The notes under the pieces are model-generated. The model had not been told where the DNA came from. It was given only the letters and a program-made list of their open reading frames with translations, and did no database searches. Positions 1-64,000 of a stretch of DNA of 64,000 nt are shown one piece after another. Location of the stretch: positions 372,001 to 436,000 of the forward strand of contig NZ_MWQK01000005.1 in NCBI RefSeq assembly GCF_002210425.1, read 5' to 3'. Numbering within the stretch: the stretch's first letter is position 1; every line of letters begins with the position of its first letter. The translations under genes and the position numbers were made by a program. Source of the DNA: Fibrobacter sp. UWB2. Its GTDB lineage: Bacteria; Fibrobacterota; Fibrobacteria; Fibrobacterales; Fibrobacteraceae.

Positions 1-737
1 GCCACAATGCGGCGGCGAAAATCCGCGATTTCCTTCCTGATTTTTTCGTAAGCACGGCGCGTGAGCCCCATGGTAAGCCCCGACATGTCACGTTCCGAAA
101 GCGGCAAGTCCAAAGCCTTCACCGCAAATTCCCCCATCTGGCGCTGCATATCACGAGCCGCCACAGGCACCGCATCGACCGATCCCATCGAAAGGGATTT
201 GTCTGTCTGTTCGTAGTTTCCGCTCTTGTCCTTCTTCAAGAGCTTCGCGCGCACCAAAAAGTCTAGTGTCTCGGAGACCTCCGCCGCAGAAATCTGCGGC
301 TTGCACTTACGAGCCATGTCAAGAGGCTTGGCACCAGGCATGTGCGGAGCAATCTCGCGCAGCACCGGATTCTTCCACGACTTGAAATAATCGAATTCCT
401 CGTTCCCGAGCACACGCACCTTGTGGGCATGCGCGAGCGCACAGCGTTCTTCGAACGCGGCTCGTCTCGCCTTGTCATCTTTCGCATGCGCATACGAAAC
501 CATCAGAACAAAGTACGTCTGTTCGAACCCGGCAAGCCCCATCGCCGCAGCAACGGACCCTGCCGACCCTACACTCAGATTCTTTTTGCCCTCGCAAACG
601 TACTTCAAATACACAGCCGACGAAAATCCTGCATCACGCGCAAAATCACGCCACGTAAAAGCCGAGCTGCGCTTGCGTTCATCGTAGTAATCCTGGATGA
701 ACTTGCGGTAGTCTGTGTATTCTACAATCTCCTTCAT
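1..737 (-). CDS. TIGR02147 (Fsuc_second / DUF4423) family regulator, C-terminus outside window
   Basis: Reading leftwards from the ATG at 735-737 gives about 245 residues before the window edge. The N-terminal third (FTWRDFARDAGF, then YLKYVCEGKKNLS and AAMGLAG) has the spacing of a lambda-repressor/XRE-like helix-turn-helix. The middle contains the family-typical PGAKPLDMARKC and ISAAEVSETLDFLV, and the visible end is a GLTMGLTRRAYEKIRKEI-type segment. It is clearly homologous along its whole length to the protein at 2771-3607, which is 278 residues, so about 30 residues are missing. The family is the second-largest paralogous family described in Fibrobacter succinogenes and has no experimentally fixed role that I know of. 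A transcription-regulator role is inferred from the HTH-like region. No Shine-Dalgarno is visible; a TATATT box lies 7 bases before the ATG. Confidence 0.88.
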   Translation of the reverse strand, partial: MKEIVEYTDYRKFIQDYYDERKRSSAFTWRDFARDAGFSSAVYLKYVCEGKKNLSVGSAGSVAAAMGLAGFEQTYFVLMVSYAHAKDDKARRAAFEERCALAHAHKVRVLGNEEFDYFKSWKNPVLREIAPHMPGAKPLDMARKCKPQISAAEVSETLDFLVRAKLLKKDKSGNYEQTDKSLSMGSVDAVPVAARDMQRQMGEFAVKALDLPLSERDMSGLTMGLTRRAYEKIRKEIADFRRRIV

Positions 738-744
738 GTGTACA

Positions 745-750
745 AATATA
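745..750 (-). promoter_or_regulatory. -10 like box directly before the TIGR02147 start (possible leaderless mRNA)
   Basis: On the minus strand TATATT is followed by seven bases and then the ATG at 737. No purine-rich ribosome site fits between them. I see no good -35 match, so the assignment rests on the -10 box and on the same layout recurring before other genes in the window. Confidence 0.45.
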
Positions 751-867
751 GACATTTATACACTTTTCGGAATACAAAAATGGCGTTTTTAGCCAAATTT
801 TACCAATTTTGCATAATTTACGCAAATTTTAGCAATTCAGAACACAAACTGCGTATTCCAGGAACAC

Positions 868-900
868 AAAAAAGACCTCGCCAGCGTTTCGCCAGCGAGA
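868..900 (-). terminator. Rho-independent terminator of the FISUMP lipoprotein gene
   Basis: On the minus strand a hairpin CTCGCTGGCG/CGCTGGCGAG (two G-U pairs, three-base loop) is followed by GTC and a run of six T. It lies 34 bases after the stop codon of the lipoprotein gene. Confidence 0.75.
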
Positions 901-933
901 TCCGTTTTCCTCCTTACTCCCCCTCCAAACTAA

Positions 934-2757
934 TTAGTTTTTCACACAACGTACGCGAGCTATTTTTCTAGGTTCAGAGATAGTCCTAGCATAACCGATA
1001 GAAATTTCGAACGTCGAGAGATCCGGTAGCCTGTAATTTCGATAGTTGTCAAGGTAAGAACGAACCCAATTTTCTTCGCCATGACTATCTTCTCCATAAT
1101 AGTTCCACAACGAATCCAATTCTGCCTCGATATTTTCGCCAAAAGACTTATTCGAGTAGGTGTGGTAATAGAGTTCGAGATACCTCTTGTCCATTGGTTC
1201 AAGATTAAAGTCAAACTTATTGTAGAACACGCCCATCAAATCCTTTCCAAAAGCGGCATACCTATCCGTTCTCCAGGTTTCGTCAAGCAGATTGTTGATG
1301 CCACCGACATAAGCGATTAACGCCTCCCAATCCTTGCTACTGGAGATATGCCAGCCGTCAGGACAGATGCCTTGATGGACCGTTTTAATCACGACATCAT
1401 CAACAGGTTCCTTCATATACTTTTGATCAATTCGCATCGCGGTAGTCCAGCTATAAAGACCATTTTCAACGTAATTACCTGTCATAATACTACCCGGCGA
1501 ATACGCGGACACAGAGTACTCGAGATCTTCGGCCATCCACTCATAACTTTTCCCGCCAAATTCAAAACTTACGGTCTTGTATTCCTTGCCATCTCGCGGG
1601 TCTGTCATGGTCCCCGATCCATGCTCAATCTTCATCTTGAGGGAATCCAAATAACCTTTCGTCTCCATTTTCCAAGAGTAGCCATTGCAAAGGACATATC
1701 CCGAATCCGAAACTTTATATTCACCGGCGTCGAGATCGTAATATCTGATAGGCCTATTGAACGTTCTATACTCGCCCCAAAGGTCTTCTGTACAAAGTTC
1801 TACATTCCAGTAATTCAGCAAGAATAACTTGCTAAAATCATATTGCTTCTTCATAATCGTAAGAATGTCATACGACCCAGGGTCCGCATCTTCCTTTGCC
1901 CTCATGCCAGCTTCGCTTACACCTTCCATGTGGCTATAAGCTCTAGCCGTTGAATAAGCATAACTTGCGATGTTCATCATAATGGAGTCCCCAAGTTCAC
2001 CATCGTCAGCAAAATCATCGGCAAACCCATCAATGAACTTTTGCAAGTTGGAGCAATTTATACGTTCTGGCAATGTCCAATGTTCCCATTCATCATACGA
2101 ATCGCCTCCACCTTTCCAAGGATCCCACAGTTCTCGCTGATCAATAAAAACACTGATATTGTAAAGGGTCCTATCACCTTCAGTCGTGTTGTATATATTC
2201 AAATCTTCGGCATTGGAGATTTCCAGCTTAACACCGAAAGCACCAAGGACTTCCGTAGCGGCCTGTTTTTTCGCTTCGGCGAAAGTCTTTCCAGACTTGA
2301 CCAAGTTCAAGACTCGCTTATATTCAAAATGCGTCAGAAGATTGATATTTGATGTATTGCGTTTTTCCAAATTGGTGACCGCATCAAGCCGCATCGAGCA
2401 CTTCGAAAGCGTTCCATCTTTTTCGTGAGTGTAGAAACCTTCTGCAGATAGAAGCACATACTGGCATTCCAGATTAATGCTATCAACTGTAAATTCGCCC
2501 CTATCGCCGGTAATCGTAGCATTGAATTCGCGGCCTGTGGGTTCCAGGTTCCCTTCAGCCGACGTTTCCCTGAGAATAACGCCTGAGCCTTTCACGAGCG
2601 GGCCTTTCTGCGCCGCACCTGAGACTCTTTTACCCGCAAGCGCAACAATGCCTTCGGATTCTTCGCTCGTTCCTGCAGTGTCAATTCCAGAACATGCCCA
2701 AATCATTAATCCAGGCACAAGCACTGACAAACTTGGTATAAATTTATTCAACAACAT
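934..2757 (-). CDS. FISUMP-domain lipoprotein
   Basis: 607 residues. A longer frame begins 33 bases upstream, but the ATG at 2757 is preceded by GGGGGAGAG at good spacing, so it is the likely start. Residues 1-22 are a lipoprotein signal ending at Cys22 (MIWAC). Residues about 35-200 hold a module starting SGAAQKGPLVKGSGV and including NINLLTHFEYKRVLNL; it recurs in the two histidine-phosphatase lipoproteins at 6.4-10.6 kb. The C-terminal about 225 residues (about 382-607) are a FISUMP (Fib_succ_major, TIGR02145) domain: DGKEYKTV, the YEWMAEDLEY segment, ICPDGWHI followed by DWEALIAYVGG, and a final RCVKN. The role of FISUMP domains is unknown to me; a surface location is inferred from the lipobox. 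It follows the TIGR02147 gene after 13 bases, so they probably share a transcript. Confidence 0.9.
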   Translation of the reverse strand: MLLNKFIPSLSVLVPGLMIWACSGIDTAGTSEESEGIVALAGKRVSGAAQKGPLVKGSGVILRETSAEGNLEPTGREFNATITGDRGEFTVDSINLECQYVLLSAEGFYTHEKDGTLSKCSMRLDAVTNLEKRNTSNINLLTHFEYKRVLNLVKSGKTFAEAKKQAATEVLGAFGVKLEISNAEDLNIYNTTEGDRTLYNISVFIDQRELWDPWKGGGDSYDEWEHWTLPERINCSNLQKFIDGFADDFADDGELGDSIMMNIASYAYSTARAYSHMEGVSEAGMRAKEDADPGSYDILTIMKKQYDFSKLFLLNYWNVELCTEDLWGEYRTFNRPIRYYDLDAGEYKVSDSGYVLCNGYSWKMETKGYLDSLKMKIEHGSGTMTDPRDGKEYKTVSFEFGGKSYEWMAEDLEYSVSAYSPGSIMTGNYVENGLYSWTTAMRIDQKYMKEPVDDVVIKTVHQGICPDGWHISSSKDWEALIAYVGGINNLLDETWRTDRYAAFGKDLMGVFYNKFDFNLEPMDKRYLELYYHTYSNKSFGENIEAELDSLWNYYGEDSHGEENWVRSYLDNYRNYRLPDLSTFEISIGYARTISEPRKIARVRCVKN

Positions 2758-2770
2758 ATTCTCTCTCCCC

Positions 2771-3607
2771 CTATTTAAATTTCTTTTCAATCTTTTCCGT
2801 CAGCGGGAAAAACTGAAAGTTCAATCGGCAAATTTTTTCCGGCTTTTTCTCGTCCGCGACAATCGACACAATGCGCTTGCGGAACGATGCAATTTCATCA
2901 ACAATCCTTGTATAGCTATCTTCTGTCACGCCCATAGTAATCCCGCTAAAATGTCTTTCTGAAATGGGTAATTTATCCAAAGCGTCCAGTGCAAACTCGC
3001 CCATTTGGCGCAAGAGCGAATGCACCGCCACGGCGACCACGTTCAAGCGCCCCGTCGAAAGCGAACGGTTCGTCTGGTGGTAATTCCCCTTGATGTCGCG
3101 CGTCAGTAGCCCCGACTTCACGAGAAAACGCAAGCTCTCGCTCACATCCTCCGCAGAAATAGGAGGCCTACAAACTTTGGCAATCTCGCTTGGTTTTGCC
3201 CCCGGCATCGCCACCGCCAACTCGCGGACCACGGAATGTTTCCACGTTTCATAGAACGTGTACATTTCGCTCCCGAGAACTTTAACGCGGCTCGCCTCGC
3301 CAAGTGCCCGCATCTCTTCAAAGCACTTTTTCTTCTCCCGATCGGTTTTCGCGTTTTCGTAACGCACCATCAGGACAAAATAATCGAACTCAAAGCCGAC
3401 TAAGCCCATTGCAAGCGCCGTCTTTTTAGCGCTCTCTTCGCGCAAGCGCGTTTTGCCGTCACTGACAAGCTTCAAGTACGAACCCGAAGCAAAGCCTGCA
3501 TCCTTCGCAAATTCACGCCACGTAAACGCAGAACAGCGCTTGCGTTCCTGGTAATAATCCAGGACGTATTCGCGATAATTTTTGTATTCTGTTACCGATT
3601 TCATCAT
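2771..3607 (-). CDS. TIGR02147 (Fsuc_second / DUF4423) family regulator
   Basis: 278 residues, full length for the family. An HTH-like N-terminal stretch (FTWREFAKDAGFASGSYLK, then SDGKTRL and TALAMGLVG) resembles XRE-type DNA-binding domains; the rest is the family-specific part (PGAKPSEIAKVC, ISAEDVSESLRFLV, FSGITMGVTEDSY). It is colinear with the partial gene at the window start. The downstream gene is a FISUMP lipoprotein 13 bases away, so a regulator-plus-target arrangement is plausible but inferred. There are two adjacent ATGs at 3602-3607 and I cannot choose between them. A TAAATT box sits close upstream with no Shine-Dalgarno. Confidence 0.88.
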   Translation of the reverse strand: MMKSVTEYKNYREYVLDYYQERKRCSAFTWREFAKDAGFASGSYLKLVSDGKTRLREESAKKTALAMGLVGFEFDYFVLMVRYENAKTDREKKKCFEEMRALGEASRVKVLGSEMYTFYETWKHSVVRELAVAMPGAKPSEIAKVCRPPISAEDVSESLRFLVKSGLLTRDIKGNYHQTNRSLSTGRLNVVAVAVHSLLRQMGEFALDALDKLPISERHFSGITMGVTEDSYTRIVDEIASFRKRIVSIVADEKKPEKICRLNFQFFPLTEKIEKKFK

Positions 3608-3758
3608 ACCATAAATTTACTTTATCATAGAGTTACACACAATATTCTGCAAAATTTTTATTAAAACAAAAATGGCGATTTTAAGCAAATTTAAGCACTT
3701 TAAAAAACAACTTAAAGAAAATTCAAAAACATAAAACAAGAATTAATTTTCATAGAAC

Positions 3759-3793
3759 AAAAAAAATCCCCCGGCGTAATGCCGAGGGAATTT
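3759..3793 (-). terminator. Terminator of the decarboxylase operon
   Basis: On the minus strand CCCTCGGC pairs with GCCGGGGG around a short loop, followed by ATTTTTTTT. It lies about 80 bases after the beta-subunit stop codon, beyond an interspersed hairpin element. Confidence 0.7.
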
Positions 3794-3798
3794 AAAGC

Positions 3799-3856
3799 GA
3801 TGGAGATTCCCGCTTACTTCGACTGCGCTCAGCACAGGCTCCGGCGGGAATGACAA
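3799..3856. repeat. Interspersed hairpin element (GATTCCCGC...GCGGGAATGACA type)
   Basis: GAGATTCCCGC at the left and GCGGGAATGACA at the right can pair over an inner segment containing TTCGACTGCGCTCAGCACAGG. Related elements ending in ATGACA recur in intergenic gaps near 24.1, 30.7, 33.8, 38.1-38.2 and 39.2-39.3 kb. Confidence 0.6.
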
Positions 3857-3870
3857 TACTCGCGTTTATC

Positions 3871-5031
3871 TTAGCTCAAGCGGCTGATCATATAACCAGC
3901 GCAAACTGCCGTACCAATCACGCCAGAGACGTTCGGGCCCATAGCGTGCATGAGGAGGAAGTTCTGCGGGTCATACTTGGCACCTTCAACCTGAGAAACA
4001 CGGGCAGCCATCGGCACAGCGGAAACGCCTGCGGAACCGATAAGCGGGTTCACCGGGTTCTTCGGAGAGCACTTGTTCATGATCTTTGCGAGGAGCAAAC
4101 CGCCGAAAGTGGAGAAGCCAAAAGCAACCACACCCATAGCGATGATCATGAGAGTCTGCGGCTTGAGGAAGATGTCAGCAGACATCGTGAGACCCACGGA
4201 CGTGCCGAGGAAGATCGTCACAATGTTCATGAGTTCGTTCGAAGAAGTCTTCACGAGGCGTTCAACGACACCTGCTTCCTTGAAGATGTTGCCCATCATA
4301 AGCATGATGATAAGGGCAGAAGCATCCGGCACGACGAGCACGCAAACGATCATCACCATCACGGCAAACACGATGCGTTCGGCCTTGGAAACCTGGCGGA
4401 GAGCCTTCATGCGAATCTTGCGTTCAGCGTCGTTCGTCATAGCGCGCATGATAGGCGGCTGGATGAGCGGCACGAGAGCCATGTAGGTGTAGGCAGCAAC
4501 GGCGATGGGGCCGATGAGGTGCTTAGCAAGCTTGTTCGCAGTGAAGATGGACGTCGGACCGTCAGCACCACCGATGATACCGATGGAAGCTGCTTCACCG
4601 AGCGTAAAGCCACCGAGAGCGACAGCTGCAAACATGGTCATGAACACGCCAAACTGTGCGCCACCACCGAGGATGAGCGTACGCGGATTAGCGATAAGCG
4701 GTCCAAAATCCGTCATGGCACCCACGCCCAAGAAGATGATGGGCGGGAAGAGTTCCAGATGGATACCCTGGCTGATGTAGTAGTAGAGACCGCCAGTCGG
4801 GCTGAACATACCTTCGATGCTCCAGCCACCGTCGTAGAACGCGACGGACGGGATGTTCACCGCAAGTGCACCGATAGCAATCGGCAAGAGCAGAAGCGGT
4901 TCGTATTTTTTGACAATCGCAAGGAACATCAACACGAAGCTCACGATCCACATGATTACCATCGGAACGGTAATCTGCGCGAATCCTGTGCTCGAGGCGA
5001 AGTCCGCGACTGAGTTAATAATTCCACTCAT
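3871..5031 (-). CDS. mmdB: Na+-pumping decarboxylase beta subunit (methylmalonyl-CoA/oxaloacetate type)
   Basis: 386 residues with about nine or more hydrophobic segments. In this family the beta subunit releases CO2 from carboxybiotin and couples this to sodium export across the inner membrane. Visible hallmarks are FLGVGAMTDFGPLIANP, the GGADGPTSIF loop that carries the ion/proton-coupling Asp, and the C-terminal NPLIGSAGVSAVPMAAR with FLLMHAMGPNVSGVIG. A GAGG site precedes the ATG, and the biotin-carrier gene ends 14 bases upstream. The order delta, biotin carrier, beta matches the mmdD-mmdC-mmdB order of methylmalonyl-CoA decarboxylases, but oxaloacetate or glutaconyl-CoA decarboxylase beta subunits look the same, so the substrate is inferred. 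No alpha (carboxyltransferase) gene is nearby. Confidence 0.9.
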   Translation of the reverse strand: MSGIINSVADFASSTGFAQITVPMVIMWIVSFVLMFLAIVKKYEPLLLLPIAIGALAVNIPSVAFYDGGWSIEGMFSPTGGLYYYISQGIHLELFPPIIFLGVGAMTDFGPLIANPRTLILGGGAQFGVFMTMFAAVALGGFTLGEAASIGIIGGADGPTSIFTANKLAKHLIGPIAVAAYTYMALVPLIQPPIMRAMTNDAERKIRMKALRQVSKAERIVFAVMVMIVCVLVVPDASALIIMLMMGNIFKEAGVVERLVKTSSNELMNIVTIFLGTSVGLTMSADIFLKPQTLMIIAMGVVAFGFSTFGGLLLAKIMNKCSPKNPVNPLIGSAGVSAVPMAARVSQVEGAKYDPQNFLLMHAMGPNVSGVIGTAVCAGYMISRLS

Positions 5032-5045
5032 TGACTTTTACCTCA

Positions 5046-5408
5046 TTAGGCAATGGTCATCAAGACCTGGCCATCAGTAACAGTGTCGGTTTCCTTGACG
5101 GAGATAGAGGTGACCTTGCCTGCGCACGGAGCGACGACCGGGTTTTCCATCTTGAGGGCTTCGATAACAGCCACTTCCTGGTTGGCAGCAACAGTGTCAC
5201 CAACGTTGACTTTGAGCTTGAACACAGAGCCAGCGAGCGGGCTCTTGACTTCGGTGCCACCAGCGACGGCCGGAGCCGGAGCAGCAGCAGGAGCCGGGGC
5301 CGGAGCGGCAACCGGAGCAGCAGGAGCTGCAGCAACTGCGGAATCAAGAACTTCTACTTCGACGTCGTAGGTCTTGCCTTCGAAACTGATACGGACTGTT
5401 TTCTTCAT
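5046..5408 (-). CDS. mmdC: Biotin carboxyl carrier subunit of the decarboxylase
   Basis: 120 residues. Residues 1-21 form a small N-terminal strand region (MKKTVRISFEGKTYDVEVEV), residues about 27-50 are an Ala/Pro linker, and the C-terminal 70 residues are a biotinyl domain. The biotin-accepting Lys is in EALKMEN; the usual sequence is EAMKMEN, and Leu before the Lys is a mild variation. The protein shuttles carboxybiotin between the carboxyltransferase and the beta subunit. An AGGAAAAA site precedes the start. It lies between the delta-like and beta genes with short gaps, consistent with one operon. Confidence 0.9.
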   Translation of the reverse strand: MKKTVRISFEGKTYDVEVEVLDSAVAAAPAAPVAAPAPAPAAAPAPAVAGGTEVKSPLAGSVFKLKVNVGDTVAANQEVAVIEALKMENPVVAPCAGKVTSISVKETDTVTDGQVLMTIA

Positions 5409-5456
5409 TTTTATTTTTCCTGGCTTAAAAGCCTGTTAAGTTTTAAAAGTTGAACC

Positions 5457-6296
5457 TTACTTGACGATCGTCCAAGCAGGGGAGTTAATGTTTCTGTAAG
5501 CGGTCACGCGGCAGGGCTGACCAAGAGCCTGCGTTGCAGCAGCGGTAGCAATCACGAGGAACTGTTCGTTTGTAAGTCCCGGATGTTCTTCGAGGGCGGC
5601 AACGGCGGCAATGCCGAGGAACGCCTGGAGCTGCTTGTTGGTGAATCCCGGATGGATGCTCTTTGCATTCGGATCCCAGTCGCAGTGTGCCGGAGCACGA
5701 ACCGCAGGAGCCGGAGCGGCAGCAGCAGCGGCCGGAGCTGCCTTCTTAGCAGGAGCCGGAGCCTTGACCTTGTCCAAACCGAGCTTCTTCATGATTGCGC
5801 TCATGATAGTGCAGAGGACGAGGAGGCCAATGATCACAGACATCACGACGATGAGGCCTGTTGCCTGGAATTCGACGAGCTTGCCGATGGTGAACTTCTG
5901 GACTTCACCATGGCACTTGCCAGCTTCCATCTTGCCATGGCAGTATTCGCTACCGAGCTTAGCCTTAGCAATCGGGAGCACGGCCGTACCGTTGGCATTT
6001 TCAACGGAATCGCGAATATCGCGGGCGCGAACGGACTGTTCGTATGTCTTATAAAGAATGGAATAGCCACCACCGTGAGTTTCCACAATCTGGAAAACAG
6101 TAGATTCATCCATCCACTTGAGCTGTTCCTTGATCGGAGCGGCAATGGAGTCCGGCATCAGAGCAATCTGCTCGTCAAAACGGCCAACCTTTGCAGCCTT
6201 GGAAGCAGCAGGTTGAGCTACGATTTCAGACGCGAAGGCACCGGAAACCGTTGTCACCGCGGCAAAAAGCATAGCTTTCTTTAGTGTATCATTCAT
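5457..6296 (-). CDS. mmdD: OadG/MmdD-like delta subunit with long periplasmic N-terminus
   Basis: 279 residues. Unlike the usual 80-120 residue OadG-type subunits, this one starts with a signal-like segment (residues 1-24) and a predicted non-cytoplasmic stretch to about 142 (containing two Cys in EYCHGK and KCHGEV). Then comes the OadG-type transmembrane helix FQATGLIVVMSVIIGLLVLC (about 143-162), an Ala/Pro linker (about 173-200) and a C-terminal region with HPGFTNKQLQAFLGIAAVAA and HPGLTNEQFLVIATAAAT, which looks internally duplicated. Family members anchor the carboxyltransferase to the membrane beta subunit. The function is assigned mainly from the helix and the neighbours. The upstream gap of 78 bases holds a TATATT box (minus strand, about 6354-6359), so this is probably the first gene of the operon. 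Confidence 0.75.
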   Translation of the reverse strand: MNDTLKKAMLFAAVTTVSGAFASEIVAQPAASKAAKVGRFDEQIALMPDSIAAPIKEQLKWMDESTVFQIVETHGGGYSILYKTYEQSVRARDIRDSVENANGTAVLPIAKAKLGSEYCHGKMEAGKCHGEVQKFTIGKLVEFQATGLIVVMSVIIGLLVLCTIMSAIMKKLGLDKVKAPAPAKKAAPAAAAAAPAPAVRAPAHCDWDPNAKSIHPGFTNKQLQAFLGIAAVAALEEHPGLTNEQFLVIATAAATQALGQPCRVTAYRNINSPAWTIVK

Positions 6297-6374
6297 ATCG
6301 GAATGCGTCCATGTTTAATTAAGTGAACTGTTTGATAAAAATCAACGCGCGTGAATATAGCAATTTTAGGGATT

Positions 6375-8615
6375 TTACATCGTCATCGTACCAGAAGAAA
6401 GACCCTTCACAGGCTCATAACGGAGGGTGCCGTCGGTCCCCAGAATGATAGCCACGCCAGCGAGGTAATTGATCCACTGCTTCGTGTCGAAATAGCGGAG
6501 ATTTGCCTTGCCGTTCGTGCAGAACGCCGTCAGCGGCACAACCATCATGTCGTGGGAAATCCACACGCCTACGCGGTTTACCTTCGCAAAGCGGGGCATC
6601 ACAATCTCGGTCATGAATTCTTCGCCACGGGACTGTAGAGGATAGTATGCATCGGTATAGCTTCCTTTGTACGCATATTCCGAAGCGACGACCCAGCCAC
6701 CGCCATTGTTGTTCTTGTACGTTTCAAACTTATTTTCGTCCTTCACGAACCAGTCACCATCTAGTTCCGGCAACGTGTCGTTACCCATGCTCGTGACGCC
6801 CGCACCCGCCGCCACGTTCTCGCAGGTTTCGTAGCTACGCGTGTAAGTCGAATTCACGAAGTAAATACTTTCGCCTTCGAGCTTTGCGCCCACCGACTGA
6901 GACTGCTTTTTACCATTGTCCGTCAGGTGGCCCTTCTTGCCCGTATCGTCCGTACGTTCCGCATGGCGCAAGATAAAGATGACCTTTTCGCCAGGAGCAA
7001 GCTTTTTCATGACTTCTTCGACATCGACAAATTCCTGGATATCATCCGAGGTTGCTTCACGCCAAGACTTCTTGCTCTGTTCGTAAACGTAGAACTTATC
7101 GGCATTGATTTTACCATTCTTGATCTGGCCATCGTAATCGCCAGCGCCAAAGCCAACCGTATCCTTTTCAAGGTCTGTCGCCACGCGCCAAGCCTTGATA
7201 GAACCATCGCAAATGAAGCGGATACGCGGGCCTTCGGGCTGTTCATAGTAAGAGACAAAGTACTCGCTCTGGCTGTTGCCTACATACTTCACCATTCCAT
7301 TGGTCATCGCATTGCAAGATTCAAAGCCATGCGTACTCGTCCAGAAATTGCGCACATGCTTTTCAAAGTCCGGCACATCGCCAAGCTTCCAGCTCTCCAT
7401 GTTCTTGCGGATTTTTGCAAGGCCACCTTCAGCATCGAGAATCAACAGCTTATCTGCAAGTTTTGCCTTCGAAGCATTGTCGCCCCAGTTGCCATCGCCA
7501 CGGATATCTTCAGCAATATAATCCGCCTGCGAAAGGAAGTTGCCATCCGGCGCATAGCTCTGCATCATCACAGAAACGGCAAGGAGCGCCGCACTGTAGT
7601 CATCAGAACCGAACAAGCTAATGTCTTCTGCCGCCTTGTCCGACGACGTCGTCTGAGTACCACGGTTCCAACCAAATCCATTAAAGCCACCCGTGCTAGA
7701 ACCGCCAAGGCTAATACCGAACGAAGAAAGCACATCGCTCAGCGCACGCCCGCTCTGGCTCCCAATCGGTTGGTTGTTGCCCGAATCCTCCACGAGCTTC
7801 ATCACGCGCGGAGCCGCCATGTGCGTCAGGATATTCACGTTAAAAGAATCGCGCTTGGACAAGTCCACAACCGCATTGAGCTTTACAAGCGATGACTGCC
7901 CGCCAAATTCATTCCTGAAAAAGCCGCTCGCTTCAACCCTAGCATAAGGCGAAACGAGGTCAACACTTCCAAAATCAAAACTACCATCCGAAGAGGTAAT
8001 GCAGGTCTCGTGCGTACGCTTGGAATCGGCAAGGCGCATCACGCTATCGAGTTCCACAATCTTCACGGAAGCTCCGTAACGGAACGGGCCCTTTTCGGCA
8101 ATGCCCTTGATATTAACGTCTGCCCTGCGATAATCCGAAGCATCGGTAGAATCCAAGGATTCCGCGCCAATCACCTTCGAGTCGCCAAGTTTCAAGACGC
8201 CATCTTTACACTCAACCGTAAAGAGCTCCTCGACATCGGTTTCCCAGCTCCCCGAAATGCAATAGTAAAGTTTCTGCTCGCCCGCCACCATGAGAGCCTC
8301 GCCCTCGTTTGACGAGTTGCAAGCAGGCAAGGACTTTGTATCCGTAACAGTCGTCGTATCGACAACTTCAATGGTATCATGGACATCGGGCTTACCCTTG
8401 TTATCCAGGGAGTCCTTCTGGTCCTGATTGCCCTTTTCATCCTTTGAGGGATTTTCACTCGAAGAATTACCGCCCGAAGGTTTATCCTTCGAATCGGAAC
8501 TTCCAATTTCAGCAGCCGCCTCGCAATCATCGCCCTCGCACGGCACAGAACCGTAACGGACGGAATCGCAAGACGTCCATAACAAAACCGATAAAGCTAA
8601 TATCCAAACCCGCAT
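6375..8615 (-). CDS. Lipoprotein with C-terminal histidine-phosphatase domain (copy A)
   Basis: 746 residues. A lipobox LLWTSC places the modified Cys at 16, followed by an acidic/Ser-rich linker. Residues about 165-320 carry the same module as the FISUMP lipoprotein (GIAEKGPFRYGASVKIVELD, NVNILTHMAAPRVMKLV). The C-terminal 200 residues are a histidine phosphatase: RHAER at about 550 (phospho-acceptor His; Ala instead of the common Gly), TDNGKKQS, YTRSYETCENVA, and the second catalytic His in SHDMMVVP at about 688. It hydrolyses phosphomonoesters if active; the substrate is unknown. It lies 20 bases after the paralogue at 8636-10633, so the two are probably co-transcribed. Attachment to the outer membrane or surface is inferred. 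Confidence 0.85.
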   Translation of the reverse strand: MRVWILALSVLLWTSCDSVRYGSVPCEGDDCEAAAEIGSSDSKDKPSGGNSSSENPSKDEKGNQDQKDSLDNKGKPDVHDTIEVVDTTTVTDTKSLPACNSSNEGEALMVAGEQKLYYCISGSWETDVEELFTVECKDGVLKLGDSKVIGAESLDSTDASDYRRADVNIKGIAEKGPFRYGASVKIVELDSVMRLADSKRTHETCITSSDGSFDFGSVDLVSPYARVEASGFFRNEFGGQSSLVKLNAVVDLSKRDSFNVNILTHMAAPRVMKLVEDSGNNQPIGSQSGRALSDVLSSFGISLGGSSTGGFNGFGWNRGTQTTSSDKAAEDISLFGSDDYSAALLAVSVMMQSYAPDGNFLSQADYIAEDIRGDGNWGDNASKAKLADKLLILDAEGGLAKIRKNMESWKLGDVPDFEKHVRNFWTSTHGFESCNAMTNGMVKYVGNSQSEYFVSYYEQPEGPRIRFICDGSIKAWRVATDLEKDTVGFGAGDYDGQIKNGKINADKFYVYEQSKKSWREATSDDIQEFVDVEEVMKKLAPGEKVIFILRHAERTDDTGKKGHLTDNGKKQSQSVGAKLEGESIYFVNSTYTRSYETCENVAAGAGVTSMGNDTLPELDGDWFVKDENKFETYKNNNGGGWVVASEYAYKGSYTDAYYPLQSRGEEFMTEIVMPRFAKVNRVGVWISHDMMVVPLTAFCTNGKANLRYFDTKQWINYLAGVAIILGTDGTLRYEPVKGLSSGTMTM

Positions 8616-8635
8616 AGGTTGAATATTAGTAAAAT

Positions 8636-10633
8636 CTAGTTCGCGTACCCAGACTTGAGACCGCGAATGGCGACATAACGGCGATTTCCATCCTTATCGA
8701 TGATGATCGCAACGCCAGCGAGGTAATTAATCCACTTGCCGCCATCATATTTCTTGAGTTCCACCTGCAAATTCGAGCAGTAAGCGACAAGCGGAACCAT
8801 CAACTTGTCATGAGAACTCAGGAGCACAAACTTTTCTGTCGGGTACTTCTTGACAAGAACATCTTCGATAAGTTCAACGGAGCGTTCTGCAAGATCGTAG
8901 TATGCGGCATCGGCGCCCGTCGAGTAAGCACCCGTGTAAGCGTACTTGGAAGTCACTTCCCAGCCGCCACCGCATTCGTTCTTGGCCTTTTCGACAGCCT
9001 CGCTATTCTTGGCGTACCAGTCATCGTTCAGCTGCGGAATCGTATCACGCTTATCATAAGATTGTCCACGACCCTTCGCAATCGATTCTACCGTTTGGTG
9101 CGCACGCAAGAATTCTGAAGCACCAAGGACAAAGTCTTCCTTGAACTTCGTGAGTCGAGCACCAACTTCTTCGGACTGCTTTTTACCGTTATCCGTAAGC
9201 GTCCCGCTCTTGCTCGTATCGTCACCGCGTTCAGCATGGCGCAGCACAAAGATGACGCGTTCATCGTCCTTGATACTTTCGTAGACATCCTGGATATCCA
9301 CAAATTCCTTTGCATTAGATTCCAAGACAAAATAACGGTCTTTTTCAACGGCAGTCGCTTCGCGCCATTCCTTCTTTGCTCCATCGTACGTAAAGAATTT
9401 GCCCGAGTACGCACCACGACGGACTTCGCCATCTTTAGCGGGCGTTTTATCGCCTATGAAGTCCTTCAAACTATCCGGGATGAGTTCCCAGCCTTTCTTT
9501 TCATCACAGACAAAGCGGTAAAGTGAATGTTTCTGATCGTCATACGACTCTGCATAAAAAAGACTACTAGCCTTGTTCTTGACAAAGAATATTTCCCCTG
9601 CAGAACCGCCATCGCATTCCGGGAACTCCAATTCCGTCAATGCGAAGTTCGTGAGGTACTTATCAAAGTTTTTATTCTTAGGGAAACGTTCTTTGACGTA
9701 TGCAAAAGTATTTTCATAACCACCAGATATTTTCAATCCAAGTGCATAATCGGCAGCTCTCAAACGAGTCTTTTCGTCATCCCACTTACCATCCTTTGCG
9801 ACATCGGCAACTATAGACTTAAACGTTCCTACAAAATCGTAATTTTCTAGCAAATCAGAACCAGCAGCAAGCTGCAACAAGATCGTCGCCGCCACAAGAG
9901 CAGTCCCAGACTCACTAGCCTTAGAAACATCAATCGTCTCGGTCTGGTCAAAGTCAATAGATTCCAGATGGAACATATTCCACACATCTTCAGCAGCCTT
10001 GCTCTTTGCCAATTCAAAAGAAAGCTTGTCCTTCCCCGCCAAGAGTACACGAGCACGTTCTGCTTCAAGAGTCGTCAAGAGACCCAAGTTGATTTTTTCA
10101 CTCGAGGAAACATCCCCTAAAGCAGAGAACGTAATCGGAAAAGACTTTCCATCGCTAGGACTTGTAAGGGTTACTTCAGCGGAGACTTGAACAAAAGGCT
10201 GAACCAAGTTGACTTTTTTGAATTCATAAGCGCCGTTCTTGTCAATCTCTGCCGAGAAAACATTTTTCGTTTCATCGTAGGCATCAGCGGAATCAAGCTC
10301 CACCATTTTGACCTTTTTGGCACTAGTATAGCTATCCAAACCAACAACACCCGAGATAGTCCCATCTACGAGTGAATAAACAACGTCCAACCCTTCTTCA
10401 GGGCCAACTTCTTTTAAGCTAGATGACGAGACCTTCCCATCAACGCTACTCGACGAGGATGTTTTCTTATCAGCTGTACTAGATGAGGATTTTGCAGCAC
10501 CTTTTACAGAACTAGACGATTCCAATTCGTCTTGAGCAAGTTCCTTCAATTCACTGACGGGATCATCTCCACACGCAACTAAAAACGCTGCTACAAAAGT
10601 AGAAAGCGAAATCTGCTTAAAAAAGGTCCCCAT
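8636..10633 (-). CDS. Lipoprotein with C-terminal histidine-phosphatase domain (copy B)
   Basis: 665 residues, a diverged tandem paralogue of the next gene. The lipobox FLVAC gives Cys21; residues about 35-70 are runs of Ser typical of surface linkers. The shared module (TISGVVGL, VKMVELDSA, INLGLLTTLEAERARVLL) occupies about 95-250. The phosphatase domain begins near residue 457, with RHAER at about 465, LTDNGKKQSEEVGARL, FLRAHQTVESIA and SSHDKLMVP near 607. Both copies end in an almost identical block, WINYLAGVAII followed by RY and the final GL.SG. An AAGGGG site precedes the ATG. A gap of 165 bases upstream contains the terminator of the acyl-CoA transferase gene. Confidence 0.85.
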   Translation of the reverse strand: MGTFFKQISLSTFVAAFLVACGDDPVSELKELAQDELESSSSVKGAAKSSSSTADKKTSSSSSVDGKVSSSSLKEVGPEEGLDVVYSLVDGTISGVVGLDSYTSAKKVKMVELDSADAYDETKNVFSAEIDKNGAYEFKKVNLVQPFVQVSAEVTLTSPSDGKSFPITFSALGDVSSSEKINLGLLTTLEAERARVLLAGKDKLSFELAKSKAAEDVWNMFHLESIDFDQTETIDVSKASESGTALVAATILLQLAAGSDLLENYDFVGTFKSIVADVAKDGKWDDEKTRLRAADYALGLKISGGYENTFAYVKERFPKNKNFDKYLTNFALTELEFPECDGGSAGEIFFVKNKASSLFYAESYDDQKHSLYRFVCDEKKGWELIPDSLKDFIGDKTPAKDGEVRRGAYSGKFFTYDGAKKEWREATAVEKDRYFVLESNAKEFVDIQDVYESIKDDERVIFVLRHAERGDDTSKSGTLTDNGKKQSEEVGARLTKFKEDFVLGASEFLRAHQTVESIAKGRGQSYDKRDTIPQLNDDWYAKNSEAVEKAKNECGGGWEVTSKYAYTGAYSTGADAAYYDLAERSVELIEDVLVKKYPTEKFVLLSSHDKLMVPLVAYCSNLQVELKKYDGGKWINYLAGVAIIIDKDGNRRYVAIRGLKSGYAN

Positions 10634-10727
10634 AAAGCGTACCCCTTACCTTCAAGTTTTGGCCTAACCAAAACACCCCGTAACTAAATTATAATTTTTG
10701 CACAAAGTGCGCAACCGCTAATACAAA

Positions 10728-10752
10728 ATAAAGCACCCCAAAAGGTGCTTTA
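10728..10752 (-). terminator. Terminator of the acyl-CoA transferase gene
   Basis: AAAGCACC and GGTGCTTT form a perfect eight-pair stem with a six-base loop. On the minus strand the stem is followed by ATTTTG, a moderate T-run. Confidence 0.65.
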
Positions 10753-10798
10753 CTAAGTAATCTGTACCGACTGTTCAAATAGGAATCGCAGTAAAACC

Positions 10799-12286
10799 TT
10801 ACAGCATCTTGCCTGTTTCGAGGAAGCGGGTGTGCATTTCGAACGCACGTGAAAGCGCAAGCGGCACATGGACGCCCTTTGCATGCTTGAGGCCGTACTC
10901 CAGAACATCCGTGAGCGCATCGCGGTAATCCGGATGGGCGCAGTTCTTGATAATCAGGCGGGCGCGTTCTTCAACAGGCAAGCCACGAAGATCAGCAAGC
11001 CCCTGTTCCGTCACAAAAATCTGCGTGTCATGATCGGTATGGTCCACATGGCTCACGTAAGGCACAATGCTCGAAATGGCACCGCCCTTTGCCACAGACG
11101 GCGTGAGGAAAAATCCGAGTGCGCAATTTCGTGCAAAGTCAGCCGAACCGCCAATGCCATTCATCATTGCCGAACCGCACACAAGCGAGCTGTTCACATT
11201 GCCAAAGATATCCGCTTCCAAAGCCGTGTTCATAGAAATCACGCCCAAGCGACGGATTACATCCGGGCTATTGCTCACTTCTTGCTGGCGGATAATGAAA
11301 TGCTTTTTCCATTCAGCGCTGTTTTCAACAAATTCTTTCTGTGCCGTCTGCGAAAGCGTCAAGGCCGTCCCAGACGCAATACCAAGCTTACCCTTCTTCA
11401 AAAGCGGAAGTACCGCTTCCTGAATCACTTCAGTGTAAAGGTCAATTTGTCCCAGGCGGTCATCGTCAGCCATCGCACAAAGCACTGCATTCGCCACCTT
11501 GCCAACACCGCTCTGGTAAGCAAGCCCCTTCGGGAGTCTGCCATGCGATTCTTCGAATCGGATAAAGTCCAAAATGCGTTCGCCGATATTCTTCGAAACC
11601 TCATCAGGTTCCACAAACGGAGTCACTTCGTCATACGCTTCGTTTTCGACAATCGCAATAACCTTGTTCGGGTCAATCTGAACAAATTCGCCACCTACGC
11701 GATCACCAGCGCTATAAATCGCAAGCGGCTTTGCATGCGGCGGGAGCTCCGGGAGAGCGTTATCGTGCATGCCAATGCAGCTATCACCCAAGCGAGTGTT
11801 CAATTCCAAAATAATCTTCGGCGCCATTTCCAAATAGCAAACGGAGTTACCGCCCGAAGTCGAGAGGCAAACGCGGCCATCCGGCAAAATCGCAGAAACT
11901 TCAATAATCGCAACCGTCGGCGCAGGGACAGCACCCGTGCGAACAAGGTAACCCATCTTACCCAAGTGAGCGTCAATGTAACGGATGCTACCGTCGTTAA
12001 TCGCCTTGCGCAAGCTCGGATTAGACTGGTAAGGCATGCGGAGCGACAAAGCCTTTGCGCGGGCAAGAGCCCCATCGCAACTGTCGCCCGTCGAGGCGCC
12101 CGCAAACAACGTTACCTTAAATTCCTGACCTGCTTCGTGCAATTTTTCAGCGCGCGCAGCAAGCGCCAAGGGAACCGCCTTGGGGTATCCTGCCAAAGTA
12201 AATCCGGAAACCCCGAGAACATCGTCATTACGAATCATATCTGCAGCGCTGGCAGCACTGCATTTCTTAGTTGTAATCCAGGTCAT
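10799..12286 (-). CDS. Succinate/acetate acyl-CoA:carboxylate CoA-transferase (acetyl-CoA hydrolase family)
   Basis: 495 residues from the ATG at 12286. A longer frame would overlap the divergent GtrA gene and is less likely. Family features are GFTLAGYPKAVPLAL, the GASTGDSCDGALARA segment, the ENEAYDEVTPF stretch carrying the catalytic Glu that forms the CoA thioester, GIGGSADFARNC and IFVTEQGLADLRG. It moves CoA between acyl-CoA and acids such as succinate, acetate or propionate; which pair it uses cannot be read here. With the methylmalonyl-CoA-type decarboxylase at 3.9-6.3 kb it could close a succinate-to-propionate cycle, or it could simply conserve energy as an acetate:succinate transferase. 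There is no Shine-Dalgarno; TATTTT lies 10 bases upstream. Confidence 0.85.
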   Translation of the reverse strand: MTWITTKKCSAASAADMIRNDDVLGVSGFTLAGYPKAVPLALAARAEKLHEAGQEFKVTLFAGASTGDSCDGALARAKALSLRMPYQSNPSLRKAINDGSIRYIDAHLGKMGYLVRTGAVPAPTVAIIEVSAILPDGRVCLSTSGGNSVCYLEMAPKIILELNTRLGDSCIGMHDNALPELPPHAKPLAIYSAGDRVGGEFVQIDPNKVIAIVENEAYDEVTPFVEPDEVSKNIGERILDFIRFEESHGRLPKGLAYQSGVGKVANAVLCAMADDDRLGQIDLYTEVIQEAVLPLLKKGKLGIASGTALTLSQTAQKEFVENSAEWKKHFIIRQQEVSNSPDVIRRLGVISMNTALEADIFGNVNSSLVCGSAMMNGIGGSADFARNCALGFFLTPSVAKGGAISSIVPYVSHVDHTDHDTQIFVTEQGLADLRGLPVEERARLIIKNCAHPDYRDALTDVLEYGLKHAKGVHVPLALSRAFEMHTRFLETGKML

Positions 12287-12296
12287 ATCGTAGCAA

Positions 12297-12309
12297 AAAA
12301 TAGTATTTT
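12297..12309. promoter_or_regulatory. Back-to-back -10 like boxes in the 30-base divergent gap
   Basis: TATTTT reads toward GtrA at 12304-12309 (seven bases before its GTG) and toward the CoA-transferase at 12302-12297 (ten bases before its ATG). The whole divergent gap is only 30 bases, leaving no room for normal leaders. A possible leaderless divergent pair; no -35 consensus seen. Confidence 0.4.
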
Positions 12310-12316
12310 TACCGCC

Positions 12317-12733
12317 GTGAAACATTTTATCAAATACAACGCTATCGGTGTAATGAACACCGCCATCACATTCTTTACAGTCTGGCTCCTGCACGAAGTT
12401 CTCGACTGGAACGTGGTTCTTTCTAACTTCTTGGGATTTGTCGCGGGCGGGCTCAACAGTTACATCTGTAACCGCATCTGGAATTTCAAGAGTACAAACA
12501 AAAAACGCGCCGAAATCGTAAGATTCATCGTCGTATTCCTCTGCTCGTATCTCGTGAACCTGGCGGTCCTCAAAGGAAGCATTTACGTACTCGAAAACGC
12601 CGCTTGGTGCGCAAGCTTCACGGAATTCGTTTCAAGGTTCATGAAGCCGACAACATTCGCAAGCTTTGTCGCCAACGTCGTCTACGTGCTTGTAAGCTTT
12701 ACGCTCTATAAGAAGTGGGTGTTTAAGAGCTAA
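12317..12733 (+). CDS. GtrA-like family small membrane protein
   Basis: 138 residues starting at GTG 12317 (KHFIKYNAIGVMNTAITF follows the initiator). It has four hydrophobic segments and the GtrA signatures FIKYNAIGVMNT near the N-terminus, LSNFLGFVAGGLNSYICNRIWNF in the middle and a final YKKWVF. GtrA-like proteins are thought to help move polyprenyl-linked sugars across the inner membrane for polysaccharide or O-antigen modification. No glycosyltransferase partner is adjacent, so its pathway is unknown. The start rests on the reading frame and the family N-terminus. No ribosome binding site is apparent. Confidence 0.8.
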   Translation: MKHFIKYNAIGVMNTAITFFTVWLLHEVLDWNVVLSNFLGFVAGGLNSYICNRIWNFKSTNKKRAEIVRFIVVFLCSYLVNLAVLKGSIYVLENAAWCASFTEFVSRFMKPTTFASFVANVVYVLVSFTLYKKWVFKS

Positions 12734-12818
12734 TTCGGAATTAAGAATGGTCGCAGCACAAGCCTTTTAAGGAATTAAAACACCCCACATTTACTTATAA
12801 AGATCTCTATTTAGAAAG

Positions 12819-12846
12819 GCGCACGGGTTATCCGTGCGCTTTTTTG
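12819..12846 (+). terminator. Terminator after GtrA gene
   Basis: GCGCACGG pairs with CCGTGCGC around a short loop, followed by six T. Confidence 0.85.
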
Positions 12847-12867
12847 CGCTGTTCATGTAATTGCGTG

Positions 12868-12909
12868 GCGCATTCGCAACATTGTGCAGCACGTTCGCAA
12901 CATCGTGCA
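12868..12909. repeat. Two tandem 21-base units, each self-complementary
   Basis: The units at 12868-12888 and 12889-12909 share the core TTCGCAACAT and differ at a few edge positions. Each has short complementary ends (GCACG/CGTGC in the second). They sit between two terminators and have no obvious function. Confidence 0.5.
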
Positions 12910-12913
12910 TATA

Positions 12914-12946
12914 CAAAAAGGGCGCCCTTGCGGACGCCCCTTTTTA
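12914..12946 (-). terminator. Terminator of the OmpA-type gene (bidirectional shape)
   Basis: An AAAAAGGG(G)CG.CC arm pairs with its complement around a four-base loop; T-runs flank it in both orientations. It lies 22 bases downstream of the OmpA-type stop codon. Confidence 0.75.
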
Positions 12947-12967
12947 GTTCTCAGTTAAGATCGAAGA

Positions 12968-15070
12968 TTACTTTTCGAACGGAACGAGTTCAACACGGCG
13001 GTTGAGCTTGCGGCCCTTCTTAGTCTTGTTATCTGCGATCGGCTTGTCAGAACCGTAACCGACTGCGCGGAGACGTTCGCTGTCAATGCCCTTCTTGACG
13101 AGGTACTTGACAACAGCCTGAGCACGCTGTTCGGACATGGTCTTGTTCTTTTCTTCAGAACCAGTGTCATCCGTGTGACCCTGGACTTCGAGGTTGACAG
13201 CCGGGAGCTTCTTGAGCAACTTAGCGATGTTGTTCAAGGTCTTGTTGCTGCTTGCAGTGAGCTTAGCAGAACCGGTCTTGAACTGGATACCCTTCTTGAG
13301 CTTGTCGAGGTCCTGGTTCTTGTTCGGGCAGCCGTTCTTATCAACTGCAACGCCAACGAGGGTGTTCGGGCACTTGTCGAGGTGATCGGCAACGCCATCC
13401 TTGTCAGAGTCAACCGGGCAACCAACTTCGTCAACAGAGACGCCAGCCGGAGTATTCGGGCACTTGTCGAGAGCATCAACGATGCCGTCCTTATCGCCAT
13501 CCGGGCTGCAACCATCAGCGTTAACCGGGAGACCAGCCGGAGTGCTCGGGCACTTGTCGAGGTAGTCAGCAACGCCGTCGTTGTCAGAGTCAACCGGGCA
13601 GCCCTTGCCGTCAACAGCAATGCCAGACTGAGTATTCGGGCACTGGTCGAGGTAGTCAGCAACGCCATCCTTGTCAGAGTCGATCGGGCAGCCGTTAGCA
13701 TCGATAGTAGCACCAGAAGCAGTGTTCGGGCACTTGTCGAGGTAATCAGCAACGCCATCCTTATCAGAGTCAACCGGGCAGCCAGCAGCGTCAACAACAA
13801 CGTTAGCCGGAGTTTCAGCGCACTGGTCGAGACCGTCAGCAATACCGTCATTGTCGGAGTCAACCGGGCAGCCAGCAGCGTCAACAACAGCACCAGCCGG
13901 AGTTTCAGCGCACTGGTCGAGACCGTCGAACACGCCGTCGTTGTCACCGTCAACCGGGCAGCCGTTAGCGTCAACAACAGCACCAGCCGGAGTGCCTGCG
14001 CACTGGTCGATGTTGTTTGCTACGCCATCGTTATCTTCGTCAGCACCGCGGACGTTGCCGAAGCGCCAGACGAGAGATGCGGTACCTGCGTAACGCGGAG
14101 TCGGGGTATAGCCGTACTGGACCTTCTTACCGTTCTTGTCGGTGTAGTAGAGCTGATAGTGTTCAGCGCTGTGCATTTCATCCTTGTACTTCCAAGTGAA
14201 GTTGGAGAGAGCACGGATACCCACATCGAGACCGAGGGCGATGTCGATGTTTGCCGGGAGGTGGAAGCGGAAGCCCGGAGTAAGAGTGAACGGGTCATAA
14301 CCCGGATCACGCGGATATTCACCCTTTTCAACACGGAATTCACCGTTAGCTTCAACGAAGAAGTCCATCCAGTCAGTCGGGAGAACGTTGATGCCACCAC
14401 CGTAGACGAGAGTGTTAGAGCCCTTCGTCACAGTGCCGACGAAACCGACGTTACCGTTGAAACGGAGCGGAGCGCCAACCTTCTGGAGGTCGAGAGTGAG
14501 GATCAATTCGCCACCGAATGCCATGTTGCGGAGGCCGTACGGATGGGTTTCACCACCCTTGGCATGCAAGAACCAAGCATGACGCGGACGAACACCGACG
14601 GACTTGTCGCCAGTCGGGAAGTAGAACTGAGCAGCAATGGCAGCGTTGAAGATGCCATCAGTCATTTCATCGAGCGGAAGCTTTGCCTTTGCCCAGAGTT
14701 CGAGGTCACCACGGCTAGCCTTCCACATGTCACCTTCGCCGTTTGCCGGGGAGTTGGCATGATCGTAGTAAAGCGGAAGAGCAAGACCCACGTCAATGAA
14801 ATCAGTAACGCCAGCTGCAAAGTTGATATTTGCAGTAAGGCTACCAGCATTGTCGTAGAAGGATGCACTCTTGCCACCCTTGCTATAGGCACCACCACGG
14901 GTGAGGGACCAAGCGTCATAAGAGACCTGGCCACCGAAACCGGCAGCAAAGCCACCTTCACCGAGGGTTTGGGCTGTTTTCTGGTTGAGACCATCGGCTC
15001 CGCCCATCAGGCCAGACTGCGCGAAAGCGAAGCTACCGGCCAAGAGAGACATTGCGACTATTTTTTTCAT
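12968..15070 (-). CDS. OmpA-family outer membrane protein with eight thrombospondin type-3-like repeats
   Basis: 700 residues. A signal peptide (MKKIVAMSLLAGSFAFA) precedes a predicted N-terminal beta-barrel to about residue 340. Residues about 343-582 are eight 30-residue repeats of the form D.D.DG..D..D.C..T..G..VD..GCP, which bind calcium in the thrombospondin type-3 fold. The C-terminal 118 residues are an OmpA peptidoglycan-binding domain (FKTGSAKLT, VQGHTDDTGSEEKN, LRAVGYGSDKPI, LNRRVEL). The architecture is that of OprF-like proteins linking outer membrane and cell wall. An AAGGAG site precedes the ATG. The tyrosine autokinase gene ends 19 bases upstream, so they may be co-transcribed. 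The repeats vary in sequence, so this is an old array, not a recent expansion. Confidence 0.93.
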   Translation of the reverse strand: MKKIVAMSLLAGSFAFAQSGLMGGADGLNQKTAQTLGEGGFAAGFGGQVSYDAWSLTRGGAYSKGGKSASFYDNAGSLTANINFAAGVTDFIDVGLALPLYYDHANSPANGEGDMWKASRGDLELWAKAKLPLDEMTDGIFNAAIAAQFYFPTGDKSVGVRPRHAWFLHAKGGETHPYGLRNMAFGGELILTLDLQKVGAPLRFNGNVGFVGTVTKGSNTLVYGGGINVLPTDWMDFFVEANGEFRVEKGEYPRDPGYDPFTLTPGFRFHLPANIDIALGLDVGIRALSNFTWKYKDEMHSAEHYQLYYTDKNGKKVQYGYTPTPRYAGTASLVWRFGNVRGADEDNDGVANNIDQCAGTPAGAVVDANGCPVDGDNDGVFDGLDQCAETPAGAVVDAAGCPVDSDNDGIADGLDQCAETPANVVVDAAGCPVDSDKDGVADYLDKCPNTASGATIDANGCPIDSDKDGVADYLDQCPNTQSGIAVDGKGCPVDSDNDGVADYLDKCPSTPAGLPVNADGCSPDGDKDGIVDALDKCPNTPAGVSVDEVGCPVDSDKDGVADHLDKCPNTLVGVAVDKNGCPNKNQDLDKLKKGIQFKTGSAKLTASSNKTLNNIAKLLKKLPAVNLEVQGHTDDTGSEEKNKTMSEQRAQAVVKYLVKKGIDSERLRAVGYGSDKPIADNKTKKGRKLNRRVELVPFEK

Positions 15071-15089
15071 CTATTCTCCTTGTTATTGG

Positions 15090-17210
15090 TTAATATTTCT
15101 TGTGGTAGCCATAGTAGCCGTAACTACCATAGCCGTACCCCGCATGACGTTCACACTTGTTGAAGACAAACGCCTTCTGCAATGGTGTTTCCGTACTGCG
15201 GTCAAAAGTATTCAAGGCATCTTGGATGCTTTCAATGGTATGAGCTGCATGCTTCAAGACACACAACAGGTAATCCGCATGCTTTTCGACAAGCAATGCG
15301 TCACTGCACTGGAATACTGGAGGAGTATCCAGAACAATCAAATCATACTTATCCTTGAATGCGTCAAGGAAAGCGCTAAATCTAGAGCTATTCAAAAGTC
15401 CACCTGGGTTCACAACACGCGCACCCGAACCGAGAACGTAGAAATTATCTGTAACCTTGACAACATATTCATCGCTATAATCTTCCTTTTCGAGCATTTC
15501 GCACAAGCCCTTCTGGCTATGCTTGAACAAATGACCGCGACGGAGATCCATATCGACGAGCAAGACCTTCTTGCCAGACATGGCAAAAGAAGCTGCAAGG
15601 TTTGTAGAGACAAAAGACTTACCGACTCCCTGTACAAGACCGGAAACCATAAGCACCTTCTTGCCATCAGAGAATACAGAAAACTCGAGAGCCGTACGGA
15701 GAGCGCGGATGCCTTCGGCAAACGGATCGTCAGGCTTGACCGAGACGCAAGGTTTCATCACGTCGTTCTGGGTCTTGCCATCGAGCATCGGGAGCTTGCC
15801 ATAAACGCCAACTCCCGTAGCCTGTTCGACCTCGCTACTGCTGCAAACACCGTTTGCAAGCATGCGGCGGATATAGACGATAAAGCAGCCGAGAAGCAGG
15901 AATGCAGCAACCACACCCAAGAAAATCAACTTGCGGTTCGGCTTGCTCGGCAGGAGCGGAGCGTAGGCCTGGTCCACAATGCGGACGTTACCGACTTCAC
16001 CAGCCTGAACCACGCGCAACTGCTGGATATTGTTCAACAGGTTCGTATAGAGCTTGTTGTTAACTTCAACTTCTTCTTGCAGAGAGAGGACTTCCTGCTG
16101 CACGACGGGCAAGGTTGCAGCGGAGCGCTGCTGCTTAGCCAGTTCGCGACGAAGTCTAGACTGCTGTTCTTCAATAGTGCGGACCGTCGGGTGTTCCGCA
16201 CGGAACAGGCGCAAGGCCTCCTGCTTTTTCTGTTCAAGTTCGATAAGGCGCTGTTGCAAGGAAACATCTTTTTCCAAATGAACACGGGTTTCACCAGTCA
16301 GGTCGATTGTCCCCTTGGAGTTGCGGAACGACGTAAGCTTCTGTTCTGCAGAATCGAGCTTGGCCTTAACGCCCGGCAATTGCTCTTCGAGGAATGCCAA
16401 AGTCTTCTTGGCTTCGGCACTGCGCATTTCGATGTTCTGCTTCAGATAGGTATTTGCAATAGTGTTCAGAATGGCAGCAACGCGGTCTGCATAGCGGTTC
16501 TCGAGCGAGACTCTGATGATGCCGGAATTCTTACCTTCTTCAGAAATGCTGAGACCCTTGAGGAGGGAGGCAGCCGCAATCTGCGGATGCACGGCAGAAA
16601 GTAAAAAGGTCTGACCAACAGTCGCGGTCAGGGACTTGACGCAGATGACCAAAGTATCACCAGCGAACGGCTTACGATAAGTTTCACCAACGGAACCAGA
16701 AAGGACGACCTCGCCCTCCAGTCCGATTACTTCGTATGCACTGGAATCTGCAGTCACGCGAGCAACAAGCTTGCCTTTGGCTTCCTGGAAAGCACGAGGA
16801 ATAACCAGCAGTTCAAGATCCATGCGGCCTTCGTGATGGAGCAGGCGGTCCTGCTTGTTCAGCGGAGTAGCAGAGAAGCAGAGTCTTTCTTCGTTCACGA
16901 CATGGTCAAGAACGACACGGCTCTTGATAAGTTCCATTTCTGCAGCAGACGGAGTAGAGACATCCAGCAAGGCGCCCATTTCGCCAAGGGCGAGTCCTTG
17001 TTTATTTCCTTTAACATTTACCTGAAGAAGGATGTCGCTTCTGTACGACGGGCGAAGCCACATCGAGACAAATCCGCCAAAAATAACGCCAAGGAACAAG
17101 AAAATAAGTAAGAATTTCCACTTACCTTTTAAATACACCAATATCTCAAGAATGTCGATTTCGTCATCGGCAGACGCATTCGAAGCATTTTGAGTCATTT
17201 TCTCGTTCAT
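15090..17210 (-). CDS. Wzc/CapB-type polysaccharide co-polymerase with tyrosine autokinase domain
   Basis: 706 residues. The ATG at 17210 has GGAG seven bases upstream and is preferred to one 30 bases earlier. A Wzz domain with a first transmembrane helix (FLLIFLFLGVIFGGFVSMWL) is followed by a long coiled-coil periplasmic part rich in Glu/Gln/Leu, a second helix (FLGVVAAFLLLGCFIVYI) and a cytoplasmic BY-kinase. The kinase has Walker A GLVQGVGKS (about 524-532), Walker A' VLLVDMDLRRG and Walker B DLIVLDTPP. The C-terminus (about 690-706) is a Tyr cluster (GYGYGSYGYYGYHKKY), the usual autophosphorylation tail. It controls chain length and export of a capsule or exopolysaccharide; other genes of that pathway are not in the window. 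Followed closely by the OmpA-type gene. Confidence 0.92.
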   Translation of the reverse strand: MNEKMTQNASNASADDEIDILEILVYLKGKWKFLLIFLFLGVIFGGFVSMWLRPSYRSDILLQVNVKGNKQGLALGEMGALLDVSTPSAAEMELIKSRVVLDHVVNEERLCFSATPLNKQDRLLHHEGRMDLELLVIPRAFQEAKGKLVARVTADSSAYEVIGLEGEVVLSGSVGETYRKPFAGDTLVICVKSLTATVGQTFLLSAVHPQIAAASLLKGLSISEEGKNSGIIRVSLENRYADRVAAILNTIANTYLKQNIEMRSAEAKKTLAFLEEQLPGVKAKLDSAEQKLTSFRNSKGTIDLTGETRVHLEKDVSLQQRLIELEQKKQEALRLFRAEHPTVRTIEEQQSRLRRELAKQQRSAATLPVVQQEVLSLQEEVEVNNKLYTNLLNNIQQLRVVQAGEVGNVRIVDQAYAPLLPSKPNRKLIFLGVVAAFLLLGCFIVYIRRMLANGVCSSSEVEQATGVGVYGKLPMLDGKTQNDVMKPCVSVKPDDPFAEGIRALRTALEFSVFSDGKKVLMVSGLVQGVGKSFVSTNLAASFAMSGKKVLLVDMDLRRGHLFKHSQKGLCEMLEKEDYSDEYVVKVTDNFYVLGSGARVVNPGGLLNSSRFSAFLDAFKDKYDLIVLDTPPVFQCSDALLVEKHADYLLCVLKHAAHTIESIQDALNTFDRSTETPLQKAFVFNKCERHAGYGYGSYGYYGYHKKY

Positions 17211-17234
17211 TAAAATCTCCAAGGACACAGAACC

Positions 17235-17251
17235 GACCACCTAGCGTGGTC
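17235..17251 (-). promoter_or_regulatory. Hairpin in the leader of the tyrosine-autokinase gene
   Basis: GACCAC and GTGGTC form a perfect six-pair stem with a five-base loop, 25 bases before the start codon, with a TATATT box just upstream (17260-17265, minus strand). No T-run follows, so it is not a terminator; it could affect mRNA stability or be an operator. Confidence 0.35.
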
Positions 17252-17433
17252 CAATTCGGAATATAAAATAAAAAAAAATTTAATGTTTATACATTGAAAC
17301 ATAAGAATCATGTAACTTTTTGGTGCTTTTAAAGTATTTCGCCCCCGAAAAGGCAAAAAAAGATATTCTTGCGATGTAAAAGCAACCTAATCAACGGGTT
17401 AAAGCATCCAAAGAGGCAAGAAAAAAGGTCTTT

Positions 17434-18213
17434 ATGCAAACCGAACAACCGATACTTTCTGTTCAGAACTTACGTCGTGACTTTAAAATGGGCGACGAAA
17501 TTGTCCACGCCCTCCGTGGCGTAAGCTTCGATATTTACCCCGGCGAATTCGTGACCATCATGGGCACATCCGGCTCCGGCAAGTCCACCATGCTGAACAT
17601 TCTAGGGTGCATGGATCGACCGACTTCAGGACACTATATATTAGATGGGCAACATACCGAGACATTGAAGCGCGACGCGCTCGCACGCATTCGGAGCCAG
17701 AAGCTCGGGTTCGTATTCCAGAGCTACAACCTGCTCAGCCGCACGACCGCCATCGAAAACGTAGAGCTCCCCCTATTATATAATTCAAAGATTTCCGCCG
17801 AAGAACGCCGCCACCGTGCCATCGAAGCTTTAAAGATGGTCGGGCTCGAAAGCCGCATGAACCACCTGCCAAACCAGCTCTCGGGCGGTCAGCAGCAACG
17901 CGTGGCCATCGCGCGAGCCCTCGTGAACGACCCCGTCATCATTCTTGCAGACGAAGCGACCGGCAACCTCGATACCCGCACGAGCTACGAAATCATGATG
18001 ATATTCCAGGAACTGCACCGGCAAGGCAAGACCATCGCCTTCGTGACGCACGAACCCGACATCGCCACCTTCAGCGGACGCACTATCACCCTCCGAGACG
18101 GACTCCTGAAAAAAGATGTCATCAACGAAAAAGTACAAGATGCCAAAGTAGCATTCGAAATGCTCCCGCCACCAGAAACATTTGAAGACGACGAAGAAGG
18201 AGAAGTGGAATGA
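17434..18213 (+). CDS. ABC transporter ATP-binding protein, MacB/LolD type
   Basis: 259 residues. Walker [10 protein letters not shown] (about 50), a Q-loop [22 protein letters not shown], signature [15 protein letters not shown] and Walker [14 protein letters not shown] followed by a switch His in FVTHEPDIA. The NLD and the MacB-type Q-loop place it in the family that powers FtsX-like permeases for macrolide export, lipoprotein release or peptide export. It overlaps the permease gene by four bases (ATGA). The extra C-terminal acidic tail ([15 protein letters not shown]) is unusual. The 223-base divergent gap upstream is AT-rich and shared with the autokinase gene. Confidence 0.92.
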
Positions 18214-19415
18214 ATCCGTTTACCTTAGCCAAGATTGCTCTCCGCGCATTGCTCCGTAACCGCATGCGCACATTCCTCTCCGTACTCGGTATCGTCATCG
18301 GCGTTGCCGCCGTCATCACCATGGTCGCCATGGGCGAAGGCTCCAAGAAGTCCATCAAGGAACAGATGACCGCAATGGGAACAAACGCCATCACCATCAT
18401 GCCAAACCAAAGCCGCCGAGGCGGCGTCCAGACGGAATCGACCGAAACTCTCGAAGAAGAAGACGTCATCGCCATCCGCGAAAACGCAAACTACATCAAC
18501 GGCGTTTCACCTATGGTCACAGTCGGAGGGCAGGCCATCGTCGGAAACAACAACTCGCCCACCACGCTCTCCGGTGTTTCTGCTGACTACCTCAAAATTC
18601 GCAACTACGAAATCCAGGACGGCGTGATGTTTGACGATGAAACCGACCGCATGGCAAAAGTCTGCGTCATCGGACAAACTGTCGTCAAAAACCTGTTCCC
18701 GGACACCGACCCGATTGGCAAGACCATCCGCTACAAGAGCATTCCGCTGAAAGTCATCGGCACACTCAAAGCTAAAGGTTCCGGCGATTTCGGGCAAGAC
18801 CAGGACGATGTGATTTTCACTCCATACCAAACTGTGATGAGGCGATTCTCCGCCACGACGAATATCCGACAGATTTACGCGAACTCCATCGGTGAAGGCT
18901 ATGCCGCAAAAGCGACCGAAGAAATCATGACCATTCTAAAGGAACGCCGCAACTGGACCAAACCGACCGACCCATTCCGCGTGTTCACGCAAGAAGAAAT
19001 GATCCAGATGGTCACCAGTACTTCCGATATGCTATCGCTCGTGCTCACCGCCATCGCAGGAATTAGTTTGTTTGTTGGCGGTATCGGCATCATGAACATC
19101 ATGTACGTGTCCGTCACCGAACGCACAAAGGAAATCGGCCTTCGTATGGCAATCGGCGCCCGCGGCCGCGACATTCTTTTACAGTTTTTGTTCGAATCCG
19201 TAATTATCAGCTTGCTCGGTGGCGCGATTGGAATTGCGCTCGGCATTGCCGCTTCAGAAACTGTAAAGATTGCAATGAACTGGCCCATGAGCGTCTCTGT
19301 CACAAGCGTCATCGTGAGCTTTGGCGTGTGCTTTGCCACAGGCGTATTCTTCGGATGGTACCCCGCCCGCAAGGCAAGCAGGCTCGACCCGATTGAAGCG
19401 CTTAGGTTTGAGTAG
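18210..19415 (+). CDS. MacB-type FtsX-family permease
   Basis: 401 residues. An N-terminal helix (FLSVLGIVIGVAAVITMVAMG) is followed by a MacB periplasmic core domain (GTNAITIMPNQSRRGG, YEIQDGVMFDDET) and three C-terminal helices with the FtsX signature GGIGIMNIMYVSVTERTKEIG and LRMAIGARGRDIL. It pairs with the ATPase just upstream through a four-base overlap. No membrane-fusion partner or TolC gene lies next to it; a TolC-like gene occurs about 10 kb away. The substrate is unknown. Confidence 0.92.
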   Translation: MNPFTLAKIALRALLRNRMRTFLSVLGIVIGVAAVITMVAMGEGSKKSIKEQMTAMGTNAITIMPNQSRRGGVQTESTETLEEEDVIAIRENANYINGVSPMVTVGGQAIVGNNNSPTTLSGVSADYLKIRNYEIQDGVMFDDETDRMAKVCVIGQTVVKNLFPDTDPIGKTIRYKSIPLKVIGTLKAKGSGDFGQDQDDVIFTPYQTVMRRFSATTNIRQIYANSIGEGYAAKATEEIMTILKERRNWTKPTDPFRVFTQEEMIQMVTSTSDMLSLVLTAIAGISLFVGGIGIMNIMYVSVTERTKEIGLRMAIGARGRDILLQFLFESVIISLLGGAIGIALGIAASETVKIAMNWPMSVSVTSVIVSFGVCFATGVFFGWYPARKASRLDPIEALRFE

Positions 19416-19445
19416 GATAGTCAAAAGAAAAAAATTTCATTTTTC

Positions 19446-19475
19446 TTGTCACATTCCCTATTCATAAGCTATTTT
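19446..19475 (+). promoter_or_regulatory. Promoter of KDPG aldolase gene
   Basis: TTGTCA at 19446-19451, an 18-base spacer and TATTTT at 19470-19475, six bases before the ATG at 19482. No Shine-Dalgarno is present, so the transcript may start at or near the start codon. Confidence 0.5.
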
Positions 19476-19481
19476 AAAGTC

Positions 19482-20123
19482 ATGAATTTCCTTGAATTTT
19501 TACAACCGATGCCAGTCGTGGGCATTCTCCGCGACATTCCTCAGGGCGCCGAAGAAGCGTGCGTGAACGCATCTGCAAAGTGCGGACTCAAGGCGATTGA
19601 GGTCACGATGAACACTGCTGCAGCAACCGAGATTATCGCAAAGCTCAAGTCTTACGCTAAGCCGCTTGGAATCAAGGTCGGCGCAGGTACGGTCCGTCAC
19701 GGGAGCGATGTAGAAAAGGCGATTTCTGCAGGTGCCGAATTCATCGTCACACCGAACACGCGTCACGAAGTCATCCGACTTTCGAATACGGCAGGCATCC
19801 CGATTATCCCGGGAGCACTCACGCCGACCGAAGTGCAGAAGGCTTACGACCTTGGCGCAACCGCTATCAAGATTTTTCCGGTGAACTGCGTAGGCGGTCC
19901 AGAATACATCAAGGCATTGCGTGGGCCATTCCGCGACATCCCGCTGATGGCATGCGGTGGCGTGAACGCAGAGAACGCCGCAAGCTACTTGAAGGCTAGC
20001 GCAAACTTGCTTTCGTTCGGCGGGAGCATCTTCAATGCAGAACTTATGAAGGCGGGCGACTGGGCAACCATCGAAGCTAAGATGCAGAAGCTGTTGGAAG
20101 CCGTCAAGGCTGCGATTGCATAA
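19482..20123 (+). CDS. eda: 2-dehydro-3-deoxyphosphogluconate (KDPG) / 4-hydroxy-2-oxoglutarate aldolase
   Basis: 213 residues, normal family length, from the ATG at 19482. A frame extension of 12 residues upstream lacks similarity and is ignored. Class I aldolase features are the Glu in AIEVTMNT (about 40), the phosphate-binding GAGTVRHG and PNTRHEV, and the Schiff-base Lys in GATAIKIFPVN (about 130). It cleaves KDPG to pyruvate and glyceraldehyde-3-phosphate. No phosphogluconate dehydratase is nearby. A strong terminator follows. Confidence 0.92.
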   Translation: MNFLEFLQPMPVVGILRDIPQGAEEACVNASAKCGLKAIEVTMNTAAATEIIAKLKSYAKPLGIKVGAGTVRHGSDVEKAISAGAEFIVTPNTRHEVIRLSNTAGIPIIPGALTPTEVQKAYDLGATAIKIFPVNCVGGPEYIKALRGPFRDIPLMACGGVNAENAASYLKASANLLSFGGSIFNAELMKAGDWATIEAKMQKLLEAVKAAIA

Positions 20124-20159
20124 CTAGCCTAGCGAGACAATTTTGAACAATGCGAAAAT

Positions 20160-20188
20160 GCCGCGGTTTTTTCCGCGGCTTTTCTTTT
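20160..20188 (+). terminator. Terminator after eda
   Basis: GCCGCGG pairs with CCGCGGC around a six-T loop, followed by TTTTCTTTTT. Confidence 0.88.
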
Positions 20189-20211
20189 TGCGGCTTTGCC
20201 GCCATACTTTA

Positions 20212-20244
20212 AACTAGTAACTATTAACTACTAACTAGCAACTG
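20212..20244. repeat. Degenerate ACTAGTAACT/ACTAACTA tract
   Basis: A low-complexity run of ACTA/TAACT words between genes. Similar runs occur at 29145-29215, and related AGTAAACAGT and AGAACTTAGAACT runs occur at 23515-23550, 38231-38268 and 40614-40650. Confidence 0.5.
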
Positions 20245-20257
20245 CAGCGCAGCTGCA

Positions 20258-21127
20258 TTAGCTACGTCCAGCGCGCATCTTGCGTTTGCATTCGTACATA
20301 GAAGCGTCCGCACTGCGAAGCATCTCGTCCATGTCCTTGTAGTCTTCGGCAGAGCTTGCAGTTCCATACGCAAAGGCTACCGTCTGGTCTACAATCGTAA
20401 GCGACTTCACAGCCTCTTGCATTCTCTCGGCACAGACAAACGCCCCCTTCAAATCAGTATCCGGGCAGATGACCATGAACTCATCGCCCCCCATGCGGAA
20501 CAGCATATCCGATTCGCGAAGCAGCTTGTTGCAAGCGTTCACGACAGAACGGAGTAACAGGTCGCCAGCCAAGTGACCATGCTGGTCATTGATTTTTTTG
20601 AGACCGTTCAAGTCAAAATAAATCAGCGAGAAATTCGTACCATAGCGCTTGCTGCGGGCGAACAATTCTCGAAGCGAACAGATAGCATGCCTACGGTTGT
20701 AGGCGCCCGTCAAGTCGTCCGTCAAAGAGATTTCACGCAAGTTGCGGAGCGAACGCGCCAGTCGCAGATGCACACCGATTCTTGCAAGCAAGATATCAGA
20801 CGCAGCAGACTTGCAGACAAAATCAGAAGCTCCCGACTGGAACCCCTGCGTGACACTCGCTTCATTTTCCTGATTCGTGAGGAATATAATCGGCAAGTCA
20901 TCTAGCGGGAACTGCTTGCGGATATTCAGGCAGACGTCGAAACCATTCATGTTTGGCATATTGACGTCAAGCACCACAAGCTCCACGGGATTGTTGTTCA
21001 GGTACTCCAATGCTTCGGCACCGGATTTGCAGCCGATAACTTCGTACCCAACTGCTTTCAGAACATCCGAATCTCTTTTTAATTCAACATCATCATCGTC
21101 GACGATAAGAATTTTTTCCTCTACCAT
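20258..21127 (-). CDS. Response regulator with GGDEF (diguanylate cyclase) output
   Basis: 289 residues. The receiver domain (1-120) has the acidic pocket IVDDDD, the phospho-acceptor Asp in LVVLDVNMPNMNG (about 54), Thr in IFLTNQ and Lys in FVCKS. The GGDEF domain (about 130-285) has DDLTGAYNRR, FDLNGLKKINDQHGH and an intact active-site loop RMGGDEFM. It should make cyclic-di-GMP when phosphorylated. I see no RxxD inhibitory motif immediately before the GGDEF loop. An AAGGAG site precedes the start. The mqnA gene ends 50 bases upstream; the two may share a transcript. No histidine kinase is adjacent. Confidence 0.92.
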   Translation of the reverse strand: MVEEKILIVDDDDVELKRDSDVLKAVGYEVIGCKSGAEALEYLNNNPVELVVLDVNMPNMNGFDVCLNIRKQFPLDDLPIIFLTNQENEASVTQGFQSGASDFVCKSAASDILLARIGVHLRLARSLRNLREISLTDDLTGAYNRRHAICSLRELFARSKRYGTNFSLIYFDLNGLKKINDQHGHLAGDLLLRSVVNACNKLLRESDMLFRMGGDEFMVICPDTDLKGAFVCAERMQEAVKSLTIVDQTVAFAYGTASSAEDYKDMDEMLRSADASMYECKRKMRAGRS

Positions 21128-21177
21128 TTTGTTCTCCTTACCATCCCAACACTCATTCCAACCGCTATAAAATAAAA

Positions 21178-21999
21178 TTACTCGAGGAACTCTATCGGCG
21201 GAGCGGAATCAACTAACCCCATTTGAGCCGCCAATTTGAAAAACAGTGATAACGATTGTTTACGTTCATCAGTAAAATGGTAATCGAGCACACTAAAGTA
21301 ATCTTCGATAAGAGGGCGAGGCAAATTCACCGGATACTTCGCAAGCCACACGTCCAGCGCCTGCGACGGATTTTTACGGAACTCGCGAATGCCTGTTTCC
21401 AAACGCACCATATAATCATCGAGAACAGGGCGCAAGCGTGCCGAAAGTGCATCCTTCGAAATAAGCCAAGCACCAAACACAAAAGGGAGTCCTTGCCATT
21501 CCTGCCAGAGAGTCCCCAAGTCATAGCTATACGCAAAGCGGTGGCGTTCATTTTCTTCAAGCGCCAAGTCGCCAATCAAGAGGCAAGCATCATCGGTCGA
21601 TTCAGCCGCAAGCCCCGGCACATATTCCGGGCGAAGGCCATAGCGCTTTTCAAGGAGAATCCGCAATAACGTAACAGACGTCTTGCTCTGCGATGTCATA
21701 CGGATGCGTTTGTCCGAAAGATCCTCAATCGGGTAACGCGAAAAAAGCTTGACCGACCGCACCTCAAAGGAACACGACGTGCAATGCACAGGCGATAGCA
21801 CAAAGGCACCCGGCTTTTGCGCAAACGTAATCGAAGACGCCGGAGAAAGGTGGATAGAGCCATCCTTGAGACCTGCACTATGGGCACTCGGCGGGCCATC
21901 GACAAAGGCCACCTCGGGAAATTCGTTTTCGCGCCCGACAGAATTGAAGAAAAACGGCGCACAGACCAAAAAAGGGATTCGACCAACACGGAGAGTCAT
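21178..21999 (-). CDS. mqnA: Chorismate dehydratase MqnA (futalosine menaquinone pathway)
   Basis: 273 residues, typical length. Features of the family are an N-terminal RVGRIPFLVCAPFF, PSAHSAGLKDGSIHLSPASSITFA, the LLIGDLALE strand and YDLGTLWQEWQGLPFVFGAWL. It converts chorismate to 3-[(1-carboxyvinyl)oxy]benzoate, the first step of the futalosine route to menaquinone. Its presence suggests menaquinone-based anaerobic respiration, for example with fumarate. Other mqn genes are not in the window. No clear Shine-Dalgarno. Confidence 0.85.
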   Translation of the reverse strand: MTLRVGRIPFLVCAPFFFNSVGRENEFPEVAFVDGPPSAHSAGLKDGSIHLSPASSITFAQKPGAFVLSPVHCTSCSFEVRSVKLFSRYPIEDLSDKRIRMTSQSKTSVTLLRILLEKRYGLRPEYVPGLAAESTDDACLLIGDLALEENERHRFAYSYDLGTLWQEWQGLPFVFGAWLISKDALSARLRPVLDDYMVRLETGIREFRKNPSQALDVWLAKYPVNLPRPLIEDYFSVLDYHFTDERKQSLSLFFKLAAQMGLVDSAPPIEFLE

Positions 22000-22072
22000 G
22001 TAAAAAAGTTAAATTTTTACGCGTGGCGAAATTGTATGCCACATCAAAACAAACCGATTAATTTAAACGTTA

Positions 22073-22087
22073 ATGGCTAAAGAATAA
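22073..22087 (+). CDS. Four-codon mini-ORF ending in the next start codon
   Basis: ATG GCT AAA GAA TAA: the final A of the stop is the A of the ATG at 22087 (TAATG). Its start sits just after an AT-rich TAATTTAAACG. It may be chance, or a short leader peptide that couples translation to the downstream gene. Confidence 0.2.
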   Translation: MAKE

Positions 22088-22377
22088 TGGCTGTATTTCA
22101 CGTGAAGAAGACCTCGCTCGGCGATGACCAGACTAGTCTGGTTTTCAAGGGCAAGATTGTAGAAGGCCCGATCAGCAAGGGTATGACCATCGAAATTCCT
22201 GTGACGCAGGAAGCTGTCGTCAAAATGAAAATTTACGACGTCGTCCAGTTCGACAAGCAAAAGGACGAAGACAAGAAGGTGGGCCTGGTTGTAGATTTTT
22301 ATAACCTTCCCGACGATATGGAAGTCATCATGGACTTGAACATCGCCGATGAAGATTTGAACATCGTAAACGAATAA
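22087..22377 (+). CDS. Small acidic protein of unknown function
   Basis: 96 residues, no signal peptide or membrane segment. The segment SLVFKGKIVEGPISKGMTIEI resembles the domain II beta-barrel of translation GTPases (a G.V..G.I..G..v.i pattern), but the similarity is weak and may be coincidental. The C-terminus is acidic (VIMDLNIADEDLNIVNE). It is divergent from mqnA and 51 bases upstream of a GH5 gene. Good coding character and a conserved-looking length suggest a real gene; I do not recognise a family. Confidence 0.6.
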   Translation: MAVFHVKKTSLGDDQTSLVFKGKIVEGPISKGMTIEIPVTQEAVVKMKIYDVVQFDKQKDEDKKVGLVVDFYNLPDDMEVIMDLNIADEDLNIVNE

Positions 22378-22428
22378 CCTATTCATTCAAACCGGCTGTT
22401 TCGGCAGCCAAAGTATGGGACGGCACGC

Positions 22429-23502
22429 ATGAAGAAAGAAAGATTGCGCGGAGTGAATTTGGGCGGATGGTTCAGTCAGGTTGACTGTATCGAAGAAAAG
22501 GACCCTGTCGGTTTTCCGGGGGTCGTAGGTCACATCAAGACGTTCCTTGGAACAAGCGATTTCAAGCGCATCCACGATGCGGGGTTCAACCACGTTCGCT
22601 TGCCGGTCGACTACTTTAATTTATTTAAAGGCGACGATCTCAAGCCGGACGAAGAAATCTTTGCGCTTCTGGACAAGGCGCTCAAGGACATTCAGGATGC
22701 AGACCTGGACGTGATTCTCGACCTTCACAAGTGCCCGGGTCACGACTTCCACCTCGCCAGCAATCACGAACAAGCTTTCTTTGCCGATGCGAACGCCCGC
22801 AAGGACACGCGCAAGATTTGGGCATTCATGGCTGAACGCTATAGTTCCATGCCGCGCGTGATGATGGAACTTTTGAATGAACCGGCCGCAAGCGATTCCA
22901 AGGTTTGGGATAAAGTCAAGGACGAAATCTTCTGGGAAATCCGCAAGCACGCTCCGAAGAACACTATCGTCGTAGGCGCCAACAAGTGGAACAGCGCAAG
23001 GGAATTCGAATTCTTGACACCGCTCGATGACGACAACGCTATCTACAGTTTCCATACCTACACACCGGTGACATTTACGCACCAGGGCGCCGCTTGGATT
23101 GATGATCCGTTCTTCAAGATTGAACGCCCGTGGCCAGGCGATTACGCCGCCCCCGAAGTTGGCGGCACAACACGTTTGAACGTGGAATACGGCAAGTGGG
23201 ACAAGGCCCAGTTGCAGGCAAGCATCCAGAACGCTCTTGATTTCCGCGCCAAGTATGACTTGCCGGTAAGCTGCAACGAGTTCGGCGTTTACGTACAAGT
23301 TCCTCGCAAGTATCAGCTTGCCTGGATGCGCGACTTCCTCGACATCCTCCGCGATGCCGACGTGGGTTACAGCTACTGGAATTACAAGAATCTGGACTTC
23401 GGTCTTGTCTCGAAGGGCGAATCACTGCACAACAATCTGGAGCAATACAATAACCCCGAACGCCTCGACCGCGAACTCATGGAAATGATCGCGAAAGGGT
23501 AA
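22429..23502 (+). CDS. Glycoside hydrolase family 5, cytoplasmic (glucanase/cellodextrinase-like)
   Basis: 357 residues without any signal peptide. The N-terminus MKKERLRGVNLGGWFS is the start of the GH5 barrel. Conserved GH5 elements are HVRLPVDYF, ILDLHKCPGHDF (the His of strand 3), the acid/base Glu in MELLNEP (Glu151), YSFHTYTP and the nucleophile in SCNEFGVY (Glu284), with a Trp in YSYWNYKN. GH5 retains beta-glucan or mannan bonds. Lack of export suggests it acts on imported oligosaccharides, as in exo-1,3-glucanase or cellodextrin-degrading members; substrate unproven. A terminator follows. Confidence 0.9.
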   Translation: MKKERLRGVNLGGWFSQVDCIEEKDPVGFPGVVGHIKTFLGTSDFKRIHDAGFNHVRLPVDYFNLFKGDDLKPDEEIFALLDKALKDIQDADLDVILDLHKCPGHDFHLASNHEQAFFADANARKDTRKIWAFMAERYSSMPRVMMELLNEPAASDSKVWDKVKDEIFWEIRKHAPKNTIVVGANKWNSAREFEFLTPLDDDNAIYSFHTYTPVTFTHQGAAWIDDPFFKIERPWPGDYAAPEVGGTTRLNVEYGKWDKAQLQASIQNALDFRAKYDLPVSCNEFGVYVQVPRKYQLAWMRDFLDILRDADVGYSYWNYKNLDFGLVSKGESLHNNLEQYNNPERLDRELMEMIAKG

Positions 23503-23514
23503 CGGCTTCGCTGC

Positions 23515-23549
23515 AGTAAACAGTAAGAAGTAGACCGTAAACAGTAGAA
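23515..23549. repeat. Degenerate AGTAAACAGTA tract
   Basis: Two AGTAAACAGTA-like copies (one CGTAAACAGTAG) around AGAAGTAGA just before a terminator. It belongs with the similar low-complexity intergenic tracts elsewhere in the window. Confidence 0.4.
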
Positions 23550-23553
23550 TGTT

Positions 23554-23581
23554 ATGCCCGCCATGAGCGGGCATTTTTTTT
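23554..23581 (+). terminator. Terminator after the cytoplasmic GH5 gene
   Basis: ATGCCCGC pairs with GCGGGCAT, loop CATGA, followed by eight T. The T-run overlaps the stop codon of the convergent gene. Confidence 0.88.
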
Positions 23582-24038
23582 ACATCTCAATGAGAATGCC
23601 GGCTTGCAAGTACCAATAACCTTCGCCGGAGTGGTTCAAGAACTGGTAACCGGTCGAAACAATAATCGACGTGCGGTCGCCATTCTTAATGTCGAGTCCG
23701 CCACCGGCACGCCAGAACATCTGATCGTCCTTGCCGAACATATAGCCAAAATCGCCTGTAGCAATCGGCAACACTGTACGACCAATCGGGAGACGCACCC
23801 AGAGGCTTCCGGAAACAGGAATATACCCAACGTTGTCGAGCTCCTCATAGCCAACACCAACACCAGCAAAAACCATCTGGTCAATCGGATACCACAAATG
23901 GCCATAGAAGCTCATGTTGAAATCACCCATGTGGCTCACGCTATTGCAGATACCGCCTTGGGCATCCATTGTAAAAGCGCTCGCCGGAGTAGCGACAAAT
24001 GCAAGTGCGAAAAGTAATGTTATCAAAATTTTCTTCAT
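23580..24038 (-). CDS. Small secreted beta-barrel protein
   Basis: 152 residues from the ATG at 24038. A clear signal peptide (MKKILITLLFALAFVATPASA) is followed by alternating polar/aromatic strands (MSFYGHLWYPIDQMVFAGVG, SGSLWVRLPIG, SIIVSTGYQF, YWYLQAGILIEM) that look like an eight-strand OmpX/OmpW-type outer-membrane barrel ending in a hydrophobic residue. Function unknown. It stands alone between a convergent GH5 gene and a repeat-rich gap. Confidence 0.7.
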   Translation of the reverse strand: MKKILITLLFALAFVATPASAFTMDAQGGICNSVSHMGDFNMSFYGHLWYPIDQMVFAGVGVGYEELDNVGYIPVSGSLWVRLPIGRTVLPIATGDFGYMFGKDDQMFWRAGGGLDIKNGDRTSIIVSTGYQFLNHSGEGYWYLQAGILIEM

Positions 24039-24078
24039 ATCTCGACACTCTAATATATAATTTCTATTCACTTACGAG

Positions 24079-24166
24079 ATGGCGATCCCGCAACAAGTGC
24101 GGGATGACACTACGAAACAAGACATCACTGGATCCTTCGACTCCGTTACACTTCGCTCAGGATGAC
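24079..24166. repeat. Two interspersed hairpin elements (GATCCCGC..GCGGGATGACA and GGATCC..GGATGACA)
   Basis: The first has CCCGCAACAAGTGCGGG; the second has GGATCCTTCGACTCCG and ends CAGGATGACAC. Both end in the same ATGACA tail as the elements near 3.8, 30.7, 38.2 and 39.2 kb. Confidence 0.6.
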
Positions 24167-24215
24167 ACAATACTTTCGTCTCTCGTCTACCAGCGTAGCG
24201 GTCTTTCGTCTAATA

Positions 24216-25367
24216 CTACTCATCGCTGCGAGCTTCGCGAGCCCAGCCACCACTGCGTTCACGCTTAAACGCAAGGAAGAATCCCTTGAGCATCGCGAGG
24301 TTCATAAGCAAGAAGTAATAGGCGCTCGGCAAGATTCGCGTCACCGCCACAAGCAGCGCAAGCGTCATGCAGCCAAAAGAAACCTGGTAGAAAAGGCCCT
24401 TCGTCAAAAGGAACGCATTTGCCACGTACAAAAGAATAATGATATGCGGCGAGAACCAGCGCACAATCTTGTGCGAGAAGAACAGGTAAGCCAGCAACGG
24501 GCGGAACGGATTCAAAAGCGGCAAGTAAGAGAACAAATAGTTGAAGTTCGCACGGCCAATGCGCACCTTGCGCCTGTATTCACCGCTCGATTCCTTCGAA
24601 GTCTGTTCCGTACCAATAGCGCTATCCACAAACGTACAGAAGTAGCCCTTCTGCAAGATCTTCGTCGTCACAAAGAAGTCGTCCATGACGCTCTTCTTGA
24701 CCGGAAGTTCCGTATAAAGTTCCTTGCGAATGGCATAAAGGGCACCGTTACCGCCAATTAAACGATCGAGCACGCCCTCGAACTTTTTGATTTCACTTTC
24801 CAAATCCCAGTAAGAGCTTTCGCCCTTGCCAAGCACACTTCCGCTCTTGTCCGAAAGAATCAAGTGACCACAAGCACAACCAATCTTTTTATCCTTGAAC
24901 GGGTCCACAAGCTTGCGTACCACATTCGGGAAGAACATCGTATTTGCATCGCAGAACAAGAGGATATCGTTCTTTGCAATTTTCTGCAAGCGGTTCAGCA
25001 TGGCAGCCTTGCCCGCATTCTTCGGTGCCTTGACCAAAGTAATTCCCTGGTCGGCATAGCGGGCGACAATTTCAGCCGTCTTGTCCGCAGAGCCGTCATC
25101 GCCGATCAGGACTTCCAGCTTTTCCTTGGGGTAGTCGATTTCAAGAATGTTGTGGATTTTGCGTTCAATCACCGCTTCTTCGTTATATGCCGAAATCAGG
25201 ATAGACACCGTCGGGAGTTCGGAGGCCCCATCCACCGGCTTCTTTTTGCGCTTGAAGATTTCGCTCACAAACGGGAGCGTCATCGGGAACAGCAAATAGC
25301 AATGGACAATCAAGAACAAAAGAACCCAGAATGCAATCTGAGCATAAAAGAGAACGTCTTCACTCAT
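24216..25367 (-). CDS. Family 2 glycosyltransferase, membrane-bound processive type
   Basis: 383 residues from the ATG at 25367, which overlaps the thioredoxin-like gene stop by four bases (ATGA). An N-terminal helix (IAFWVLLFLIVHCYLLFPM) is followed by the GT-A domain: SILISAYNEE, GDDGSADKTAEI, the DxD-like CDANTMFF, the acceptor-side MDDFFV and RRKVRIGRAN in place of QxxRW. Several C-terminal helices follow. This arrangement is typical of polysaccharide or N-acetylglucosamine transferases of the BcsA/PgaC relatives. It ends the clpP-ftsY transcript, an unexpected place for an envelope glycosyltransferase; the product is unknown. Confidence 0.85.
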   Translation of the reverse strand: MSEDVLFYAQIAFWVLLFLIVHCYLLFPMTLPFVSEIFKRKKKPVDGASELPTVSILISAYNEEAVIERKIHNILEIDYPKEKLEVLIGDDGSADKTAEIVARYADQGITLVKAPKNAGKAAMLNRLQKIAKNDILLFCDANTMFFPNVVRKLVDPFKDKKIGCACGHLILSDKSGSVLGKGESSYWDLESEIKKFEGVLDRLIGGNGALYAIRKELYTELPVKKSVMDDFFVTTKILQKGYFCTFVDSAIGTEQTSKESSGEYRRKVRIGRANFNYLFSYLPLLNPFRPLLAYLFFSHKIVRWFSPHIIILLYVANAFLLTKGLFYQVSFGCMTLALLVAVTRILPSAYYFLLMNLAMLKGFFLAFKRERSGGWAREARSDE

Positions 25368-25840
25368 TTCGAAATCCACTCCTTCTCTTTCTCGAGAATT
25401 TGATAAAGCAAATACTTCATTTCCTCAGCAGTAAATGAATCCTTTATCGTCAAAATTGAAAGCCCTTTCGGGGCAATAAGGACAAATGCAGGCAGCACAC
25501 TCAGGTTCCAAACGTCAAAATAACAACGCTGCACCGTCTTGCGTTTTCCATCACAAACAATCGTATCCTGAGAATCGGCATCGAGCTTTACCGGAATAAA
25601 CTTTGTATTCAGGATCGATGCTACCGTCGGGTCCGAATAAGTGTTTGCGTCCATAATTCGGCAAGGCACACACCAGTCCGCATAAAGATCTACAAAAATA
25701 AGCTTGTTTGAATCTTTCGCCTTTTCCAATGCTTCGGTGTAGTTCATCCAATGCACAAGCTTAGGCTTCGGCGGAGGAGCCGCAAATGCAGAAAGCGCAA
25801 GGCTTAGCGCCAATACAACCCACAAACACGCTCTCATCAT
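25364..25840 (-). CDS. Periplasmic thioredoxin-fold protein (CxxC)
   Basis: 158 residues. Signal peptide (WVVLALSLALSAFA), then a thioredoxin fold with the active site ADWCVPCRIMD (about 56-64), close to the C-terminal domain of DsbD or Thioredoxin_7 proteins, and the cis-Pro in LSVLPAFVLI. It probably reduces or exchanges disulfides in the periplasm. It overlaps both neighbours by four bases, showing tight translational coupling with the small membrane protein before it and the glycosyltransferase after it. Confidence 0.85.
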   Translation of the reverse strand: MMRACLWVVLALSLALSAFAAPPPKPKLVHWMNYTEALEKAKDSNKLIFVDLYADWCVPCRIMDANTYSDPTVASILNTKFIPVKLDADSQDTIVCDGKRKTVQRCYFDVWNLSVLPAFVLIAPKGLSILTIKDSFTAEEMKYLLYQILEKEKEWISK

Positions 25841-26217
25841 TTTTTGCCCTTCTTTTGCACCGGCACCACTTTAGGGATGCCCAACAACGAATCAATTCTT
25901 TCAGAAACCGCCAACTGGAACGGCATCCAGCGCTTTTCGTCTTCGAGAAGTTCATCGGTCGCCTTGAGGAACTCCTCGCGGGTGTAGCCGTACTTCTTCA
26001 ACACATCGCGACGCACAAGGCGCCCCATGGGAGAATCGCCACCATAAAGCTGTTCGGCAACTCGCATTTCTACAAACGCAGACACAAGGTGGTCATCGGT
26101 ATTCTCGGGCGTCTTCGAAAAAATGAACAACGCCAAAATGACCACCCCAACGACGAGGGCAATCACATAGATAGCCGAATGCAGAAATGCAAAGATTGCG
26201 CGAAGCTTCGAGAGCAA
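25837..26217 (-). CDS. Single-span membrane protein of unknown function
   Basis: 126 residues: one N-terminal helix (AIYVIALVVGVVILALFIF), then a charged domain of about 90 residues (VEMRVAEQLYGGDSPMGR, LKKYGYTREEFLKATDELLED) ending in a Lys-rich tail. It starts five bases after the ftsY stop and overlaps the thioredoxin-like gene by four bases. No recognised family. Its position suggests a partner of the thioredoxin-like protein, but that is only inferred. Confidence 0.75.
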   Translation of the reverse strand: MLSKLRAIFAFLHSAIYVIALVVGVVILALFIFSKTPENTDDHLVSAFVEMRVAEQLYGGDSPMGRLVRRDVLKKYGYTREEFLKATDELLEDEKRWMPFQLAVSERIDSLLGIPKVVPVQKKGKK

Positions 26218-26221
26218 TAGA

Positions 26222-27142
26222 CTACTCCCTGTTTTCTAGAGCGTTTTCGAAGAGACCGTCAACGTAGTCGCGCTTGTTGAATTCCACGAGCTGGTCGATG
26301 CGTTCGCCCATGCCGACCCAGCGGATCGGAATTTGCAACGAACTAGCAATCGAGAGCACGGAGCCACCACGCGCGGTTCCATCGAGCTTTGTCACCACAA
26401 GACCTGTGAGAGGGAAGCTCTGGTTGAAAATCTTCGTCTGGTTGATGGTGTTCTGTCCGGTGTTGCCGTCAATCACAAGCCACATGTCATGCGGCATGTC
26501 CGGGCTCACCTTCTTGATGACGCGAACAATCTTCTTGAGTTCTTCCATCAAGTAGTCTTTGTTGTGCAAACGGCCAGCGGTATCAATCAAGACAACATCG
26601 CAACCACGGGCGACAGCCGCACTGCAAGCATCGTATGCCACGGCAGCCGGGTCGGAGCCTTCCTGATGCTTCACGAATTCAGCACCCGAGCGTTCGGCCC
26701 ATGTTTCAAGCTGGTCAATTGCAGCCGCACGGAACGTATCGCAAGCGGCAATCATGACCTTCTTGCCTTCGTTCTTGAGGCGGGCGGCAAGCTTACCGAT
26801 TGTCGTCGTCTTGCCTGCTCCGTTCACACCAATCACGAGCACCACATGCGGCTTGCCCTTGAGTTCAAACGGAGGAGGATCCTTGAGCAAGCGTTCCGCT
26901 TCGTTACGCATGATGTCGAGCACCTGCTCTGTCGTAAGCGACTTGCCCAAAGCGTTTTCGCGGAGCGCATCCGTCAAAAGGAATGCCGCTTCGACGCCGA
27001 CATCAGCCTTGATGAGATGCTCTTCGAGTTCTTCGAGCGTCTCGTCCGTAATCTTACCGGCACCGACAATCCCCTTCAACTCCCCGAGGAGAGCGTCGCG
27101 GGTCTTGGCAAGGCCACTCTTAATTGCAGAAAATAAACCCAT
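26222..27142 (-). CDS. ftsY: Signal recognition particle receptor FtsY
   Basis: 306 residues, lacking the long acidic A-domain of the E. coli protein but otherwise complete. N-domain helices 1-90; G-domain with P-loop GVNGAGKT (about 105-112), DTFRAAAIDQL, the DTAGR loop, TKLDGTARGG and the closing GMGERIDQLVEF. It docks ribosome-bound SRP at the membrane for co-translational insertion. The start codon shares one base with the clpP stop (TAATG). Confidence 0.96.
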   Translation of the reverse strand: MGLFSAIKSGLAKTRDALLGELKGIVGAGKITDETLEELEEHLIKADVGVEAAFLLTDALRENALGKSLTTEQVLDIMRNEAERLLKDPPPFELKGKPHVVLVIGVNGAGKTTTIGKLAARLKNEGKKVMIAACDTFRAAAIDQLETWAERSGAEFVKHQEGSDPAAVAYDACSAAVARGCDVVLIDTAGRLHNKDYLMEELKKIVRVIKKVSPDMPHDMWLVIDGNTGQNTINQTKIFNQSFPLTGLVVTKLDGTARGGSVLSIASSLQIPIRWVGMGERIDQLVEFNKRDYVDGLFENALENRE

Positions 27143-27723
27143 TAGATAATACTCTCGACTTTATCCACGAGACCGTAAGCCTTGGCCTCTTCGGCAGACA
27201 TAAAGTTGTCGCGTTCGGTATCGCGGTCAATCTGTTCAATCGTGTGACCAGAAGTTTCAGCAAGAATCTTGCCCGTGATGCCACGGATACGAAGCATTTC
27301 TTCGGCCTGAATCTGGATATCGCTTGCAGGGGCGACAATCTCGCCATGAATGAGCGGCTGGTGGATCATGATGCGGGCGTTCGGCCATGCAGCGCGCTTG
27401 CCCTTTGCACCGGCAGTGAGGAGCACGGCACCCATCGAGGCAGCCTGTCCACAGCAAACCGTCACGACATCACTTTCAATAGCGTTCATGCAGTCGTAAA
27501 TGGCAAGACCACTAGAAATCACGCCACCCGGGCTGTTGATGAAGAAAATAATGTCTTCGTGATTCAAAGAATCCAGGTACAGGAGCTGCTTCACAATGCG
27601 TTCGGCACTTTCGTCATCGACACCACCCCACAAGAAAATTCTGCGCTTGGAGGCGAGGTATTCTTCAGCCTTCTTGAGCATGTCCGGGGTCTGCTTTTCT
27701 TTGTTTTCGTTACAATCTGCCAT
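27142..27723 (-). CDS. clpP: ATP-dependent Clp protease proteolytic subunit
   Basis: 193 residues from the ATG at 27723, which has GGA six bases upstream; a longer frame of 19 extra residues is less likely. The catalytic triad is visible: Ser97 in GQAASMGAVLL, His121 in MIHQP, and Asp in the RDTERDNFMS segment. FFINSPGG is the oxyanion/handle region. It forms the tetradecameric barrel that degrades proteins delivered by ClpX/ClpA, neither of which is in the window. First gene of a five-gene tight operon. Confidence 0.95.
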   Translation of the reverse strand: MADCNENKEKQTPDMLKKAEEYLASKRRIFLWGGVDDESAERIVKQLLYLDSLNHEDIIFFINSPGGVISSGLAIYDCMNAIESDVVTVCCGQAASMGAVLLTAGAKGKRAAWPNARIMIHQPLIHGEIVAPASDIQIQAEEMLRIRGITGKILAETSGHTIEQIDRDTERDNFMSAEEAKAYGLVDKVESII

Positions 27724-27827
27724 AAAAATTCCTTTTGTTCTATTATAATGTAGAAAATTCAATATATTATCGTTCGTCATTGGTCATTAGTCAACTATTA
27801 TTAGAGAGTTGCTAAATTTGCACCACC

Positions 27828-28589
27828 ATGCCAACAGATTCTCAAAAATACCTAGTCGGGCTCGTGAGTCCCGAAACGCTTACCGCCGCCGAGAGCGAAG
27901 AACTCCACCCGGCGCGCATTGACTACGAAAGCTGCGACATCCTCGAAATCCGCTACGACTTTTTTGACGAATCCGAATGGACAGGGCTTTCAGCAAGAAT
28001 CCGCAAGCTCGTCCCGAACGCAATTCAGCTCGGCACAATCCGCCTCAAGCGTGATGGCGGTACATTCCCCGATGCACGAGCCATCGAGCGCCTCGGACTT
28101 TTCGAACAAATTCTTAACGCATCGGACGTCCCGGAATGGCTGGACCTTGAACGCGACTGCTTGCACGACTATGACAAGCTCCGCGAACTTGCTACCCCAA
28201 AGGGCGTGAAGATCCTCATTTCCGAGCACAACTTCACCCGCATCCCGAGCGACCTCGAACTCAAGAACTACCTCACCGACGTCAAACGAGTCAAGGCAGA
28301 CGGCATCAAAATCGCCGCCATGAGCAACTCCGAAGACGACTGCACGCGCCTCTACAAGTTCGCCAAAAGGGCAAAAGGGTTCAAGTTCATCGCCGCATTC
28401 GGCATGGGCGAAACCGGAAAAATCAGCCGAATTTGGTCTTTGAAGGAGGGCGCAAACCTCACTTACGGTTCCATCGGAAAGGCGGCCGCCCCCGGCCAAA
28501 TTGACGTTGCACTCATGAAAAAAGCCATCGACAGGCTCGAAAATACCACTTCACAGCTAGAATTATCTTCTTTTTTAAACATATTTTAG
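27828..28589 (+). CDS. aroD: Type I 3-dehydroquinate dehydratase
   Basis: 253 residues. Catalytic His134 in LISEHNF and Schiff-base Lys161 in ADGIKIAAM are present, with the substrate-closing loop AAAPGQIDV and the N-terminal EIRYDFF. It converts 3-dehydroquinate to 3-dehydroshikimate in the shikimate pathway, feeding chorismate to MqnA and PabBC found in this window. A TAAATT box lies nine bases before the ATG with no Shine-Dalgarno. A few residues at the C-terminus (LELSSFLNIF) extend past the usual end. Confidence 0.93.
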   Translation: MPTDSQKYLVGLVSPETLTAAESEELHPARIDYESCDILEIRYDFFDESEWTGLSARIRKLVPNAIQLGTIRLKRDGGTFPDARAIERLGLFEQILNASDVPEWLDLERDCLHDYDKLRELATPKGVKILISEHNFTRIPSDLELKNYLTDVKRVKADGIKIAAMSNSEDDCTRLYKFAKRAKGFKFIAAFGMGETGKISRIWSLKEGANLTYGSIGKAAAPGQIDVALMKKAIDRLENTTSQLELSSFLNIF

Positions 28590-28633
28590 ATATAAATCTT
28601 ACCAAACCGCAATAATTATTCTAAAATGGTTGT

Positions 28634-28661
28634 TTGACAGATACACAAAAAGGAACATAAT
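28634..28661 (+). promoter_or_regulatory. Strong sigma-70 promoter of ptsN, five bases from the start codon
   Basis: TTGACA at 28634-28639, a 16-base spacer and CATAAT at 28656-28661; the ATG of ptsN is at 28667. Initiation six or seven bases after the -10 would be at the start codon itself. An AGGA lies inside the spacer and would not be in such a transcript. Confidence 0.65.
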
Positions 28662-28666
28662 AAATC

Positions 28667-29131
28667 ATGCGACTTTCTGAAAGATTTGTAGATAATTGCA
28701 TCTTGATTAACTCTTCCAGCGAAACTAAGGAAGCCATTCTTAACGAATTGGTAGATACTCTTTGCAGCGCCTACAAACTTGACCACCGCGACGAAATCTT
28801 TGAAGCCATCTGGACGCGCGAACAGAGCCGTTCCACGGGCATCGGTTGCGGTCTTGCTGTCCCCCACGCCAAGATTGACTACGTCGACCGCATGTGCATG
28901 GTCGCCGCTACCATCGAAAAGGGCCTGGACTTCCAGTCCTTTGACGGTGAACCGGTTTATTTGCTCATCCTCATCGTGAGCCCAGGCAATACAGTCGGCC
29001 CGCACCTCAAGGCACTTTCTTCCGTGAGCCGCCTCCTCGCTGACGGCAACGTGCGCAAGGACCTCATTGCCTCCAAGACCCCGGCAGAGTTCCTCACCAT
29101 TCTCCGCGCCGCCGAAGACAAGTTCCTTTAA
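28667..29131 (+). CDS. ptsN: PTS fructose/nitrogen-type EIIA domain protein (PtsN-like)
   Basis: 154 residues, a single EIIA-Ntr/Fru domain. The phospho-acceptor His67 lies in GLAVPHAKID; STGIGCG and ILIVSPGNTVGPHLKALSSVSRLL are family-typical. Such proteins receive phosphate from HPr or NPr and usually act as regulators of metabolism or ion transport. No sugar permease is adjacent, which favours a regulatory role. Confidence 0.88.
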   Translation: MRLSERFVDNCILINSSSETKEAILNELVDTLCSAYKLDHRDEIFEAIWTREQSRSTGIGCGLAVPHAKIDYVDRMCMVAATIEKGLDFQSFDGEPVYLLILIVSPGNTVGPHLKALSSVSRLLADGNVRKDLIASKTPAEFLTILRAAEDKFL

Positions 29132-29144
29132 TGCGGCTTCGCCG

Positions 29145-29215
29145 CAGTTACTAGTCAATAGCTACTAGTTAATAGAAACGAATTTATCTAGTAACTCAAA
29201 ACTAATAACTCAACA
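29145..29215. repeat. Degenerate TAGTTACTAGT / AATAACTCAA tract
   Basis: Repeated ACTAGT, TAGTTA and TAACTCAA words over about 70 bases between ptsN and the tRNA promoter. Like the tracts at 20.2, 38.2 and 40.6 kb. Confidence 0.45.
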
Positions 29216-29219
29216 TCAC

Positions 29220-29248
29220 TTGACAATCTTCAATAGCTTTTCTATATT
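29220..29248 (+). promoter_or_regulatory. Consensus promoter of tRNA-Val
   Basis: TTGACA (29220-29225), 17-base spacer, TATATT (29243-29248), with the tRNA starting 13 bases further on. It gives a local reference for what a -10 box looks like in this genome. Confidence 0.85.
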
Positions 29249-29260
29249 TGCTCTCACCTC

Positions 29261-29335
29261 GGACGGTTAGCTCAGTTGGTTTAGAGCGCTGCTTTCACAC
29301 GGCAGAGGTCACTGGTTCAAATCCAGTACCGTCCA
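29261..29335 (+). tRNA. tRNA-Val (anticodon CAC)
   Basis: 75 bases fold as a cloverleaf: acceptor GGACGGT/ACCGTCC, D-arm GCTC...GAGC, anticodon arm CTGCT/GGCAG with loop TTCACAC (anticodon CAC) and T-arm ACTGG/CCAGT with loop TTCAAAT. The discriminator base is A. The 3' CCA is not encoded, so it must be added by a CCA-adding enzyme; one is encoded at 58425-59762. A terminator follows directly. Confidence 0.96.
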
Positions 29336-29340
29336 TTCGA

Positions 29341-29366
29341 AAAGGCTTCCGCAAGGAAGCCTTTTT
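29341..29366 (+). terminator. Terminator of tRNA-Val
   Basis: AAAGGCTTCC and GGAAGCCTTT pair around GCAA, with a T5 run. Confidence 0.88.
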
Positions 29367-29434
29367 GTGTTTGTACAAATTTGCTATCTTAAAATTCACG
29401 CAACCAAAATATATAGCTGGGGCATCTAAAAGGT

Positions 29435-30733
29435 ATGAATTACAGAAAAGCAATCGTTCTCGGTATTTTTGCGTCAGCATCGCTCGTTTTCGCTGATGGT
29501 TCTTGGACCTTAAGCGCATGCCTCAAGCAGGCCAAAGAAAAGAGCCTCAAGCTCGAATCCGCAAAGCTCCGCGAACAGAAAGCTGATGTGAGCCTCGAAC
29601 AGGCGAAAGTCGGAAACTACCCCACGCTTTCCGCAAGCATCGGCAATACCCTTTACGATTCCCCGTTCAGAGACGGTCCGCAAGACCATTACCGCTTAAA
29701 CGCAGGCCTTAGCGCTTCTTACACGCTCTGGGACGGTGGCTCTACGAGACTTTCCATCCAAGCAAATGAAATCAACAAGGAAGCGACGCGCCTTTCAACA
29801 AAGGAAACCGAGCGCTCCGTGCAAGAAAGCGTCTTGAACGCCTACATGAACTTGCTCGCCGCAATCGAAAAGTTGCACACCGCAGACGCAACCGTCGAAC
29901 TGGCGAAGGCCGAATTCGAGCACTACAACACGCTGTTCGAAGCAGGCTCCATCACCAAGAAAGACTTGACACAGTCGCAGGCAAACGTGCTCCAGAAGGA
30001 AGCGTCCCAGCTCGCAGCTCAGCTGAGCGTGAATACCGCAAAGACGACTCTCCGCCAGCTCTTGGAACTCCCGGAAAGCGAAGCGTTCGAGATCTCCGCT
30101 CCGGAAACCGAAATCCAGACACCGGACGCTCTCACGCCGATTCCGACCCTCAATGAGCTCCAGTCCACAGCCACGGAAACAAATCCGGGATTAAAGTCTG
30201 ACAGCCTCGCCATCCAGGTCGCAAAGAAGAACACCGAAATTGCAGGCAAGGGCAAGTCCATCAAGGTCTCGCTCGGCGCAAGCGCAAGCACCGGCCTCCA
30301 GGCCTGGGAATCCAGAAAGTACGGAAGCCAGCTCAAAAACGGCTACTCGCACAGCGTTTCGTTGAACATCAACATCCCGATTATCGACGGCGGTGCAACC
30401 GAGAACAAAGTCTTGCAGGCGCAGATTAGCGAAACAGAAAGTCAGGTCGCTTTGAAGGAACAGGCAAAAACGCTCGAAAACAATATCGAAAAGCTTTACC
30501 TGAACGCACTCAGCGCCGACATGCAGTGGAAGGCGGCAATCCTCCAGGTCGAAGCGGAAAACGAAGCCTTGCAGGTCGCCGAAGAACAGCGTAACGTAGG
30601 CGCCCTCACGTACACCGATTACCTCACGCAGAAGAATCGCCTCGAAAGCGCACAATCCACGCTCACGAACGCCAAGTACACAAGCCTCTTGGCCCGCAAC
30701 CTTCTTGATCTGTATCAAGGAAAGCTAGATTAA
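29435..30733 (+). CDS. TolC-family outer membrane channel protein
   Basis: 432 residues. Signal peptide (AIVLGIFASASLVFA), then the duplicated helical-barrel repeats of the outer membrane efflux family: WTLSACLKQAKEKSLKLESA at the start of each half, VGNYPTLSASIGN, LRQLLELPES, VSLNINIPIIDGG and the last long coiled coil. It forms trimers that span the outer membrane and periplasm and export substrates delivered by an inner membrane pump. It stands alone; the MacB-type pair at 17.4 kb is a possible but unproven partner. The start has AAAAGG upstream. Confidence 0.92.
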   Translation: MNYRKAIVLGIFASASLVFADGSWTLSACLKQAKEKSLKLESAKLREQKADVSLEQAKVGNYPTLSASIGNTLYDSPFRDGPQDHYRLNAGLSASYTLWDGGSTRLSIQANEINKEATRLSTKETERSVQESVLNAYMNLLAAIEKLHTADATVELAKAEFEHYNTLFEAGSITKKDLTQSQANVLQKEASQLAAQLSVNTAKTTLRQLLELPESEAFEISAPETEIQTPDALTPIPTLNELQSTATETNPGLKSDSLAIQVAKKNTEIAGKGKSIKVSLGASASTGLQAWESRKYGSQLKNGYSHSVSLNINIPIIDGGATENKVLQAQISETESQVALKEQAKTLENNIEKLYLNALSADMQWKAAILQVEAENEALQVAEEQRNVGALTYTDYLTQKNRLESAQSTLTNAKYTSLLARNLLDLYQGKLD

Positions 30734-30738
30734 AAAGG

Positions 30739-30771
30739 TGATTCCCGCTCAAGGCGGGAATGACAATGCGA
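30739..30771. repeat. Interspersed hairpin element (GATTCCCGCtcaaGGCGGGAATGACA)
   Basis: A compact example of the family: ATTCCCGC pairs with GCGGGAAT and ends ATGACA. It sits between converging genes and might double as a transcript end. Confidence 0.6.
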
Positions 30772-30783
30772 AAGGCGTAGCCG

Positions 30784-31938
30784 CTACACGAGTTTTTCGG
30801 CTTCGCCTTCAGCGTACTTTCCGTACAAAATAGCGATGATATCTTTCTTGGGGACCTTTTGACCGGTCTCCTTGAGGCTCACGCGGAGCCTGTCAAGCAT
30901 CGCCTTGTCAATTTCTTTCCAGTACTGGTTTGTCTCGGTAAGCGTCCAGAGCTTGTCATCGCCACCACTGATCGTCACGAGTTTCGCCTTGAAGAACGTG
31001 CTCAGCGCGCGGTTGATAATGCTGCTCGTCGTACCGGCAATATTCTTTGCAACAATTTCCTGAACCAGATCCTGCTTGTTCATTGGAACAAACGAAGTGA
31101 GGTCGCAAGCTTCGGCATAAATCTTCTTGAGCATATTGCGCGGGAACATATCCCAGCCCTTACGCTTAAGCGCCTTTGCCAAAACCATCTGCGCATCTTC
31201 TTCGACAGCGACTTTCTGCTCGGCAAGTGCGACCATGTATGAACCGCCGCCCACATCCGTCATTTGAACAAAGTCAGCGGACTTCACGAAATCCTTGAAC
31301 GTCTTGAAACCGAGGCGTTTTTCGTTAAATGCATTATCGAGTCCGAGCATCTTGGGCTTGATCGCCGCAAGAGCAATCGGGCCATCTTCTTTTTGCAAAA
31401 CGCTACGGAGCATTTCCATGGAATCGATTTTCTCGGAAACAATCAGGTTTGCGCGTTCCTTGGCATCGGCGACTTCATCGCCGGAATCGTCATCGGCTGG
31501 GGCCGCATCGTCCGTGTAAATGTAGCGGGAGCATGAATTCTTGACGCATTCGCTCAGCGGGGACTTGGGTCCCACGCCAATCACTTCCTTGCCCTGTTCA
31601 CGCAGCTTGCGGAAAAGCGGCGAAAAGTCGGAATCACCCGTAGCAAGCACAATCCACTGCACCTGGGAATCGAGCGCCACTTCCATCGTATCGACCGTCA
31701 TCTTGATGTCCGTCGAATTCTTACCGCTCACCGGGTGGAACGTGTGCACGAGTTCAAAACCATTTTCATTGAGCGCGGACTGCAACGGGATCAGCTGTGG
31801 CGTGGACCATTTGCCATACGCCTTGCGCACGACAATCTGCCCGAGCGGCAAAAGTTCGTCCATGAGCGACTGTACACCGTTATTTTTGACCCAGTTGGTC
31901 AAGTTCTCTGCGTCGATAAAAATTGCAATGTGGTTCAT
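30784..31938 (-). CDS. NYN-domain ribonuclease-like protein with C-terminal OST-HTH/LOTUS domains
   Basis: 384 residues. The N-terminal 145 residues form a NYN/PIN-like nuclease of the LabA/DUF88 type: [27 protein letters not shown] and [27 protein letters not shown] carry the acidic residues that bind metal. The rest has helical winged segments ([37 protein letters not shown]) characteristic of LOTUS/OST-HTH RNA-binding domains, and a second such region follows. It probably cleaves or binds RNA; targets unknown. A TATATA box lies about 5-7 bases before the ATG with no Shine-Dalgarno. The C-terminal second LOTUS assignment is less certain. Confidence 0.88.
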
Positions 31939-32016
31939 GAGCGTATATATAGAATTTAACTTGACCCGTCCAAAGTTTACAAATTTCTTACAAAATCAGT
32001 TCTTTGTCCAAGGTTC

Positions 32017-32045
32017 TTGACAAAATGTCCATAACAATATATTTA
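32017..32045 (+). promoter_or_regulatory. Promoter of the first esterase gene
   Basis: TTGACA at 32017-32022 and TATTTA at 32040-32045, 17-base spacer. The leader is about 85 bases and contains a good AAGGAG site before the start codon at 32136. Confidence 0.6.
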
Positions 32046-32135
32046 CATAAGAGATTATTTTCTTTTTGGAAAATAAATTAGGATTGGGTTAAGAGGTCCA
32101 GAGAGAAATTTTTGGATTTCAAAAAGGAGTGCTCG

Positions 32136-33683
32136 ATGAAAGCGAAACGTCTTTCGTTCGTTACCGCAGCATGCGTTGCGGCTTTATGTACCACATCATT
32201 TGCCTACACGATTAGCGGAACCGTTTCCGACGATCAGGGCAAACTTATCAAGGACGTTGACGTCAGCTTGCTCAAGGAAGGCAAGACCACAAAGACAGAC
32301 GACCAGGGTAAATTCACCATCCATGAAGACGAAGAAGAAGTAGGCATCAACCCGAGCTTCAGAAACGCAGTCGGATACATCAGCGTCAACAACGGCATTC
32401 TCTCTTACTCCCAGAGCAGCACCTCGCCTGTTCAGGTAAAGATTTACAACTCGCTCGGCAACCAGGTTTTCAAGAAGACGTTGCAGGGCTCCGGCACGTA
32501 TGACTTGAGCAAGGGCATCAAGGCACGCGGCACCTACTTTGCACAGGTCTCGGTCGGTTCTGCTACGCAAAAATTCAAGTTCACGACAGACGGAAGCTTC
32601 AGCAGTTCCTTCGGCACGCAAGCAGGCGCACTTATGAAGGACGCCCAGAAAGGTGAAGCCATCCGCTTTGTCCTCGATGGCTACGACACGCTCACCATCG
32701 CACTCAACACGCTTGACACAAACCTCAACGTGAAGCTCACGAAGAGCGTACCGGCAGAACAGACCTTCAAATTCGGCTATGCCCTCAAGAACGAACCGCG
32801 CAAGAGTAAAGGGTGCGGCAAGGCTTCCAGCTTGAGATCCAACAGAAAGGTCGAAAATGGCGAACAGTTCTCCATTAATGTTGGAGGAAAGAATCGCACA
32901 TTCTTCATCACCTTGCCAAACAATTACGACAACACCAAGCCACACAAGCTCCTTATTGCAAACCACTGCATGGGATCTAAGGCAGAAGACTTCGTGCACC
33001 ATAATCCGGACTACGACCATCCGACTCCGTATTATGGCCAGCAGAAACTGGACAAGAACGGCGACTACATCTTCGTAGCACCTCAGGGTAACGATAACGG
33101 AACCTGGAACGGAAAGGATGACCACCAGTTCGTTGACGAAATGATTACCACGATGTTCGACAACTACTGCGTTGATACGACTCGCGTTTTCGCCACAGGA
33201 TTTAGCTTCGGCGCCATGTTCACGAACTCTCTCGCTCAGGACTTGCAAGAAAGACTCCGCGCTGTAGCCGTCTACGCAACTGCAGACTACAACATTTGGC
33301 TCCCGTCTGCAGGAACAGGTCGTTATGACGCCAAGAACTTGCCTATCGCCTGGATGGGCGTACACGGCAAGAGAGACGGCGTGTGCAACTACGACCGCGC
33401 CAAGACCAGCGCCCTCCCGAGAATTCTCAAGCGTAACGGCAAGGCCGATGCAAACGGCAACTTCACCGACGCAAGTTCCGAAAAGCCGCAAGAATTCAAC
33501 GGCACTGCAGGCCACCTCTGCTATGATTTCAAGAATGTCGACGAACGCTTCCCGGTCAAGTGGTGCAGCTGGAACGGCGAACACCAGTGGACAGCACATG
33601 ACGGCCCCAACACGGGTACCGGACAGGGCTGGCAGAACACTTGGGTTCCTGAAGAAGCTCACAAGTTCTTCGAACAGTTCTAA
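32136..33683 (+). CDS. Secreted multidomain CE1/LpqC-type esterase (copy 1)
   Basis: 515 residues from the ATG at 32136, which has AGGAG at good spacing. Signal peptide 1-23. Residues 24-64 are a carboxypeptidase regulatory-like beta domain (ISGTVSDDQGKLIKDVDVSLL). Residues about 96-150 (VQVKIYNSLGNQVFKKTL, then GTYFAQVSV and FKF) resemble a type IX secretion type A sorting domain, but here inside the protein. Residues about 245-515 are an alpha/beta hydrolase like feruloyl/acetyl-xylan esterases: nucleophile Ser357 in ATGFSFGAMF, Asp414 in HGKRDGV and His483 in NGEHQW. It probably removes ester groups from plant cell-wall xylan or pectin; substrate inferred. A close paralogue follows. Confidence 0.88.
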   Translation: MKAKRLSFVTAACVAALCTTSFAYTISGTVSDDQGKLIKDVDVSLLKEGKTTKTDDQGKFTIHEDEEEVGINPSFRNAVGYISVNNGILSYSQSSTSPVQVKIYNSLGNQVFKKTLQGSGTYDLSKGIKARGTYFAQVSVGSATQKFKFTTDGSFSSSFGTQAGALMKDAQKGEAIRFVLDGYDTLTIALNTLDTNLNVKLTKSVPAEQTFKFGYALKNEPRKSKGCGKASSLRSNRKVENGEQFSINVGGKNRTFFITLPNNYDNTKPHKLLIANHCMGSKAEDFVHHNPDYDHPTPYYGQQKLDKNGDYIFVAPQGNDNGTWNGKDDHQFVDEMITTMFDNYCVDTTRVFATGFSFGAMFTNSLAQDLQERLRAVAVYATADYNIWLPSAGTGRYDAKNLPIAWMGVHGKRDGVCNYDRAKTSALPRILKRNGKADANGNFTDASSEKPQEFNGTAGHLCYDFKNVDERFPVKWCSWNGEHQWTAHDGPNTGTGQGWQNTWVPEEAHKFFEQF

Positions 33684-33718
33684 TCATAAACGAATTTCAT
33701 AAATCAGCTCTCTACCCA

Positions 33719-33749
33719 AAAGCGGTTCCTCCCCAGGAGCCGCTTTTTT
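33719..33749 (+). terminator. Terminator after esterase copy 1
   Basis: AAAAGCGGTTCCT and AGGAGCCGCTTTT pair with one G-T wobble around a short C-rich loop, ending in six T. Confidence 0.85.
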
Positions 33750-33751
33750 CT

Positions 33752-33790
33752 GTCATGCCCGCGCATTCCGGCCCTTCGGCATCGCCAACC
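33752..33790. repeat. Partial interspersed hairpin element
   Basis: TGTCATGCCCGCGCATTCCGG followed by GGCATCGCC: the reverse-orientation start of the ATGACA-tailed family, with a broken stem. Confidence 0.4.
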
Positions 33791-33927
33791 TTAGCGGGAC
33801 TTGTAAAAATCATTTTATAGACAATTCATCCATAAACATGGAGCGCAAACGCGTAACATTCATCACATCTGGAATTAAATTAGTTTATAGTGAGGTGTGT
33901 CTTAGGAGTTTGGTAAAAGGAGTACGT

Positions 33928-35451
33928 ATGATTAAAGCGCCCAATCTATTTACGGCCGCGTGTTTTGCCTTGTGCGGGATGGCATCGGCATACACAATCA
34001 CGGGAACCGTTTCTGACAACGACGGCAAGGCACTCAAAGGTGTCTCGGTTGACTTACTCAAAGAAGGCAAGAACGCCACGACAGACGACAAGGGTAAATT
34101 CACCATCCAGGAAGACGAAGTGGGCATCCATCCGGGTTTCAGAAACGCCGTCGGATTTGTCAGCGTCAACAACGGTATCCTTTCTTACTCCCAGAGCAGC
34201 ACCTCGCCCGTGCAGGTGAAGATTTACAACTCGCTCGGCCACCAGATTTTCAAAAAGACATTGCAGGGCGCAGGCACGTATGATTTAAGCAAAGGACTCA
34301 GCGCACGCGGTACTTACTTTGCACAGGTCTCTGTCGGTAACGCCAAGCAGAATTTCAAGTTTACGACGGACGACAGCTTTACAAGTTCTTTCGGCTCGCA
34401 AGCAAGCGCCCTCATGAAGGATGCCGCCAAGGACGAAGCACTCCGCTTTACATTCGAAGGCTATGACACGCTCACCGTGCCGCTCGGAACGCTCGACACA
34501 ACCGTTGACGTGAAGCTCTCGAAGACCATTCCTCCCGAACCGACGTTCAAATTCGGTTACGCCTTGAAGAACGCACCGACCCCGAGTAAGGGCTGCGGCA
34601 CCAATTCCACACTGAAGAAAGTCAAGAGCGTCGAAAACGGCGACCAGTTCCAAATCAAAGTCGGTAGCGACACCCGCGATTACTTTATCACCTTGCCGAA
34701 GAACTACGACAACAAGAAACCGCACAAGGTTCTCTTTGCACTCCACTGCTACGGTAGCCGCGGTGAAGACTTCGTGCATCACAAAGCAGACTACGACCAT
34801 CCGACTCCGTACTACGGCCAGCAAGTGCTCGACAAGAACGGCGACTACATCTTCGTTTCGCTTGACGCCATTGGCGGCCTTTGGACCAAGGGACAAGGCG
34901 ACCACGATTTCTTTGCACAGACACTCACGACTTTGAACGACAACTACTGCATTGATACGAGCCGCGTGTTCATTACAGGCTTTAGCTTTGGCGCCATGTT
35001 CAGCTACTCACTCATGCAAGACATGCAGAGCCGCGTCCGCGCTGCAGCCACCTACGCAGTCGCTGACTACAACATTTGGCTCCCCGAAGGCAACAACATG
35101 AAGAACTTGCCGATCGCCTGGATGAACGTTCACGGCAAAAACGACGGCAGATGCGATTACAACCGCGCCAAGAACAGCGCCCTCCCGAGAATCCTCAAGC
35201 GTAACGGCAAGGCCGACGCCAATGGCGACTTCACCGACGCAAGCTCCGAAAAGCCCAAGGAAGTGAGCGGCAATACCGGACACGTCTGCTACGACTTTAC
35301 GACCGTCGACGAACGCTTCCCCATCAAGTGGTGCAGCTGGCCGGGTGACCATCAGTGGACCGCTCACGACACCGGTAACATGGGCGTTGGCTGGAACTGG
35401 GAAAGCACTTGGGTTCCTGAAGAAGTCCACAAGTTCTTTGAACAGTTCTAA
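33928..35451 (+). CDS. Secreted multidomain CE1/LpqC-type esterase (copy 2)
   Basis: 507 residues from the ATG at 33928, preceded by AAAAGGAG. It has the same domain order as copy 1: signal peptide (FTAACFALCGMASA), regulatory-like domain (ITGTVSDNDGKALKGVSVDLL), internal sorting-like domain (VQVKIYNSLGHQIFKKTL) and esterase with ITGFSFGAMF, VHGKNDGRC and WPGDHQWTAHD. The internal block FRNAVG.VSVNNGILSYSQSS is nearly identical between the copies, while the catalytic domain differs more, suggesting different substrates after tandem duplication. It has its own upstream gap of 244 bases and its own terminator, so the copies are probably separate units. Confidence 0.88.
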   Translation: MIKAPNLFTAACFALCGMASAYTITGTVSDNDGKALKGVSVDLLKEGKNATTDDKGKFTIQEDEVGIHPGFRNAVGFVSVNNGILSYSQSSTSPVQVKIYNSLGHQIFKKTLQGAGTYDLSKGLSARGTYFAQVSVGNAKQNFKFTTDDSFTSSFGSQASALMKDAAKDEALRFTFEGYDTLTVPLGTLDTTVDVKLSKTIPPEPTFKFGYALKNAPTPSKGCGTNSTLKKVKSVENGDQFQIKVGSDTRDYFITLPKNYDNKKPHKVLFALHCYGSRGEDFVHHKADYDHPTPYYGQQVLDKNGDYIFVSLDAIGGLWTKGQGDHDFFAQTLTTLNDNYCIDTSRVFITGFSFGAMFSYSLMQDMQSRVRAAATYAVADYNIWLPEGNNMKNLPIAWMNVHGKNDGRCDYNRAKNSALPRILKRNGKADANGDFTDASSEKPKEVSGNTGHVCYDFTTVDERFPIKWCSWPGDHQWTAHDTGNMGVGWNWESTWVPEEVHKFFEQF

Positions 35452-35480
35452 AGATTTCCTATACACTCTCTAATGTTCAA

Positions 35481-35509
35481 GGGCTCGCCGGAAACGGCGA
35501 GCCCTTTTG
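35481..35509 (+). terminator. Terminator after esterase copy 2
   Basis: GGGCTCGCCG pairs perfectly with CGGCGAGCCC around GAAA, followed by four T. In the other direction it also lies just past the end of the convergent phosphohexomutase gene. Confidence 0.82.
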
Positions 35510-35529
35510 GTTTAATTTGTTGTTTGCGA

Positions 35530-36870
35530 CTAAATCAATTTTTCGACTTTACTACAAAGAGTCTCAGCTTCTTCAGCAGTCGGAGCTTCGGCAATCACGC
35601 GGATCACGGGTTCCGTGTTGCTGGCGCGCACATGCACCCAGGACTTTTCACTCCCGAGCCAGAGACCGTCGCGTTCATCCGTCTTCCAGCCGGCAAATTC
35701 TGCCTTGACCTTCGGGAGAATGTCAGCAACCTTCTTGTCGCCGAGTTCGAACTTTTTCTTCGGCATCACGTAAGCCGGATTTTCAGCCACGAACTTTTCC
35801 GGACCGCCGTTGTGGTGGGCCATCCAGCTAAGCACAAGTGCTGCAGCCACGAGGCTATCGCGACCGTAGTGGAGTGCCGGGAGAATCACACCGCCATTAC
35901 CTTCGCCACCGATGACGCAACCGTTTTCGATCATCTGGAGGCTAACGTTGATTTCACCGACTTTGGCGCGGCTGAATTCACAACCGTACTTGGCGGCAAC
36001 ATCTTCGTTCATGCGGCTCGTGGAGAGGTTCACGCAAACGCTACCCTTCTTCTGGGCAAGCACTTCGTCCGTTGCAATCGCGAGCGTGTATTCTTCACCG
36101 ATACTTTGTCCCAAACCATCGACGAGAGCGCAGCGGTCTGCATCCGGATCCACGGCAAAGCCAACAGCACAGCCGTTATCCTTGACAGCCTTGCGCAAAT
36201 CACCGAGGTTTTCAGGAATCGGTTCTGCTCCGCGCGGGAACGTGCCATCCGGGCTGCAATGAACGCGAACAACTTCGCAACCGAGCTGTTCCAAGAGACG
36301 CGGCACAATAAAGCTACCGGCACCATTCACAGCATCGACAGCGACCTTGAAATGCTTGGCCTTGATGGCTTCGACATCCACGAACGGAATCTTAAGCGTG
36401 CCATCGATATGAATGCCATCGGCATCCGGGGCAACTTCGTACTTGCCCATCGTGCGGTAATCTGGATAGCTGAACTGGTTAGCATCAGCGAGAGCAAAGA
36501 GCTGCTTCACATCATCCGGACCGAGGAAAAGACCCTTGTTGTTGAGGAACTTGAGAGCGTTCCATTCGAGCGGGTTATGGCTAGCGGTAATGATGATGCC
36601 CGCATCAGCCTTGAAATGCGTCGTCAAAAGTTCCACGGACGGAGTCGTCGAAAGGCCCACATCCACCACATCCACGCCAGAAAGGCGGCAAATACCAGCA
36701 ACAAACTGCACGATGGCATCACCTGTGGGGCGGCTATCGCGACCAATCACCACGCGTTTTGCCTTCGTGATTTCGAGGAATGCACGCACGTGGCTCTGCA
36801 AGATCTGCGGAGTAAGGGTATCACCAACTATTCCGCGGATACCAGAAATAGAACGCATCAGTTTAGACAT
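35530..36870 (-). CDS. Phosphoglucosamine mutase / phosphomannomutase family
   Basis: 446 residues. The four family loops are present: catalytic phosphoserine Ser97 in ITASHNP, metal loop DPDADRC, sugar-specificity loop GGEGNGGVI and phosphate-binding RASNTEPVIRV. The length and GEGNGG loop favour GlmM or an archaeal-type phosphomannomutase; the substrate cannot be fixed from sequence alone. It isomerises hexose-6-P and hexose-1-P for envelope sugar synthesis. GGAG precedes the ATG, and a cupin gene ends 21 bases upstream, so the two probably form an operon. Confidence 0.88.
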   Translation of the reverse strand: MSKLMRSISGIRGIVGDTLTPQILQSHVRAFLEITKAKRVVIGRDSRPTGDAIVQFVAGICRLSGVDVVDVGLSTTPSVELLTTHFKADAGIIITASHNPLEWNALKFLNNKGLFLGPDDVKQLFALADANQFSYPDYRTMGKYEVAPDADGIHIDGTLKIPFVDVEAIKAKHFKVAVDAVNGAGSFIVPRLLEQLGCEVVRVHCSPDGTFPRGAEPIPENLGDLRKAVKDNGCAVGFAVDPDADRCALVDGLGQSIGEEYTLAIATDEVLAQKKGSVCVNLSTSRMNEDVAAKYGCEFSRAKVGEINVSLQMIENGCVIGGEGNGGVILPALHYGRDSLVAAALVLSWMAHHNGGPEKFVAENPAYVMPKKKFELGDKKVADILPKVKAEFAGWKTDERDGLWLGSEKSWVHVRASNTEPVIRVIAEAPTAEEAETLCSKVEKLI

Positions 36871-36891
36871 ATTTTCTCCAATAAATTAAAC

Positions 36892-37224
36892 TTAGCCAAG
36901 CTCCGGGACCGTCGCATAAAAGACGAGATCTTCCGGACCTTCATTTATCAAGCTGTGGGAATGGCCCTTCGGGCAGAAATGGCACTGGCCTGCTTCGACG
37001 TATTCCACGCCGTCATCAAAAAGAACCTTGCCCTTGCCCGAGACAAAGAACATAATTTCGCTGTTGGTTTCGTGCTTGTGAAAACCGATAGATGCACCAG
37101 CTTCGAGCGTGCCGTGCATAATGCGCGTCGTGCCGTCGAAATACATCTTGGCCTTGTATTCTTTTTCGCCACCCTTAAAATTCGGGAGAACAGTCGTCTC
37201 CATGCCTTTTAAATCAATAATCAT
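36892..37224 (-). CDS. Small single-domain cupin protein
   Basis: 110 residues. Cupin motif 1 is present as GASIGFHKHETNSEIMFFVSGKG and motif 2 as QCHFCPKGHSHSLINEG, giving His/Glu metal ligands. It may be a sugar isomerase-like or binding protein; the neighbouring phosphohexomutase suggests sugar metabolism, but this is inferred. An AGAGGT site precedes the start. Confidence 0.85.
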   Translation of the reverse strand: MIIDLKGMETTVLPNFKGGEKEYKAKMYFDGTTRIMHGTLEAGASIGFHKHETNSEIMFFVSGKGKVLFDDGVEYVEAGQCHFCPKGHSHSLINEGPEDLVFYATVPELG

Positions 37225-37285
37225 TATGACCTCTTTGAACGAGGAAATAATAGAATTTTAGGGAAAGAGAGCCAACCATGCGGGT

Positions 37286-38056
37286 CTAAACGTTGCGGCG
37301 ATATCCGCTCAAAGCAAGGAAAATAATGGCCGGAACGTAGAAGAGCCAAATAAAGTTATTCGACACAACCGCCAAGATTTCACGGGTCGAATGGTCCGCC
37401 CCCGTAAGGAGCGAAATTCCCGTGAGTGCATCGCAGCACGTAAAGAAAATCATCCCGAACATGATGAGGAACGCATTTTTCTCCGGGAAAAAGCCTAGCG
37501 TTGTCGCTCTGCACGCCATATAGAGCGAGCACAAAAGCGTAGGCGCGTACGCGAGAACCGCCATGAGCATTACAGATTCAAGGACCTTGAAATATGCAAG
37601 GAAAAGCATCGCAACTACAGCCGCAAGCGGGATACAGTAAATCCATGGGAACGACCAGTCCGTATTCTTTGTACGCGAATGTCGATAAATTAAAATCATC
37701 TGCGCCATGAAGAAAAAGCCGATGCCAAGCGTGATAAAATTTTCTCGAGTTTCAGGCGTGCCAAAATAATTGTACAGGATTTTAAAACAAAAGTCGGCAC
37801 AAAGAATCATCAAGAAACTCATCTGCAAAAAGAAGCGGTCGCGCCTAGTGACTGAACGTCTGCCAATCATAAACGCAAGTAGCGTTGCAATAAAGGTTAC
37901 AATAAACTTTGTGATGTTCTGAAAATCGCTGGTAGAATCTAGACACGACTGAACAGCACCGCACTGATGCAGCACATACCAGTCACGCACAAAGAATGAC
38001 ACAAAAAGGATTGCAACAAAGGCAATCAAAGATGAAACCAGCTTCGAATACACCAT
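37286..38056 (-). CDS. Polytopic membrane protein, possibly YhhN/TMEM86-like
   Basis: 256 residues with about eight hydrophobic segments. Charged residues in the pattern of the YhhN (lysoplasmalogenase-like) family, such as ILCADFCFKIL and FFTCCDALTGIS, suggest that family, but the match is weak and I do not insist on it. It has no operon partner. A TATATT box lies seven bases before the ATG with no Shine-Dalgarno. Confidence 0.6.
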   Translation of the reverse strand: MVYSKLVSSLIAFVAILFVSFFVRDWYVLHQCGAVQSCLDSTSDFQNITKFIVTFIATLLAFMIGRRSVTRRDRFFLQMSFLMILCADFCFKILYNYFGTPETRENFITLGIGFFFMAQMILIYRHSRTKNTDWSFPWIYCIPLAAVVAMLFLAYFKVLESVMLMAVLAYAPTLLCSLYMACRATTLGFFPEKNAFLIMFGMIFFTCCDALTGISLLTGADHSTREILAVVSNNFIWLFYVPAIIFLALSGYRRNV

Positions 38057-38139
38057 GTGTATAAATATAAAGCGGTCGTAAGCAAAAAGTAAAGAAAAGT
38101 TTAAAAATTTTCTTGTATGTGACGATGAACAAATTTCAT

Positions 38140-38219
38140 TTTGTCATGCCCGCGAATGCGGGCATCACCATCTCGATATAAAAAAGGAGATGCCCTGTCG
38201 GAGCAGGGCATGACATTTT
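38140..38219. repeat. Two facing hairpin elements (TGTCATGCCCGC..GCGGGCAT and GATGCCC..GGGCATGACA)
   Basis: A left-facing and a right-facing copy of the same element, separated by about 20 bases. The whole 80-base stretch can fold into two hairpins and has ATGACA/TGTCAT at its outer ends. Confidence 0.6.
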
Positions 38220-38230
38220 GATTTCAGAAA

Positions 38231-38268
38231 TATTCTAAGTTCTAAGATCTAAATTCTAAGTTCTAACT
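38231..38268. repeat. Degenerate TTCTAAGTTCTAAGATCTAA tract
   Basis: About four imperfect copies of TTCTAAG/TTCTAAA just before the stop codon of the transporter gene. It matches the AGAACTTAGAACTTAG tract at 40.6 kb in reverse complement. Confidence 0.55.
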
Positions 38269-39168
38269 ATCTTTTTTCGGCTTGATTTTTGCGGTCATGT
38301 AACTGAGCACGAGGTTCTGCCATACAACGTAGCAAGTCGGGGCGAGCGCCACCACCGGGCCCGCGTAAAGGCTAGAAACCCAGATGACAAGCGTCGTATT
38401 CTTTTGCCCCATGCTCTGCGAGCCTTCAATCGGACGGCGACCGCGTTCGCAAACCCATCCAAGCCAAAACTGCAAAAGACAAAGCACAAGCGAAACCGCA
38501 GCCATCAGCGGGAGCTTTCCGCTATTCCACAAGTCGGCAAAGCCCATCTCGCGAATATCGAAGCTTGCCTTGGACAAAATAATGAACACCGAAAACGTCC
38601 ATACGAACATCGTGTACTTCTGGTATTTCGCGGCACGGTCAGCAAGTTCCGGATAAAAGTTACGGAGCCCAAACGCAAACGCCAGCGGAATGCTGATAAT
38701 CGGCTGGATCGTATTGAAAATTTTCATCGCGATTTCAGAGAGGTCCGCCTCGGCGCCCGTCAAATAGCCAAAGATCACCGGAATGCTAAAGCACGCAATC
38801 AGGTTACCGCTGAGGAAAATCTTGAGTGCCAAGGAAGCACTGCCACCAAGCATTTTTGCCATTGCAGGTGCCGCATTCGCAGGCGGGCAAAGCGCAATAA
38901 TCGCACCGCCCAAAAGTACTTCACGCGGCAAGTGGAAAAGTTCCACAACGCCCCAGAGGGCAGCGATAATCACGAGACTTGCGATAAACGCGCGGGCTTC
39001 AATCTTGAACGTGTAACCATGCGTCTGCGGCGGAATTTTCGTCACGAACGTAAGGAACATCATAATGCCGATAGTGAACGGCAAGAGCGGCGACAGAAAG
39101 TGCGCCTGAGGAATGAGGATGCCGGCGAGAATGGCGACCGGCATGAGAATAGCGCGTAAATTACCCAT
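38263..39168 (-). CDS. Bile acid:Na+ symporter (BASS/SBF-like) family transporter
   Basis: 301 residues from the ATG at 39168; the reading frame is open 53 codons further but runs through an interspersed hairpin, so that part is not coding. About nine to ten helices. Family features are TIGIMMFLTFVTKIPP, LLGGAIIALCPPANAAPAMAKMLGGSASLAL and SIPLAFAFGLRNF. Such proteins import organic anions with sodium, for example bile acids, pantoate or ketoacids; the substrate is unknown. GGAAATAAG lies upstream. It appears to be a single-gene unit. Confidence 0.82.
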   Translation of the reverse strand: MGNLRAILMPVAILAGILIPQAHFLSPLLPFTIGIMMFLTFVTKIPPQTHGYTFKIEARAFIASLVIIAALWGVVELFHLPREVLLGGAIIALCPPANAAPAMAKMLGGSASLALKIFLSGNLIACFSIPVIFGYLTGAEADLSEIAMKIFNTIQPIISIPLAFAFGLRNFYPELADRAAKYQKYTMFVWTFSVFIILSKASFDIREMGFADLWNSGKLPLMAAVSLVLCLLQFWLGWVCERGRRPIEGSQSMGQKNTTLVIWVSSLYAGPVVALAPTCYVVWQNLVLSYMTAKIKPKKDS

Positions 39169-39218
39169 AGTCTTATTTCCGAGACCAAAGGTAGTAAATT
39201 GAGTATGGACTTGGCTAG

Positions 39219-39252
39219 GAAAAAGGAGATGCCCCATCGGAGTGGGGCATGA
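39219..39252. repeat. Interspersed hairpin element
   Basis: GATGCCCCATCGGAGTGGGGCATGACA: perfect seven-pair stem and the ATGACA tail. A further GCCGGAACTGCGTCCGGCATGACA copy lies at 39298-39323. Confidence 0.65.
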
Positions 39253-39297
39253 CAGGGAACAAACGCCGGGGTGACGAATGCAAAGGAAATGTGGCAA

Positions 39298-39323
39298 TGC
39301 CGGAACTGCGTCCGGCATGACAT
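39298..39323. repeat. Interspersed hairpin element
   Basis: ATGCCGGA pairs with TCCGGCAT and is followed by GACAT. It sits just downstream of the lysA stop codon and may act as its transcript end. Confidence 0.55.
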
Positions 39324-39330
39324 CCAACGC

Positions 39331-40590
39331 TTACAATTCAATAATGCGATCGTTTTGCAGCAATTGTTCGAAAGTTTGGCGTTCACGAACGAGCTTGATT
39401 TCACCCTTCGTGTACATCGTTTCGGCAGCGTAGCGACGGCTGTTGTAGTTGCTGCTCATGGCGGCACCGTAAGCACCGGCATCATGGAGAATCAGCAAAT
39501 CACCAACCTGAGCCTTCGGGAGCTTGCGAGTCACGACAAAGCCACCTTCTTCCTGCGTGAACACGTCACCGGATTCGCAAAGCGGGCCTGCGACAACAGC
39601 GTCAACAGTTTCGTTCAGTTCACGACCGTCACGGGCAACCACAGAAATAGCATGGTAGCTACCGTAGAAGCTCGGGCGAACGAGATCGGTAAAGCCAGCG
39701 TCGAGCAAGTAGAACAAATTATTTCCCTGCTTCTTCACGGCACGAATTTCCGCAACGAGGTAGCCGCTTTCTGCAACAAGGTAACGGCCCGGTTCCACTT
39801 CGAGATGGACATCATGACCAATGCTCTGCTGGATACGCTTGCGGGCGTTATCCCACAAATCATAGTAAGCCTTCACGTCAATGCGGTTGCCCTTTTCTTC
39901 TTCGTGATACGGAATCGGGAGGCCACCACCAGCGCTAATCGTGCGGAGGTGAGAACCGAGGTGACGGCTAGCGTCCACCATGGCATCGCAAACCTGGGCC
40001 AAGTGTTCAAAATCCGTGCCGGAACCGATGTGCATGTGCAAACCGGTAATCCACATGCCGTTGCTCTGGGCGAGCTTGATGCAGTCCTTAATCTGTTCGT
40101 GCCAAATGCCGTGCTTGGAAAGGTCGCCACCGGTATTCGTCTTGCGGGAGTGACCATGGCCAAAGCCCGGATTCACGCGGATGGTGAGTTCAGACTTCAC
40201 GCCAAAATCAGCGAGCTGCTGAATCATGTCCGGAGAGCCCACGTTCACGGCGATGTCGTACTTCTTCACGAGTTCGAGAGCATCGCGGTCGAAGATATCG
40301 GCAGTGTAGACAATTTCAGGAACCTTGCCCTTCTGCTGTCCACCCTTGAAGCCGGCCTTGAGGGCGCGCACAATTTCACCAGCGGAGACGGCGTCGACAA
40401 CGCAGCCAAGCTTGCGGATGAGCGAAACCACAGAGAGGTTCGGGCATGCCTTTTGGGCAAAGCGCACAGTGTCAAAAACCTGCACGTCCTTTACAGCACG
40501 TTCAATCGTCGCACGGTCATAAATCCAAAGCGGGGTGCCGTATTCACTGGCCGCTTTCAAAAGCACTGAATCAGGGATGGAATATTTCAT
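39331..40590 (-). CDS. lysA: Diaminopimelate decarboxylase
   Basis: 419 residues of the PLP-dependent fold III family. The PLP Lys47 lies in VRFAQKACPN (usual form YAxKAN), with HMHIGSGT, the Gly-rich SAGGGLPIPYHEEEKGNRID, EPGRYLVAESG and the active-site Cys of the opposite subunit in LCESGDVF, plus DAGAYGAAMSSNYN. It makes lysine from meso-diaminopimelate; ornithine/arginine decarboxylases share the fold but the ESGD motif favours LysA. A TAAATT box is nine bases before the ATG with no Shine-Dalgarno. Confidence 0.9.
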   Translation of the reverse strand: MKYSIPDSVLLKAASEYGTPLWIYDRATIERAVKDVQVFDTVRFAQKACPNLSVVSLIRKLGCVVDAVSAGEIVRALKAGFKGGQQKGKVPEIVYTADIFDRDALELVKKYDIAVNVGSPDMIQQLADFGVKSELTIRVNPGFGHGHSRKTNTGGDLSKHGIWHEQIKDCIKLAQSNGMWITGLHMHIGSGTDFEHLAQVCDAMVDASRHLGSHLRTISAGGGLPIPYHEEEKGNRIDVKAYYDLWDNARKRIQQSIGHDVHLEVEPGRYLVAESGYLVAEIRAVKKQGNNLFYLLDAGFTDLVRPSFYGSYHAISVVARDGRELNETVDAVVAGPLCESGDVFTQEEGGFVVTRKLPKAQVGDLLILHDAGAYGAAMSSNYNSRRYAAETMYTKGEIKLVRERQTFEQLLQNDRIIEL

Positions 40591-40613
40591 ACGGGGGCAA
40601 ATTTAGAAAAATA

Positions 40614-40650
40614 GAACTTAGAACTTAGAACTTAGAATTTAGAATTATAA
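40614..40650. repeat. Degenerate AGAACTTAG tandem tract
   Basis: Three near-perfect AGAACTTAG units followed by AGAATTTAG and AGAATTAT. The reverse complement of the tract at 38.2 kb. Confidence 0.6.
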
Positions 40651-40692
40651 CAATATTTTCGTTTTTCACTAGTTTACTATTTTACACAAAAT

Positions 40693-40723
40693 GAAAAAAA
40701 CGCCGAGCTATTTTGCCCGGCGC
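40693..40723 (-). terminator. Terminator of the H1-like/CBM48 gene
   Basis: On the minus strand CGCCGGGC pairs with GCTCGGCG (one mismatch) around a seven-base loop, followed by seven T. Confidence 0.75.
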
Positions 40724-40750
40724 ATTTTCAATATTTTTCAATCAGAGCAA

Positions 40751-41218
40751 TTATACGTGCTTGATCTTATTGTCGCCTGCGTCCCAGTTCACACCGTCAC
40801 AGACAAACTTGTATTCGTAGTCGCCCGGAACAAGGGAAATCTTTGCAACCCAAAGACCCGTCTTCTTGTCCTTCTTGAGCATGTCGGCATCGACAGTCCA
40901 GTTGTTGAACGTACCAGCAACAGAGACGGTTGTTGCAAGCGGGCAGTCGGCAACGAATTCGACAGCGACCTTCTTCGGAGCGGTAGCCTTCGGAGCCTTT
41001 GCTGCAGCCTTCTTTGCCGGAGCCTTGGCGACCTTCACTTCAGCTTTCGGGGCTTCGACTTTTGCAGCCTTAGCCGGCTTTTCTGCCTTCGGAGCGGCCT
41101 TCTTGGCAGGAGCCTTCACGGTTTTTGCGGCGGATTTTTCTGCAGCGGGTTTTGCCGCAGCCTTCGTCGCAACTTTCTTTACGGGTTTTGCAACCACAGT
41201 TTTAGAATTCTTGGACAT
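40751..41218 (-). CDS. Histone H1-like Lys/Ala/Pro-rich tail fused to a CBM48 (glycogen-binding) domain
   Basis: 155 residues, cytoplasmic. Residues 1-83 are almost only Lys, Ala, Pro, Val and Thr in KAPAKKAA-type repeats like histone H1 or bacterial Hc1/AlgP tails. Residues 84-155 form a CBM48/AMPK-beta-type domain (VSVAGTFNNWTVDADML, GLWVAKISLVPGDYEYKFVCDG, WDAGDN) that binds alpha-glucans. The AGGAG-like site GGAG precedes the ATG. It could tether glycogen to nucleic acid or to acidic partners; there is no known precedent that I can name with confidence. Fibrobacter is known to store glycogen. Confidence 0.85.
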   Translation of the reverse strand: MSKNSKTVVAKPVKKVATKAAAKPAAEKSAAKTVKAPAKKAAPKAEKPAKAAKVEAPKAEVKVAKAPAKKAAAKAPKATAPKKVAVEFVADCPLATTVSVAGTFNNWTVDADMLKKDKKTGLWVAKISLVPGDYEYKFVCDGVNWDAGDNKIKHV

Positions 41219-41275
41219 AATAATCTCCTCTTATTTCTTAGTGTCCTAAATTTAGTAAAAAAATTTTTATTTTGC

Positions 41276-41281
41276 TATATT
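41276..41281 (+). promoter_or_regulatory. -10 like box six bases before rpe
   Basis: TATATT, then six bases, then the ATG at 41288. The same TATATTTG sequence is found in the tRNA-Val promoter. No Shine-Dalgarno is present. Confidence 0.5.
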
Positions 41282-41287
41282 TGAAAT

Positions 41288-41935
41288 ATGCTTAAACAAA
41301 TCATCGCTCCAAGCGTCTTGAACGCAAACTTCCTCGAACTCGGCAATGGTCTCAAGGCCATTGAAAACGGAGGCGCAGGCCTCGTTCATTTGGACATCAT
41401 GGATGGGCACTTTGTCCCAAACATCAGCTTTGGCCCGGGCATTTCTGCCTGTGTCAAGAAGGGCACCAAGCTCCCGCTCGATTGTCATTTGATGATTGAA
41501 AATCCGGAAAACTACGTAGGTGAATTTGCTAAAGCAGGCGCAAGCATCATCAGCGTGCACGCCGAAACCACAAACCACCTCGACCGCTTGCTGCACCAGA
41601 TTGCAGAACTCGGCGTCAAGCCCGCAGTCGCAATCAACCCGGCTACCCCACTCGAAAGCATCAAGTATGTGCTCGACATCGTGGACATGGTCTTGATTAT
41701 GTCCGTGAACCCGGGATTCGGCGGCCAGAGCCTGATTCCCTACTGCCTCGACAAGATTCGTGAACTCCGCGCACTCAAGCCGGAACTCAACATCCAGATT
41801 GATGGTGGCGTAAAGCTCGACAACATCCTAGCCTGCAAGGAAGCGGGCGCAAACATCTTCGTCGTCGGTAGCGCTATCTTTGGCAAGCCTGATCCAGAAG
41901 CCGTCTGCCGTGAATTTGTGAATTTAGTTAAATAA
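41288..41935 (+). CDS. rpe: Ribulose-phosphate 3-epimerase
   Basis: 215 residues, typical length. Metal and catalytic residues are visible: SVLNANFLELG, LDIMDGHFVPNISFGP (Asp and His), CHLMIENP, SVHAET, SVNPGFGGQ and IDGGVKLDN. It interconverts ribulose-5-P and xylulose-5-P in the pentose phosphate pathway. It stands alone with its own terminator. Confidence 0.94.
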   Translation: MLKQIIAPSVLNANFLELGNGLKAIENGGAGLVHLDIMDGHFVPNISFGPGISACVKKGTKLPLDCHLMIENPENYVGEFAKAGASIISVHAETTNHLDRLLHQIAELGVKPAVAINPATPLESIKYVLDIVDMVLIMSVNPGFGGQSLIPYCLDKIRELRALKPELNIQIDGGVKLDNILACKEAGANIFVVGSAIFGKPDPEAVCREFVNLVK

Positions 41936-41956
41936 ACTCGCGAATCAAAAGCAAAA

Positions 41957-41984
41957 AAGGTCCCGCAAGGGACCTCTTTTTTTA
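41957..41984. terminator. Bidirectional terminator between rpe and a tiny minus-strand ORF
   Basis: GGTCCC and GGGACC pair around GCAA, with TCTTTTTTT on the right and, on the minus strand, TTTTTT on the other side. Confidence 0.85.
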
Positions 41985-42065
41985 CATCGGCGTCGATGCT
42001 GCAGAAGCAAAGAGGGCCGACACAAAAATTATAGAGACAACAATAAGAAAATACCAGTTTTGCAT
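41982..42065 (-). CDS. Possible 27-residue single-span membrane peptide
   Basis: The frame encodes MQNWYFLIVVSIIFV followed by SALFASAASTPM, one hydrophobic helix with a small-residue tail that also looks like a signal peptide. Its stop codon lies exactly at the T-run of a terminator that works in its direction. No Shine-Dalgarno is present. It may be a real small protein, or chance. Confidence 0.3.
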   Translation of the reverse strand: MQNWYFLIVVSIIFVSALFASAASTPM

Positions 42066-42225
42066 GTCAGTAATATATACTGAAAACTTGCAAGAAATCG
42101 CTTATTTTCAAAAAGTTACAATTTTGCTACAAAGTAACCGTGATTGTAACAGGCTATTAACATTAGAACGACTTTCTTGTATAGCAATATTTATATTTGC
42201 GCCGTCAAAAACGAGCCCTTCGATT

Positions 42226-43821
42226 ATGCAAATATACACTAATAAAGTATTTAATAATCCGATTGAAACAATTGAAACTTTCGACCCACAAAAGGTCCAG
42301 TCCGCACTCGACAGAATTGAATCTTTGCAACGCCAAGACTATTACCTTCTCGGCTACATGCGCTACGACCTGAAGAATATAGCAGGCGACGCACCCCTTA
42401 TCTACTTCGAAGCCTACGATTCGTTCCAGCCGTTCGAAGAAAAAATTCCCAACTACAAAATCGGCACCATCGTAAAACCGCGCCTATCAAAAGAAGAATA
42501 CTCGCAAAAGATTGATTACATCAAAGAGCAAATCAAAAATGGGATTACATACGAAGTCAATTACACATACCCTTCAACGCTAAGAACAAACGCAAGTGAT
42601 TTAGACTTATTCCAGTTCCTTTTGCCAAACCAGAAGACTCCTTACAACGCCTTTTTGCAAAACAAGTACGAGACGATCCTGTCTTTCTCACCGGAACTGT
42701 TTTTCGTGAAGCGCGGCAACAAGATTTTGACAAAGCCCATGAAGGGCACGCTCAAACGCGGCAAGACTTCCGAAGAAGACGACGCTTTGCAAGAATTCTT
42801 GCACAACGACTTAAAGAACCGCACCGAAAACGTCATGATTGTAGACCTGCTGCGAAACGATCTCGGGAGAATTTCAAAGCCGGGAACCGTCCGCGCAGAC
42901 AAGCTGTTCGAAGTTGAAAAGCACAAAACCGTTTTCCAGATGACTTCCGAAATTTCATCGGAACTAAAAGACGGCACAACACTTTACGACATCATCAACG
43001 CAATTTATCCATGCGGTTCCATCACGGGTGCGCCAAAAATTTCTACAATGGAAGTCATCGCCAATGCAGAACCATTCCCGCGAGAAGTGTACTGCGGAGC
43101 CATCGGCTACATCCACGGCGACGAAATGATTTTCTCCGTCCCCATCAGAATCTTGCAGAAAAAGCAAGGCGAATCTGATTACAGATACAATGCCGGCGGC
43201 GCTATCACATGGGCTTCTACCGCAGACGACGAATGGAATGAAACAATGACCAAGGCAAGTTTTTTGAATACCGATTTTTCGCTGATTGAAACAGGCATCA
43301 CCGATTTCGAGATGCATCTCGAACGTTTGAGAAATTCAGCAAATGCACTCGGCTTCACCTGGAACAGCGACCTTGAAAAAATCAAGTTCGATAGTTCTGT
43401 CGTGAACAGGATTGAACTTTCCAAAGACGGTCACTTTGAACTCACGACAAGACCAATTCCCGCACCCAAGCAAGATCCAAAAATCAAAATTGTACACAAA
43501 GTAAATTCATCCAATCCGTTTCTGTATCACAAAACGAGCATTCGCCTGCCATTCCCGAAAGAAGTCTTTGACGAAATCTGCGTGAACGAGAAAGGCGAAA
43601 TCACCGAAGGCACGTTCACGAACATCGGCATTCTAAAAGACGGCATCATCTACACGCCGCCTATCGAGTGCGGGCTTTTAAACGGCATCACAAGACAAAA
43701 GCTTTTAAACGAAGGCAAGACCAAAGAAAAAATCCTGTACCCGAGTGACCTTCAAACAGCCGAGAAAATCTACTGCTTCAATTCCGTCCGCGGCATTGTG
43801 GAAGTGACGCTCGACGAATAA
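42226..43821 (+). CDS. pabBC: Fused aminodeoxychorismate synthase component I / 4-amino-4-deoxychorismate lyase
   Basis: 531 residues from the ATG at 42226. The N-terminal about 345 residues are a chorismate-binding PabB domain (KPMKGTLKRGKT, ENVMIVDLLRNDLGRI, YPCGSITGAPKISTMEVI, GAIGYI). The remaining part is a PabC-like PLP lyase (SLIETGITDFEMHLERL, VNEKGEITEGTFTNIGI, LLNGITRQKLL, FNSVRGIVEV). Together they convert chorismate and ammonia to p-aminobenzoate for folate. The glutaminase PabA is not here. The catalytic Lys of the PabC half appears as HKTSIR, where fold IV enzymes often have YKT. No clear Shine-Dalgarno. Confidence 0.9.
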   Translation: MQIYTNKVFNNPIETIETFDPQKVQSALDRIESLQRQDYYLLGYMRYDLKNIAGDAPLIYFEAYDSFQPFEEKIPNYKIGTIVKPRLSKEEYSQKIDYIKEQIKNGITYEVNYTYPSTLRTNASDLDLFQFLLPNQKTPYNAFLQNKYETILSFSPELFFVKRGNKILTKPMKGTLKRGKTSEEDDALQEFLHNDLKNRTENVMIVDLLRNDLGRISKPGTVRADKLFEVEKHKTVFQMTSEISSELKDGTTLYDIINAIYPCGSITGAPKISTMEVIANAEPFPREVYCGAIGYIHGDEMIFSVPIRILQKKQGESDYRYNAGGAITWASTADDEWNETMTKASFLNTDFSLIETGITDFEMHLERLRNSANALGFTWNSDLEKIKFDSSVVNRIELSKDGHFELTTRPIPAPKQDPKIKIVHKVNSSNPFLYHKTSIRLPFPKEVFDEICVNEKGEITEGTFTNIGILKDGIIYTPPIECGLLNGITRQKLLNEGKTKEKILYPSDLQTAEKIYCFNSVRGIVEVTLDE

Positions 43822-43837
43822 ATCCGGCATGACAAGT

Positions 43838-43862
43838 AAAAAGGCGGGCCAAAGCCCGCCTA
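43838..43862 (-). terminator. Terminator of the GH9 gene
   Basis: AGGCGGGC pairs with GCCCGCCT around CAAA; on the minus strand a run of T follows. It also lies after the pabBC stop codon, so it may work both ways. Confidence 0.8.
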
Positions 43863-43890
43863 ATCCTAAATCACACAACCTAGCGCAAAC

Positions 43891-45651
43891 TTACTTTACA
43901 ACCGCATTGGCGTGGCCCAAGTAAATGGCCTGCAAAGCGCCAGCGAGATATGCAAGCGGAGCGTTCCAGTTGATGGCCACTTCGTTTGTTGCATAGCTGC
44001 AACGGTTATCGATGTAGGCAAGTGCCGGCTTGTCTGCAACAGCGTAGTTCGGGCACTTCCAAAGTTCCTTGCCATCGAGATTGATATCCTGCTTGCCCAA
44101 GTGCGGGCCGCCCACGAGCATGCCCGGGACCGGATCATCAACAAAGTCAGATTCGCTCACACGGTGATGCGGGTTGCGCGGGCTTCTGTAGCCAAAGCCA
44201 GTCACGTACGTCATTTCAATCGGGTTCTTGCCCAAGAGGTAATCGAGGCACTGCTGTGCGCCATCCAAATAGCTCTTGTCACCCGTGACATAATAAGCGT
44301 GGAGTAACACGATTCCGTTGTTTGCCATGGCACTGTTACTGCCCCAGTTCCAGCTAGACGGAAGAGCCGGGAGTCTGTATGCACTCGTATCGCCAACCGC
44401 ACGAAGTTCGTTTGCAGCGGCAAGCAATGCCTTGCGAGCGGCACCACCGAGCTTTGCGCCAAAGTCAGCAGAATCCAAAGCTACATGGTAAACAGCGAGC
44501 ATATTCACATCGCCCCACCACGGTCCATCGCTTCTGATCTTGTAAGCGCTCAAGTCGTTGAGATAATTCTTCTTCTTTGTGGCGCGGAAAAGTTCCGTTG
44601 CAGCAAAGGCAAATTCATCCTTGCCGTCTTCGCCGCCATACGTATAGTCGCCCGTCTGCACATCGGAGGGTTGCTTGTACAAAGCCTTCGGATTGTGCTT
44701 TGCCCAATAATAGGCGGCACCAGAAGCCTTGAGCATGCGGTCTGCAAAAGCCTTGTCAAACGGTGCATACACGCGAGAAGCCTGAGCCATCACTGCCGCA
44801 AAGTCAAGTGTTGCAGTCAAGCTCTTTTCAATCGCGTAACGCTTTGCGCCATCAATTTCAGGCATCGTGCTGGAGCCGAACTTGAGCGATGTGAGCTTGT
44901 GGTAAACACCACCGTCCTTGTCCTGCATCGAAAGCATCCAGTCCAGATTCCAGCGGATTTCTTCGAGGAGCGCCGGCATCTTCGGGAATTCACGCGGGAT
45001 GTTCCACTGGAGCGTATCCATGAATGCCGGGAAGTGTTCATAAAGTTCCAAAAGCGTAAACACGGTAATGCCCGAGTTCACAATGTACTTGCCGTAATCA
45101 CCGGCATCGTACCAGCCGCGCTGCGACTTGATAATCTTCGGGTCGGCCTTCTTTGGAGCGGGCTTGCCCTTGGACTGAGCAACAACCGTTGCCGTCGGCA
45201 AATCCGTACCGTAAACCGTCACGCTATCGTCGATGTGGCCAGCCGCACGAGCCCACTTGCCCGCATAGCGCGTATCGAGAGCCATGCCCGCACGCTGGAA
45301 ATAGAACCACTTGAGAGCAGCCTTCGTCAAATCTTCATAGACGTTCTCGCCAATCACGACCGGGTTACCGATATAGCCGTCTCTGTACAGGCGGTACGTG
45401 CCCGGCTTCTTGATCGAAGAAATATCGTACGTCTGGACTTCTTCGCCACTGTAGTCCCAATCGTAGACCATCGGGGCTTCGAGCGTAAGCACCGTGTTCC
45501 CAGCCATGTCGCGGACTTCGAGCGGGTTCGCGTCGTTACCGGGGATGACGACCGTCTTTTCGGATTCGGGGGCAAACCCAAGCTGGTTCACCAGCGGGAT
45601 TGCAAAAGTCGGCACCGCAAAAGCAAGCGCGGCAAATAGATGTTTACGCAT
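43891..45651 (-). CDS. Secreted glycoside hydrolase family 9 endoglucanase
   Basis: 586 residues from the ATG at 45651 with GAGG seven bases upstream. Signal peptide 1-17; an N-terminal Ig-like CelD_N domain (about 18-100, VNQLGFAPESEKTVVI); GH9 (alpha/alpha)6 barrel from about 105. Catalytic residues are visible: Asp182 and Asp185 in RGWYDAGDYGKY, the SPRNPHHR loop and the proton donor Glu557 in YATNEVAINWNAPLAYL. It hydrolyses cellulose internally. There is no cellulose-binding module or dockerin, typical of Fibrobacter cellulases. It is a single-gene unit with its own terminator. Confidence 0.95.
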   Translation of the reverse strand: MRKHLFAALAFAVPTFAIPLVNQLGFAPESEKTVVIPGNDANPLEVRDMAGNTVLTLEAPMVYDWDYSGEEVQTYDISSIKKPGTYRLYRDGYIGNPVVIGENVYEDLTKAALKWFYFQRAGMALDTRYAGKWARAAGHIDDSVTVYGTDLPTATVVAQSKGKPAPKKADPKIIKSQRGWYDAGDYGKYIVNSGITVFTLLELYEHFPAFMDTLQWNIPREFPKMPALLEEIRWNLDWMLSMQDKDGGVYHKLTSLKFGSSTMPEIDGAKRYAIEKSLTATLDFAAVMAQASRVYAPFDKAFADRMLKASGAAYYWAKHNPKALYKQPSDVQTGDYTYGGEDGKDEFAFAATELFRATKKKNYLNDLSAYKIRSDGPWWGDVNMLAVYHVALDSADFGAKLGGAARKALLAAANELRAVGDTSAYRLPALPSSWNWGSNSAMANNGIVLLHAYYVTGDKSYLDGAQQCLDYLLGKNPIEMTYVTGFGYRSPRNPHHRVSESDFVDDPVPGMLVGGPHLGKQDINLDGKELWKCPNYAVADKPALAYIDNRCSYATNEVAINWNAPLAYLAGALQAIYLGHANAVVK

Positions 45652-45805
45652 ACAAAACCTCATTTTTGTCAAAAAATACCTTTTCTTTTGTAAAAGCGTA
45701 CCTACACCACCCATTTTAATGTTTACTATAGGCAACGCTAAGTGTATCGAGTGTATTAATCAGACGAGAGAATGCCACTTCGTGGCTACAGACGAAAGAC
45801 GAAAG

Positions 45806-45840
45806 AAAAAATCCTCGGCGCTTGTTGCGTCGAGGATTTT
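45806..45840 (-). terminator. Terminator of the outer-membrane operon
   Basis: AATCCTCGACGC and GCGCCGAGGATT (minus strand) pair around AACAA and are followed by a T6 run. It lies 62 bases after the GH18-like stop codon. Confidence 0.85.
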
Positions 45841-45901
45841 CAAAAGCGTTTGTAAGTCTCGCGGATTTTGTGAATCTCGCGATTCGCTCAAGCTCCAAGA
45901 A

Positions 45902-46957
45902 TTACTTCTTCTTGCCAGCCTTGTAGTTCACGCCCGGACGGAGTTCGAGGCCAACCGTCACGAGGAGCGAGACGATCGGTTCGTAGTGGTCCTGGGAGAG
46001 GTCGTACACGGCAACGCCTGCCATGCCTTCGCTCTTCACGTGCTGGGCAACAGCCTTCACAGACGGGATACCCATGAACACGATAGATTCGGTTTCGCTC
46101 ACAGCCACTTCGGACTTGGAAGCTTCATCGAATGTCACCGTGTAGTCCGGCGTGTCAAAGCGGTTCATGAGTTCTGCATACGGAAGGTAACCTTCGTTAC
46201 CGCTGCCCACGCCCTGGTGGCTAGAGCCGAGGCCCTTAGCACCGGCAAAGGACTTACCGTAGAGGAACACCACCGGAGCAAGGAGGTCCTTATTCACGCC
46301 AGCAGCTGCAACAGCGTCAAGCGTTTCCTGCACAGAGTTTGCGCTCTGGTTCGGAACGAGGCTGCTTTCGCTTTCGGTCATGAGGTCGGTCATGAACACA
46401 TCCACGTAAGCGAGACGGTTCAAGGCTTCAGCCTTGTAGGCATCCATGCCGGCGGCCGGGTAAATCACGGCCGTCACCGTCGAGCCAGAAAGACCGTCGA
46501 CCAAGGCGTTCACCATCTTGGCGTAGTCTTCGGAATCATCCGTCGTGAGGTTTTGCCAGTCGAGTTCAACGCCATCGCCGCCGTTCGTTGCAATCCAGTC
46601 CTTCACGTTAGAGACGAAGGAAGAAAGCGTTTCGTCGGAGGAAGCGATAGCCTTGAGGCTCGATTCTGCTTCCATGCCACCCACGGAAACAATCAGCTTT
46701 ACGCCGTTTTCCTTGGACATGCTAGCGAGGTTCTTGAAGTTGTCGGCATCGTATTCGTCGGCAAAGGCAACCGCACCTTCTGCAGTCGGAGTGATCGACA
46801 TGTAATGGATGTCGGTCACGAGATTGTAGCGGATATCCTTGGCGTAGAACTGAGAATACTGACTCCAATACGGATAGAAGCCAATCACTTTGTCAGCGGC
46901 AGCCTGGGCCATTGCAGCGCCCATGGCAAGAGCCAATGTAATAACTTTAAAGTTCAT
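45902..46957 (-). CDS. Secreted GH18-fold protein with substituted catalytic Glu (probable non-catalytic glycan binder)
   Basis: 351 residues. Signal peptide 1-21; GH18 barrel strands VIGFYPYWSQY, DIHYMSI, LIVSVGG, VDVFMTDLM and GVAVYDLSQDHYE. The catalytic motif of GH18 is DxxDxDxE; here residues 128-135 read DGVELDWQ, so the proton-donor Glu is Gln135 (codon 46553-46555) and the first inner Asp is Glu131. Loss of this Glu abolishes chitinase activity in known chi-lectins, so it is more likely a glycan-binding protein. It ends a six-gene outer membrane operon. AAGAGG precedes the start. Its C-terminus is Lys-rich (AGKKK). Confidence 0.85.
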   Translation of the reverse strand: MNFKVITLALAMGAAMAQAAADKVIGFYPYWSQYSQFYAKDIRYNLVTDIHYMSITPTAEGAVAFADEYDADNFKNLASMSKENGVKLIVSVGGMEAESSLKAIASSDETLSSFVSNVKDWIATNGGDGVELDWQNLTTDDSEDYAKMVNALVDGLSGSTVTAVIYPAAGMDAYKAEALNRLAYVDVFMTDLMTESESSLVPNQSANSVQETLDAVAAAGVNKDLLAPVVFLYGKSFAGAKGLGSSHQGVGSGNEGYLPYAELMNRFDTPDYTVTFDEASKSEVAVSETESIVFMGIPSVKAVAQHVKSEGMAGVAVYDLSQDHYEPIVSLLVTVGLELRPGVNYKAGKKK

Positions 46958-46974
46958 TTTGAATACCTCTTATC

Positions 46975-47634
46975 CTATTGAATCAGACGATCAACGCCAG
47001 CTGCGTCACGGCAGTAAAGTCCGGTATCCGGAGTGAAGCCGGCAGCAGAAGTAGCCCTGGAGGCCTGCTTCTTTGCAATCTCCAAACTACTGCGGGCCGG
47101 GTTAGCGGCTTCGTCAGCACGGCAGGCACGGTAGGCCCAGCCATGTTCTCTACCGAATACGTTGAACTGCTGGGAGATGGCCACATAGTCCACAGGGACT
47201 GTGAGGAGCAATGCGGCATCGTCAGCAACGTTGATAAAGTTGTATTCAGCCAAGCTATTGAAAATTTCGTTAGCCGTGCTGTCAGCAGAACTCATCTGGG
47301 CAATGAGATCAGCCCACTGTTCATAAGAATGGGCGCCAATCTGCGGATGCGTGTAGATGGCACCGAGTCTTTCCGTATCCTGGAGGAATGCGGCATCATC
47401 GGCCTTCTTTACGGCATCGTAATCTTTACCAAGAGAGGTCTTAAACTGACTATTATAATCAGCCACATAGTCCTTGAGTTGGCGAGCACGCAGTTCAGGG
47501 TGCAAGGACATGTATTCCTGAGCGTTAAAGCCTTCCGGAAGGGCTTCTACATAAGGGTCGTTAACGGCCATCGAGCCGCAGGCGCTCAAAACGCCTGCCA
47601 CGAGAATCATCATGTACTGGTGAAGTTTTTTCAT
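46975..47634 (-). CDS. Lipoprotein of unknown function in the outer-membrane operon
   Basis: 219 residues from the ATG at 47634 with GAGG at good spacing. The lipobox VLSAC gives the modified Cys at 19 of MKKLHQYMMILVAGVLSAC. The rest is mainly helical, with paired Cys near the C-terminus (YRACRADE and LYCRD). I recognise no family. It starts 13 bases after the barrel protein stop and ends 17 bases before the GH18-like start, so it is co-transcribed. Confidence 0.75.
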   Translation of the reverse strand: MKKLHQYMMILVAGVLSACGSMAVNDPYVEALPEGFNAQEYMSLHPELRARQLKDYVADYNSQFKTSLGKDYDAVKKADDAAFLQDTERLGAIYTHPQIGAHSYEQWADLIAQMSSADSTANEIFNSLAEYNFINVADDAALLLTVPVDYVAISQQFNVFGREHGWAYRACRADEAANPARSSLEIAKKQASRATSAAGFTPDTGLYCRDAAGVDRLIQ

Positions 47635-47646
47635 TTTCAGCACCTC

Positions 47647-49788
47647 TTAGAAATTCACCGTCACATCGGCAAGGAGAACGAGCTTGCTGATGGAAATTTT
47701 GTTAACTGCAGGAACGCCGATAACGGAGTATTCGAGTTCGTTCTTAAGCAAACCGCCCTGGAGAGAGACGTAAGAGAGCGGAGCGAGCTTTACGCGAGCA
47801 CCACCGAGAGCGAGCATTTCCGTAGCCTTGGTCACCGCAGCGGCAGCCACAGCGTAGCCATTTCCGAATTCCTTCGTGTACATCTGGATGCCGCCGAGCA
47901 ATGCGATCGGACCCCAGACATCGGCAGTAAAGCCAGCAACAATGCGGTCAGCCTTGCGCTTCAGGTAGGAATCTTCTTCACCGTGAGAGTAAGAACCCTG
48001 GAGGAGAATCTGGCGGTCAAGACCAGCGAGAGCGCCAGCATCGACACCGAGACCTGCAGCGAATTCCGTGAACTTGTTTTCGGTAGAGATCGGAGCAAAG
48101 GTCACCGGATCATAGCCGATCAAGTTGCTCTGCGTAACCATGTTGACGCGGGCGTTGAAGGTCACCTTGTCAGCCCAGTTCACATCAACCTTGGCGGTAA
48201 TGCCCTTGCGGTCCGGAGTAGCCTTGCCGAGCGGCAATGCGAGGCTCACAGACGGGTCGATATCCATGAACGGCTTCAAGGAGAGCATTTCGAGCTTCTT
48301 GTAGGTGTTGCTCGTGTAACCGTTACGGTAGAAGTGACCGTTCTTGTAGTTGTTATCCAAGCGAGAGTACATATAGGGGCTTTCGCCAGCATCTGCGCTA
48401 AGGGAGTTAGAACCACCAGAAGTCATCAAGTTCGTGGCCTGCAACGTCGTAGAGTTGTAGACGCTGAAGTAGAGGTTTTCGAGGCTCGATGCACCGAAGG
48501 TTGCCAAGACGAGGCTATCAGCCGGGTTGCCATAGAGAGCGTTGCCATTGAAGATGGTCGAACGGCCCATGTAAACCGGAGTAGAGGCGAGTTCAGACCA
48601 GAAGCCCGAATCCGTCTGGAAGTAGCCTGCATCGACCTTGAAGTCGATATCGCTGATATTGCCCTTCACGAAGAGGTCTGCATAGAAGCTTTTGCCATCG
48701 ACATCAGCGTAATCTTCGTTCGTGTAGGTCGTCACAGCCTTCGTTACCGGCTTGAGGTAGACAAAGGACTTACCATCTTCCTTACCAGCCATGGCGTTGT
48801 AAGAAGTCTGGTTTTCCTTAACATTGTAGTCGCGGTCAACCTTCCACTTGGACATGGCAAATTCGCCAGTCAAGCCGAACGTCACAGGGAGTTCCGGGAG
48901 GAGCTTCTTGGAATCGAAAGCCACATCGGCAGAAATCACCATGTTGTTATCGTAGTAGATGGTATCGGCATCGCTAATCGGCCTAGAACGGCGGGTCTGC
49001 TTGCGGTCCATCAGGTTCACGAAGTTCACACCGAGATGAGCACCATAGGCATCGGCACCGACACGCACACCGAGGAGGTAGCGGTCAGCAAAGTCGAAGT
49101 CGAAGAACACCTGGTCAATCTTCTTGGCCGTGTTGCGGAGGCGAGCACCCGTGAGCTGGGCGGTGATGTTATCAAGCACGCTCACATTGCCGCTGTTGTA
49201 AACGACGTTGAGACCCTGCAACAGGCGACGGCTCGTAGTATCGAGGTTGCGCTTTTCAAGGGCTTCGCGACGCTTTTCAGCGAAGATTTCCGGTTCCTGA
49301 AGGATTTCGGTCTGCGGAGTGTAAATGGTGAGCGGGGTATAACCGACACGCATGTAACCCAAGTTGAAATCCACATGCTTGTTCAGGATGGTACCATCGT
49401 AGCTGAACCAGTGGCCGATAATCGGGTTGTTGTTTTCGTCGTAAGCGTTCTGCCAATCCTTGTGCAAACGCAACTGGACATCAATCATCGTCTCGGAGCT
49501 CGGACGGGCGGTCAAGCGGAGGTTCACATCCGTGAAGGCCTGGTTTTCCTGAGTCGGAGATTCGCTAGCGAACTGATCGGAAGAAGCGAAGGATGCTGCA
49601 ATGCCAGCCTTAGCCGTACCGTTGATCTTGAGGCCAAGCACAGCCGCATTGAGAGAATCCAGCTTTTCCAACAGGGATTTCTGTTGCGTCACAACCTCAG
49701 CCTGGTTGTCGGCGGCAAAAGCAGATGCTGCCGAGAAGGCTACTGCGGAGGTCAGTAAAAATTTGCGCATGTTCATATTGAAATTCAT
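47647..49788 (-). CDS. Large outer membrane beta-barrel protein A
   Basis: 713 residues. Signal peptide (FLLTSAVAFSAASAFA), a short heptad-like helix (LLEKLDSLNAAVLGL) and then long porin-like alternation of strands and loops ending in LVLLADVTVNF, a C-terminal aromatic as in barrel proteins. Residues 151-195 contain a signature shared with the next barrel protein: PLTIYTP, EPEIFAEKRR and LLQGLN. GGGAGG precedes the ATG at 8 bases. It belongs to the operon after barrel B with 15 bases between. Confidence 0.82.
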   Translation of the reverse strand: MNFNMNMRKFLLTSAVAFSAASAFAADNQAEVVTQQKSLLEKLDSLNAAVLGLKINGTAKAGIAASFASSDQFASESPTQENQAFTDVNLRLTARPSSETMIDVQLRLHKDWQNAYDENNNPIIGHWFSYDGTILNKHVDFNLGYMRVGYTPLTIYTPQTEILQEPEIFAEKRREALEKRNLDTTSRRLLQGLNVVYNSGNVSVLDNITAQLTGARLRNTAKKIDQVFFDFDFADRYLLGVRVGADAYGAHLGVNFVNLMDRKQTRRSRPISDADTIYYDNNMVISADVAFDSKKLLPELPVTFGLTGEFAMSKWKVDRDYNVKENQTSYNAMAGKEDGKSFVYLKPVTKAVTTYTNEDYADVDGKSFYADLFVKGNISDIDFKVDAGYFQTDSGFWSELASTPVYMGRSTIFNGNALYGNPADSLVLATFGASSLENLYFSVYNSTTLQATNLMTSGGSNSLSADAGESPYMYSRLDNNYKNGHFYRNGYTSNTYKKLEMLSLKPFMDIDPSVSLALPLGKATPDRKGITAKVDVNWADKVTFNARVNMVTQSNLIGYDPVTFAPISTENKFTEFAAGLGVDAGALAGLDRQILLQGSYSHGEEDSYLKRKADRIVAGFTADVWGPIALLGGIQMYTKEFGNGYAVAAAAVTKATEMLALGGARVKLAPLSYVSLQGGLLKNELEYSVIGVPAVNKISISKLVLLADVTVNF

Positions 49789-49803
49789 TCTAGTTACCTC
49801 CCA

Positions 49804-51963
49804 TTAAAATTCCACATTAATGGAAGCTTCAAAGATCGCCTGACTAAACTTGTGCTCGAAAGTCGTAGCACCGTCTACTGTATAGTAGTAGTCTGGCAAG
49901 TTGCGGAGTTCTTCACCAACAACAGCCAAGTTGTAGTCATTCTTGACATTGATCATGCCGAAGTTGATAGCAAGCCATGCATTGTCTGCGACGACATAGT
50001 CAAAGCCAACCATCCAGTGAGTCTGATTGCTCTTCATGAAAGGAACATCCAGACCGACATTCGGGTTGATAAGGCTCGAAGTGCCGTAATCGGTATCAAT
50101 CATCTGGAAGCCAGCTGTAAAGCCGAGGCGCGGCAAGAACTGGAAGGAAGCACCGATGTTGATGAAGTTGCTCGTAATCTTGGCTTCGGTACCGGCCTTC
50201 GGGGTAACCGTGTTTTCGGAACGCTTGAAGGAACCGGAAACTTCGGCAGCCTTGTTCAGACCAGCAAGCTTGGCGATATCGAACTTGGCGCCACCGCCAA
50301 ATTCCTTGTAGCTCACGTTATCGATAGCTTCGCTTTCCGGAGTCACCTGGTTGAAGATGTTCACGAGAGCCTGAGCTTCGATCTTGTTCTGCCAGTCACC
50401 CTTGAGGCTTACGCGGAAGCCCTTGCGGTTTGCAGTAGCAAGGCCGTTCGGCAATGCAGACTGGAGAGCCGGATCAATCATCTGGTTGATGAGAGCAAGC
50501 TGAGCGGCAGAGTAGACGTTAGAGCCCCAGGAGTTCTTGTTGTACGGAGCGATGTTGTAGCTCTTGGACTGACCATCCTTGAAGGCGTTGTCATCAGTAC
50601 CGAGAGAACGGGCCACCGGAGTAAACTTCGGGGAGTAGTTGTAGAGAGCGTCAAAGGTAGAGTAGAGCGGAGAGTTCACGCCGTACTTGACCGTGTTTCC
50701 GTCCTTGTCGGAGTTCAACACGCGCTGGGCGAAGAAGCTCGGGGACTGGGCAAGGTTGTTGAACCACTTTTCGTCGTTCATGACCACGTCCAAGCTAAGT
50801 CCTGCGCTCCATGAGTTTTCGACCTCGTAGCCAGCGTTCACGGTGGCGAGCAAGGCAGAACCGTTAATGGATTCTTCAGCTTCCGGAACCGTGAGACCAA
50901 GTTCATTGATGTAAGCTGGAGTCTTCTGCTTGTTGACGGACATGGCGTATTCGACGACCACGTCTGCAGAAAGACCCTTCTGCTTCACGAGACCACCCAC
51001 GTCAGCACCGGCACGGGCGCTCAACACAAACGTGTTCTGCGGACCGTATTCGTACGGGTTGATTTCCTGACGTTCGTATGCGTTTTCTGCGTCACCCGGA
51101 ACAAAGCCCTGCGGGTCGCGGTTCGGATGGCGGTAAGTGTAGGACTTCGAATTTTCATTATCGAAAATGAGCATCGGGGTCACACCGACATACACATTCT
51201 TCTGAACCGGCAAGAGTTCGATGTTGCCACCGACGAGCCACTTGTCCGTTGCAGAGGCAAGAGACGTACCAGCGATTTCATCACCCGGAAGGATATTGCC
51301 TTCAGCACCGGTAAAGTCAAGGACCGACACGCGGTTCACGCGGGCGAGGAAGGCCTCGGCGCGGAGTTCACCGATCATCGGATCAATTTCCTGACGGAAC
51401 TGGAGGTTAATACCCTGGAGGTTGCGCTTGTTGCCTTCGAGGAGCTGTTCCTTCTGGGCCATGTGGCGCTTGCGGGCGAAAATCGTCGGTTCGTACATGA
51501 TGTCGATACCGGGATTGTAAATGGAGAGCGGGGAGATTGCCGAGCGGAAGTCACCCACGGTCCAGTAGAAGTTCTTGCCGATGTTGCCTTCGACATTGAG
51601 CCACTTGGCTTCGAGAGTCTTTGCTGCTGCGGCAAAGTATTCCTGCATGCCGCCGCCAAGGCGCATAATCACGTTGGCGCGAACGTTTTCGTACGGACGG
51701 AAGCCGAAGCTCAAGTCAGCACTCACATATTCGTTGTGTTCGACATTCGGCATCTTGTTGACGCTATGCACGTCCTGGTCCGTAGAGAAGCTGGAACGCT
51801 GTGCAACAGCACGAATGCTACCACCAATTTCAACACCGCGCTTTGCATTGGCGCTATCAGCCTTGGCTTGCAATGCCTTTTGATTATCTGCAACAGCAGA
51901 AGCCGATGCGGCAACCGATGCAGTAAGAAGGGCGATCAAAATATTTTTCATTTTCATATTCAT
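49804..51963 (-). CDS. Large outer membrane beta-barrel protein B
   Basis: 719 residues from the ATG at 51963, since GGGAGG is about nine bases upstream and would sit directly on the earlier ATG. Signal peptide (ILIALLTASVAASASA), short helix (ALQAKADSANAKRG), then barrel strands ending in FEASINVEF. Residues 144-187 share the operon signature with barrel A: SPLSIYNPG, YEPTIFARKR and RNLQGINLQF. Overall similarity to A is modest but colinear, so they are old paralogues. The role is unknown; transport or adhesion at the outer membrane is likely. Confidence 0.82.
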   Translation of the reverse strand: MNMKMKNILIALLTASVAASASAVADNQKALQAKADSANAKRGVEIGGSIRAVAQRSSFSTDQDVHSVNKMPNVEHNEYVSADLSFGFRPYENVRANVIMRLGGGMQEYFAAAAKTLEAKWLNVEGNIGKNFYWTVGDFRSAISPLSIYNPGIDIMYEPTIFARKRHMAQKEQLLEGNKRNLQGINLQFRQEIDPMIGELRAEAFLARVNRVSVLDFTGAEGNILPGDEIAGTSLASATDKWLVGGNIELLPVQKNVYVGVTPMLIFDNENSKSYTYRHPNRDPQGFVPGDAENAYERQEINPYEYGPQNTFVLSARAGADVGGLVKQKGLSADVVVEYAMSVNKQKTPAYINELGLTVPEAEESINGSALLATVNAGYEVENSWSAGLSLDVVMNDEKWFNNLAQSPSFFAQRVLNSDKDGNTVKYGVNSPLYSTFDALYNYSPKFTPVARSLGTDDNAFKDGQSKSYNIAPYNKNSWGSNVYSAAQLALINQMIDPALQSALPNGLATANRKGFRVSLKGDWQNKIEAQALVNIFNQVTPESEAIDNVSYKEFGGGAKFDIAKLAGLNKAAEVSGSFKRSENTVTPKAGTEAKITSNFINIGASFQFLPRLGFTAGFQMIDTDYGTSSLINPNVGLDVPFMKSNQTHWMVGFDYVVADNAWLAINFGMINVKNDYNLAVVGEELRNLPDYYYTVDGATTFEHKFSQAIFEASINVEF

Positions 51964-51978
51964 CTTTAGCATCCTCCC

Positions 51979-54261
51979 TTAGAACCATGCCTTGGTTTCG
52001 GCAGCAATGTAATGGGAATGCCAATCATTGTCAGGAACGGTTTCGTCAGAGTGCGTCATGAACTTGTAGCGGAAGTGGAGACCCACGCGGTCAGAGAAGT
52101 CCCAGTCAAAGCCAAGGCCAATTGCGAAGTCCTTGTAGTTGATCGGAGCTTTCTTGTAGTAGCTGGTGTTCACTTCGTAGTAATAGGTATTCTTGGCAGT
52201 CTTGCTGGTACCGTTATCGGCGGTGAGCATCAAGTAAGCCTTGTCAGACCTGAACGTTTCGAGACCGACGATACCCACCATGTGGAAGGTCGGAGTCACG
52301 GCGACGGTCGGTTCAATCTGACCGAAGAAGCTCGTCAAGAGCACGTTGGACTGCTTTTCGGAAACGGCAAGCGGATTAAAGGAAGTAGAAATACCGGAGA
52401 GGGCAAAGAAGCCCGTCAGCATGACGTTACGGTCAGTGCCGATCCAGTGGCCGATATCGTAACCACCCATGAAGGAGAGGTAAGAAGACCACTTGGCATG
52501 TTCCGGAATTTCGCCCTTGGCAACCTGGTCACCATTTTCAAATGCGGCGAAGGATTCCCAAAGTTCCCAGGTACCACCATAGAGACCACCGCGCTGGCGG
52601 TACATCTTGACACCGTCAGAGGAGTTCTTGCTGGCACCGACACGGTTGATATAGCCACACCAGGAAGCGTTACCAGAGTCAGCCACAAAGAGCGGCTTGT
52701 GCTTGGTCCAGGAGTTGGAGCTTTCCCACATGTTACGGCCGTTCAGACGGTAGTTGAATGCAATCACGTCCGGACCAGCTTCGATCTGACGATGCTGGGC
52801 GTACTGGAAGTCAAAGTAACCGCGGTTGAAGCTCGGTTCCAACTTGAAGTTGATACCGGTCATGTTCGGGGAGTAGCGGAGAGCGCCACCGTTGAGGTAG
52901 GCTTCGTTCTTGCGCCAGCCCGGGAAGCGGGACGGGTTCGTCAAAGAATACGGAGAGTAGAAGCCCGGCTGGAAGAACACGAGTTCTGCAGTCATCGGCC
53001 AACCTTCGATATACTTGCTCTGGGCCTTGACATAAAGACCGAGCTTCGGGGAGTTAACCGTAGAAACGTAGCCTTCCTTGCGGCTGGAGTAACCGGAATT
53101 CATATTGACGGATTTATCAGCGTTAAGAGAATAATCAGCTGCGCCCGGATCCGGAACAAACGTCGTGGAGTCCGTGATGCTGACACCGATATCGCCCATC
53201 AAGAAGAGCTTCGGGGTGATATTGCCCTTGACGTCGGCAGTAATCACGTGAGTATTGAGGAGGACCGGAAGGCCGCCTTTGCTCTGGGTAATCCACTGCG
53301 TACGGAATTCATCTTCATAGATGATGTCCTTGTCGAAGGTAACGCCCATGTAGTTCACACCGACAGTCAGGTTGTCGGCAATCTTTTCCTTGGCGATACG
53401 GCCATGAAGGACGGTACCGCGCAAATCATAGCCACCCATCATTTCGAGTTCGCCCGGCTGGCCACCATACATGCGGAGACCGTCACGGGTACCCATGTCA
53501 GCATCAGCCGGCTGGGACACGAGGAACTGAGCCTTCATGTCGTACGGGAGCTGGTAGAAGTTCGCAAAGACGCCACCGAAAGAGCGGTTCGTCCAGAATG
53601 CACGACCACCTTCCTTGACCGGCTTGAATGCCTTTTCCTTATAGTAAGTAGAAACGGTCTTTTCGTCTTCGAAGAGTTCGTACTGCCACACAAAGCGCGG
53701 GTTCGTTTCACGTTCCCACATGGTAAGCGGAGAGGCGTTTGCCCAGATAACACCGCCTGCAGTAACGTAGGCACCGAACACACCGGCACGGATATCGACA
53801 CCGACGTTCATTTCTTCGTTGATGGTCGATGCATAGTAGTCGGTAGAGTGGTCAAACAAGACGCGTTCGTCGTTGTTGCCCGGAGCTTCAGTCGGGTTCT
53901 TGGCGAGTTTATTCGTGAAGATACCGCTCAAGTCAAACGGGAACATGAGGTTCGTAAACAGCGTAATGTAGGAGTTCGGCATGGCGACGATGTTCACGTT
54001 CAACAAAGCGTCAACGCTCGTACGTGCCTGGTCATCACGGACCCACGGGCTCTGTTCGGAATAGTGGAAATTCTTCAAACGGAAAGCCATATAACCGGAG
54101 ACTGCCAGTGGCAGATCGTCCTTGCCGAGAAGAGTCGATTCCATATTGTTGGAAAGAGTATCCAACGAAGCGTGAAGGGAATCAAGCTGCAACTGCGGAG
54201 GAAGAGCCCATGCAGCACCGAGGCTAGACGCTAGTAAAAGGGAAGAAACTGTTTTGCGCAT
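51979..54261 (-). CDS. Large outer membrane beta-barrel protein C
   Basis: 760 residues. Signal peptide (LLLASSLGAAWA), a helix (LDSLHASLDTLSNNMES) as in barrels A and B, then strands ending in HYIAAETKAWF. The region SPLTMWERETNPRFVWQYELF is a looser counterpart of the signature in A and B, and the following TNRSFGGVFANFYQLP aligns with their ring of strands. It is the first barrel gene of the operon and starts 9 bases after the carbohydrate-binding-like gene. AGAGGA precedes the ATG. Function unknown. Confidence 0.82.
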   Translation of the reverse strand: MRKTVSSLLLASSLGAAWALPPQLQLDSLHASLDTLSNNMESTLLGKDDLPLAVSGYMAFRLKNFHYSEQSPWVRDDQARTSVDALLNVNIVAMPNSYITLFTNLMFPFDLSGIFTNKLAKNPTEAPGNNDERVLFDHSTDYYASTINEEMNVGVDIRAGVFGAYVTAGGVIWANASPLTMWERETNPRFVWQYELFEDEKTVSTYYKEKAFKPVKEGGRAFWTNRSFGGVFANFYQLPYDMKAQFLVSQPADADMGTRDGLRMYGGQPGELEMMGGYDLRGTVLHGRIAKEKIADNLTVGVNYMGVTFDKDIIYEDEFRTQWITQSKGGLPVLLNTHVITADVKGNITPKLFLMGDIGVSITDSTTFVPDPGAADYSLNADKSVNMNSGYSSRKEGYVSTVNSPKLGLYVKAQSKYIEGWPMTAELVFFQPGFYSPYSLTNPSRFPGWRKNEAYLNGGALRYSPNMTGINFKLEPSFNRGYFDFQYAQHRQIEAGPDVIAFNYRLNGRNMWESSNSWTKHKPLFVADSGNASWCGYINRVGASKNSSDGVKMYRQRGGLYGGTWELWESFAAFENGDQVAKGEIPEHAKWSSYLSFMGGYDIGHWIGTDRNVMLTGFFALSGISTSFNPLAVSEKQSNVLLTSFFGQIEPTVAVTPTFHMVGIVGLETFRSDKAYLMLTADNGTSKTAKNTYYYEVNTSYYKKAPINYKDFAIGLGFDWDFSDRVGLHFRYKFMTHSDETVPDNDWHSHYIAAETKAWF

Positions 54262-54270
54262 AAAATCCTC

Positions 54271-55014
54271 TTAAATCTCGTTGCGGAACGGATAGTGAGC
54301 CGGGCCTTCGTACGGCTTGCCATGCTTCTTAATCACAATATCGTCAATCCAGACCTTGAAGGATTCGTTTTCATCCTTGCGGACTTCAAGACGGAAACCC
54401 TTGAAGTTGGACCATGAGAACGGGAGCATCACTTCGCGCGTGTTCTTTGCATCCCAGTAAACACCGGTATTGCCGAAGAGCTTCAGAGGAATGCTGAAGT
54501 GCTTCCATTCTGTCGTAATTTCACCAAGGCTCTTGGAGCGGAGCTTCACCTGGAGGGATTCACCATTGCTCTTCACGCCATCGTCAACGAGCACGAACAA
54601 TGCGTTTTCACCACCCTGGGCGCCCTTGATCCAAAATTCGAGAACACCTTCTTCGAGATACGGAGTCAAGTCCACGGAACCCGCAATACAGATTGCGACA
54701 CCGGAATAGTCACTCGCGATAAGTTCAATTTCCATGGAGAGAGCTCCTTCCATGGCATACTTATCCGTGAGTACCGGTTCGGGGTTTTCACGCGGATACT
54801 GGTACGTGTAACCACCACCACGCGGAATTGCTTCACGCATGACAACGGTGACAACTTCCTTATCAGGACGGAACGGTTTAGGATCCTTCATGACAAAGTG
54901 GGACTGGTCGCGGTCGCGGTAATCGCTAAAACCGTAGCCAGCGAAAGAAGATGAAGCAAGAAGCATCGCCGCTAGAGCGGACTTCCAAATGGCTTTTTTT
55001 AAGTTTCCATTCAT
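54271..55014 (-). CDS. Secreted carbohydrate-binding-like (CBM11/ExoP-type jelly-roll) protein
   Basis: 247 residues from the ATG at 55014. Signal peptide (SALAAMLLASSSFA) then one beta-sandwich domain: YSGVAICIAGSVDLTPYLEE, GVLEFWIKGAQGGENALFVL, WKHFSIPLKLFG, FKGFRLEVRKDENESFKVWIDDIVI. That order (a strand with E-F-W-I-K-G, then W..v.IPL, then V.IDDI) is typical of CBM11/CBM30/ExoP-like domains that bind beta-glucans. It has no catalytic domain. As first gene of the outer-membrane operon it may present glucan to the barrels. The family assignment is inferred from pattern only. Confidence 0.72.
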   Translation of the reverse strand: MNGNLKKAIWKSALAAMLLASSSFAGYGFSDYRDRDQSHFVMKDPKPFRPDKEVVTVVMREAIPRGGGYTYQYPRENPEPVLTDKYAMEGALSMEIELIASDYSGVAICIAGSVDLTPYLEEGVLEFWIKGAQGGENALFVLVDDGVKSNGESLQVKLRSKSLGEITTEWKHFSIPLKLFGNTGVYWDAKNTREVMLPFSWSNFKGFRLEVRKDENESFKVWIDDIVIKKHGKPYEGPAHYPFRNEI

Positions 55015-55151
55015 AATAGGTACAATTCTCCAAATTCGGATCATCTACAATATAGCTTGTTTTTGGGAATTTTCGCTCCGGTATTTTGCAAAAAAGGCTT
55101 TGCAAAGCTAGATGTATCAACGGAATACCACTCGTAGAGCCACACAAACGC

Positions 55152-55168
55152 TGGACTCAAGCGTAAAC
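55152..55168 (+). repeat. Direct repeat copy 1 (putative operator)
   Basis: TGGACTCAAGCGTAAAC, identical at all 17 positions to the copy 82 bases away. Confidence 0.75.
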
Positions 55169-55233
55169 GGAAATTTTTTCGTTCGTAATGTTTCTTAATG
55201 TTTACAAATTAAATTTTTTGATGAGGCTCACAA

Positions 55234-55250
55234 TGGACTCAAGCGTAAAC
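55234..55250 (+). repeat. Direct repeat copy 2 (putative operator)
   Basis: TGGACTCAAGCGTAAAC, ending 17 bases before the TTGATT of the GH5 promoter. Confidence 0.75.
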
Positions 55251-55340
55251 ATAAGATAAGCATGTTTTTGATTTTCTATTTTTTGTTTTATATAGATTTT
55301 GAGAACACGCGTTTAAGCTCATAACCTTTTGGGGGTTACC

Positions 55341-56477
55341 ATGATTAAAAAGATTCTTTCAGCAATGGCAATCGGATGCGCCTTCTGGGCATGCGACAGT
55401 GGCTCGGCAACAATACCGACATCGGCCGGCAAGGGCAACACGAGCACGGCCGTCCCCGTAGACTACACCTTGGGAAGAACGATGAATGCGCTCCTTGGGC
55501 GCGGCATCAACCTGGGTAACTCCTGGGAATCCGACGGTTCCGATGATGGTGCCTGGAGCAACCCCATCCGTGACCAGGACTTCGCCACCATCAAGGCGGC
55601 AGGCTTCAATTCCGTGCGTATCCCGGTCCGCTGGCAAAATGGTTCTGACTACTCGACCCATACTGTGGACCCGAACCGATTGGCAGGCGTTCTCGAAGAC
55701 ATCCGCCTCGCCATCGCCCAAGGCCTTACTGTTGTCGTGAACTTCCACCACTACAACGAACTAAACTGCGCAGGTGGCGGCGGTAACGGCTGCACATACA
55801 ACCCCACCGAATACGAAGCCGAAAAGGCACACTTCCTTGCCCTTTGGGCTCAAGTGGCAACGGCCATGGGTGAATTCCAGGACAACCAGGTCGTGCTCGA
55901 AATCCTGAACGAACCGATCATCCCAAACGCCGATCGCGTGGACCAGCTGATGAACGAAGCTTACGCCGTCATCCGTGCAGCCGCTCCGGGCAAGACGATT
56001 ATGTTCGAAGCCTACCATGCCGCAAAGTTTGCCGACCTCTCGATGCTCCACTTGCCGCAAGACGGGAACATCATCTTCAGTGGCCACTATTACGAACCGT
56101 ACACATACAGCCATCAGGGGCATGGCTACAACTGCCTTGGCGATGCCGCATACGTCTCTACAGCGGACGAAGACCTGTTATCATACGTTGGGCTGGCCTA
56201 TAAGCTTTACCCGGACGTGAACGGAATAGACCAAGTTCCGTTGAACATGGGTGAATTCGGCGTGGCCGGTGGTGATTCCAGTCCCTGCCAATGGCAAGAG
56301 GGCGAGCCTCCCAGCGCAGCGCGCAAGGCCGCCTGGGCAAAGAAGGCCGCGCAGGCCGCTGTCAAAAACGGCATGTCGTTCCATTACTGGGGATTTGGCT
56401 ACACAGGCGGATTTGACGCCTACGAACCCAATGCCGAAACGTGGAACACAGGATTTCCTGGAGCACTCATCTTCTAG
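55341..56477 (+). CDS. Glycoside hydrolase family 5 lipoprotein (endoglucanase-like)
   Basis: 378 residues from the ATG at 55341, preceded by GGGGG. Lipobox AFWAC gives Cys18; a short linker follows and then the GH5 barrel (GINLGNSWES, VRIPVRWQ, VVNFHHYNE). The acid/base is Glu191 in EILNEP and the nucleophile Glu305 in NMGEFGVAGG; SGHYYEPY carries the conserved His/Tyr. It probably cleaves beta-1,4-glucan at the cell surface. It is divergent from the outer-membrane operon and shares the regulatory region with repeats. It converges on lpxA with a 31-base gap. Confidence 0.93.
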   Translation: MIKKILSAMAIGCAFWACDSGSATIPTSAGKGNTSTAVPVDYTLGRTMNALLGRGINLGNSWESDGSDDGAWSNPIRDQDFATIKAAGFNSVRIPVRWQNGSDYSTHTVDPNRLAGVLEDIRLAIAQGLTVVVNFHHYNELNCAGGGGNGCTYNPTEYEAEKAHFLALWAQVATAMGEFQDNQVVLEILNEPIIPNADRVDQLMNEAYAVIRAAAPGKTIMFEAYHAAKFADLSMLHLPQDGNIIFSGHYYEPYTYSHQGHGYNCLGDAAYVSTADEDLLSYVGLAYKLYPDVNGIDQVPLNMGEFGVAGGDSSPCQWQEGEPPSAARKAAWAKKAAQAAVKNGMSFHYWGFGYTGGFDAYEPNAETWNTGFPGALIF

Positions 56478-56508
56478 AATCTAAAAAACGAGCACAAAAG
56501 CGCAAGTG

Positions 56509-57276
56509 CTACGGGCGAACGAGAGAACCGCCCCAGTGCTCATCAAAGAAGGCTTGGAACAGAGGTTCCGGGCCTTTTTTCAATTCTTCGATGACCTCTG
56601 CTGCCGGGCGTTTGCCACGGTAAAGTTCACGGAAGGCTCGTTCAAAAAACGCGATACGTTCGGGCGGAAATTCATCAGCATGCAGGCGAAGCGCATGGAG
56701 ATTGAGAGACGCAAAGCGGAGCGGGTTCCCGAAAGCACGGCTGCACGGGGGAACGTCGTAATCGACCTTGAGCGTACCGCCCACGAATGCGTAGGCGCCC
56801 ACCTGGTTTCTCTGCTGCACGGCCGTGGTGCCACCGAGGGTCGCAAACTTGCCAATGCGCACATGTCCGCCGAGCTGGCACCCGTTTGCGATGACCGCCC
56901 CCTCGCCAATTTGGCAGTCGTGCCCCACATGGGCATAAGCCATGATGAGGACGCGAGGGGCAATGCGCGTACAACCACCGCCCTGGACGGTGCCGCGGTT
57001 GAGCGTCGTATATTCGCGGATGATGCAATTTTCGCCAATTTCAAGGCGAGTCGGCTCCCCTGCGTACTTGAGGTCTTGTGGAGGCGCACCGAGGATAGCT
57101 CCATCGTAAATGTGAGTATTCGCCTTAATCGTCACGCCGCCGTAAACGCGTACGCGCGATTCGAGCACCACATTTTCACCAATTTCCGCATTTTCATCGA
57201 CAACGCACCAGGGGCCGATAACGGCAGACTCGTGGACGTTGGCATTCGGATGAACAAAAGCGGATGGATGGAGCAT
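56509..57276 (-). CDS. lpxA: Acyl-[ACP]:UDP-N-acetylglucosamine O-acyltransferase LpxA
   Basis: 255 residues of left-handed beta-helix hexapeptide repeats (e.g. NANVHESAVIGPWCVVDENAEIG) followed by an alpha-helical C-terminus. The catalytic His119 lies in YAHVGHDCQIG and LGGHVRIG follows. First step of lipid A synthesis. It indicates a lipopolysaccharide-bearing outer membrane. A TAAATT box is six bases from the ATG, no Shine-Dalgarno. Confidence 0.95.
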   Translation of the reverse strand: MLHPSAFVHPNANVHESAVIGPWCVVDENAEIGENVVLESRVRVYGGVTIKANTHIYDGAILGAPPQDLKYAGEPTRLEIGENCIIREYTTLNRGTVQGGGCTRIAPRVLIMAYAHVGHDCQIGEGAVIANGCQLGGHVRIGKFATLGGTTAVQQRNQVGAYAFVGGTLKVDYDVPPCSRAFGNPLRFASLNLHALRLHADEFPPERIAFFERAFRELYRGKRPAAEVIEELKKGPEPLFQAFFDEHWGGSLVRP

Positions 57277-57282
57277 ATCCGC

Positions 57283-57303
57283 AATTTAGTAATTTCCTAT
57301 ATT
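57283..57303. promoter_or_regulatory. Divergent -10 like boxes between lpxA and a glycosyltransferase
   Basis: TATATT (57298-57303) is seven bases before the ATG at 57311, and TAAATT (57288-57283, minus strand) is six bases before the lpxA ATG. The gap is 34 bases in total, so both transcripts would have almost no leader. Confidence 0.5.
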
Positions 57304-57310
57304 TCCCCAC

Positions 57311-58414
57311 ATGGGTGGCATTATTCTCGCATGCCTGACTGCGCTGTATGCGCTCCTGTTCCTATTCTTCATAGTAGGACTGTTAAAGACGCATCGCTAT
57401 AAAGGCCCGAAAGCAACCCCAAGCGTCTCGGTCGTGATCCCGATGCGAAACGAAGAGGAATTTGCCGAACGCACACTCGAAGCGGTCGCCGCCCAGGACT
57501 ACGTTGGCGAATGGGAAGTGATTTGCGTCGATGACCGTTCTACCGACCGCACGCGCGAGATTCTAGAAAAGTTCGCCGCCACGCACCCGCGTTTCCGCGT
57601 TTTAAGCCTCCCGCAGGATTTACCGCAAATTGCAAGCCCCAAGAAGCGCGCGCTCGAAAGCGCCTTCAAGATTGCCAAAAACGAAGTGCTCTTGACGATG
57701 GACGCCGACTGCATCCCGCGCAAGAGCTGGATTACCGCCATGGCCGGGCGATTTGTCGATGGCATCTGCATTGTGCAAGGCCCCAAGCAGAACAACGGCT
57801 CGCGCTCGATGCCGCACCTCTACCAGAAACTCGAAACGCTCGGCTACACCGCGATGGAAGCGGCAGGCTTTAGCCTTGGACGCCCGATTGTCGCCAGTGC
57901 GGCTTGCCTTGCGTACAAGAAGGACTTGTTCTTTAAAGTCGGCGGATTCGGGGACCTCATCAACCTCTCGAGTGGCGATGACGACATGCTCATCCACAAG
58001 ATGATGAAAATCCCGGGAACGAAGGTCTGCTACAATCTCGACAAGGATGCAGTGATCGAGACCGCTCCAGTGCACACGTGGAAACAGCTCTTTAACCAGC
58101 GCGCCCGCTGGAGCAGCAACGGCACGAACTACGAAAGCAAAGCCTACATCCTTTTGCTCACGCTCATTTACACGTACTACATCTGGATGTTCGTGAGTCC
58201 GTGGTGCGCCATCTTCCTTGATTTCCCGTGGCAGTGGTGCGTGTTCAGCATTCTGCCCAAGATTGTCGTGGACTTCGTATTCTTGAGCATAGCCTCTTGG
58301 AAGCTCAAGTCCAAGCGCCGCATGCTCGCGTTCTTGCCTGTAGAGCTTATCCAGATCCCGATGATTGTGTTCTGCGTCCCCGCAGGAATCTCGGGAATGT
58401 TTAGATGGAAATAA
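57311..58414 (+). CDS. Family 2 glycosyltransferase with membrane segments
   Basis: 367 residues. An N-terminal helix, then a GT-A domain: SVVIPMRNEEEFAERTLEAV, CVDDRSTDRT, MDADCIP, the SSGDDDML region and QRARWSSNG, which equals the QxxRW acceptor motif. Three C-terminal helices complete it. The QxxRW-type processive or lipid-linked sugar transferase is consistent with polysaccharide or glycolipid synthesis; the acceptor is unknown. It is not part of an obvious cluster, although lpxA is divergent next to it. Confidence 0.86.
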   Translation: MGGIILACLTALYALLFLFFIVGLLKTHRYKGPKATPSVSVVIPMRNEEEFAERTLEAVAAQDYVGEWEVICVDDRSTDRTREILEKFAATHPRFRVLSLPQDLPQIASPKKRALESAFKIAKNEVLLTMDADCIPRKSWITAMAGRFVDGICIVQGPKQNNGSRSMPHLYQKLETLGYTAMEAAGFSLGRPIVASAACLAYKKDLFFKVGGFGDLINLSSGDDDMLIHKMMKIPGTKVCYNLDKDAVIETAPVHTWKQLFNQRARWSSNGTNYESKAYILLLTLIYTYYIWMFVSPWCAIFLDFPWQWCVFSILPKIVVDFVFLSIASWKLKSKRRMLAFLPVELIQIPMIVFCVPAGISGMFRWK

Positions 58415-58424
58415 AGGCGCCGCG

Positions 58425-59762
58425 TTACAAGCGGCGAACCCACTCGATTGCTTCTTCAGCGTTCTTGATTTTACCATCGAGCTGGAGCTCAAAGCTTTGC
58501 TTGATGGTCTCGCCCATTTGCTTGCCCGGCTTGAATCCCAAATCCATAAGCATTTTGCCCATGAGGAATGGCTGCGGAGCTGCATTGAGCAAGTCGAGAT
58601 CTTCAGCGGCCTGCCAAAGCTGTTCCGGGAATTCCGGGGCGCCGGCGGCGGCGTAATACTTACGCGGGGTGGCTTTCACAAGCAGGCACAACAGCTTTAA
58701 GCCACCCAGCTTCACCGCCATGCGGCGAAGCGCCGGCGCATCATTCACAATTGCAAAATCAAGCTCGCTATAAGCATTCAAAAGCAACGGGACATTTTTG
58801 ACCAAGTGCGATTCGTTCGTAATGCGTTCGAGGAACTTGAGAGACGTTTCGGGACTCCCGCTGAGAAATGCTGCAAAAGCAAATTCCATCACCTGGTTAT
58901 CCGAAAGCGGCGAGCACTTGGAGTCACCAACAGCACCATCAGCCACTTCAGCATTCACATTCACAAAGCTTTTGCGCAAGCTCTCCATGTTGTCGAGCAT
59001 TTCACCTAAGTCTTCCCAAGAGCCACGCAGCGGTAAAACTTCCGGGAAAAATTCATTCAGCTTGATGTCCAGGAAAGCACGCAGTCCAAGCGACGGCTTG
59101 CCCGGCTTCAAGAGCCACTTCTTGAATTCTTCGAACAAGCGTTCAATGGAAAGATCTTCAAGCGAAAGCGTCTGGCAAAGTTCAATCGTCTCGGGCGCAA
59201 GTCTAAGCGCAAAGCGGCTTGCAAACTGCACACCGCGCAAAATGCGCAGCGAATCTTCGACAAAGGCTGGGCCTACATGGCGCAACAAGCCTTTCTTCAA
59301 ATCGTCAATGCCGCCGTACGGGTCACAAAGCGTGAGTTCCGGAAGTTCCATGCCCATCGCATTGATGGTAAAGTCACGGCGAAGCGCCGCCTCCTTGAAC
59401 GAAAGCTTTTCATCCGTATGCACCACGAAACCGCGATGACCATAGCCAACCTTGCTTTCGGTACGCGGGAACGAGAAATCGAGCGAGAGGCCCTTCATCG
59501 CCAAATGAATCACGCCAAAAGCCTTCCCCACAAGATTCGTACGGCCGTACTTCTTTAAAATCGGGACAAGTTCATCTTGCGTGAGGTCGTAAACTTCGAC
59601 ATCGTAGTCGCGGCAATCCTTGCCGAGAAGTGCATCGCGCACCCAGCCGCCCACCAAGAAGGCGCGGCCACCAGCTTCACGGATTTCACCTGCGATAGAA
59701 AGCAAGCGTCTAGGCAAGTCCGGTTCAAACGTCTTGCCTGCAAGAGTCACGATACTCGGCAT
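58425..59762 (-). CDS. cca: CCA-adding tRNA nucleotidyltransferase (poly(A) polymerase family)
   Basis: 445 residues. The nucleotidyltransferase head has LVGGWVRDALLGKDCRDYDVEVYD (GG, RD and DxD metal motif) and ALRRDFTINAMG, followed by the neck and body RHVGPAFVEDSLRILRGVQFASRF. These are class II CCA-adding or poly(A) polymerase enzymes; the absence of encoded CCA on the tRNA-Val in this window makes CCA addition necessary. It shares one base (TAATG) with the upstream small lipoprotein gene. Confidence 0.88.
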   Translation of the reverse strand: MPSIVTLAGKTFEPDLPRRLLSIAGEIREAGGRAFLVGGWVRDALLGKDCRDYDVEVYDLTQDELVPILKKYGRTNLVGKAFGVIHLAMKGLSLDFSFPRTESKVGYGHRGFVVHTDEKLSFKEAALRRDFTINAMGMELPELTLCDPYGGIDDLKKGLLRHVGPAFVEDSLRILRGVQFASRFALRLAPETIELCQTLSLEDLSIERLFEEFKKWLLKPGKPSLGLRAFLDIKLNEFFPEVLPLRGSWEDLGEMLDNMESLRKSFVNVNAEVADGAVGDSKCSPLSDNQVMEFAFAAFLSGSPETSLKFLERITNESHLVKNVPLLLNAYSELDFAIVNDAPALRRMAVKLGGLKLLCLLVKATPRKYYAAAGAPEFPEQLWQAAEDLDLLNAAPQPFLMGKMLMDLGFKPGKQMGETIKQSFELQLDGKIKNAEEAIEWVRRL

Positions 59763-60124
59763 TACTTATCCGCCTCGACTGACTTGTAACGGTCGTAAAT
59801 GCTAGTCGTCTTTTCTTCGGAAGAATCCCTGAGCAGCGTCTGGACAGAAATTTCAGCAGACGTATCACGAAGTGCTGCACTTTCCGTATTGGCGTAGCGG
59901 TCGTAAATACTTCCGGGCGACTGAACCTCGTTTTTCTTTTTCGCCTCGTCTTCGCGGCAAGTGCGCAGTTCATTTTCCATGTACGCACGCTGGTCCGGAG
60001 AATACGTCATTGTATTCAGGCGGTATTCAATCTCTTCGCAGACTATCCCCTGGCGTTCACCGGCACAGCCGGCCACCAAAAGCATCGCCGTAAAAATCAC
60101 TGCAAAACCTAAAATTTTATTCAT
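59762..60124 (-). CDS. Small lipoprotein with repeated SIYDRY motif
   Basis: 120 residues from the ATG at 60124, with GAGG eight bases upstream. The lipobox LLVAGC gives the modified Cys. The motif SIYDRYANTES is repeated as SIYDRYKSVEA near the C-terminus with a charged region between. No known family. It overlaps the CCA-adding gene start by one base and follows the propeller protein gene by 20 bases, so it may be co-transcribed with both. Confidence 0.75.
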   Translation of the reverse strand: MNKILGFAVIFTAMLLVAGCAGERQGIVCEEIEYRLNTMTYSPDQRAYMENELRTCREDEAKKKNEVQSPGSIYDRYANTESAALRDTSAEISVQTLLRDSSEEKTTSIYDRYKSVEADK

Positions 60125-60144
60125 AACACCCACCTCATCACAAA

Positions 60145-62514
60145 CTAATGTATAATCAGGAGCTTGCCCTTCTTAATCTTGGTCCCGCCACGGATGACAT
60201 ACTGGTAGACGCCCGGCGCCACAATATTTCCATTATCCATGCGTCCGTTCCATGCGGCACGGCCACCCGAAATCTGGTCGCCACTCATCGACACCACTAG
60301 CTTGCCGCCCCTGTTGTAGACATTGACCACAGCATCATCGGCGAGGTTTGCAAACGAAACAAACGCCTGCATCTTTGGACGGAACGGGTTCGGATACACC
60401 TTGACGTCTTCAGGGGCATCATTCGTCATGTTCTTTTCAGTACCGCGCAGGTCATCGCGCTTGTAACGGGTAATGCCATTTTCATGAGCAAACCACACCA
60501 TGCCAAGAACCGTATCCACTGCCACATCCTGGATCTTTTCGCTCAAGAGCCCATGGCGGGTCGTGAAATGTATCGTCGAAAGCGTATCCGGGCTCGTCTT
60601 GCGCGGAGTCAGGCGGTAAGCCCCCTGCGACGAAGTTCCCACCCAGAGGTTTCCGCGGCTATCGACATCGATACTTGTATAGCTTGCACCGCTAAGTCCG
60701 TTTGTCGAAAGCGGCGACTTCAAGTCCTTTTCGTCCTTGTCCCAATACACAAGTGCAGAGTTCGTGACCATCCAGACGTTATCGGATTTCGGTTCATAGA
60801 CCAAGTCGAGCGGAGTCGACGAAGAACCGCTAAACGTTTCCCTGTAAGTCGAATCCACCCAGGAAATATCCCCGCCCTTTGATTTCGGCAACGGGAACGT
60901 AAATACATCCAGGCCACCGTTTGCATCAAGCGACGGACCGGCACGCGTGCCCACGTAGACAATCCAGTTCTTACCGTCATCGCTCACTCGGGCATACATC
61001 GGGCCACCAATCGGCGTAGAGCCAACGTTGCTTGCGCAGGACATCGTCGTAGATTCACCCTTAATGTCAATGTAGACCAGGCTATAGCCCTTGTTCGATG
61101 CAGAAGTCGTCAAGTAGCCCATATTATCTGGCGCAAGTGTCGTCGAAACGGCAATCGTAAATATGGACTCGATGCTAGTACCTTCGTGCCAGTTGTCCAT
61201 GCAATAGGAATTGCCTGTGTCAGACAACGTGAACGTATTAATCAACGTATCAGCCCAGCCTTTATACAGGAAAAAGCCGTACCCCCAGAAATGGTACATG
61301 GCACCACCGGTCGGTAGCACCGACAGGACTTTCAAGTTATGCCCGCGGGCATCGGGACCATTCGCATAAGCCGGAACCGGGGGATATATAGGCACAGGGT
61401 CGCTCCACCTAAAGTCCTTGTCATCACCCGAGAAATAGTAGTAGGACAGGCGCCCATTATCGGTAGCCGCGAGGACACCGCCCGTCGGGAGCGCACGGAG
61501 TTCATAGACGCTTTCGAGAGGGAACGACTTGTAATCGGAAATATCGGTCAGCTTCTTGCCATCGTAGTGGAAAACCTTGTCAGGACCTGCCAAAACCGCC
61601 TGGCCCGACGGCTGCAAAGAAACCCAGCGCACAATGGACTTGTAAATAAAACGGACGTTCCTCTTGTTGCCTACAGTGGTCACCACGGAATCGAGCGCAT
61701 ACAAGGCGGAATCCTTCAGCACCTTCCCGCGGACAGTCACCATCTGGTCCGTGTCCGTAAAGACGGAGAACGTATCCAAAGCGACGCGCGTAAAGCCATC
61801 CTTGTCCCAGATTCTCATGCCTTCCGTAGAAAACGTCCTGATTTCATTATCCTTCCAGGCGATGCTCTTGATAGGAGTCTTGTCGCTTGATGCCTTCTGG
61901 ATAATTTTCCATGAATCCGGGTCGTAAAGCTTCACGTCGTCTTCAAGCTTGTCCCAGTCCATCTTGCGCATGTAAAGAGCTCCACCCGCCGCAACAATCA
62001 GGGAATCCCCACGGATATCCATCGCAGACACCGCATTTGCAGAAATGCTGATATCCGCAATCCTATCGATAGTAAGGATAGAGGTCATGGTCTTGATGCT
62101 AAAGAACGAAAGGCGGTCTTCAAAGGCAATGACAAGAACAGGGCCGCCCGCAAGCGCCATCCCCGGAATGACATGGGTATTGCTGCCGGCGTAGGCACGG
62201 CTCTGGATAACCCAGTGGCCATCCGACATCATTAGCGAAATGACGCCGTTATCGCTCACAGAAAAGACACCCGCATCCTTCGAGATAATCACGGCACTTA
62301 CAGACTGGTCGCCAAGGCCATTCGAAGTCGTGTACAGGTCATCGGCCGTACTTGCCCTATAGCGGACACCACCCGATGTCGCCATAAGCAGGCCCTCGCC
62401 ACTCGGGACAGCGGCCTTTATCGGGAAAGGGCGTGTAAAGTTAAGCCACAGGTCCTGCGCAAAAGACGATGTAGCGAAAACAAGGATACAGATAAGATGG
62501 AGCAAATTTTTCAC
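60145..62514 (-). CDS. PorZ-like two-propeller protein with C-terminal sorting/FlgD-like domain
   Basis: 789 residues. Signal peptide (LLHLICILVFATSSFA); beta-propeller repeats such as LLMATSGGVRYR, SVDSRGNLWVGTSSQGAYRL-type blades and VWMVTNSALVYWD; a C-terminal 85-residue domain beginning VKVYPNPFRP and including VVNVYNRGGKLV and NGNIVAPGVYQYVI, i.e. a FlgD-Ig or T9SS type A sorting domain. Length and order match PorZ, a component of type IX secretion that binds A-LPS. I cannot prove PorZ function; sensor-type propeller proteins are an alternative. It is followed by the small lipoprotein gene. Confidence 0.7.
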   Translation of the reverse strand: MKNLLHLICILVFATSSFAQDLWLNFTRPFPIKAAVPSGEGLLMATSGGVRYRASTADDLYTTSNGLGDQSVSAVIISKDAGVFSVSDNGVISLMMSDGHWVIQSRAYAGSNTHVIPGMALAGGPVLVIAFEDRLSFFSIKTMTSILTIDRIADISISANAVSAMDIRGDSLIVAAGGALYMRKMDWDKLEDDVKLYDPDSWKIIQKASSDKTPIKSIAWKDNEIRTFSTEGMRIWDKDGFTRVALDTFSVFTDTDQMVTVRGKVLKDSALYALDSVVTTVGNKRNVRFIYKSIVRWVSLQPSGQAVLAGPDKVFHYDGKKLTDISDYKSFPLESVYELRALPTGGVLAATDNGRLSYYYFSGDDKDFRWSDPVPIYPPVPAYANGPDARGHNLKVLSVLPTGGAMYHFWGYGFFLYKGWADTLINTFTLSDTGNSYCMDNWHEGTSIESIFTIAVSTTLAPDNMGYLTTSASNKGYSLVYIDIKGESTTMSCASNVGSTPIGGPMYARVSDDGKNWIVYVGTRAGPSLDANGGLDVFTFPLPKSKGGDISWVDSTYRETFSGSSSTPLDLVYEPKSDNVWMVTNSALVYWDKDEKDLKSPLSTNGLSGASYTSIDVDSRGNLWVGTSSQGAYRLTPRKTSPDTLSTIHFTTRHGLLSEKIQDVAVDTVLGMVWFAHENGITRYKRDDLRGTEKNMTNDAPEDVKVYPNPFRPKMQAFVSFANLADDAVVNVYNRGGKLVVSMSGDQISGGRAAWNGRMDNGNIVAPGVYQYVIRGGTKIKKGKLLIIH

Positions 62515-62544
62515 AATATAAAATTACGAAATTTTGGGAGCATT

Positions 62545-63159
62545 TCAACCAGTATATTCAATAATTTCCCGCAAAGAAGCGTCACGCCCCGTAATCATTT
62601 TAATACGGTCTTTCTGCATTACCATTTTCTCTTCCATTTTTTGAAACGCCATAAGCCGCCTCCGGACAAGGCAACCCCGCGAAAGCCCTAAAAGCCGACT
62701 CAGTTCACGGATGCTAAGCCCGCCGACAACAGACAGTTCCACAATCATTTTTTCAAGCGGATTCAAGACCTCGAGCAAAAGCGAGAACTCGCTCAGAATA
62801 GCCTCGGTACACATTCCCTCTTCGGGCGGCACATAGGCATCGGCCCATCTCGCGTCGTAGCAGGCCTTGGGCTCGTTCAAGACCGAAAACGGGATTTCGT
62901 GCATCTGGTGCCTTTTTCGATAGCCGTTGTAGTGGCAGTGCAAAAGAACGGCCTCAAGCCACGGCAAAAGATGGACCTGGTTATTCAATTGACTCGCATT
63001 TTTGCAAAAGCGCAGCGCCACCTCCTGAAACAAGTCATCCGCCTCGTCTTTCGTCCCACACTTTTTCAGGCACAATTTGTATATTCTGTAGGAATATTTT
63101 TTCCAGACAGACCCGACCCATTTTCGGGGAAATCTACAAAGGAAACCCGTACATGACAT
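62545..63159 (-). CDS. ECF-type RNA polymerase sigma factor
   Basis: 204 residues from the ATG at 63159. Region 2 is YRIYKLCLKKCGTKDEADDLFQEVALRFCKN; region 4 is LNPLEKMIVELSVVGGLSIRELSRLLGLSRGCLVRRRLMAFQKM, with the HTH. The first residues are Cys-containing (MSCTGFLCRFP). No anti-sigma gene is adjacent; the propeller protein follows on the same strand 30 bases later, an interesting link that could reflect co-regulation. A longer frame exists but would overlap the divergent dsbD gene. Confidence 0.8.
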   Translation of the reverse strand: MSCTGFLCRFPRKWVGSVWKKYSYRIYKLCLKKCGTKDEADDLFQEVALRFCKNASQLNNQVHLLPWLEAVLLHCHYNGYRKRHQMHEIPFSVLNEPKACYDARWADAYVPPEEGMCTEAILSEFSLLLEVLNPLEKMIVELSVVGGLSIRELSRLLGLSRGCLVRRRLMAFQKMEEKMVMQKDRIKMITGRDASLREIIEYTG

Positions 63160-63208
63160 AAAAGTTTTATTCCCAATATCTTCTACTTCTTTTAGCGAGA
63201 CACAATTT

Positions 63209-64000
63209 ATGAATATTTTGGACAAATTTATGGTTTTTGAAAATTTTGCAAACGACCGTTTGCAAAAAACGTCATTTTGCATACTATTGTTTGCAGCGCT
63301 AGCCTTTGCTGAAGAGTTCAATATGAACAACATGCCCCCTCCGGAGGCAAGTTTGCACTATTCTGCAGGCACCCTGGAGAAAGGTTCGAGCGTAACCGTA
63401 GACATCACTATTCCGGACAAATGGCACGTAAATGCAAACATCGCCGCCGATGAATTTCTGAAGCCTTCGTCCATCGAGATTTCAGCACAGGGAATCCACT
63501 TCGGAGAGCCCAAGTGGCCAGAGCCTATCAAGGAATACAGCGAAGCTTTGGACCTTGAAAATCTCGTGTTCAAGGGACATTTCCAGATTTCGCTCCCAAT
63601 CGACAGTGTCGATGCCGATTATGACAGCCTCACGACACAGGCGACATTCCATTACCAGGCCTGCGACAATTCCATTTGCCTCGCACCATCGCAAGTGACA
63701 TTTGGCGTGGGGAGTGTGGGGTTTAACAACAAGAGAGCCTCGCGAGATGACGCCGCGGTACCCGCGGCGAAAAGCGCCACGAGCTCTACAGGGAAAACAG
63801 CCGAGAAAGCCGCTGAAAATGCCGCCGGGAATGTCGTCAATGCGCCGAGTGCCGCAGGGAATGCGACAGAAGGCGCTGCAGGAACATTCGTTTTGCTATT
63901 GTCGGCTCTGTTCGGAGGCTTAATTCTGAACTTGATGCCATGCGTGCTTCCCGTGCTTTCGCTAAAGCTTTTCAGCTTGATCAAGCAGTCTCGTGAGAGC
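63209..64000 (+). CDS. dsbD: Thiol:disulfide interchange protein DsbD, C-terminus outside window
   Basis: 264 residues visible. The start is uncertain: ATG at 63209 or 63230, or a TTG at 63260 that would give a shorter signal peptide (QKTSFCILLFAALAFA). Then an N-terminal DsbD-alpha domain (VTVDITIPDKWHVNAN, FHYQACDNSICLAPSQVTF with two Cys), an Ala-rich linker (about 180-225), and the first transmembrane segment with LFGGLILNLMPCVLPVLSLKLF, the hallmark DsbD active-site Cys. It moves reducing power from thioredoxin to the periplasm and may serve the periplasmic thioredoxin-like protein at 25.4 kb. Confidence 0.88.
   Translation, partial: MNILDKFMVFENFANDRLQKTSFCILLFAALAFAEEFNMNNMPPPEASLHYSAGTLEKGSSVTVDITIPDKWHVNANIAADEFLKPSSIEISAQGIHFGEPKWPEPIKEYSEALDLENLVFKGHFQISLPIDSVDADYDSLTTQATFHYQACDNSICLAPSQVTFGVGSVGFNNKRASRDDAAVPAAKSATSSTGKTAEKAAENAAGNVVNAPSAAGNATEGAAGTFVLLLSALFGGLILNLMPCVLPVLSLKLFSLIKQSRES
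63244..63267. repeat. Perfect 11-bp inverted repeat at the dsbD start
   Basis: TTTTGCAAACG and CGTTTGCAAAA separated by two bases. It lies inside the upstream-extended dsbD frame, directly at the alternative TTG start. Confidence 0.6.

Follow-up and report, generated by a model that had tools for sequence, protein, structure and literature searches.

Fibrobacter is a main rumen cellulose digester. Among described systems, the SusCD PULs of Bacteroidota bring together, within a single conserved locus, barrels of the outer membrane, binding proteins of the cell surface and glycoside hydrolases; GH18-like binders that have been disarmed are likewise known from them. In chitoporin and maltoporin (LamB), a plug-less barrel feeds a periplasmic binding protein and an ABC importer. 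For F. succinogenes, the mechanism of cellodextrin transport was reported as unknown, and a route of the Caulobacter MalA/TonB kind was proposed, no MalA-like protein being found by the authors (PMC6851124).

Here, a window of 64,000 nucleotides from Fibrobacter sp. UWB2 (contig NZ_MWQK01000005.1, positions 372,001 to 436,000) was analyzed. It contains a six-gene operon that resembles SusCD PULs in its combination of barrels, binding proteins and hydrolases, but differs in that the genome has no SusD, the barrels carry no TonB plug and these barrels belong to two unrelated families. Plug-less barrels are shared with chitoporin and LamB, both of which are found among the Foldseek matches of the second barrel; however, the Fibrobacter barrels are longer (713-760 aa against about 420 aa), have no sequence relation to either protein and are found in sets of two or three dissimilar barrels. 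The step that would be filled, passage of oligosaccharides through the outer membrane, is that of the MalA/TonB route, although MalA is TonB-dependent and the operon barrels are without a plug. In strain S85, the counterparts of the operon GH18 and CBM30 proteins, CBP1 (FSU_2012) and FSU_2007, have been published as single proteins, and no paper was found, among those searched, that names FSU_2008-2010 or treats the operon genes as one system. The first-pass annotation, which knew of no described system of this composition, agrees with this. The operon probably codes for an outer-membrane module without SusCD by which cello-oligosaccharides are bound and imported.

Organization and control of the operon

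The six minus-strand open reading frames and the divergent GH5 gene were confirmed by an ORF check of the window. The features of the locus are as follows.

43891..45735, minus strand: GH9, a separate downstream unit (S85 FSU_2013/Fisuc_1531); Pfam GH9 3e-90
45806..45840, minus strand: intrinsic terminator at the operon end, stem AAAATCCTCG...CGAGGATTTTTT with a T-run, 3' of GH18
45902..46957, minus strand: GH18, catalytically dead (S85 CBP1/CBP-9, FSU_2012/Fisuc_1530); Pfam GH18 6.6e-30
46975..47643, minus strand: fast-evolving lipoprotein of no known family, lipobox LSAC; median identity 34% in Fibrobacteraceae
47647..49788, minus strand: barrel 3 (B3), 713 aa, an ancient paralogue of B2 (hhalign, tree)
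49804..51972, minus strand: barrel 2 (B2), 722 aa, second novel barrel family (AlphaFold2, pTM 0.82)
51979..54261, minus strand: barrel 1 (B1), 760 aa, novel outer-membrane barrel family (AlphaFold2; no specific Pfam or PDB relative)
54271..55044, minus strand: secreted protein with CBM30 only (S85 FSU_2007/Fisuc_1525), likely start 55011 (MNGN...); Pfam CBM30 6e-18
55250-55234 and 55168-55152, minus strand: two identical 17-bp copies of GTTTACGCTTGAGTCCA in direct orientation, offset by 82 bp, within the divergent promoter region
55329..56477, plus strand: divergent GH5 cellulase lipoprotein (S85 FSU_2005/Fisuc_1523); Pfam Cellulase 1.6e-32

The operon runs in the order CBM30, B1, B2, B3, lipoprotein and GH18, with intergenic gaps of 9, 6, 15, 3 and 17 bp, so that the range of 9-17 bases first given for these gaps was slightly off and is corrected to 3-17 bp. 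Good Shine-Dalgarno sequences precede B1, B2, B3 and GH18, as first described, while only a weak match precedes the lipoprotein, for which a strong ribosome site had also been claimed. The remainder of that description, namely six minus-strand genes, one terminator and a divergent GH5 lipoprotein, was confirmed by coordinates, Pfam and reading of the sequence. The terminator stem was also recovered in the fold; a scan for consensus promoters and terminators gave nothing beyond shuffled expectation, the true terminator being overlooked owing to its loop. Within the locus, Pfam returned matches for CBM30, GH18, GH5 and GH9 and no family above cut-off for the three barrels or the lipoprotein. The protein first read as a jelly-roll, binding-like product is a CBM30, scoring 65.7 bits against a cut-off of 27 with the N-terminal third of the Pfam model unaligned, and it matches the solved CBM30 domains of the PDB at 1e-11. 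It is also the most conserved protein of the operon (median identity 87% vs 34-69% for the others). GH9 was rejected as an operon member because it lies beyond the terminator and because it adjoins the operon in only part of the Fibrobacter loci. The GH5, CBM30, GH18 and GH9 genes were mapped to S85 by gene content and order (PMC3079729, PMC6851124), FSU_2007 being listed as a CBM30 (PMC3079729 Table 5); FSU_2008-2011 would be the S85 barrels and lipoprotein.

With regard to control, the 17-bp repeat is unique in the genome (3.53 Mb) at up to 2 mismatches. It is kept in loci of the F. succinogenes group with a spacing of 81-83 bp and is absent, at up to 4 mismatches, from most relatives outside that group. 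The repeat supports local control only; a regulon-wide motif was ruled out, the repeat being confined to this locus. Co-regulation with the cellulase, as originally suggested, is not supported by published expression data from S85. Expression of the GH18 gene Fisuc_1530 belongs to the high and stable group whatever the substrate (PMC6204037), and on cellulose its protein changed -1.30-fold, against +1.38-fold for GH5 (PMC6851124). It should be noted that Fisuc_1530 shares one high, substrate-stable expression class with the GH51 gene Fisuc_3111 and the cellodextrin phosphorylase (GH94) gene Fisuc_2900 (PMC6204037).

Two families of predicted outer-membrane channels

B1, B2 and B3 each end in Phe. 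AlphaFold2 models of B1 (pTM 0.76) and B2 (pTM 0.82), both of moderate quality, display a large barrel in which an N-terminal helix leads directly into the strands, no plug domain lying between. Barrels B2 and B3 proved to be paralogues (hhalign E=3e-52); homology of B1 to B2/B3 was considered and is unsupported, with an hhalign probability of 3-15%. Specific Pfam matches and sequence relatives in the PDB are lacking for both the B1 family and the B2/B3 family, and no sequence or close fold relationship to known porin families (LamB, chitoporin, OprD, AlgE) was found. B1 and B2/B3 are two families of predicted outer-membrane channels. A TonB plug was found in none of the operon barrels, either by Pfam or in the AlphaFold2 models, compared with four plug matches elsewhere in the genome, and SusD (PF07980) gave 0 matches in the whole genome with a positive Bacteroides control. 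The absence of a SusC/SusD pair reported at first reading therefore holds genome-wide for SusD.

Foldseek searches with the B1 and B2 models returned generic barrels only, with TM <0.5: AlgE, TonB barrels, FimD, chitoporin and maltoporin. The presence of the FimD usher and AlgE among these generic matches, together with the linkage of the barrels to secreted GH5, CBM30 and GH18 proteins, would suit a role of the barrels in secreting the neighboring cellulases and binding proteins or in assembling them in the outer membrane. Such a role is very improbable: no usher, chaperone or secretion domain was found, and the conserved linkage to importers and phosphorylases described below would not be expected of a secretion system.

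Conservation and gene neighbors across Fibrobacterota

Across Fibrobacteraceae, 79 distinct loci retain the gene order CBM30-B1-B2-B3-lipoprotein-GH18, and in 72 of these GH5 is the divergent neighbor, so that the gene-order check proposed at the outset found the order kept; an arrangement of six genes repeated in this number of loci is far beyond chance. In the Fibrimonadaceae genome L144, two GH5 cellulases lie upstream of the operon on the same strand. B1 was detected in 145 of 168 Fibrobacterota genomes (80 of the 89 good ones), and a B2-family barrel follows it in 135 of 138 loci, the three exceptions being incomplete loci. The best 80 of 128 relatives in a scan of named genomes were all from Fibrobacterota. 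Contrary to the first-pass annotation, the apparatus is not specific to Fibrobacter, since homologous modules occur in most families of the phylum. All 9 genomes of the phylum without GH9 are also without B1; outside Fibrobacteraceae, B1 was present/absent in 38/10 genomes with GH9 vs 0/9 without (Fisher p=1e-5, kinship ignored).

Beyond Fibrobacteraceae, the neighbors of the barrels change. An ABC importer of SBP5 or SBP1 type, whole or in part, adjoins B1-B2 in roughly 13 genera belonging to five families, and the loci outside Fibrobacteraceae contain a CBM30-CBM11-GH51 protein, often with a lipobox. These ABC-type loci keep both barrels and have neither the operon GH18 nor the lipoprotein. 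Phosphorylases of GH94 type occur in six of them (L184, L186, L190-L193), called by signature with Pfam run on three; NCBIfam gave these proteins no name. The GH94 of L186 scored 1279 bits as cellobiose phosphorylase vs 438 bits as chitobiose phosphorylase, and the second GH94 of L190 fits neither decisively. Parts of a cello-oligosaccharide locus (ABC importer, beta-glucanase and cellobiose phosphorylase) are therefore linked to B1-B2 in distant relatives. The constant core consists of B1, a B2-type barrel and CBM30, around which enzymes and transporters vary, tracking beta-1,4-glycan uptake.

According to their annotations, the best solved relatives of the linked SBP5 are oligopeptide and mannoside binders, followed by chitin-oligosaccharide binders. 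Thermotoga members of this SBP5 group bind cello- and manno-oligosaccharides. In Fibrobacter, homologous ABC and GH51 genes are present but unlinked to the operon. In the genome of the window, homologous SBP5 genes (46% and 41% identity) lie on other contigs, one of them belonging to a full SBP5-permease-permease-ATPase-ATPase operon with a cellulase-like gene nearby, and a CBM30-CBM11-GH51 gene is found on another contig. The S85 counterpart of the latter, FSU_0382, is a confirmed cellulase, and FSU_1687 and FSU_0851, counterparts of parts found in this genome, are listed as cellobiose/cellodextrin importers (PMC6851124).

The GH18 protein and the passage of cello-oligosaccharides

The GH18 fold was confirmed by Pfam, and its PDB relatives are chitinases. 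In the window, the motif reads DGVELDWQ, with Gln at the position of the catalytic Glu in DxxDxDxE. Glu is absent wherever the motif is readable in Fibrobacteraceae (78 Gln, 6 Ile, 3 Val, the rest Leu or Gly; counts of loci, not species, with two copies lacking a recognizable motif), and the loss of catalytic Glu noticed at first reading thus extends to the family. A second copy of the operon in genus g5 has the order CBM30-B1-B2-B3-GH20-GH18-GH18, and two of the three such chitin-type loci possess one more GH18 in divergent orientation; NCBIfam gave the GH20-like proteins no name. Here, catalytic Glu is kept in 10 of 10 GH18 copies, some loci being counted twice. In a quick, unrooted B1 tree, Fibrobacteraceae, the chitin-type loci and f2 are split from the ABC/GH51-type loci with an SH-aLRT of 100. 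In the B2/B3 tree, likewise quick and unrooted, the barrels at positions 2 and 3 form separate clades across Fibrobacteraceae, the chitin-type loci and f2, indicating that the three-barrel operon is ancient. Loss of Glu in Fibrobacteraceae, set against its retention in the chitin-type loci, suggests that a chitinase-type enzyme was turned into a binder. The Fibrobacter GH18 appears to be an inactivated remnant of a chitin locus, a direction of change that we infer from these sequence comparisons.

The S85 counterpart of this GH18 is the published cellulose-binding protein CBP1/CBP-9, FSU_2012 (PMC6851124 Table 1). CBP1 is described as binding cellulose (PMC6851124, citing Mitsumori 1996) and is placed among the outer-membrane cellulose-binding proteins (PMC6851124, PMC4668043). 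Growth of S85 is tightly adherent to cellulose (PMC6204037), and the fast-evolving lipoprotein is of a surface type. These observations would also fit a cellulose-adhesion apparatus in which the barrels anchor CBP1, CBM30 and the lipoprotein for display and no glycan passes. This explanation is unlikely, however, as the barrels are kept beside importers and phosphorylases in loci that have no operon GH18 or lipoprotein, which ties the constant core to uptake and not to adhesion.

For uptake of cello-oligosaccharides, the module would keep cellulose, or cellodextrins already released, at the surface of the cell. Its glycan-binding parts would be the CBM30 protein and the catalytically dead GH18 (CBP1), and the lipoprotein would serve as a surface or tethering part. 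B1 with B2/B3 would allow cello-oligosaccharides through the outer membrane, and an SBP5-type ABC importer, the CBM30-CBM11-GH51 glucanase and a phosphorylase, encoded elsewhere in the Fibrobacter genome, would complete the route. We infer the pore function, the substrate and the formation of a complex. Uptake is supported by the ABC importers, CBM30-CBM11-GH51 and GH94 genes adjoining B1-B2 in distant families, by the sugar binders among solved SBP5 relatives together with the SBP5 homologues in the genome itself, by the lack of B1 in all nine GH9-less genomes, by the shared expression class of GH18, GH51 and cellodextrin phosphorylase in S85 (PMC6204037), by the reported cellulose binding of CBP1, and by the place left for it where the transport mechanism was reported as unknown (PMC6851124). 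Against it stand the unlinked ABC and GH51 genes of Fibrobacter itself, the moderate structure models with generic Foldseek matches, the preference of Raut et al. for a TonB-dependent route (PMC6851124) and the plentiful GH18 protein in S85 culture fluid (PMC4668043). Moreover, the Fibrobacter operon falls in the three-barrel clade, the other enzyme-linked form of which is chitin-type, so that the assignment of a cello-substrate to it draws on the sister clade, together with CBP1 and the linkage to GH5.

Threading of cellulose chains, raised in the first-pass annotation, is possible, but it is not the simplest reading compared with uptake of soluble cello-oligosaccharides, to which the ABC importer and cellobiose phosphorylase beside the relatives' barrels point. 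A long-chain channel would draw cellulose chains into the periplasm to be cut there, as in a chain-entry model cited in PMC4668043. The endo-type partners GH9 Fisuc_1531 and GH51 Fisuc_3111 are periplasmic in S85 (PMC4668043), the three barrels are large, and single chains could be guided by CBM30 together with the inactive GH18. Nevertheless, neither a motor or energy coupling nor a TonB plug is found in the operon, most hydrolysis is argued to be extracellular (PMC4668043), and phosphorylases with an SBP5 importer fit short oligosaccharides; such a channel is improbable. Of the surface apparatus originally proposed, a conserved, cellulose-related outer-membrane module without SusCD or TonB plug is retained, while its restriction to Fibrobacter and its co-regulation with a cellulase are not.

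If cello-oligosaccharides are taken up in this manner, the Fibrobacter operon, which shares its three-barrel lineage with the chitin-utilization locus, would have retained GH18 as a binder after loss of Glu. A wider proposal is made more tentatively: B1 with B2/B3 may form a new class of glycan importer, ancestral to Fibrobacterota and unrelated to SusCD, TonB receptors or known porins, that passes cellodextrins, perhaps single cellulose chains, from CBM30 and a disarmed chitinase, the cellulose version having come from a chitin-type locus. The analysis provides named, directly testable S85 candidates for the passage of cellodextrins through the outer membrane, namely FSU_2008-2010 with FSU_2007, 2011 and 2012. 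If the proposal is true, glycan uptake independent of both SusCD and TonB would be phylum-wide, and a chitin-type locus would have been turned to cellulose, its chitinase retained solely as a binder.

Divergent promoter region and operon lipoprotein

55152-55250, 17-bp sequence GTTTACGCTTGAGTCCA present as a perfect direct repeat (two copies) in the divergent promoter region between the GH5 cellulase and CBM30 genes
46975-47643 (-), operon lipoprotein gene, the fastest-diverging in comparison with its neighbours

The 17-bp repeats are spaced 82 bp apart, found nowhere else in the genome, and retained in the F. succinogenes group. The CBM30 protein has a median identity of 87% and the operon lipoprotein one of 34%; such rapid divergence would fit a surface-exposed lipoprotein under diversifying pressure.

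Other genes in the window

934-2790, protein with a Fib_succ_major domain match
60145-62514, 789-aa protein with a weak C-terminal CHU_C type IX secretion signal
32112-37212, three adjacent genes; weak carboxypeptidase-regulatory-like domains lie close to the N-terminus in the products of the first and second

The three-gene run is possibly a further envelope cluster.

Related loci in other Fibrobacterota

L186:1-17213, ABC/GH51-type locus: two GH94-like genes, CBM30-CBM11-GH51 lipoprotein, barrels B2 and B1, two ABC ATPases, two permeases, SBP5
L054:2817-17835, chitin-type locus related to the operon, with gene order CBM30-B1-B2-B3-GH20-GH18-GH18 and a further, divergent GH18

The L186 locus forms a PUL-like unit that lacks SusCD and lies outside Bacteroidota. 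An ABC/GH51-type B1-B2 pair is additionally present in the genus carrying L054. The chitin-type locus L054 represents a second type of glycan locus which, to our knowledge, has not been described previously.
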